Assembly (NCBI GenBank): GCA_018657885.1
Contig: JABHWG010000113.1
Coordinates: 1-32,839, forward strand
DNA length: 32,839 bases
Direction: 5' to 3'
Source of the DNA: Pelagibacteraceae bacterium
GTDB lineage: Bacteria > Pseudomonadota > Alphaproteobacteria > HIMB59 > GCA-002718135
This document shows, piece by piece, positions 1 through 32,839 of this stretch. Position 1 is the stretch's first letter, and each line of letters starts with the position of its first letter. The notes below the pieces were generated by a model, which was not told where the DNA came from, made no database searches, and saw only the letters and a program-made list of their open reading frames with translations. The translations under genes and the position numbers were made by a program.

Positions 1-1
1 C

Positions 2-772
2 AACTATCCGTGTGACTTTAATAATTCTAATGACTATGTAAGCACGCAAACAAATAATCACAAACGCTCTGATAACCTTATACTCATCAACCCTAAGATG
101 GATAAAACAGAAATAATAAATCATTTAGAGTCTTCAAAAGCTGTAGGCTTTAAGCCTTATAGAACGTATTCAAAAACAGGCGATATCACTAACTGTAAAA
201 TTACAGACTTTCTGCCTGAGCATCAAATTGCAATAGCCAATGAAAAAGGCTTAATTATTATGATGCACTTATCTAAAAAAGATGGAGTAGCTGATGATGA
301 AAATATCAATGACTTAATTTTTCTCAGTGAAAAATACCCTAGTACAAAATGGATATTAGCACACTGTGCAAGAAGCTATTCTGCTTGGGGTATAGAAAAA
401 GCAGCTAAAAAATTAAGAAACTTAAAAAATATTTGGTATGATTGTTCCACAGTTTGTGAATCTGATGCCTTGAATGCCTTGTATACAGGTGTAGGAGTAG
501 ATAGAGTAATGTACGGCTCTGATGATATGATAGGTCCAATGCGAGGAAAATATATATCCTTTGGTATGGCTTGGTCTAATATCAATGAAAATAATCACTC
601 TTTAAAATTAGATCATTGTGATCATAGAATGACTTTTATTCGATATGAACAATTACGAGCAATGAAAAGAGGATCAAGACAAATTGGTCTTTCAGAAAAA
701 CAAAAAAAAGCTTTATTCTATGATACGGCAAAAAATTTAGTAGATAGCGTTAAGTCTAGAAATAAAATTTAA
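2..772 (+). CDS. Amidohydrolase family 2 protein (5'-truncated by window edge)
   Basis: The reading frame is open from base 2 with no start codon in view, so about 256 C-terminal residues of a longer protein are seen; the first in-frame ATG (98) is probably internal. Family traits are a TIM-barrel metal-dependent hydrolase pattern: GFKPYR near the start, a His in IMMHLS, a His in ILAHCAR and the Asp of VMYGSDD near the end of the barrel. These match the later metal and catalytic residues of amidohydrolase family 2; the N-terminal HxH motif would lie outside the window. The substrate cannot be told. The stop codon overlaps the stop of convergent putA by three bases. There is no sign that it belongs to the hyu island. 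Confidence 0.75.
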   Translation, partial: NYPCDFNNSNDYVSTQTNNHKRSDNLILINPKMDKTEIINHLESSKAVGFKPYRTYSKTGDITNCKITDFLPEHQIAIANEKGLIIMMHLSKKDGVADDENINDLIFLSEKYPSTKWILAHCARSYSAWGIEKAAKKLRNLKNIWYDCSTVCESDALNALYTGVGVDRVMYGSDDMIGPMRGKYISFGMAWSNINENNHSLKLDHCDHRMTFIRYEQLRAMKRGSRQIGLSEKQKKALFYDTAKNLVDSVKSRNKI

Positions 773-3700
773 TCTGTAACACTAGATAATAAATCGATGT
801 TACCTCCCATAGCAACAATATTATTTGAGATACTATATTCGTAACAAAACTTCTTTAAATATTCTGGCCCCCCTGCTTTAGGTCCAGTACCAGATTTGTG
901 ATGACCTCCAAAAGGTTGCGAACCAACAACAGCTCCTACAATATTTCTATTTATATATGTGTTTCCTACATTTGTATTTTTAATTACAGTATCAATTACT
1001 TTATCAATTCTACTGTGAATTCCTAAAGTTAAACCATAATTAAGGGAGTCAATCTGACGACACAACTCCAATAAATTTTTTGAATTAAAAGGTAGTACAT
1101 GAAGTACAGGCCCAAATATTTCTTCTTGAACTTCATTGATATTATTAATTTCAATCATTGTTGGGTTTATAAAATTTCCTTCACTATTATTTGAAGTTGA
1201 TTGATATTTTTTTGAAAAATTATTTATATGATTTAGTATTTTTTCTTTTGAAGCTCTATCAATAACGGGACCTACATCAGTTGAAATAAATTCTGGACTA
1301 GCAATAGATAATGAATCAATAGCTCCCTTAAGCATAGTTAAGGTTTTATTATAAACATTCTCTTCAAGACATAATATACGACAAGCAGAACATCTTTGTC
1401 CTGCACTATTAAAAGCTGAATTTACAACATCTTCTACCACATGCTCTGTAAGCGCAGAACTATCAGCAATAAGACAATTAAGTCCCCCAGTCTCAGCAAT
1501 TAAGTTTATTAAATCATCTCTTTCATGAAGTTTTTTTTGAATAATTTTTGCTGTCTCTAATGATCCTGTAAAAACAACATTTTGTAATTTTTTGTTAGAA
1601 AAAATCTTAGGACCTATTTCTTCCCCTTTACCTAATATTAAAGCAGCGGCATTTTTTGGAAGTCCTGCTTTTAATAAAAGATTAAAAATTACATAACTAA
1701 GATTAGAGGTTTGTTCAGCGGGTTTAGCTATAGTTACATTACCACAAACCAATGCTGCAATCATTTGCCCAACAAAAATAGCTATAGGGAAATTCCAAGG
1801 ACTTATTACACACGTTAACCCTCTTGCTTTTAATTTATAAATATTTTTTTCACCGGTGGGACCAGGTAAATTTTTTTCTTGAAAAATTATTTTAGCTTCT
1901 TCTGCATAATATCTACAAAAATCAACCGCCTCGCGTATATCAGCAATTGAATCTTGAATTGTTTTGCCAGCTTCTTTTACACAACACGATACAAGTGTAT
2001 GATAGTTACTTTCAAGTAAATTGGCAAATTTATTAACAATATCAACTCTTTTATCAAGATGTGTATTTTTCCACTCTTTGCTATATGATGTAAGATTTTC
2101 AATAGCCTCCTTAATAATATTTTCATCTGCATAAGAGGTCTCACCGATAATTTTTGAGTTATTATAAGGAGATACAATAATCTCTTTAATGTCAGTAACT
2201 TTGTCAGTGCCATTTACAACAGAATTTGATTTAACATTTTCAATTTTTTGTAAATTAGTAAAAAATTCTATATTTTTTTCTTCTGTTAAATCAATTCCAA
2301 CAGAGTTTTTTCTACCAACAAAAATATTTTCTGGTTTATTAATTTGATTTTGATCAATTTTATTAATTTTTGATAAAGGAGACTGAATTAAGCTATCTAT
2401 ATCAGCATTCTTTTTATTTAATTGATGAATGAATGATGTATTTGCACCATTCTCTAGTAGCCTTCTTACTAGATAAGGGAGAAGATCATTATATCCACCA
2501 ACTGGAGCATACACTCTGCAAAAAAAATTAGTTTTGTTGGTAAAATGATTATAAATCTCATCACCCATTCCGTGTAATTTTTGAAATTCATGAGGTTTCG
2601 TCATAAATAACTGCTGAACATAGGCGATTGTAAAAGCATTGTGTGTTGCAAATTGAGGAAATATATTATGTGAATTTGCAAGTATGTGAGCACATTTTAA
2701 GTACGATAAATCTGTTATAAATTTTTTTGTAAAAACTGGATAATTTTCTAATCCCTTTTCTTGAGCAAGCTTTATTTCTGTATCCCAGTATGCACCCTTT
2801 ACAAGACGGACATTCATTTTTTTATTTAACTTTTTCAATTTAGTGTCAAGCCACTTCAAAACAAATATGGAGCGTTGTTGATATGCTTGAACAGCTATAC
2901 CAAAGCCAGAATAATGATTATCTATGACATTGGTATTCAGAATCTCTTCCACCATAAATAATGATAAGTTTAAACGATCTGCTTCCTCAGCATCAAAACA
3001 AATATCGACATTTACTTTTTTTGCGAGCTCAATTAGTTCAAATAATTTTGGTAATAACTCTTTTCTAAGTAAGTCCAATTTGCTACGCTCATAACGAGGA
3101 TGTATAGCAGATAATTTAATAGATATACTATGTTTTTTTTCAGTGGATGATTCTCCTATCACCTTAATAGCATTTTTGTAATTTTCAAAGTACTTGTCTG
3201 CATCATCATAAGTTCTAGCGCCTTCGCCGAGCATATCAAATGAATAAGCATAAATAGATCCCTCTAATTTCGAGGAGAGTTTTGATGCCCTTTTTATATC
3301 TTTTTCAAAAATAAATTGCTTTGCAAGTATATTAATTGATTGCTTGATGACTGATCGTAAAACAGGTTTACTAATATTTTTTAATACCGATATAAATATA
3401 TCAGTTTCTTTTAGTTCATCTTGCTTCAGGATTTTTCCAGTCATTAAAAAAGCAATAGAAGAAATATTTACAAAAATATTATTGTCATTCTTTATGTGAT
3501 CCTTCCACTTACCTGATGGTATTTTGTCTTCTATTAAATCGTTAATAGTTTTATTATCAGGAATTCTAAGCAGTGCTTCTGCTAGACACATTAGTACTAT
3601 TCCCTCTGAACTAGATAAATCATATTCGTGCATTAATTTTTCAAATGCGTTATATGAATTGTATTCTTTTGCGGACTCGATTATTTTTTTAGCTCGATCT

Positions 3701-3807
3701 TGAATTTCTTTATCATTTGATATTAGATAACTGGAAATCTCTGGAACTAAATAATCATGTGTCAGGGTAACTTGATCCGTAAATTTATTATTAAATATAT
3801 CTTTCAT
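769..3807 (-). CDS. putA: Bifunctional proline dehydrogenase / L-glutamate gamma-semialdehyde dehydrogenase
   Basis: PutA oxidises proline to glutamate in two steps: FAD-dependent proline dehydrogenase, then NAD-dependent aldehyde dehydrogenase. The ATG at 3807 is preferred over the TTG at 3816, giving 1012 residues. The dehydrogenase barrel shows SIKLSAIHPRYE (about 228-240), VRLVKGAYWD (about 334-343) and the substrate-binding YLVRRLLENG (Arg-Arg about 448-449). The aldehyde dehydrogenase half shows SPWNFP, FTGS, the general base Glu in AETGG (about 772) and the catalytic Cys in GQRCSA (about 806). It lacks the N-terminal ribbon-helix-helix domain of E. coli PutA and the long C-terminal extension, so it resembles the minimal type A enzymes of about 1000 residues. 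Regulation therefore probably rests on the divergent Lrp-family gene. Confidence 0.96.
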   Translation of the reverse strand: MKDIFNNKFTDQVTLTHDYLVPEISSYLISNDKEIQDRAKKIIESAKEYNSYNAFEKLMHEYDLSSSEGIVLMCLAEALLRIPDNKTINDLIEDKIPSGKWKDHIKNDNNIFVNISSIAFLMTGKILKQDELKETDIFISVLKNISKPVLRSVIKQSINILAKQFIFEKDIKRASKLSSKLEGSIYAYSFDMLGEGARTYDDADKYFENYKNAIKVIGESSTEKKHSISIKLSAIHPRYERSKLDLLRKELLPKLFELIELAKKVNVDICFDAEEADRLNLSLFMVEEILNTNVIDNHYSGFGIAVQAYQQRSIFVLKWLDTKLKKLNKKMNVRLVKGAYWDTEIKLAQEKGLENYPVFTKKFITDLSYLKCAHILANSHNIFPQFATHNAFTIAYVQQLFMTKPHEFQKLHGMGDEIYNHFTNKTNFFCRVYAPVGGYNDLLPYLVRRLLENGANTSFIHQLNKKNADIDSLIQSPLSKINKIDQNQINKPENIFVGRKNSVGIDLTEEKNIEFFTNLQKIENVKSNSVVNGTDKVTDIKEIIVSPYNNSKIIGETSYADENIIKEAIENLTSYSKEWKNTHLDKRVDIVNKFANLLESNYHTLVSCCVKEAGKTIQDSIADIREAVDFCRYYAEEAKIIFQEKNLPGPTGEKNIYKLKARGLTCVISPWNFPIAIFVGQMIAALVCGNVTIAKPAEQTSNLSYVIFNLLLKAGLPKNAAALILGKGEEIGPKIFSNKKLQNVVFTGSLETAKIIQKKLHERDDLINLIAETGGLNCLIADSSALTEHVVEDVVNSAFNSAGQRCSACRILCLEENVYNKTLTMLKGAIDSLSIASPEFISTDVGPVIDRASKEKILNHINNFSKKYQSTSNNSEGNFINPTMIEINNINEVQEEIFGPVLHVLPFNSKNLLELCRQIDSLNYGLTLGIHSRIDKVIDTVIKNTNVGNTYINRNIVGAVVGSQPFGGHHKSGTGPKAGGPEYLKKFCYEYSISNNIVAMGGNIDLLSSVTD

Positions 3808-3826
3808 TTTTAGCAATATAGCTGTT

Positions 3827-3914
3827 ATTCTACAATAATTTGCTCGTAAAAATTTACTGTTAAATTAAAAATATTAGAATTTATTACTGTTAATATGTAT
3901 AATATTGATATAAT
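3827..3914. promoter_or_regulatory. putA / Lrp-family divergent promoter region with a 30-bp-spaced direct repeat
   Basis: The 143-bp gap between the divergent genes holds two identical copies of TTACTGTTAA, at 3854-3863 and 3884-3893, starting exactly 30 bp apart (about three helical turns, so on one DNA face). For the regulator there are two perfect TATAAT boxes, at 3898-3903 and 3909-3914, without a good -35. For putA a TAGAAT box on the minus strand lies at 3827-3832, and its -35 position overlaps the nearer repeat. Weak -35 elements plus phased repeats fit an activator such as PutR. The repeats are seen directly; their operator role is inferred. Confidence 0.5.
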
Positions 3915-3950
3915 CTCTTGTTAAAATATATAAATACAAGAATATTTATT

Positions 3951-4388
3951 GTGATTGATAAAATAGATGAACAAATAATTAAGCTAGTGGCCAAAAATGG
4001 TCGCATAAAATTAAGTGATTTAGCAAAACAAGTAAATTTATCTATATCGCCGTGCCAGGCACGTTTAAAAAAATTAGAAGATCTGAAATATATTTTAGGT
4101 TACCACGCAAGAGTAAACTATGAGCAAATGCAAAAAGCTCATGTGGCATTTGTTCAAGTAGTGTTGTCTGACACAAGAGCTAGTGCATTAGAAAATTTTA
4201 ATAGAGAGGTGAGTAAACTGGACAGTATTGAACAATGTCATATGATAGCAGGAAGTTTTGATTATTTATTAAAAGTCAGAACAAAAAATATAAAAGAATA
4301 TAGAATACTTTTATCTGAAAAAATTTCATCTCTTCCAAATGTATCATCGACATCAACTTTTGTGTCAATGGAATCTGTTAAAGATTAA
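3951..4388 (+). CDS. Lrp/AsnC family transcriptional regulator, probable PutR
   Basis: A 145-residue one-domain-pair regulator. An N-terminal winged helix-turn-helix (DKIDEQIIKLVAKNGRIKLS, then LAKQVNLSISPCQARLKKLE) is followed by a ligand-sensing RAM domain (FVQVVLSD, and QCHMIAGSFDYLLKVRTK). The GTG at 3951 is chosen over the TTG at 3918 because it places the typical IDxxDxxII start at residue 2 and leaves a short leader after the TATAAT at 3909-3914; the TTG would lie on or before that transcription start. Lrp-type PutR proteins divergent from putA activate it with proline in several alphaproteobacteria, which is the basis for the functional call. Its stop lies two bases from the stop of the convergent DUF917 gene. 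Confidence 0.88.
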   Translation: MIDKIDEQIIKLVAKNGRIKLSDLAKQVNLSISPCQARLKKLEDLKYILGYHARVNYEQMQKAHVAFVQVVLSDTRASALENFNREVSKLDSIEQCHMIAGSFDYLLKVRTKNIKEYRILLSEKISSLPNVSSTSTFVSMESVKD

Positions 4389-4390
4389 AT

Positions 4391-5455
4391 TTATAAAGGT
4401 TGATATTTAATATCGTATTTAAAATATTTAGGACCAACTAAATCTATTGCTTCTTTTGATCGCCAAATTGGATCACAAGGAAGGCCTAATACATTTACTG
4501 AAAGACCGTACTTCATCACCTCAGTTGTTACTGGCTCACCTGTGTTTGCATCAAACAAACAAATTAAATCAGGTGTGGTTGCTAATACTTTATCTCCTTC
4601 CATTGCAATCAAGAATTCATTTTGAAAATCAAGTTTCGCGTTTCTTCCTGCAAAATCTCCTATACCTTCTAACTTTACGACTCCTCTTGTAAAACCTTCA
4701 CCTGCAGTTCTTTCAACATCTCTAACTCTAGCTTGAAATAAATGTTTTCCTTTCAATTCTTTTGCAAGTACTTGATATGCATTGAAAGAATGTTCCTTTA
4801 CAACACAACCGATATAATGAATTAAGGATAAACTATTTTTAATTAAATATTTTTTACACTCTTTAGCTGTCACTGGATATAAGCTCACCATAGCAGAACC
4901 GCCCATTTGAATTGTCAATGCTCTTGCTAATTTTTCTGTCCATTGATTACTGATAGTGTCAAATGTAGCCCCATTTCCTTTGTCATCAATCATTGCCATC
5001 GGAGTAGCTTTAATGCCACCTAATGTGAATGATACCATTTGTAATTCAGGAAATGCTCTACCCATTGCATCTCCGTCGACTATTGGTAAACCTAATTTTG
5101 CTGCAGCAACAAATGGAATAGTGGAGTTTAAACCACCTGCTTCAATGCATAAAATTGCAGCTACTTTTTTTTGCATTAATTTTTCCATCATCGAAACAAG
5201 TTGGGTAAATTCATTTCCAGAAGGAAATTTTTCCATCATGACTGTAGGTGCTCCCATCATCGCTATTGGAAGTATCAGCGCATCATCATCAAGTGTTTCA
5301 ACTTCTATTACTTTTACAGGATCAGCAGTTTCTAGACATTGATTAGTCATTAATCTTCCAACATAAGGATCTCCACCGCCTCCTGACCCAAGCACAGCTC
5401 CTCCAATCGCGATTGCTTCTAATTTATCTTTATCAACTGATGTAATTTTTTTCAT
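4391..5455 (-). CDS. DUF917 family protein
   Basis: A 354-residue cytoplasmic protein whose N-terminal glycine-rich stretch LGSGGGGDPYVGRL and later IEAGGLNS and DGDAMGRAFPE segments are characteristic of DUF917. Family members are often encoded beside HyuA-like genes, and one is found immediately upstream here, four bases away (5460-7001). It is the last gene of the six-gene minus-strand hyu operon. The biochemical role is not established. An inference from context is that it acts with the short HyuA-like protein as a two-part ATP-using enzyme, parallel to HyuA plus HyuB. No signal peptide or membrane segment is apparent. Confidence 0.85.
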   Translation of the reverse strand: MKKITSVDKDKLEAIAIGGAVLGSGGGGDPYVGRLMTNQCLETADPVKVIEVETLDDDALILPIAMMGAPTVMMEKFPSGNEFTQLVSMMEKLMQKKVAAILCIEAGGLNSTIPFVAAAKLGLPIVDGDAMGRAFPELQMVSFTLGGIKATPMAMIDDKGNGATFDTISNQWTEKLARALTIQMGGSAMVSLYPVTAKECKKYLIKNSLSLIHYIGCVVKEHSFNAYQVLAKELKGKHLFQARVRDVERTAGEGFTRGVVKLEGIGDFAGRNAKLDFQNEFLIAMEGDKVLATTPDLICLFDANTGEPVTTEVMKYGLSVNVLGLPCDPIWRSKEAIDLVGPKYFKYDIKYQPL

Positions 5456-5459
5456 TTAA

Positions 5460-7001
5460 TTATTTATTCTCCATCTTAAGATCACCAACAACAGTAACAT
5501 TTATTAATAAATTCTTACCTGGTAAATATGATAATGGCATATCGGACACTGCCAACAAATTAATCGTATCTGGATTGGCATTTCTTTTTATAGCAAGATT
5601 GGTTGCCTCATCTGTAACTTGTTTTATAGCAGTCTCCCTATCAATCTTGTCATCAATCAATATAACTTTTGATACTTGACCGCTGACCTGAGCTATTGCA
5701 GCACCAACTGCATTGGCTAAATCATTATGAGGTGGTTTTATAACATTCAGACCATCAATTTCATTATCAAGCATAACACTTCCACCACCAACAGCAATAA
5801 CAGGTATTTTTTCACTTGAAGTTCTTGCTCTCGCAACTTTATCTTCAACCATTTGATCCATTAAATTAATTATATTTTTTTTATTTTTTATTTCAGGAGC
5901 TTCTTTTGTACCTATCTTACATCTCCCATAAGAAACTGCTACATCACTTGCTGTAAGCACATCTCCTCCAAAAACTTTTGCCTTATCTGTTAATTCATGT
6001 CCAACTGATTGAGGACCTACTGTAATCTTCTCAGTATCAATTATAGAACCTCCTCCTAGCCCAAAACTGATTACATCTGGCATAGAAAAATTTGTTCTAA
6101 CATCTGCTACAGTAACATAAGTACCTGCTTGTCTAGGAAACCCATCCTTTACTTCTCCTACGTCAGTAGTAGTGCCTCCAACATCTACAACAAGTGCATT
6201 TTTTTCTTTAGATAAAAAAGCTGCGCCTCTCATTGAGTTGGTAGGTCCACAAGCAAAAGTAAGTACTGGTGAATCTATTACTTCAGAGGATTGAATTAGG
6301 GTACCATCATTTCTAGTAAAAAACATTGAGCATTTAAAATTCATTTTATTACGAAGTTCGTCAAATGACTCTACAACTTCTTTTGCTAATGGTTTTAAAG
6401 TTGCATTGATTAGGGTGGCGTTTTCTCTTTCTAACAATCCCATTCCACCAATATTTTTACTAAGAGAAACTTGTATATTTGGTGAATTTTTTTTTATTAT
6501 GTCAAAAGCTTCTTGCTCCATATCACCTCTCACTGTCGCAAAGACTGAACTTATGGCAATTTGATCACACCCTGCTTTTATTAATTCATTCAATGCAATA
6601 ATTATTTCTTTTTCATCTAATTTTGAAATCTCACTTCCATCCATTTCAAAACCACCTTTAACTAGTTGAAATTTTCCATTCATAGAATCAACTAATTCTT
6701 TTGGCCAATCAGCAAAAGGTAAAATAGACCCACCTGAAGGTAAACAAATTCTAATCAATCCTGTTTTAGCTAATTTTTTTCTTTGGACTATCGCATTTAC
6801 AAAATGAGTAGTGCCCACAATTAAGGCCTCAACATCTTTTGATTCTGTTTTAGCTTGATTAAGGGCAGCTGTAATTGCGTTTTCTACACCAGATAAAATA
6901 TCTTTAGTTGTAGGACTTTTTGCACCCCCTAAAAATTTTTCTGATTGCATTACTACTGCATCAGTATTTGTGCCTCCAACATCTACACCAATTCTTATCA
7001 T
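5460..7001 (-). CDS. Short hydantoinase/oxoprolinase (HyuA-like) protein, DUF917-associated type
   Basis: A 513-residue protein with the ASKHA-type (actin-like ATPase) signatures of HyuA: DVGGTNTDAVVM at the N terminus, the conserved HFVNAIVQRKKL segment, a second phosphate-binding loop VVDVGGTTTDVGEV, and GLGGGSII. It is some 170 residues shorter than the two full HyuA proteins nearby and lacks the long C-terminal domain that follows the FGGxG motif in those. This shorter type is usually paired with DUF917 rather than HyuB. It lies seven bases after hyuB2 and four bases before the DUF917 gene, so it is almost certainly co-transcribed with both. The substrate is unknown. Confidence 0.85.
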   Translation of the reverse strand: MIRIGVDVGGTNTDAVVMQSEKFLGGAKSPTTKDILSGVENAITAALNQAKTESKDVEALIVGTTHFVNAIVQRKKLAKTGLIRICLPSGGSILPFADWPKELVDSMNGKFQLVKGGFEMDGSEISKLDEKEIIIALNELIKAGCDQIAISSVFATVRGDMEQEAFDIIKKNSPNIQVSLSKNIGGMGLLERENATLINATLKPLAKEVVESFDELRNKMNFKCSMFFTRNDGTLIQSSEVIDSPVLTFACGPTNSMRGAAFLSKEKNALVVDVGGTTTDVGEVKDGFPRQAGTYVTVADVRTNFSMPDVISFGLGGGSIIDTEKITVGPQSVGHELTDKAKVFGGDVLTASDVAVSYGRCKIGTKEAPEIKNKKNIINLMDQMVEDKVARARTSSEKIPVIAVGGGSVMLDNEIDGLNVIKPPHNDLANAVGAAIAQVSGQVSKVILIDDKIDRETAIKQVTDEATNLAIKRNANPDTINLLAVSDMPLSYLPGKNLLINVTVVGDLKMENK

Positions 7002-7008
7002 TTATAAT

Positions 7009-8667
7009 TTATTTTTTATAACCGTAATATTTTTTTGCCTGTTCCTTAGTTATATATTGGTTTAGCAAATCACTTTTAATCATTTCTTTATTTCTTTTTT
7101 TAGGATCCCCAAAACCTCCACCATTACCAGTATAAATTCTTACAATATCACCTGGTTCTAAACCTAATCCAGTAACCACAGAATATTTTTCAATTTTTTT
7201 GTTTTTTCTAATTACCTCAATGTAGTTAGCACTTCCTTCTCTTCCTTTATTAAGCGACCATGGCAATGTTTTTGATCTTGTATAAGCAACTGAAACCCAT
7301 GCATTTTTTGATCTAACACGATAATCCATAATAATACCTTTGCCGCCATTGAATTTTCCTTCACCACCTTCTTGGTTGTTAAGTCTCATTTGATTAACAT
7401 ACAAACCATGTCTTGCCTCATGAATTTCTGCAGGAGTATTAAAAGTATCACCATGAAAGGCAGAAAAATTTGCACTCATTCCATCACCTGCAGCAGAAGC
7501 ACCCCATCCACCAATTTGAGGTTCGATAATAATAAAAGGTTCATTCGTATCAGGATGTGTACCTCCCATAAATGTCCCACATATAGAAGCAAAACTTCCA
7601 GCTGTTGATTTATCTGGATTAAGATGTGAGATTGTTTTCCAAATTAAATCATACGATCTAATATCAGTTTCATAATAAATACCTTGAGCTGCAGGTCTTA
7701 TTGGATTGAACATTGATCCTTCATCACAAATAACTTTAAGCGGTCTAAAAGTTCCAGCATTACAAATAAAATCACTTGAAGTAACGCCCTTGAAAGCCAT
7801 TTGAGCTGATACAACTGTCCCATCATAAGATGCATTATTAGGACCTGTGTCTTGTACTGGATTATTTCTTAAATCTACAATAAATTCTTTATTGGTAATT
7901 GTTACTTTTACTTGGATTTTTTTTCCATTATCCAAATAATCTTCTCCATAATACGTTCCATTTTTTAATTTTTTTAATGAATCTAATGATGAATTCTCTC
8001 CATATTCCATAAAAAGATCAACTGATTTTTCAAAAGTATCTCTGCCATATTTTTCTGATATATCCTTAATTCTTTTCTCTCCAACTCTTATGGATGCGAT
8101 TGCAGCCCACATGTCTCCTTTTGTATACTGAGGCACTCTACTATTAGAAATAATAATATCGATAACTGATTGAATTGGTTTTCCTTGATTAAATAATTTA
8201 ATAACTGGCAATTGTAATCCCTCTTGAAATATTTCTGTTGCATCTGCAGATATTCCACCTGGTGCCATTCCACCTAAATCAGGCCAATGTGCTATGTTTG
8301 CAGTCCATGCAATTCTTTTTTTTCCCGAGAAAACAGGCATCACAACTATAACATCATTTAAATGGGTTACCCCTCCATTATATGGGTCATTGGTTGCGAA
8401 AATATCTCCAGGATTTATATCCTTATCATCAAATTTTTTTAAAACTGCCTGAACAGCCTTATCACACATTGCAATAAAAGCTGGAATACCAGCACCTGAA
8501 GCAGCTATGTTTCCATTTGAATCAGTTACTGCAGTTCCAAAATCTAATACTTCATATATTATTGAACTCATTGCTGTTTTTCTCATTGCAATAAACATTT
8601 CATCACAAGCAGCTTGTAATGAGCTCTGAATTATTTCTACAGTAATCGGATCAATTTTTTTTGCCAT
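7009..8667 (-). CDS. hyuB: Hydantoinase B / oxoprolinase family protein (hyuB2)
   Basis: A 552-residue B subunit of the ATP-dependent HyuAB superfamily, which hydrolyses cyclic amides or carboxylates ketones after phosphorylation by the A subunit. It keeps the metal-site pattern Asp42, His102, Asp105 and His127 (VLDF, THLND, IAHWPD), with spacing like that reported for the caprolactamase B subunit. Other hallmarks are the N-terminal DPITVEIIQSSL and the C-terminal GNGGGFGDP. It belongs to a different subfamily from the other two B proteins here (shorter N terminus, NDPYNGGVTH in place of NSPYGTGSH). Its ATG overlaps the stop of hyuA2 by one base, so hyuA2 (8667-10739) is the obvious partner. 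Confidence 0.92.
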   Translation of the reverse strand: MAKKIDPITVEIIQSSLQAACDEMFIAMRKTAMSSIIYEVLDFGTAVTDSNGNIAASGAGIPAFIAMCDKAVQAVLKKFDDKDINPGDIFATNDPYNGGVTHLNDVIVVMPVFSGKKRIAWTANIAHWPDLGGMAPGGISADATEIFQEGLQLPVIKLFNQGKPIQSVIDIIISNSRVPQYTKGDMWAAIASIRVGEKRIKDISEKYGRDTFEKSVDLFMEYGENSSLDSLKKLKNGTYYGEDYLDNGKKIQVKVTITNKEFIVDLRNNPVQDTGPNNASYDGTVVSAQMAFKGVTSSDFICNAGTFRPLKVICDEGSMFNPIRPAAQGIYYETDIRSYDLIWKTISHLNPDKSTAGSFASICGTFMGGTHPDTNEPFIIIEPQIGGWGASAAGDGMSANFSAFHGDTFNTPAEIHEARHGLYVNQMRLNNQEGGEGKFNGGKGIIMDYRVRSKNAWVSVAYTRSKTLPWSLNKGREGSANYIEVIRKNKKIEKYSVVTGLGLEPGDIVRIYTGNGGGFGDPKKRNKEMIKSDLLNQYITKEQAKKYYGYKK

Positions 8668-10739
8668 TATTTTTTCTTTTGAGTGTTAATATGAAGATTG
8701 GCATAGTCATCAACTTTGCATCTTTGCCCAGGAAATACGACAACTGTTGTGCTAGAGTCTTCAACTATTGCTGGTCCATTAAAAACCATATTAGGTTCAA
8801 GTTTATCAAAATCGTATATATCTGAAATACGCTCTCCAAGTTGATCAAAATCAACTTTCCTTTTTGATTTAATTGCTTCTCTAACTTCTCTCCCTGTTTT
8901 TTTTCTTTTCTCCAGCTTGGGTTTTTCAATTTTAGCTACAGCAACTAGATGAAATTGTATAAGTTCTACAGGGTTATCTAAACTATAAGTAAATTCTTTT
9001 TCATACTGCTTATGAAAAGAAATAAGTATTTTATTTAGTTCTTTTTTATCATACGTACCACTAGGAAGTAAAACTTCTACAGAATGGTCTTGTCCCAAAT
9101 ATCTTAAACTAGCATAGCGCTGAAACTGAATTAAGTTTTTATGTATTTTTTCTTTTTTAAAATTAGAGATTGCTTTAGTTTCCATTTTTTTAAATGTTTC
9201 ATTTATTGAACCAAGTGAATCAATATCCATTTTATTTAGCTTAGTTAAAATAAAATCCCTTCTCAAGTCACTCATTAACATACCCCATGCTGAAAATACT
9301 GCAGAGTTTATGGGTATAATCACGTTAGGGATATTTAGTTCCATTGCTAAAGAGGTAGCGTGCATTCCACCACCACCTCCGAAAGCAACTAATGTAAAAT
9401 CTCTAGGATCATGGCCTTTGTTAACAGAAATTAATTTTAAAGCATTTGTCATATTATTATTTGCTATTCTAATAATACCTCTGGCAGTTTCAATTTTAGT
9501 TAATTTTAATTTTTTAGATAATGTGCTGATGTGTTTATCTACAGACTTAATATCAGCATTAACTTCTCCACCACAAAAATATGATGGATTTATTCTTTTA
9601 GTATATAAATTTGCATCAGTAGTAGTGATACTATTTCCACCTTTTCCATAAGATACAGGTCCTGGACTTGCACCTGCACTTTGTGGACCTACATGTAATT
9701 TTTTATAATCATCTACCCACGCTATACTTCCTCCGCCATTACCAATTTCAACAATATCTACAACAGGTAGCATTACAGGGTATCCAGCTGAGGTACGGTT
9801 TTTCTCGATCCAATAATTTGTATTAATTTTCACATTACCATCTTCTATTAATGAACATTTTGCTGTAGTGCCGCCAATATCAAGTGCTATAATATCTTTT
9901 ACTCCAATTAATTTTCCAATTTCAGCGGCTCCTAAAACGCCACTTGTTGGTCCAGATTCAATAATAGTTAAAGGTGTTTTTTTAGTACTTTCAAAAGTAT
10001 CTATACCTCCATTCGATTGCATGACATATGGATTGCCTTTAAATTTATATTTTTTAAGTTCAATAAATAAATTATCTAAATAATTTTTAGCTATAGGTTT
10101 CACATAAGCACAAAGTGCAGTTGTATTTGTTCTTTCATACTCTCTCCACTCCCTTGTAAGCTCACTAGAGGTAACTATTTCAAATTCAGGCCATTGTTGT
10201 TTTATTTTTTTTGCTAATACCTGTTCGTGTTTTGGATTTGCATATGAGTGTAGAAGGCAAATTGCAATTGATTTTACATTATGAGACTTAAATGATTTAA
10301 TAATTTTCTTAAGATCATTTAGCTGTAATTTTTCAATCTCCTTACCTAGAAAATCCATTCTACCAGGAACTTCAGTTCTTAGATATCTTGGAATAAATGG
10401 TTTAGGTTTTTTATAACGAAGATTAAAAAAATCAGGCCTATCTCCTCTTGCAATCTCTAAAGAATCTCTAAAACCTTTTGTAGTAATTAAACCTGTAACC
10501 GAACCTTTTCTTTCAGTTATAGAATTAATTATAACTGTTGTTCCATGTGCAAAAAATATAGCTTCAGAAATAGATATTCCAGATTTTTTTATAGCTTTAA
10601 ATACACCTTGTTCATAATTTGGAGGGGTGGTATCAGATTTTGCGTTAGAAATTTTTTTAGCTTTTTTTGTTTTTTCATCAATTTCAAAATAAACCAGATC
10701 AGTAAATGTTCCTCCAACATCTGTTGCCACTCTAATCAT
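8667..10739 (-). CDS. hyuA: Hydantoinase A / oxoprolinase family protein (hyuA2)
   Basis: A 690-residue ATP-binding subunit. Hallmarks in order: TDVGGTFTDLVYF at the N terminus, HGTTVIINSITERKG, REWREYERTNTTAL, the second phosphate loop ALDIGGTTAKCSL, GNGGGSIAW, GPQSAGASPGPVSYGKGG, and FGGGGGMHA. In family enzymes it uses ATP to activate the substrate (5-oxoproline, hydantoins, lactams, acetone or acetophenone, depending on the member). Two deviations from the usual family motifs are visible: GNGGGS where GAGGGS is typical, and FGGGGG where FGGAGP is typical; hyuA1 has the usual forms. The gene overlaps hyuB1 upstream by eight bases and hyuB2 downstream by one. Which compound it handles cannot be read from the sequence. 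Confidence 0.92.
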   Translation of the reverse strand: MIRVATDVGGTFTDLVYFEIDEKTKKAKKISNAKSDTTPPNYEQGVFKAIKKSGISISEAIFFAHGTTVIINSITERKGSVTGLITTKGFRDSLEIARGDRPDFFNLRYKKPKPFIPRYLRTEVPGRMDFLGKEIEKLQLNDLKKIIKSFKSHNVKSIAICLLHSYANPKHEQVLAKKIKQQWPEFEIVTSSELTREWREYERTNTTALCAYVKPIAKNYLDNLFIELKKYKFKGNPYVMQSNGGIDTFESTKKTPLTIIESGPTSGVLGAAEIGKLIGVKDIIALDIGGTTAKCSLIEDGNVKINTNYWIEKNRTSAGYPVMLPVVDIVEIGNGGGSIAWVDDYKKLHVGPQSAGASPGPVSYGKGGNSITTTDANLYTKRINPSYFCGGEVNADIKSVDKHISTLSKKLKLTKIETARGIIRIANNNMTNALKLISVNKGHDPRDFTLVAFGGGGGMHATSLAMELNIPNVIIPINSAVFSAWGMLMSDLRRDFILTKLNKMDIDSLGSINETFKKMETKAISNFKKEKIHKNLIQFQRYASLRYLGQDHSVEVLLPSGTYDKKELNKILISFHKQYEKEFTYSLDNPVELIQFHLVAVAKIEKPKLEKRKKTGREVREAIKSKRKVDFDQLGERISDIYDFDKLEPNMVFNGPAIVEDSSTTVVVFPGQRCKVDDYANLHINTQKKK

Positions 10740-12453
10740 TTAACACTACCTCAGGATAATATTTATTAATATATTCTTTAGATATATATTCTTGCTTATA
10801 GTCATCCAATACTTTTTCTTTTTGTCTTTCACTTGGATGTCCATAACCTCCTCCTCCTCCATTTTGTATCAAAACTTTATTTCCTTTTTTAATTAAAACT
10901 CTTGTGGCCTTTGGTATAGATTTTTTTGTTCCATCATCATTGATTAAGAAACAATTATTTGCCAACCCTTCCCTACCTTCATTTAAGCCCCAAGGCTCTA
11001 ACTCAGTTCTTTCACATACTGTAGTTGCAAAGGTATCCTCTAACATTTCTATTTCTATATTTACTCCTAATCCACCTCTATTTTTTCCTGCCCCACAGCT
11101 ATCTTGAATTAATTCTACACGTGTAACTAACCATGGATTCCGGTTTTCCCAAACTTCAGTGGGTGCAAACCTTGTTGCAGATTCTGCATGATGTAAGCAC
11201 GTTGCTCCATCTCCATGTACGCTACCACCTTGTCCTATAGGATGTGGAGATCCATCAGCCCAAGGCTCACCCGTTAACTTTTTTTGACCCCAATACACAA
11301 CAGCGTTTATACAACCACCACTACTAGCAGGAACTTTTTCTGGGTGCTTAGACCCAAGAGCCTTATAAAAAACTTCCATAGCTTGAAGTGCAGGCCATCC
11401 ATATAAGAAACACGGAGCAGGTGATAATGGATGAAAAAGCGTTCCTTTTTTTGTAATAACTTCAATAGGTCTAAAAAAACCTTCGTTAGGAGCTTCGTTA
11501 CTTCCTGCTAACATGCTCATAGCAACTCTTGCAGTTGATACTGTTGAAGGAAGAGGGCAATTAATTGGTCCATTTTGCTGAGGTGGAGCTTCTGACATAT
11601 CTAAAACAACTGAGTCATCTTTTATTAGGACTTTTACATCAAAGGGGACAGACCCTTCTTCAACACCGTTATTATCCATTTGCCCAGATCCAAAATATTC
11701 ACCATTAGGAATGTCTTTTAGATATTTTCTTACTATTTTTTCTCCTGCATCAAATATTTCTTCAACAGCTTCTCTAAATTTTTTTAATCCATATTTCGAC
11801 ACAACTCTTTTTAAAGCTCTCTCTCCTGTTCTTACACCTATCGCTTGAGCATTAATATCTCCTGCTACAGAGTTTGGAACTCTTGTATTAGCAATACACA
11901 TTTTAAAAATATCATTAACTAAATTTCCTTTACTATATAATTTAACCCCAGGATAAACTGTTCCTTCTTGAAAAACATCAACTGTATCTGTTGAGTAAGG
12001 TTCTTTACCTGCTATATCTAACCAGTGAGCTTTAATTGCAGTGTACGCAATTAGCTCTCCTTCAAAGAAAACTGGCATAACTAATGCCGCATCTTGTGGA
12101 TGTGAACCTGTGCCATATGGAGAATTATAAATTATAATATCTCCTTCATATAAGTTTTCCTCACCTCCAACACCTTTTACAGCCTCTTCAATGCAAAAGT
12201 TGAGAGTTCCCATAAAAAGAGGGAGGCTTGGAGCTTGTGATAACATTCTTAAATCTCTGTCATAAATTGCTGCAGCAAAATCTAATACTTCATAAATTAT
12301 AGGGGACATTGCTGTACGACATAACGCTCTTTTCATTTGTTCAGCTGCTGAGTTAAGACTATTTCGAACAATCTGAGTAGTGATGGGATCAACGTCAGTT
12401 TTTTGAACTTTTCTATCAATACCACATTTATAATGATGTAAATCTTTATTCAT
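10732..12453 (-). CDS. hyuB: Hydantoinase B / oxoprolinase family protein (hyuB1)
   Basis: A 573-residue B subunit with the metal-site pattern Asp58, His118, Asp121, His143 (VLDFAA, GSHPQDA, KAHWLD), family segments QQNGPINCPLPSTVS and SGGCINAVVYWG, and a C-terminal glycine loop QNGGGGGYGHP. Its ATG overlaps the end of hyuA1 by eight bases, making hyuA1 (12446-14491) its likely partner. It aligns almost without gaps to the divergent hyuB3 (14581-16287) over the whole length, so the two are recent or functionally close paralogues. It resembles the larger carboxylase/hydantoinase B type more than hyuB2. The substrate is unknown. Confidence 0.92.
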   Translation of the reverse strand: MNKDLHHYKCGIDRKVQKTDVDPITTQIVRNSLNSAAEQMKRALCRTAMSPIIYEVLDFAAAIYDRDLRMLSQAPSLPLFMGTLNFCIEEAVKGVGGEENLYEGDIIIYNSPYGTGSHPQDAALVMPVFFEGELIAYTAIKAHWLDIAGKEPYSTDTVDVFQEGTVYPGVKLYSKGNLVNDIFKMCIANTRVPNSVAGDINAQAIGVRTGERALKRVVSKYGLKKFREAVEEIFDAGEKIVRKYLKDIPNGEYFGSGQMDNNGVEEGSVPFDVKVLIKDDSVVLDMSEAPPQQNGPINCPLPSTVSTARVAMSMLAGSNEAPNEGFFRPIEVITKKGTLFHPLSPAPCFLYGWPALQAMEVFYKALGSKHPEKVPASSGGCINAVVYWGQKKLTGEPWADGSPHPIGQGGSVHGDGATCLHHAESATRFAPTEVWENRNPWLVTRVELIQDSCGAGKNRGGLGVNIEIEMLEDTFATTVCERTELEPWGLNEGREGLANNCFLINDDGTKKSIPKATRVLIKKGNKVLIQNGGGGGYGHPSERQKEKVLDDYKQEYISKEYINKYYPEVVLND

Positions 12454-14491
12454 TTTTCATTTTTGTGTCTGTAATAATTAAATGATCCATTTTATCTTTG
12501 TTAACTATATAATTTTTATCAACATAGGTAACAGCAGTACTTTCTAAAATGATAGCTGGTCCTGAAAATTCTTTATCAATTTGTGATCTTTGAATAATTT
12601 GAAATTCCTCAAGCTGATCTGAATCAAAAGAATAACATTTAATTTTATCATTTGCTGATATTGCTAATTCTTCATTAATCTTTCCACTTCCTGTTTTTCT
12701 TGGAAGAGGTACTCTTAAAGAAGCTCTAATTGAAACAATTTCTATAACCGTATCTAACTTACTACCAAATGTTTTTTCATAATCATTAACAAACATTTCT
12801 TTGATTTTGTCTACGTTGCAGGTAATTTTACCATTTTTTTCATCAATAAGTTTAAGTGTTATAGTGTGTTCTTGACCCATCCAACGCATATCTAAAGATA
12901 TTTCTTTTATTTTTTCTAAAATTTTAAAATTAATTTTTTGTCTGTCCTCCAAATCTTGAAACAATCTATCTAAAATCGTATTACATTGATCAAGAGATTC
13001 TTGACTTAGTCTTAAAATTTTTGTTTGAGCCGTCATCTGTAAAAGATCTGCACCTAGCAATCCCCATGCTGAAAAATTTCCTGAGAAAGGTGGTATAATT
13101 ATTTCTTTAATATCTAATTCTTTTGCAATTAAATTTGACATTAAAGGTCCAGCACCTCCAAATGCTAAAAGCTTTAATTCACGAGGATCAATACCTTGTT
13201 CAATTGTAATTTCTCGAATAGCATCAGCCATATTTGCACTACTTATTTTTAAAATTCCTTTAGCAACCTCAAATGCAGAAAGGTTAATTTTTGAACCAAC
13301 AGATTTTAGAGCATTTTCTGCTAAATCTTTTTTCAACTTTAGTCCAGAAGCTAAATTTCCTTCTCCAAGCATTCCTAAGTAAAAGGCTGCATCTGTTGTG
13401 GTTGGTTCTACACCTCCCCTTCCATAACAGGCAGGACCTGGTTGCGCTCCTGAACTTCTTGGTCCTGATCTCAATAAACTACCTTCATCAAGATACGCTA
13501 TTGATCCACCGCCAGCTCCAATAGATCTTACATCAACCCATGGGGATTGGATTGGCAGCCCAACTATCCTTCCTTCAAATTGTATTTGTGGCCTCCCATC
13601 TAAAATTAAACAAGTATCAAAACTAGTTCCACCTACATCAGCAGTAACCATATTAATATTTTTAAAGGTTCTCGATAATTCTCCTGCGCCTTCTGCTCCT
13701 GCTACTGGCCCTGACATGATAGTTTCAAAAGGTCTTTCTTCAGCTTCATCAAATGTCATTGAGCCACTCCCTGATCTTGTTACCAAAAAGTTACCTTTGA
13801 AACCTAAACTTTTTAATTCATTTCTTAGATTATTTAAGTAATTAGACATTCTTGCTTTTACAAAAGAGTCAATTACTGTTGTTGTTGTCCTTTCATATTC
13901 TCGGTACTCACCAGATACTACTGAGGACAAGGAAATATAGCCTTCAAATCCAAATTTTCTTAAAAGTTTTTCAATTTTTTTTTCATGATCGTTGTTTGCA
14001 TAAGAATTAATTAAACATACTGCAATACTTGTGACACCTTCTTTAATAAAATATTTACAAGCTTTTTTTATTTCATCTTCATTTAAAGATATATGCACAT
14101 CACCACTTGCAAACATTCTTTCATTTAGTTCTAACCGTAAGTATCTTGGAACTAGAGGTTCACTTGGTTGCCAAAACAAATTGTACATTTCATCTCTATC
14201 ACCCCTTCTTATCTCAATTACATCTCTAAAACCTTTTGTGCATAACATTCCTACTTTTGATCCTTTTCTCTCCAGTAAAGCATTGAGACCCACTGTTGTT
14301 CCATGTAAAAAAAAATCAATTTCTTTAATTTTTTGTTCGTTTAAATTTCTTTTAACAACCTCTATTACTGCTTTCTGAGGTTCTAAGGGTGTGGTGGGTA
14401 TTTTATCAATAGTAATTGAGTTATCTCTTTCATTGTACATAATGAAATCTGTAAACGTTCCCCCAATATCTACACCTATTCTTGATGCCAA
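12446..14491 (-). CDS. hyuA: Hydantoinase A / oxoprolinase family protein (hyuA1)
   Basis: A 681-residue ATP-binding subunit and first gene of the minus-strand operon. Motifs in order: GVDIGGTFTDFIMY, HGTTVGLNALLERKG, YREYERTTTTVIDSF, TADVGGTSFDTCLI, GAGGGSIAY, GPRSSGAQPGPACYGRGG, and AFGGAGPLMSN. All the usual HyuA signatures are present. The start is TTG, not ATG: it is preceded by a strong ribosome binding site GGGAGG (minus strand of 14501-14506) at nine-base spacing, and no ATG is available nearby. A LacI-type operator at 14530-14545 lies just upstream. Partner subunits are hyuB1 in the same operon and possibly the divergent hyuB3. Confidence 0.92.
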   Translation of the reverse strand: MASRIGVDIGGTFTDFIMYNERDNSITIDKIPTTPLEPQKAVIEVVKRNLNEQKIKEIDFFLHGTTVGLNALLERKGSKVGMLCTKGFRDVIEIRRGDRDEMYNLFWQPSEPLVPRYLRLELNERMFASGDVHISLNEDEIKKACKYFIKEGVTSIAVCLINSYANNDHEKKIEKLLRKFGFEGYISLSSVVSGEYREYERTTTTVIDSFVKARMSNYLNNLRNELKSLGFKGNFLVTRSGSGSMTFDEAEERPFETIMSGPVAGAEGAGELSRTFKNINMVTADVGGTSFDTCLILDGRPQIQFEGRIVGLPIQSPWVDVRSIGAGGGSIAYLDEGSLLRSGPRSSGAQPGPACYGRGGVEPTTTDAAFYLGMLGEGNLASGLKLKKDLAENALKSVGSKINLSAFEVAKGILKISSANMADAIREITIEQGIDPRELKLLAFGGAGPLMSNLIAKELDIKEIIIPPFSGNFSAWGLLGADLLQMTAQTKILRLSQESLDQCNTILDRLFQDLEDRQKINFKILEKIKEISLDMRWMGQEHTITLKLIDEKNGKITCNVDKIKEMFVNDYEKTFGSKLDTVIEIVSIRASLRVPLPRKTGSGKINEELAISANDKIKCYSFDSDQLEEFQIIQRSQIDKEFSGPAIILESTAVTYVDKNYIVNKDKMDHLIITDTKMKNE

Positions 14492-14500
14492 AATTTTTAT

Positions 14501-14506
14501 CCTCCC
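14501..14506 (-). promoter_or_regulatory. Strong ribosome binding site deciding a TTG start for hyuA1
   Basis: Read on the minus strand this is GGGAGG, followed after nine bases by TTG-GCA-TCA-AGA, which encodes the conserved HyuA N terminus. It supports initiation at the rare TTG codon (14489-14491). Confidence 0.75.
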
Positions 14507-14528
14507 AAAATAAAATATTTAAGTTTAC

Positions 14529-14547
14529 TATGGTAACGCTACCATGA
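14529..14547. promoter_or_regulatory. LacI-family operator 1 in the hyuA1/hyuB3 divergent promoter
   Basis: The sequence TATGGTAACGCTACCATGA contains the near-perfect palindrome ATGGTA-ACGC-TACCAT with the central CG dinucleotide typical of LacI/GalR-family operators. It sits 38 bp from the hyuA1 start and 34 bp from the hyuB3 start, where it could block both divergent promoters. The same 19 bases occur, reverse-complemented, at 16357-16375. The regulator is probably the LacI-family protein at 23108-24124. Confidence 0.8.
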
Positions 14548-14568
14548 TAGAAATATTAATTCAACAAA

Positions 14569-14577
14569 TATTATATT
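14569..14577 (+). promoter_or_regulatory. Candidate -10 element for hyuB3
   Basis: Overlapping TATTAT (14569-14574) and TATATT (14572-14577) lie directly before the ATG at 14581. If used, transcription would begin at or a few bases into the start codon. No convincing -35 is visible. Confidence 0.3.
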
Positions 14578-14580
14578 TTT

Positions 14581-16287
14581 ATGATCAGAACTTTTCAGTC
14601 TAAAACAAGTTATGAAAACATTGATGAAAACATTGATCCGGTATTAGTTGAAATAATCAGAAATAGTCTCAACTCAGCTGCTGAACAGATGAAGAGAGTT
14701 TTAATTAGAACTGCATTTTCTCCAATAATTTATGAGGTGTTAGATTTTGCAAGTGCAATTTATGATAAAAATTTTTGTATGCTTTCTCAATCACCAAGCT
14801 TACCTGGCTTTATGGGAACATTAAGTTTTTGTGTACAAGCTGCTGTAGAAGAAGTTGGGGGTGAAGAAAATTTATATGAGGGAGATATAATTTTATATAA
14901 CAACCCATATGGTTCAGGATCTCATTCTCAAGATGCAGCTATCGTTATGCCAGTATTTCTCAAACACAAAATATTAATTGGATACACAGCTATTAAAGCA
15001 CACTGGCTTGATACTGGTGGGAAGGAACCATACTCTACTGATACGGTTGATGTATTCCAAGAAGGAACTATTTATCCAGGTTTAAAGCTTTACAATAAAG
15101 GTCAACTTGTAGAAGACATTTATAAATTAATTGTCGCTAACTCACGAGTGCCTAAGGCTATAATTGGAGATCTTAATGCCCAATTAAATGGAGTCAAAGC
15201 GGGTGCTTCAGCTCTACAAAGGATTGTTAATAAGTTTGGTATTCAAACTTTTGATTCTTGTGTCTCTAAAATTTATCAACATGGAGAAAAATTGGTAAGA
15301 AAAACTATATCTAAAATACCTGATGGAAAGTATTCGGGATGGGGTCAAATGGATAGTAATGGTGTAGATAAGGATCCTGTTAAATTTAAAATTAATATAA
15401 ATGTAAAAGGATCTGATCTTGAGTTAGATTTTTCAGAAACTCCTGAACAACAAAATGGGCCAATTAATTGCCCTCTTCCTTCAACAGTTTCAAAGGCAAG
15501 AGTAGCATTCAGTATGATGGCTGGAAATGGAGAGCAGCCAAATGAAGGATTTTTTAAACCCTTAATTATTAAAACAAAACAAGGAACTATGTTTGATCCT
15601 ATTTCTCCTGCACCTTGCTTCTTAAATGGTTGGGCAGGGCTTCAGGTAATAGAAATAATATATAAAATATTGTCTGAAAAAATTCCTCACGCATTTCCTG
15701 CTTCAAGTGGTGGTTGTTTAGGAGCAGCAGTTTGGTGGGGTAAAAGAAAAAATAATAACGAGCCATGGGCTGACGGTTCTCCTCATCCAATTGGACAGGG
15801 AGGTTTTAATGGAGGTGATGGCATTACTTCGATGCATCATAATTCAGCTGGTACAAGAATCTCCCCAACAGAAATTTGGGAAAGTAGAAATCCTTGGCTA
15901 GTCAAAAAAATTGAATTAGCTCAAAATTCTTGTGGACCAGGAGAGTATAGAGGTGGTTTAGGTTTAGACCTAGAGTTTGAAATGTTAGAAGAAACATACG
16001 TAACTACAGTTGTAGAAAGAACTAAATTCCCTCCATGGGGTATAAATGAGGGAGGCGAGGGTAGAGCTAATAATGTAATTTTAAATAGAAAAAATGAATC
16101 TTCAAACGTACCAAAAAAAACAGGTTTGAAATTACATAAGGGAGATAGCTTGATCTTTAAAACAGGTGGTGGTGGTGGATATGGGAAATCATCATTAAGA
16201 TCAAATAAAAAAATTTTAAATGACTTAAAACAAGGTTACATATCCATTGAATATGCAAAAAAACATTATCCACAATTAAAAGTTTAG
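14581..16287 (+). CDS. hyuB: Hydantoinase B / oxoprolinase family protein (hyuB3), no adjacent hyuA on its strand
   Basis: A 568-residue B subunit with the metal-site pattern Asp55, His115, Asp118 and His141 (VLDFAS, GSHSQDA, KAHWLD), one residue longer between the last two than in hyuB1 because of an insertion near KHK. QQNGPINCPLPSTVS, SSGGCLGAAVWWG and the C-terminal TGGGGGYGKS are nearly the same as in hyuB1, so the two are close paralogues. The ATG at 14581 is the only suitable start: a TAA lies in frame at 14557 and no Shine-Dalgarno is visible. A tandem 12-bp repeat (14614-14637) gives ENIDENID near the N terminus. No hyuA follows it, so it may share HyuA1 made from the opposite strand. 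It leads the transporter genes. Confidence 0.9.
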   Translation: MIRTFQSKTSYENIDENIDPVLVEIIRNSLNSAAEQMKRVLIRTAFSPIIYEVLDFASAIYDKNFCMLSQSPSLPGFMGTLSFCVQAAVEEVGGEENLYEGDIILYNNPYGSGSHSQDAAIVMPVFLKHKILIGYTAIKAHWLDTGGKEPYSTDTVDVFQEGTIYPGLKLYNKGQLVEDIYKLIVANSRVPKAIIGDLNAQLNGVKAGASALQRIVNKFGIQTFDSCVSKIYQHGEKLVRKTISKIPDGKYSGWGQMDSNGVDKDPVKFKININVKGSDLELDFSETPEQQNGPINCPLPSTVSKARVAFSMMAGNGEQPNEGFFKPLIIKTKQGTMFDPISPAPCFLNGWAGLQVIEIIYKILSEKIPHAFPASSGGCLGAAVWWGKRKNNNEPWADGSPHPIGQGGFNGGDGITSMHHNSAGTRISPTEIWESRNPWLVKKIELAQNSCGPGEYRGGLGLDLEFEMLEETYVTTVVERTKFPPWGINEGGEGRANNVILNRKNESSNVPKKTGLKLHKGDSLIFKTGGGGGYGKSSLRSNKKILNDLKQGYISIEYAKKHYPQLKV

Positions 16288-16351
16288 AATTAATCAATTA
16301 TAAACCCTAAAATTTACTCTTTTGTACGTAAAAACAACATTGTTAAATATT

Positions 16352-16392
16352 TATATTCATGGTAGCGTTACCATACTGAAATATTTAGGAGG
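16352..16392 (+). promoter_or_regulatory. Promoter and ribosome binding site of the binding-protein gene
   Basis: TATATT at 16352-16357 is a candidate -10 whose transcription start would fall inside the operator at 16357-16375. AGGAGG at 16387-16392 is a consensus ribosome binding site four bases before the ATG at 16397; it fixes that start and rules out the in-frame TTG at 16322. This promoter assignment is tentative; the ribosome binding site is clear. Confidence 0.5.
16357..16375. promoter_or_regulatory. LacI-family operator 2 upstream of the binding-protein gene
   Basis: The plus strand reads TCATGGTAGCGTTACCATA, the exact reverse complement of operator 1 (14529-14547) across 19 bases. 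It ends 21 bases before the ATG of the binding protein, a position suited to repression. Everything downstream to the LacI gene appears to be one operon, so the regulator probably controls its own synthesis. Confidence 0.8.
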
Positions 16393-16396
16393 CAAA

Positions 16397-17977
16397 ATGA
16401 AAATATTTAAAATAAATATATTAGCTTTTTTAGTTACCTCATTATTTAGTTTTAGCATTTTTGCTGGGGGAACTCTAAGGCTAGACGAAGTTGCAATTGG
16501 GGAGGCGGACCCTGCAAAAGCTACCGACTTTGCTGATGGTATCATAATGGAGAATGTATATGACGCTCTTGTTACTGAACCTCAGGGTGGTGGACCAGTA
16601 ATTGGTAAACTAGCAAAGGACTGGGAAGTTAGCAATAATGGTACTACAATTACTTTTCATTTAAATGAAAATGTTAAATTCTCTAGTGGGAATGATATGA
16701 CTGCTGATGATGTAGTTTACTCTTATGAGAGATTAATGGGATTAAAACTTGGATGGTCATATCTTTTTGATGGTTGGGTTAAGGGAATAAAAAAAATAGA
16801 TAATCATAAAGTTCAATTTGAACTAAATGAACCTTACGCTCCTTTTATGTCCTCATTAGTTCGTTTTTATATTGTTGATTCAGAAACATTAAAAGCAAAT
16901 GAAAGTGATGGAGACTGGGGTCAGGAATATCTTCTTGCAAACTCAGCTGGTACAGGGGCATATTCAATTACTGCCCATGATCCAAATGTTGAAACAAGAA
17001 TGGCTAAAAACAATAACTATTTTTTAGGTATTGCTGAAATAGCTCCAAATGAAGCTATACTAAGATATAACTTAGATGCTCCAACTGTAAGAACTTTAAT
17101 TTCTAACGATGAGCATGACATAAGTAGTAACTGGCTACCTACAGATGTTAAAGCAGCAATTGCAGACTCTGGTGATAAGCTGGCAAAAGTAGTAAGTGCT
17201 GGTGGATGGTATTTTAAAATTAATACTACTAGAGCTCCATTAGATGATGTTAACTGTCGAAAGTCTCTTGCTTATGCACTTGATTATGACTCTCTTGTTG
17301 GAACTTTTCAAGTTACTGATGATATAGCTGCAGGTCAAAAAGCTAGAGGACCTATTCCTCAAGGAATGATTGGGTATTCTGATGATGTACCACTAGTGGA
17401 ATATAATTTAGATAAAGCTAAAGATTATTTATCTAAATGTAAGTACAGTGGTGATGATCTCAAAATTACTATTAATTGGATAGCAGAAGTTCCTTTTGAA
17501 GAATCATGGGCTCTAATTCTGCAACAAGGTGCTATGGCTATTGGTTATGAAGCTTCAGTAGAAACTTTACCATGGGCTGTTTTTACTGAGCAAGTTACTA
17601 AACCAGAAACAACACCAAATTTAAGTATTGTTGCAGTGCAGGCGCAGACACCTGATCCAGATGGATTAATATATAATATGTATCATTCTGCAGCAGCTGG
17701 TACTTGGCAATCTACTGAGTGGGTACAAGATGATAATATTGATTCAATGCTTAATGCTGGGAGAACAACGATTGATGGTCAAGAAAGAGTAGCCATCTAT
17801 GAAAGCTTTCAACAAGCTATTGTGGATATGCAACCAGACTTGTTCATTAGTGATTTAGTAACAGTATATGCTATGAGAGATGAAATCAATGCACCAACAC
17901 TTGAAGATTCAGCGACATATGGATTTTCAACTATGGCGCAAAACTTCTCTTTCAGATTAATGGAAGTTCCTAACTAA
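16397..17977 (+). CDS. ABC transporter substrate-binding protein, peptide/nickel/opine family (SBP family 5)
   Basis: A 526-residue periplasmic binding protein of the DppA/OppA family. The N terminus (Lys-rich start, then a hydrophobic stretch ending SIFA-GG) is a signal peptide with likely cleavage after about residue 23. Family segments include LAKDWEVSNNGTTITFHL, VKFSSGNDMTADDVVYSYER and GTGAYSI. The CRKSLAYALDYDSLV stretch matches the conserved central helix of the family. There is no lipobox Cys. The ligand could be a di- or oligopeptide, an opine or another small amide; the surrounding hyu genes suggest a cyclic amide or a peptide carrying one. It is separated from its permeases by a terminator-like hairpin, fitting the usual excess of binding protein over membrane parts. 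Confidence 0.93.
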   Translation: MKIFKINILAFLVTSLFSFSIFAGGTLRLDEVAIGEADPAKATDFADGIIMENVYDALVTEPQGGGPVIGKLAKDWEVSNNGTTITFHLNENVKFSSGNDMTADDVVYSYERLMGLKLGWSYLFDGWVKGIKKIDNHKVQFELNEPYAPFMSSLVRFYIVDSETLKANESDGDWGQEYLLANSAGTGAYSITAHDPNVETRMAKNNNYFLGIAEIAPNEAILRYNLDAPTVRTLISNDEHDISSNWLPTDVKAAIADSGDKLAKVVSAGGWYFKINTTRAPLDDVNCRKSLAYALDYDSLVGTFQVTDDIAAGQKARGPIPQGMIGYSDDVPLVEYNLDKAKDYLSKCKYSGDDLKITINWIAEVPFEESWALILQQGAMAIGYEASVETLPWAVFTEQVTKPETTPNLSIVAVQAQTPDPDGLIYNMYHSAAAGTWQSTEWVQDDNIDSMLNAGRTTIDGQERVAIYESFQQAIVDMQPDLFISDLVTVYAMRDEINAPTLEDSATYGFSTMAQNFSFRLMEVPN

Positions 17978-17987
17978 TATTATCTTT

Positions 17988-18021
17988 AAACCACCCTTTT
18001 TTAAGGGTGGTTTATTTTATT
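17988..18021 (+). terminator. Intra-operon terminator/attenuator hairpin
   Basis: An 11-bp perfect stem (AAACCACCCTT at 17988-17998 with AAGGGTGGTTT at 18003-18013) around a TTTT loop is followed by a T-rich tract (attttatttt). It lies between the binding-protein gene and the permeases. The next gene starts only 14 bases after the stem and has no clear promoter, so partial read-through is likely. Confidence 0.8.
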
Positions 18022-18026
18022 TTACA

Positions 18027-19046
18027 TTGAACATTAAACTTTATTTATTACGAAGATTTTATAGTGCAGCAATTGTATTAATTGGTGTTTCAATATTAAT
18101 ATTTATCATTGCCAGAATGATACCTGGTGACCCTGCAAGGATGGCATTAGGGCCAACAGCTACTCAAGAAATGGTTGAGAAATATAGAGATAAATTGCAC
18201 TTAAATGACCCTATTCATATTCAATATTGGTTTTTTATTAAAGGCATCACAAAGGGTGATTTAGGAGAATCAGTTTATACTAAAAGAAAAGTAACCACTG
18301 ATGTATCTACATACTTTCCAGCAACTCTAGAATTAATTATTTTTGCTTCTCTAATTATGATTTTTGTAGGAGTCCCTTTAGGGATATTAGCAGGAAGATT
18401 TAAAGACAAAGCAATAGACAATATATCAAGATTTATTTCCTTACTTGGGGTTGTTACACCCAGTTTTGTTTGGGCAGTTTTTCTTATGATTATTTTTGCT
18501 TTTTATTTAGATATTTTACCTGTTGCTGGCAGATTATCACAAGATACTGTTGCTCCTGAAAGAATAACAGGTCTGATAATTCTTGATAGCATCATTAGAG
18601 GTCAATTTAATGTAACGATTGATGCATTAAAACATATTATATTACCTGCTCTTGCTCTTTCACTTGGTGCTCTAGGACAAGCCTCGAGATTAACAAGGTC
18701 AAATATTACTGAGGTCTATGATAAACAATATATAGAAATGGCGAGAGCATATGGTTACAATGAATTTAAAATTGCAACTAAATACGCTCTTAAACCTGCT
18801 ATGATTCCGACTTTAACTATATTAGGTTTAGATTTTGCGGCTATGTTGGGAAATGCTTTTCTTGTAGAGTTTGTTTTTGCATGGCCAGGTATTGCCAAAT
18901 ATGGGGTTCAAGCAATTTTATATAAAGACCTTAATGCAATTACTGCCACAACAATGATAATAGCTACTTTCTTTGTTTTTACAAATTTAATTGTTGATTT
19001 AATAGTGGCATATCTAAATCCAAAAATTAGATTGAGTGGAAAATAA
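18027..19046 (+). CDS. ABC transporter permease, DppB/OppB type
   Basis: A 339-residue inner-membrane permease. The N terminus MNIKLYLLRRFYSAAIVL matches the family's YLLRR lead into the first membrane helix (about 11-31), followed by IPGDPARMALG. The ATPase-docking EAA loop is MARAYGYNEFKIATKYALKP (about 238-257). Five further hydrophobic segments follow the family pattern. The start is a TTG at 18027 with no obvious ribosome binding site; no ATG lies before the first helix, so TTG is kept with some doubt. It overlaps the next permease by one base (TAATG). Confidence 0.92.
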   Translation: MNIKLYLLRRFYSAAIVLIGVSILIFIIARMIPGDPARMALGPTATQEMVEKYRDKLHLNDPIHIQYWFFIKGITKGDLGESVYTKRKVTTDVSTYFPATLELIIFASLIMIFVGVPLGILAGRFKDKAIDNISRFISLLGVVTPSFVWAVFLMIIFAFYLDILPVAGRLSQDTVAPERITGLIILDSIIRGQFNVTIDALKHIILPALALSLGALGQASRLTRSNITEVYDKQYIEMARAYGYNEFKIATKYALKPAMIPTLTILGLDFAAMLGNAFLVEFVFAWPGIAKYGVQAILYKDLNAITATTMIIATFFVFTNLIVDLIVAYLNPKIRLSGK

Positions 19047-19891
19047 TGAAATTATTCAAATCTAGAGGCTGGTATAAATTTTCTAAAAATCCACTTTCTG
19101 TTTTAGGCTTATTAATTGTTTCATTAATAGTTTTGATGGCAGTATTTGCAAATTATTTAACTCCATTTCCTGAGCATGCAGGGCCTTTTGTAGATATACC
19201 AAATAAAATTAAATCTCCTTCATCAACTTACTTTTTCGGTACTGACAAGATTGGAAGGGACTCTTTTTCAAGGATAATTTTTGGATACAGAACATCGCTA
19301 TATTTAGGTGTAATTGTTTTATGCATTGCTGTTCCAATTGGAACAAGTCTTGGTTTAGTTGCTGGATATTTTGGAGGAAAAATAGATGCTATAATAATGA
19401 GAATAACAGATATTTTTTTATCAATTCCTCCACTTGTATTAGCTTTATCAATAATGGCATTTTTAAAACCTACTTTAACTAACGCCATGATAGCTGTATC
19501 AATGATGTGGTGGCCTTGGTATACTCGACTAGTCTATAATTTAACAAGATCTATTAAAAATGAAGGTTTTGTTGTTTCTGCTAGAATAGTTGGCGCTTCT
19601 AATTTTCATATTATTTTTAAAGAAATTTTACCTAATTGTAGCGCTTCACTAATTACAAAAATTACCTTGGATATGGGCTTTGTTATCTTAATAGGCTCAT
19701 CTCTTAGTTTTTTAGGCTTGGGTGTTCAACCTCCCACTCCAGATTTAGGGACAATGGTTTCACAAGGATCAAAATATTTACCTGATATTTGGTGGTTGTC
19801 AGTATTTCCTGGTCTAGCAATTTTAGTCATAGTACTTGGTTTTAACTTGTTAGGGGATGGTCTTAAAGATTTATTCGATGTAGAGTTATGA
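19046..19891 (+). CDS. ABC transporter permease, DppC/OppC type
   Basis: A 281-residue second permease. After one N-terminal membrane helix (about 18-37) and a periplasmic loop comes the family signature FFGTDKIGRDSFSRIIFG (about 63-80), then four to five helices. The EAA loop is SARIVGASNFHIIFKEILPN, and FLGLGVQPPTPDLGTMV near the C terminus is diagnostic of DppC-type subunits. Start and stop codons overlap the neighbours on both sides (one base upstream, an ATGA overlap downstream), so translation of the transport genes is tightly coupled. Confidence 0.94.
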   Translation: MKLFKSRGWYKFSKNPLSVLGLLIVSLIVLMAVFANYLTPFPEHAGPFVDIPNKIKSPSSTYFFGTDKIGRDSFSRIIFGYRTSLYLGVIVLCIAVPIGTSLGLVAGYFGGKIDAIIMRITDIFLSIPPLVLALSIMAFLKPTLTNAMIAVSMMWWPWYTRLVYNLTRSIKNEGFVVSARIVGASNFHIIFKEILPNCSASLITKITLDMGFVILIGSSLSFLGLGVQPPTPDLGTMVSQGSKYLPDIWWLSVFPGLAILVIVLGFNLLGDGLKDLFDVEL

Positions 19892-20742
19892 CAATACTTT
19901 CTATTAAAAATCTAGAGGTTAAATTTAAGCATTTTGAAGGAATTACAACTGCACTAAAAAAAATATCATTAAATATAAAACATGGTGAAAAAGTTGCATT
20001 GGTAGGAGAATCTGGTTCTGGTAAATCTGTTACAGCTAGAATGATATTAGGATTATTATCTAATCCAAATATTAAAAAAAGTGGAGAAATATTTTTCGAA
20101 AACAAAGACCTTTTGAAAGAAAGTAGTTCACAAATAAAAAAAATTCGAGGTAACGATATATCAATGATTTTTCAAGACCCAGTCTCATCCATGAATCCCT
20201 TTTTTACTGTAAGAAAGCAAATGTTACAGGCACTAGAAAATCATAACAAAAACTATGATAAAAAAAATATAGATGAATATTTTATTAATCTTCTTCGTGA
20301 TGTAAAAATTGAAGACCCTCAAAGAGTTCTTAATTCATACGCTTTCCAATTAAGTGGGGGTATGGCTCAGAGAGTAATGATCAGTATGGCTATGATTAAC
20401 AAGCCAAAATTAATACTCGCAGATGAACCTACAACCGCTTTAGATGTTACGGTTCAAAAAACAGTATTAAAAATAATGAAAGAAATAATTAGTCAAAAAA
20501 AAATGTCTATGTTGTTGATTAGTCACAACTTGGGGGTTGTAAGAGAATTTGCTGATAGAATTTATGTAATTTATCAAGGATCGATTTTAGAAGAAGGAAC
20601 CACTGAGCAAATTTTTAATTCACCAGGACATATTTATACACAAACACTTTTACGAGCTATTCCTAAAATCAATAGTTCACAACTACCTAGTCTTAATGCT
20701 GAAAATATTAATTATTTAAGCCAACCTAAATTTACTCATTAG
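19888..20742 (+). CDS. ABC transporter ATP-binding protein, DppD/OppD type
   Basis: A 284-residue ATPase. Walker A GESGSGKS (40-47), Q-loop FQDP (Gln96), signature LSGGMAQR (155-162), Walker B LILADEP (175-181) and H-loop His213 are intact, so it should be active. It is shorter than typical DppD proteins (E. coli DppD about 327 residues): the C terminus stops after PKINSSQLPSLN and lacks the usual extension with its Cys motif. This suggests a trimmed subunit, not a broken one, since the core is whole and the second ATPase is also short. Confidence 0.94.
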   Translation: MTILSIKNLEVKFKHFEGITTALKKISLNIKHGEKVALVGESGSGKSVTARMILGLLSNPNIKKSGEIFFENKDLLKESSSQIKKIRGNDISMIFQDPVSSMNPFFTVRKQMLQALENHNKNYDKKNIDEYFINLLRDVKIEDPQRVLNSYAFQLSGGMAQRVMISMAMINKPKLILADEPTTALDVTVQKTVLKIMKEIISQKKMSMLLISHNLGVVREFADRIYVIYQGSILEEGTTEQIFNSPGHIYTQTLLRAIPKINSSQLPSLNAENINYLSQPKFTH

Positions 20743-20744
20743 AT

Positions 20745-21527
20745 ATGTCAGAACCTTTATTAAAAATACAAAATGTTAAAAAAATTTTTAAAGTAGGCTT
20801 TTCTAATGTTATTGCTGTAAACGATGTTAGCTTTAATATTGAAAAACATGACTCAGTGTCAATTGTGGGAGAGTCAGGATCAGGTAAAACAACTTTAGCA
20901 AATTTAATTCTTGGGATTGAAGAACCCACCGCTGGTACAATTTTATATAATGACAAAAAAATTAATTTTAACGATAAAGGATTAAGAAAAAAAATTCAAT
21001 TCGTTCAACAAAATCCCTTATCATCTCTAAATCCAAAAAAAACCATTTATCAAACTTTAGAATTACCACTTAAAATTCATAATATTTGTCCTCGAGAAGA
21101 TGTAAAAAGTAAAATAATAGAATTATTAAGATATGTTGATTTAGATCAAAGTTACCTGGAGAGACATCCATATTCTTTATCAGGTGGGCAAAGACAACGA
21201 ATATCAGTGGCAAGAGCTCTAGCTTGTGAACCAGAAATAATAATTTTTGATGAACCTACTTCCGCTTTGGATGTTTTAATTCAATTAAAAATTCTAAACT
21301 TACTTGCTGAAATTAAAGAAAAACTAAATCTTACATATATTTTTATCACTCATGATCTGGCAGTAGTAAGAAATATTTCAGATAAAACAATAGTTATGAA
21401 TAAAGGAAATATAGTTGAAATGAATGATACACAAAAGGTGTTTGAGTCTCCAAAACAAGAATATACAAAAGAATTAATAAGATCAATTCCAACAATTACT
21501 GATGAAGAGGAGGCTGCAAAACCATGA
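20745..21527 (+). CDS. ABC transporter ATP-binding protein, DppF/OppF type
   Basis: A 260-residue ATPase that pairs with the preceding one. Walker A GESGSGKTT (42-50), LSGGQRQR (145-152), Walker B IIIFDEP (165-171) and H-loop His203 are all present. E. coli DppF has about 334 residues; here the protein ends shortly after the nucleotide-binding domain (SIPTITDEEEAAKP) and has no C-terminal oligopeptide-type extension. It starts two bases after the previous stop and overlaps the GAF gene by four bases (ATGA). Confidence 0.94.
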   Translation: MSEPLLKIQNVKKIFKVGFSNVIAVNDVSFNIEKHDSVSIVGESGSGKTTLANLILGIEEPTAGTILYNDKKINFNDKGLRKKIQFVQQNPLSSLNPKKTIYQTLELPLKIHNICPREDVKSKIIELLRYVDLDQSYLERHPYSLSGGQRQRISVARALACEPEIIIFDEPTSALDVLIQLKILNLLAEIKEKLNLTYIFITHDLAVVRNISDKTIVMNKGNIVEMNDTQKVFESPKQEYTKELIRSIPTITDEEEAAKP

Positions 21528-22012
21528 ATAAATTAGAAAAAGAAATTTATAATATTTATTTAAAATATGAGAGCCATGAAACTGTCATTAAAAAAGTAGT
21601 TGCATTAATACGCAAAGAAATAGGTTTCAAGTTATTAACTTTCATGATTTTTAGTAACAATCAAAAATTTGCAAAAAGAATATATTCTTCAGATGAAAAT
21701 AAATATCCAATTGGCAAATCTAAAAAATTACCAAACAATTATTGGGCTGTTATGACTGTACAAAAAAGACGCTCTTTTATTGGTAATAACAAAAAAATAA
21801 TAGAAAAATATTTTTATGATCATAAAATCATTACTTCACTTGGCTGTGAAGCAATTCTTAATCAAGTTGTAACTTATAATAAAAAAACTATCGGATGTAT
21901 TAATATTTTACACAAAAAAAACTATTTTACAAAAATACATCAAGAGAAAATGAATATTATTTCAAAGTGTGTAGTGGCTCTTTTCTTAGATAAACAAAAG
22001 GAAATTAAATAA
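21524..22012 (+). CDS. Stand-alone GAF-domain protein
   Basis: A 162-residue cytoplasmic protein made almost wholly of one GAF-like domain: an N-terminal helix, a LIRKEIGFKLLTFMIFS strand, and the C-terminal core LGCEAILNQVVTYNKKTIGCINILH with its usual strand-turn-strand shape. GAF domains bind small molecules. No output domain (kinase, cyclase, helix-turn-helix) is attached. Start overlaps the ATPase gene by four bases and stop overlaps the M24 gene by one, so it belongs to the operon. It may sense the imported compound or help handle it; this is inference from context only. Confidence 0.7.
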   Translation: MNKLEKEIYNIYLKYESHETVIKKVVALIRKEIGFKLLTFMIFSNNQKFAKRIYSSDENKYPIGKSKKLPNNYWAVMTVQKRRSFIGNNKKIIEKYFYDHKIITSLGCEAILNQVVTYNKKTIGCINILHKKNYFTKIHQEKMNIISKCVVALFLDKQKEIK

Positions 22013-23115
22013 TGAATAATAGAGTAGAAAAAATTTATAAAATTCTTGATAATTCAAACCTAGATGCTGTAGCATTAGTCCCAGGATCAAACTTTAAATA
22101 CATAACTGGTGGAAATTTTCATCTGATGGAAAGGCCTACAACTCTAATAATTACTAAAAAAAGAGAATTAATTGCTATTCTGCCATCATTAGAAGTTGAC
22201 AGTTTTAATAAACTTGGTCTTTCTGCAAATGTAATAAGCTGGCATGATAAAAATGGTTACAACGATGCATTTAAAGAAGCGAGTGAAATTATTGGAGATA
22301 TAAAAATAATAGGCGTCGAAGGACAAAGAATCAGATTTTTTGAAACAGAAGCCTTTAAAGAAAATTTTTCTAAAATAACTCTATTAAACTTTCACAAGGA
22401 AATATCTTCCATAAGACTTAATAAAGATAAAGAAGAGGTAGATTATTTAAGTAAAGCAATTAATATTTCTGAAGTTTCTCTAGAAAACACCTTAAATTAT
22501 ATAAAAATTGGGATGAGTGAACTTGAGGTTAAACAGTTTCTAATCCAGCAACTATATCAAAATGGGGCTGAAGGTATTTCTTTTGATCCAATTGTATTAA
22601 GTGCTGCAAATTCTGCTCTTCCTCATGGACATTCCTCTGAAAATAATAAATTAAAAAAAGGTGATGCCATTTTATTTGATTTTGGAGGAACATACCAAGG
22701 TTTCAATGCAGACATTACAAGAACTTTTTTTCTAGAAGAAATAAATGAAATACAAAAAAATGTTTACAATAACGTACTTGAAGCAAATTTAATTGGAATT
22801 AAAAATTCAATTATACCTAAAACTATGCATGAAATTGATGACTCAACTACTAATGTTTTAGAAAATGGAGGATTTAAAGAATTTATTGTCCATAAAACTG
22901 GACATGGTTTAGGTTTAGATGTGCATGAAGATCCATATATCGTAAGAGGTAATCACTCTAGCTTAGAAGAAGGCATGATAATTACAATAGAGCCAGGCCT
23001 CTATTTACCTGGTAAATTTGGAATAAGAATAGAAGATGATGTTTTGATTACAGACAACTCTCCAAATGTTCTTACAAATTTTTCTAAAGAAATAAGAATA
23101 ATAAAAAATGATTAA
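22012..23115 (+). CDS. M24 family metallopeptidase (Xaa-Pro peptidase / creatinase-like)
   Basis: A 367-residue cytoplasmic pita-bread-fold hydrolase. An N-terminal creatinase-like domain (about 1-130) precedes the M24 domain. All five dinuclear metal ligands are visible: Asp223 (LFDFGG), Asp234 (NADITRTF), His298 (KTGHGLGLD), Glu327 (TIEPG) and Glu341 (IEDD); His205 (LPHGH) matches the conserved substrate-binding His. The family covers Xaa-Pro dipeptidases and aminopeptidases, and also creatinase and ectoine hydrolase, so a non-peptide amide substrate is possible. Placed after the importer and before lacI (eight-base overlap), it probably acts on the imported compound or its ring-opened product. 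Confidence 0.88.
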   Translation: MNNRVEKIYKILDNSNLDAVALVPGSNFKYITGGNFHLMERPTTLIITKKRELIAILPSLEVDSFNKLGLSANVISWHDKNGYNDAFKEASEIIGDIKIIGVEGQRIRFFETEAFKENFSKITLLNFHKEISSIRLNKDKEEVDYLSKAINISEVSLENTLNYIKIGMSELEVKQFLIQQLYQNGAEGISFDPIVLSAANSALPHGHSSENNKLKKGDAILFDFGGTYQGFNADITRTFFLEEINEIQKNVYNNVLEANLIGIKNSIIPKTMHEIDDSTTNVLENGGFKEFIVHKTGHGLGLDVHEDPYIVRGNHSSLEEGMIITIEPGLYLPGKFGIRIEDDVLITDNSPNVLTNFSKEIRIIKND

Positions 23116-24124
23116 AAAAAATGCAACAATCATTGATGTGGCAAAACTTGCTAATGTAGGGACGATGAGTGTTTCAAGATTTTTTAAAAATTCTTCACTT
23201 GTTTCTCCACAACTTCAGAATAGAATAAGTGAGGCAGCAAAAAATTTATCCTATACCCCAAATCCTATTGCGTCATCTCTTGCCTCCAGAAACACAAAAA
23301 TAATTCCTATTTATATTCCATATCTTCGATTTGCAGCTATTCATTATATGAGAAGTATAAACAAAGTTTTACACAAACAAGGTTTTCAAAATTTTTTACT
23401 TAGCAATGACGGTATATCAAGCGAAGAAAAAATATTTGAAAATATACTAAAATGGAACCCTCAAGGATTAATAATAGTGGGAAATATTACTTCACGAAAT
23501 GTCAGAAAAAAACTTATGGAAATAAAAATTCCTTTGGTAGAAACAGCTACAAGTAATCCAGTAGATACATTTGTTGGTGTTGACTATGAAAATGCTGGTG
23601 TTCGTATGGCAGATTATTTGATAAAAAAAAATTATAATAACATTGCTTTTGTTGGAACAAGTTTGGAGTCTAAATCTTTACACACTTCTCTTATCTATAA
23701 AGGCTTTAAGAAAACAATTCAAAAACACGGTATGAAAATTAGTCAATTAATAAACTATAAGGAAAAAGAAAAAGACAATCTGCTAACAAAGAGTCAAAAT
23801 CCTGGTGCAGACTCTATGAGTAAAATTATTTCCTCTAAAGAAAAAATTGACGTAGTTGTTTATGCAGATGACTTATTTGCTTTAGATGCTCATATTTTTT
23901 GTAAAAAAAATAATATTAAAATAAAAAAAGATATTAGTCTTTCAACTTTTAGTGGAACTATACCTGAAATATTCGATGTTAATCCATCAATTACATCCAT
24001 AGATATGGATCATAAAAAAGTAGGTTTACTTGCTGCAGAATTATTAATTAAAAAATTAAATAATAAAACTCATAAAAAAATTAACTACATTGAATCCAAT
24101 TTTATTATTGGAGGAAGTGCATAA
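23108..24124 (+). CDS. LacI-family transcriptional regulator of the hyu/ABC island
   Basis: A 338-residue LacI/GalR-type regulator. Helix-turn-helix TIIDVAKLANVGTMSVSRFF lies at about 7-26, the hinge region SYTPNPIASSLASRNT at about 48-63, and a periplasmic-binding-protein-like effector domain follows (GVDYENAGVRMADYLI, and a C-terminal SIDMDHKKVGLLAAELLIKK). It is the last gene of the transport operon, overlapping the M24 gene by eight bases. Two identical LacI-type palindromes upstream of hyuA1/hyuB3 and of the binding protein are its likely operators, giving coordinated and autogenous control. The inducer is unknown; it is presumably the imported compound or a breakdown product. It ends 18 bases from convergent atpC. 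Confidence 0.92.
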   Translation: MIKKNATIIDVAKLANVGTMSVSRFFKNSSLVSPQLQNRISEAAKNLSYTPNPIASSLASRNTKIIPIYIPYLRFAAIHYMRSINKVLHKQGFQNFLLSNDGISSEEKIFENILKWNPQGLIIVGNITSRNVRKKLMEIKIPLVETATSNPVDTFVGVDYENAGVRMADYLIKKNYNNIAFVGTSLESKSLHTSLIYKGFKKTIQKHGMKISQLINYKEKEKDNLLTKSQNPGADSMSKIISSKEKIDVVVYADDLFALDAHIFCKKNNIKIKKDISLSTFSGTIPEIFDVNPSITSIDMDHKKVGLLAAELLIKKLNNKTHKKINYIESNFIIGGSA

Positions 24125-24142
24125 ATATTTATTATAATTTAT

Positions 24143-24540
24143 TTATATTTTTTCGTAAAAATTTGAATTGAGAGCATCAATTTTTGCTTGAGCTATGATC
24201 ATTTGTTCATTAACTTTATCTGTTTCTTGTCCTTCAAGCTCTTGAATTTCTTTTTCAATAGCTGACTTTTCAAGTGTGTTTATTTCATCAACACTCTCCG
24301 CAAGAACTATACATTTCTCTGGATTAACTTCAGCAAAACCGCCAGACACGAAAAAAGATTTTAATAAGTTTTTACCTTCGCCGTAAACCATTACTCTGCC
24401 TGGTCTTAATGAAGACATTACTTTGCTGTGTCCAGGAAGAACGCCAAAATCGCCATCCTTTCCTGGAACAATAATCATTCCTACCTCATCATTAAAGATA
24501 AGGTTTTCAGGTGAAACTAAATCAAACGAAATTGTTGTCA

Positions 24541-24541
<1 letters not shown>
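24143..24541 (-). CDS. atpC: ATP synthase F1 epsilon subunit
   Basis: A 132-residue subunit of the rotor stalk of F1. The N-terminal beta-sandwich shows SFDLVSPENLIF, IIVPGKDGDFGVLPGHSKVMSSLRPG and FFVSGGFAEV, followed by a helical C-terminal region (EIQELEGQETDKVNEQMIIA). The ATG overlaps the stop of atpD by one base. It is the last gene of the atp cluster; no clear terminator hairpin follows in the 18-base gap to the convergent lacI gene. Confidence 0.96.
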
Positions 24542-26870
<2,329 letters not shown>

Positions 26871-26873
26871 TAA

Positions 26874-28409
26874 TTAGTTACTCGTAAATTTTTCAATAAT
26901 GTTATCTAAGATTGACTTTAATTTTTCATCATTCTCTTTTGATAACTCTTTTTCATTGGCAATTGCATCTAATAATTCAGCATGACTAGATCTCATTTCA
27001 TTTAAAACTTCCGTTTCAAAACGAACAACATCATTAACTGCTACTTTATCAAGATAACCTCTCACACCAGCATAAATCGATACAACTTGCTCCGATACGG
27101 TTAGTGGTGAGTATTGCCCTTGCTTAAGAATTTCAACAAGTCTTGCTCCACGGTTAAGTAATTGTTTAGTTGATGCATCTAGATCAGATGCAAACTGTGC
27201 AAACGCTGCCATTTCACGATATTGTGCCAACTCTAATTTAACAGGACCTGCAATCTTTTTCATTGCCTTAGTTTGAGCGGCAGAACCAACACGACTAACA
27301 GATAAACCTACATTAATTGCTGGACGAATACCTGCAAAGAATAAGTCAGTCTCTAAAAAGATCTGTCCGTCAGTTATTGAAATAACATTTGTTGGAATAT
27401 ATGCAGAAAGATCACCAGCTTGCGTTTCGATAATAGGCAAGGCTGTTAAACTTCCACCACCGTGTTCGTCACTCATTTTTGCAGCTCTTTCGAGAAGACG
27501 GCTATGAATATAAAAAACGTCTCCTGGATATGCTTCACGTCCTGGTGGTCGTCTTAATAAAAGAGACATCTGTCTATACGCAACAGCCTGCTTAGATAAA
27601 TCATCGTATACAATAAGTGCATGCATTCCATTATCTCTAAAAAACTCACCCATTGTACAACCTGTGTACGCAGATAAAAATTGAAGAGGCGCAGGTTCTG
27701 ATGCTGTTGCAGCCACAACTATAGTGTATTCCATTGCACCGTTATCTTCTAATGTTTTGACAATCTGCGCTACTGTTGATCTTTTTTGTCCAATAGCAAC
27801 ATAGATACAATATAATTTTTCTTTTTCGTTATCTGATTGGTTAACTGTTTTTTGGTTTAAAATAGCATCAATTGCAACTGCTGTTTTTCCAGTTTGTCTA
27901 TCACCAATAATAAGTTCACGCTGTCCTCTACCAACAGGGACAAGAGCATCTAACGCTTTGATACCTGTCTGCATTGGCTCTGATACACTTTGACGAGGAA
28001 TAATTCCTGGAGCTTTTAATTCTATTCTTCTTTTTTCAGATGATTGAATTGGTCCTTTACCATCAATAGGGTTTCCTAAACCATCAACAACACGACCTAA
28101 TAATTCTTTTCCAACAGGAACATCAACAATTTCTCCTGTACGTTTAACTGTGTCACCTTCTTTAATACCAGTATCATCTCCAAATATTGAAACACCAACA
28201 TTATCCATTTCAAGGTTAAGAGCCATACCTTTAACTCCGCCTGGAAACTCTACCATCTCACCAGCTTGTACTTGGTCTAGACCATATACGCGGGCGATAC
28301 CATCACCAACACTAAGTACAGTTCCAACCTCAGCTACATCTGCTTTAGTTTCAAAATTGGCAATCTGATCTTTTATTACTGAAGAAATTTCAGCTGCTTT
28401 AATTTCCAT
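26874..28409 (-). CDS. atpA: ATP synthase F1 alpha subunit
   Basis: A 511-residue nucleotide-binding, non-catalytic subunit. GDRQTGKT at 169-176 is the Walker A loop, followed by [15 protein letters not shown] and the C-terminal-domain segments [14 protein letters not shown] and [20 protein letters not shown]. Length is usual for the family. The ATG overlaps the atpH stop by one base and is preceded by a G-rich ribosome binding site (AAGGGGG on the minus strand). Confidence 0.98.
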
Positions 28410-28966
28410 TACGCCCCCTTCATTGCGATTCTAAGTTTATTTATTTTATTAGCTAGAGAAGTATCAATCATCTTTGATCCTACTTTAACAATTAATCCAC
28501 CCATAATATTTTTATCAACATCAAAAGACAGTAATAACTTATCACCTAAAATATTTTTAAGTTGATTGGTAATATTATTTTTTTGATCATCATTTAACTC
28601 ATCTGCTGAAGTTATGCCAGCTAATACATCTCCTCTTTTATGAGAATTAATTTTAATAAATTGAGTAATGATTGATGCTAGGTTAGAAAATCTTTTATTT
28701 TTTTCAATTACTTTTAAAAACGTATTTGTTAGTTCATTTGCATTTATTTTTTTTAATAAACTTTCAAAAATATTAAGTTTATCTGGAGAAGGAATTAAAG
28801 GACTTTTGATAACCAAGTTTAATTCTTTATTATCTTTTAAAATATTCTTTAAATTAGAAAGATCGGTTAACACAGGATCAACAGCTTTTTTTTCTGCAGC
28901 TAAATCGTATAATGCAGAAGCATACCTATCCGATATTAGGTCTCCTGATGCTAGTTGTGATGCCAT
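28409..28966 (-). CDS. atpH: ATP synthase F1 delta subunit (OSCP)
   Basis: A 185-residue peripheral-stalk subunit joining F1 to the b subunits of Fo. [17 protein letters not shown] at the N terminus and [24 protein letters not shown] at the C terminus are typical family ends. A GGAG ribosome binding site (minus strand of 28976-28979) stands nine bases before the ATG. It is first in atpHAGDC. The Fo genes (atpB, E, F) are absent from this window, as usual in alphaproteobacteria, where they form a separate cluster. Confidence 0.95.
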
Positions 28967-29086
28967 TAAATTATTCTCCGTAAGGAATTAGTGAGAGGCT
29001 ATTAACACATCAGAAAAAGTAGGTAAACTCTCAGTTTATGCGTCAAATATGTTAATTTGCTTATTTAGGCCTAAATTGTGAATAAA
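28967..29086 (-). promoter_or_regulatory. Leader and probable promoter of the atp operon
   Basis: On the minus strand a TTGACG (complement of 29040-29045) could serve as -35, with only weak -10 candidates (such as TACCTA) 15-18 bases further on. Upstream of it lies a perfect 14-bp palindrome, ATTTAGGCCTAAAT, at 29063-29076, right after the priA stop. No T-run follows the palindrome, so it is not a standard terminator. Confidence 0.35.
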
Positions 29087-31039
29087 TCACATAAAAGTGT
29101 ATGGATCAACATCAATAATTACCCTAATAGTTGATGGAATCTTTAATGAACTGACCATCTTTTTAGTAAAAATATTAAGGTTTTTCCTACTTTTTCCTTT
29201 AAGCAAGATCCTGTAACGATATTGTCCTTTCAATAAATTAATGGGGGCCTCTACGGGACCAAGAACATCCACTTCTGAAGAATATTTTTTAAAAAAAACT
29301 AATTTTTGTGAAGTTTTTTCAACATTAGCCTTAGATGAACCTGAAATAATGATGGATGTCATGAAGCCAAAAGGAGGAATTTTAAATTGTTCTCTTTCCT
29401 TAAGGGCTTCTCTAATAAAAGAAGTACGATCTCTTTTTTGTAAAGATTGAATGATAGGTTGCTCAGGGTAATATGTTTGGATGATAACTTTTCCTGTCTG
29501 CTGAGATCTTCCTGCTCTACCACTTACTTGCTGCAACATATTATAAGTTTTTTCAATTGCTCTCATGTCGCCACCAAACAATCCTGCATCAGCATCAATA
29601 ACACCAACTAAGGATAAATTAGGAAAGTCATAACCTTTGGCCATTATTTGCGTTGCTACAATAATATCAATTTCTTTATTAGTGAACTTTGTGATTAAGT
29701 CTTTTATTTTTTTTGGTGAATTTATTAAGTCACTCGACATCACACTTACAACTTTATCAGAAAATACTTGCTGGAGCTCTTCTGCAATTCTTTCAACTCC
29801 AGGTCCTATAAATTTTATTGACTCTTTCGCTAAACACTTAGGACAATCAAAAGTCATTTCTTCAATACTTCCACACTGATGACATAGTAAACGTTTTTTT
29901 TGTTGGTGCATCACTAGCCAAGAAGAGCATTGGGTACACTGGTGTCGATAACCACACTCAACACATAAACTTAAGGGTGAATAACCTCTTCTATTTAAAA
30001 ATATTAATGCCTGCTCTTGATTGGATAAACAATTTTCTATTTCTTTTTTTAGAAGAGACGAAATCCATTGATTTTTTTCTAATTTATTTTTTGATAAATC
30101 AACCAAACTTATTTCTGGAAGAGGTAGACCCGAATATTGCTTAGATAAAAAAACACGGTGGTACTTATTATTATTAATATTATTAGTTGTCTCCAAAGAG
30201 GGAGTTGCAGATGCTAAAATCAATTTATTTTTTTCAAAATTAGATTTGACGACTGCTAGGTCTCTAGCTTGATACCTAATGTTATCTTCTTGTTTATATG
30301 AAGAATCATGTTCTTCATCGATGACAGTTAATCCTAGATTACTGAAAGGAAGGAAAAGGCTTGAGCGCGCACCTATAATGACAATAGGCTTCCCTTGATA
30401 ACATTTATGCCAAATTTCTTTTCGTCTTTTAGGTGTAATCCTTGAGTGCCAAATATCAATATCAATGCCAAATCTTTCTTTAAATCTATTTTCAAATTGA
30501 GGTGTTAAACTTATCTCTGGCACCATAATAAGTACTTGTTTTGATTGTTTAATTTCTAATTCAATTAAATCAAAGTAAACTTCTGTTTTACCAGAACCTG
30601 TTACCCCTTCTAAAACAATAGGTTTATTTGAATTTTGCTGAATTTTAATAATATCTGTTTTAGCTCTATCTTGCTCTTCATTTAAAACAGTTGATTTAAA
30701 AACTGGATTAATGACACTTTCACTATCTTGTTGATACGCAATGATATCTTTATTAATAGTAAATAGTTTTAAGACAGAGCCTAGTGGAGCAAGAGTATAA
30801 TCGCTTACCCATTTTAGAAATCTTATATTTGTTTTATTAAGTTTTACTCCACTAATAATCGTATCTATTTTTTTTATTTTATATTCAGGTTTTTTTACGT
30901 CACTTTCAATGATCATTCCTACATCCATCGCCTTACCAAATGGAACAATAACCACTTGACCTATTTCTAAAAGAGAATCGTCATCTTCATAAGTAAAGAC
31001 TTGATCAAAAGGTCTGGCAACAATGATATTATAATACAT
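29087..31039 (-). CDS. priA: Primosomal replication restart helicase PriA
   Basis: A 650-residue superfamily 2 DNA helicase that reloads the replisome at stalled forks. The N-terminal DNA-binding region (VARPFDQVFTYE, VVIVPFGKAMDVGMI) is followed by Walker A GVTGSGKTEVY (about 145-155), DEEH box VIDEEHDSSYKQ, and LILASATPSLET. Eight cysteines in four CxxC pairs then form the zinc-binding region (from SLCVECGYRHQCTQC to CPKC). The later motifs are QIMAKGYDFPNLSLVGVIDAD and QVSGRAGR. It is shorter than E. coli PriA (732 residues) but complete in motifs. The ATG at 31039 is preferred to the TTG two codons upstream. Confidence 0.96.
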   Translation of the reverse strand: MYYNIIVARPFDQVFTYEDDDSLLEIGQVVIVPFGKAMDVGMIIESDVKKPEYKIKKIDTIISGVKLNKTNIRFLKWVSDYTLAPLGSVLKLFTINKDIIAYQQDSESVINPVFKSTVLNEEQDRAKTDIIKIQQNSNKPIVLEGVTGSGKTEVYFDLIELEIKQSKQVLIMVPEISLTPQFENRFKERFGIDIDIWHSRITPKRRKEIWHKCYQGKPIVIIGARSSLFLPFSNLGLTVIDEEHDSSYKQEDNIRYQARDLAVVKSNFEKNKLILASATPSLETTNNINNNKYHRVFLSKQYSGLPLPEISLVDLSKNKLEKNQWISSLLKKEIENCLSNQEQALIFLNRRGYSPLSLCVECGYRHQCTQCSSWLVMHQQKKRLLCHQCGSIEEMTFDCPKCLAKESIKFIGPGVERIAEELQQVFSDKVVSVMSSDLINSPKKIKDLITKFTNKEIDIIVATQIMAKGYDFPNLSLVGVIDADAGLFGGDMRAIEKTYNMLQQVSGRAGRSQQTGKVIIQTYYPEQPIIQSLQKRDRTSFIREALKEREQFKIPPFGFMTSIIISGSSKANVEKTSQKLVFFKKYSSEVDVLGPVEAPINLLKGQYRYRILLKGKSRKNLNIFTKKMVSSLKIPSTIRVIIDVDPYTFM

Positions 31040-31057
31040 ATTCAATACTAAAATTTT

Positions 31058-31096
31058 TATAATCTTAACTTTTTAAATATCACGTATATGATATAC
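31058..31096 (+). promoter_or_regulatory. Candidate fsa promoter and 13-base inverted repeat
   Basis: A perfect TATAAT (31058-31063) would start transcription about 35 bases before the fsa ATG. Between them lies GTATATGATATAC (31084-31096), an inverted repeat with six-base arms around one G. No good -35 is seen. Role of the repeat is unknown. Confidence 0.35.
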
Positions 31097-31104
31097 AGCA
31101 ATCA

Positions 31105-31764
31105 ATGAAATTTTTTGTTGATACAGCTAATATAAAAGAAATTGAAGAACTCATCCCTACTGGATTTGTTGATGGAGTAACTACAAACCCTTCTCTTATT
31201 GCTAAAAATGGTGATGATATGGCCAAAACAATTAAAACAATTTGTTCTATCGTTTCTGGTCCAGTAAGTGCTGAAGTTACCGCAACAGATTTTGACACCA
31301 TGTTACAAGAAGGGAAATACTTAGCCTCTCTTGCTAAAAATGTTGCTGTGAAAGTTCCCCTTACCCCTAATGGGTTGAAAACATGTAAAACACTTAGAGA
31401 GAAAGATATTATGGTAAATGTCACTCTTTGTTTTACTGCCGCACAAGCTTTATTAGCCGCAAAAGCTGGTGCGACATTTATCTCTCCTTTTGTTGGTCGA
31501 TTAGATGATTTGGGAGAAAATGGAATGGACCTTATTGAAGATATTGTCGATATTTATGAGAATTACAATTTTAAAACAGAAGTACTCGTTGCCTCTATTA
31601 GATCAGCACAGCACGTAATTGATGCAGCTGTCATTGGTGCACATGTCTCTACGCTACCTCCAAAAGTTATTCACGGATTATACAACCATGAATTAACAGA
31701 TAAAGGGTTAAGTGCTTTTTTAGAAGATTGGAAAAAAACAGGACAATCCATCTTACCCAAATAA
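31105..31764 (+). CDS. fsa: Transaldolase, fructose-6-phosphate aldolase (TalC/FSA) type
   Basis: A 219-residue small transaldolase. [16 protein letters not shown] and [11 protein letters not shown] open the barrel, the Schiff-base Lys is Lys83 in [11 protein letters not shown], and [29 protein letters not shown] and [12 protein letters not shown] follow as in the family. In the non-oxidative pentose phosphate pathway such enzymes move dihydroxyacetone units; some act as fructose-6-phosphate aldolase, and sequence alone does not separate the two. Divergent from priA, as in many alphaproteobacteria. Confidence 0.94.
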
Positions 31765-32430
31765 ATGAAAAGAAAAGATGAAAACAGTTCTGCTGAAGAT
31801 CTTGTTCAAAACTTTCTCAAAAAAAATAAAAACTTTTTTCTAAAGCATCCAGAACTACTAAAGGAGTTACAATTTCCTCTTAAGGATGAGAGCTCAGACA
31901 AAGTTATCGATCTTCAAGTTTACCGATATAAAAAAATTAATCAGGAAAATATTGATATTCAAAATCAAATGACACAAATTTTACTTGCTGGAAAAAGTCA
32001 TATGCAATCGCAAAAAAGAATTCTAAAATCTTCTCTTAAAATTTTAAATTGCAAATCATTAGCAAAAGTCTTTAGCGTGATCTTATCTGATTTTAAATTA
32101 CTTCTTGGTTGTGAATATATTAATTGTTTCAGTACAAATGATAGTATTGATATCAATGAGATACAAAAAATAGATGCGAGAATAGCCAAAAGTTATTTTC
32201 GTGAGAAAGCTATCACAAACTTAAATCAAAATCCCAAAGGGGTGTTGTTATATTTTCCTAATAAATCCCAGCAAATAAAATCCTATATCTTATTAAAAAT
32301 TAATTTTCAGGAAGATATGTTCGTTGTGGCTATGGGATCAAAAGATATCAATAAATTTAATCCAGACCAACAAGTTGATCTCATCGAATATTTAATTAAA
32401 ATTATAGAAATTAAAATAAACCAACTATAA
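31765..32430 (+). CDS. DUF484 family protein
   Basis: A 221-residue protein. The N terminus NFLKKNKNFFLKHPELLKEL, followed by LQVYRYKKINQEN, matches DUF484, whose remaining part is a GAF-like fold of unknown function. It starts directly after the fsa stop, so it is co-transcribed. In many alphaproteobacteria the DUF484 gene precedes xerC; here a DUF1737-like gene and a MATE transporter follow instead. Confidence 0.85.
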   Translation: MKRKDENSSAEDLVQNFLKKNKNFFLKHPELLKELQFPLKDESSDKVIDLQVYRYKKINQENIDIQNQMTQILLAGKSHMQSQKRILKSSLKILNCKSLAKVFSVILSDFKLLLGCEYINCFSTNDSIDINEIQKIDARIAKSYFREKAITNLNQNPKGVLLYFPNKSQQIKSYILLKINFQEDMFVVAMGSKDINKFNPDQQVDLIEYLIKIIEIKINQL

Positions 32431-32439
32431 GGAACATAC

Positions 32440-32646
32440 ATGAAAGGTTTTAGATTTATAACAGATGATGATACATCAGAGTTTTGTCACCGCGTAACAG
32501 AAGCGTTATCAAATGACTGGAAATTATATGGTGAACCCAAAATGACATTTGATAAAAAAAGAGGAGTAATGCGGTGCGGTCAAGGGGTTATAAAAAGTGC
32601 TCCTAAAAAAAAATATTCAAAGAAAATGTCTTTGAGTTCGATTTAA
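32440..32646 (+). CDS. Small DUF1737-like protein
   Basis: A 68-residue cytoplasmic protein. The pattern FCHRVTEALSNDWKLYGEP, then KMTFDKKRGVMRCGQGVIK, fits DUF1737: a short domain with a conserved Trp and Gly, and a CGQxxxK end. An AAGGA ribosome binding site (32429-32433) lies six bases before the ATG. The basic tail SAPKKKYSKKM is an addition. Function is unknown; probably in the fsa-DUF484 operon (nine-base gap). Confidence 0.75.
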   Translation: MKGFRFITDDDTSEFCHRVTEALSNDWKLYGEPKMTFDKKRGVMRCGQGVIKSAPKKKYSKKMSLSSI

Positions 32647-32689
32647 TTTTTTGATCCTCTAATAAAAATTATTTTCAAACATCATTATA

Positions 32690-32839
32690 ATGTCTGATAA
32701 ATCTTCAATTCAAAATATTGTAAAATTATCTATACCAATTTTTTTTGCTAATCTTGTTATTCCATTAGTAGCCATTGTTGATACAGGCTTAATGGGTAAT
32801 CTAGATAATGCTAGTTATCTAACAGCCACAAGTATTGCC
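32690..32839 (+). CDS. MATE-family (DinF/NorM-like) membrane transporter, 3'-truncated by window edge
   Basis: Only the first 50 codons are in the window, from the ATG at 32690. The segment LSIPIFFANLVIPLVAIVDT followed by GLMG is typical of the first membrane helix of MATE exporters, which start with a SIPxxxxxxxxPLxxxVDTxxxG pattern. These export drugs or metabolites in exchange for Na+ or H+. The assignment rests on this short stretch alone. No clear ribosome binding site precedes it. Confidence 0.7.
   Translation, partial: MSDKSSIQNIVKLSIPIFFANLVIPLVAIVDTGLMGNLDNASYLTATSIA

Follow-up and report, generated by a model that had tools for sequence, protein, structure and literature searches.

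We propose that HyuA1 may serve as a common ATP-binding subunit for two metal-site subunits, HyuB1 and HyuB3, encoded on opposite strands of one locus, and this sharing is the reading best supported by the sequences compared. In its full form, with hyuB3 an old and functional paralogue of hyuB1, HyuA1 common to both, and A1B1 and A1B3 ring-opening enzymes that would differ in substrate, the proposal stands in our judgement at about even chances. Two functional copies of the B subunit, together with a single matching ATP-binding half, point to a shared A subunit that serves enzymes of two specificities. The mechanism would be that of the known superfamily; the subunit ratio is what is unusual. 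To our knowledge, descriptions of Hyd enzymes in the literature give one A and one B subunit.

The window, meaning the whole stretch of 32,839 nucleotides that was analysed, belongs to a marine alphaproteobacterium with a draft genome of 1.63 Mb that is 84% complete; the nearest named records are single-cell genomes and MarineAlpha5 bins. Leftward from a divergent promoter run hyuA1-hyuB1-hyuA2-hyuB2, the genes of a short HyuA-like protein, of a DUF917 protein and of an Lrp-type regulator, and putA; rightward run hyuB3, dppA-B-C-D-F-like transporter genes, and the genes of a small protein, of an Xaa-Pro-type peptidase of family M24 and of a LacI regulator (Table 1). All PF02538 genes of the source genome, exactly three, lie inside the window. 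hyuA1 starts at a TTG codon with a GGGAGG ribosome site 5' of it, and its product carries the P1 (DIGGTFTD), P2 (DVGGTSFD) and GAQPGP motifs as well as the interface segment ERMFASG. hyuB1 overlaps hyuA1 by 8 nt and, on its opposite side, hyuA2 by 8 nt; hyuB3 diverges from hyuA1 and is the first gene ahead of the transporter genes. The start of dppA was moved from 16322 to 16397 in favour of an AGGAGG with ATG and a signal-like N terminus. The top NCBIfam model for the M24 peptidase is PepQ, at a score under the PepQ cut-off. The small protein (about 162 aa; window 21524-22012), whose gene adjoins that of the peptidase in these cassettes, has no Pfam match.

Table 1. Positions of genes and regulatory elements in the window
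Feature	Position	Strand	Basis
PutA (proline dehydrogenase/P5C dehydrogenase)	769..3816	-	NF008869 above cut-off
S-Me-THD-like (DUF917) protein	4391..5455	-	Pfam
Short HyuA-like protein of 513 aa, encoded as partner of the DUF917 protein	5460..7001	-	Pfam, motif check
hyuB2, B partner of A2 (33% identical to B1 and B3)	7009..8667	-	Pfam and similarity
hyuA2, HyuA of a different type, full-length (36% identical to A1)	8667..10739	-	Pfam and similarity
hyuB1, metal-site subunit	10732..12453	-	PF02538, E 1.4e-154, full-length Hydantoinase_B
hyuA1, full-length ATP-binding subunit	12446..14491	-	PF05378 and PF01968
Divergent intergenic region hyuA1/hyuB3, 89 bp	14492..14580		
Perfect LacI-type operator TGGTAACGCTACCA, palindromic	14531..14544		motif search
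hyuB3, second metal-site subunit, B1 type	14581..16287	+	PF02538, E 8.1e-151, full-length
Second operator copy TGGTAGCGTTACCA	16360..16373		23 nt 5' of likely dppA start 16397
dppA-like solute-binding protein	16397..17977	+	SBP_bac_5
dppBCDF-like peptide-type ABC transporter	18027..21527	+	ORFs and similarity
M24 Xaa-Pro-type peptidase	22012..23115	+	PF00557 and PF01321
LacI-family regulator	23108..24124	+	PF00356

An earlier note on this DNA had described hyuB1 and hyuB3 as near-duplicates on opposite strands that align nearly gap-free with the same metal-site residues. Coordinates and strands are as it gave them, the alignment is indeed nearly gap-free (61.0% identity over 551 aa, 2 gap openings), and the metal-site residues are common to both (D58, H118, D121 and H143 in HyuB1; D55, H115, D118 and H141 in HyuB3). 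The term near-duplicate is too strong for a pair with 61% amino acid and 69% nucleotide identity: judged by sequence, the two are old paralogues whose split predates the divergence of the two genera carrying both, and a recent duplication is ruled out by the identity level and the tree. HyuB2 is only 33% identical to either. The Asp-His-Asp-His tetrad is kept in all orthologues aligned (8/8 for HyuB1, 7/7 for HyuB3); the metal ligands of CapB are Asp41, His99, Asp102 and His124, each essential as shown by mutation (PMC8453981). The insertion near residues 128-130, also proposed as a place where the two subunits differ, is a single residue in a beta-hairpin turn between strands 118-127 and 131-141 of the AF2 model of HyuB3 (pLDDT 79.9; top PDB folds NMHase 9h03 and CapB 6yra). 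Its presence in only two of the seven HyuB3 orthologues, those of the window and its nearest relative, rules it out as a specificity switch. Over the orthologues aligned, HyuB1 and HyuB3 share 565 columns, of which 253 are invariant and 64 show fixed differences. Four positions taken from the published CapB pocket list distinguish HyuB1 from HyuB3 in every orthologue aligned (62, Leu/Gly; 368, Val or Ile/Ala; 411, Ala/Asn; 468, Cys/Val), and this consistent difference makes distinct specificities plausible; in HyuB1 and HyuB3 of the window the residue pairs are L79/G76, V385/A383, A423/N421 and C480/V478. The pocket gives no signal of enrichment for B1/B3 differences (4/14 vs 117/565 overall, Fisher p = 0.50).

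Of hyuB1 and hyuB3, only hyuB1 adjoins a hyuA on its own strand, as had been noticed before: hyuA1 overlaps hyuB1, and the strand of hyuB3 has none. The window also encodes another complete A-B pair, A2/B2, and the short HyuA that accompanies the DUF917 protein. This short HyuA is without the GxxPGP motif and lacks the greater part of a segment that borders the A-B interface (named in PMC5214803), so the realistic partners of HyuB3 are HyuA1 and HyuA2. The DUF917 protein and the short HyuA (window 4391-7001) probably make up an enzyme of their own that has no B subunit; further short HyuA genes occur at other places in related genomes. As between the two full-length A subunits, relatedness favours HyuA1. 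HyuB3 does not fall among B subunits with a distinct HyuA type of their own, the outcome that would have spoken against sharing; the phylogeny places it with HyuB1 and with B proteins present in one copy, next to an A subunit of the A1 type in their operons. Since the nearest B proteins outside stand in single A-B operons with an A1-type A, HyuA1 is the likely partner of HyuB3.

We searched 162 genomes of the order for B genes. The genomes are drafts, 56-93% complete, which bears on all absence counts. The full B3, B1 and B2 set is present in 11 of them, and a twelfth cassette is split by contig ends. The layout hyuB2-A2-B1-A1/hyuB3-dppABCDF is kept in related genomes of two genera, with B3 head-to-head with A1 and adjoining dppA in all cassettes read. 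Each complete cassette has three B genes and, as full-length A genes, A1 and A2 only; none has an A gene for B3. A1 and A2 are likewise the sole full-length A genes of the B3-bearing genomes, except for one (G1118) with an extra A and B elsewhere; the genomes being drafts, a distant A gene could be missed. B3 was not seen apart from the cassette set in the 162 genomes, and one genome (G020) has A1-B1 without B3. The dN/dS of hyuB3 is 0.04-0.13, as expected under purifying selection and similar to the neighbouring genes, which rules out a pseudogene; hyuB3 is a real and conserved gene and, from these comparisons, very probably a functional one. Three congeners without the cassette (G022, G024 and G030) have a locus with a single A-B pair, the small protein, the M24 peptidase, cis-3-hydroxyproline dehydratase and putA.

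Proteins of the B1/B3 type are found outside the order in 1 of 385 genomes of the class (G392) and on Allorhizobium/Agrobacterium and Ketogulonicigenium plasmids; viral contigs gave no relative. Each outside locus read is a single A-B pair of the B1/B3 type, with an A subunit 52-53% identical to A1 and 33-34% to A2. The closest outside relatives, the single hyuAB operons of Allorhizobium ampelinum and Ketogulonicigenium vulgare, encode B proteins with 57% and 55% identity to HyuB1 and 54% and 52% to HyuB3, respectively; unlike the cassette, they have one B gene on the same strand as A. The best tree joins HyuB1 and HyuB3 as sisters and places the Rhizobiaceae/Rhodobacteraceae B proteins outside them (support 81), and an earlier tree with fewer and more distant outgroups placed HyuB3 outside (support 90). 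None of the three orders of B1, B3 and outgroup is rejected in the AU test.

Within the enzyme family the B subunits dimerise centrally and the A subunits bind outside, and it is from this architecture that a mixed core, the heterotetramer A1-B1-B3-A1, arises as an alternative to two separate enzymes. CapAB is an (AB)2 assembly whose B-B core is formed from CapB residues 129-174 (PMC8453981); the dimer face so defined is 75% identical between HyuB1 and HyuB3, with mostly conservative fixed changes, and two tandem A-B-B loci elsewhere have B pairs of about 60% identity. The occurrence of A1-B1 without B3 in G020 and of a single B in the outgroups nonetheless indicates that B1 alone suffices there, the position of hyuB3 on the opposite strand leaves equal amounts of the two subunits unenforced, and the metal sites are complete in both. 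We regard a mixed core as possible though unlikely. The wider claim, in which the three proteins would be one asymmetric enzyme for (hydroxy)proline cyclic dipeptides and A-B-B loci would represent an undescribed subunit architecture, we consider quite unlikely.

That HyuB3 pairs with HyuA2 or with an A subunit encoded elsewhere appears distinctly improbable. hyuA2 does lie near hyuB3 in the same locus, a counterpoint to the sharing of HyuA1, and the genomes are drafts; yet HyuB3 is 61% identical to HyuB1 and 33% to HyuB2, the partner of A2, A2 is 36% identical to A1, B1/B3-type proteins elsewhere are partnered by A1-type A subunits, and most genomes with B3 have no further full-length A. Work without an A subunit, be it metal-dependent hydrolysis of a pre-activated or easy substrate or a regulatory role, would fit a protein with a complete metal site and no cognate A, but is very improbable given that the sampled B genes are mostly fused or adjacent to A and that ATP-site mutants of CapA lose nearly all activity (PMC8453981). 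Finally, the lower conservation of B3 relative to B1 in most orthologue pairs might be taken as the mark of a redundant or decaying duplicate, a notion made scarcely credible by an intact gene in 11 genomes, invariant metal ligands and purifying selection at dN/dS well below 1.

The combination of one A gene with two B genes recurs elsewhere. New here is the recurrence of an A-B-B arrangement in two further alphaproteobacteria (L123 in G116, L124 in G140) among twenty B loci read from other members of the class, most of them plain A-B pairs; L123 and L124 were picked for adjacent B genes. They resemble the window in having one A and two B genes about 60% identical to each other, and differ in being tandem on one strand and in encoding B proteins only about 30% identical to HyuB1 and HyuB3, so that the duplications are independent of the B1/B3 one. 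On this comparison, sets of one A and two B genes arose at least three times. In L124 and in a further locus (L116), Glu aligns with the third metal ligand in place of Asp.

Among characterised systems, the caprolactamase CapAB of Pseudomonas jessenii (PDB 6YRA) has the same division into an A with ATP motifs and a B with an Asp-His-Asp-His site, and CapB shares the fold of the HyuB3 model (TM 0.86). It differs in having one A and one B, as (AB)2, where the window has two B per A1; CapB is about 24% identical to HyuB3, with other pocket residues, and the window proteins stay far below the CapA/CapB NCBIfam equivalog cut-off of at least 1000 bits (B1 266, B3 219, A1 450). The top match to HyuB3 in sequence and fold is the ATP-dependent N-methylhydantoinase (PDB 7HK5, 9H03), whose A and B parts are fused into a single polypeptide of about 1280 residues; such fusion, as in 5-oxoprolinase/N-methylhydantoinase, is absent from the window, where A and B are separate ORFs. 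Acetophenone carboxylase (Apc), with two A-type and one B-type subunit (PMC5214803), gives a superfamily precedent for unequal subunit types, although its A/B ratio is the opposite, it has extra small subunits and its B subunit is larger; the window B proteins score 72-78 bits with the ApcD model, whose cut-off is 1500, and are about 570 aa long, outside the acetophenone/acetone carboxylases. Sequence and fold features of Hyd alpha-beta enzymes are present in HyuB1 and HyuB3 (PF02538 fold, Asp-His-Asp-His tetrad) and in HyuA1 and HyuA2 (DxGGTxTD, DxGGT, GxxPGP); the short HyuA is without GxxPGP. Adjacent hydA-hydB order is seen for A1-B1 and A2-B2; the departure of hyuB3, divergent from hyuA1, is one of layout and not of protein family.

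The suggestion that both B subunits stand under the same operator holds in part. A LacI-type operator does lie in the region between hyuA1 and hyuB3, but in the LacI-bearing clade only, and the single-operator picture needs the further correction that a second copy precedes dppA. Beyond these two the window holds no exact copy of the motif; at two mismatches or fewer there are three matches, against 0.40 expected. Among the loci read, operator copies are restricted to close relatives carrying the LacI gene, the sister clade being without both, and from this co-occurrence the LacI-family regulator of the cassette is the probable binder of both operators. The clade without LacI (L023, L025-L028) has another conserved palindrome-like motif, of the CTATCAGATGATAG type, near hyuA1 in the hyuA1/hyuB3 intergenic region, which suggests another regulator.

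With HyuA1 as the ATP-using subunit common to HyuB1 and HyuB3, phosphorylation of the substrate or of bicarbonate would be the task of HyuA1, and, on the model of caprolactamase, the activated intermediate would be handed to the metal site of either B1 or B3; A1B1 and A1B3 would then be two ATP-dependent ring-opening enzymes with different substrates. Transcription of hyuB3 would run toward the transporter genes and that of hyuA1-B1 oppositely, in this clade from one LacI-controlled divergent promoter, so that shared subunit, second B and importer would be induced together. The substrates are probably proline-type cyclic compounds: gene neighbours, the sole basis here, lead us to infer that they release proline or 3-hydroxyproline. 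Sister-clade cassettes adjoin a gene for cis-3-hydroxy-L-proline dehydratase, which scores above its NCBIfam cut-off, and in most cases putA too, and the window genome has putA nearby and no detectable hydroxyproline dehydratase. The last gene of the Allorhizobium operon encodes a trans-3-hydroxy-L-proline dehydratase, and a Parageobacillus plasmid operon (A 52% identical to A2) continues with Xaa-Pro peptidase, pruA and proline dehydrogenase. Cyclic compounds of proline or 3-hydroxyproline are thus the likely substrates, with proline-containing cyclic dipeptides as the most natural guess, and the M24 peptidase would release (hydroxy)proline from the opened rings; our literature search found no paper on cyclic-dipeptide hydrolysis by an ATP-dependent HyuAB.

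A conserved set of one A and two B subunits, with at least three separate duplications, has importance in suggesting that specificity could widen by swapping the metal subunit alone, and it offers a clean system for how the A-B tunnel and the B pocket set substrate choice. For Hyu proteins known by family name only, the neighbour genes suggest (hydroxy)proline-derived rings, possibly cyclic dipeptides.

Two observations on loci of related genomes deserve mention in their own right. Between L023 and L027 (about 7200-16200), a block of A1, B3 and dppA-D is 65-86% identical and the remainder about 90-100%, as by allele exchange, strongest at the solute-binding protein; the joint exchange of A1 and B3 as one unit speaks for their partnership, although it may reflect adjacency alone. 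In L021 (about 15000-20296), the transporter genes lead on to atpG-D-C, and lacI and pepQ are inverted, unlike in relatives, an arrangement that is probably a chimera of single-cell amplification.
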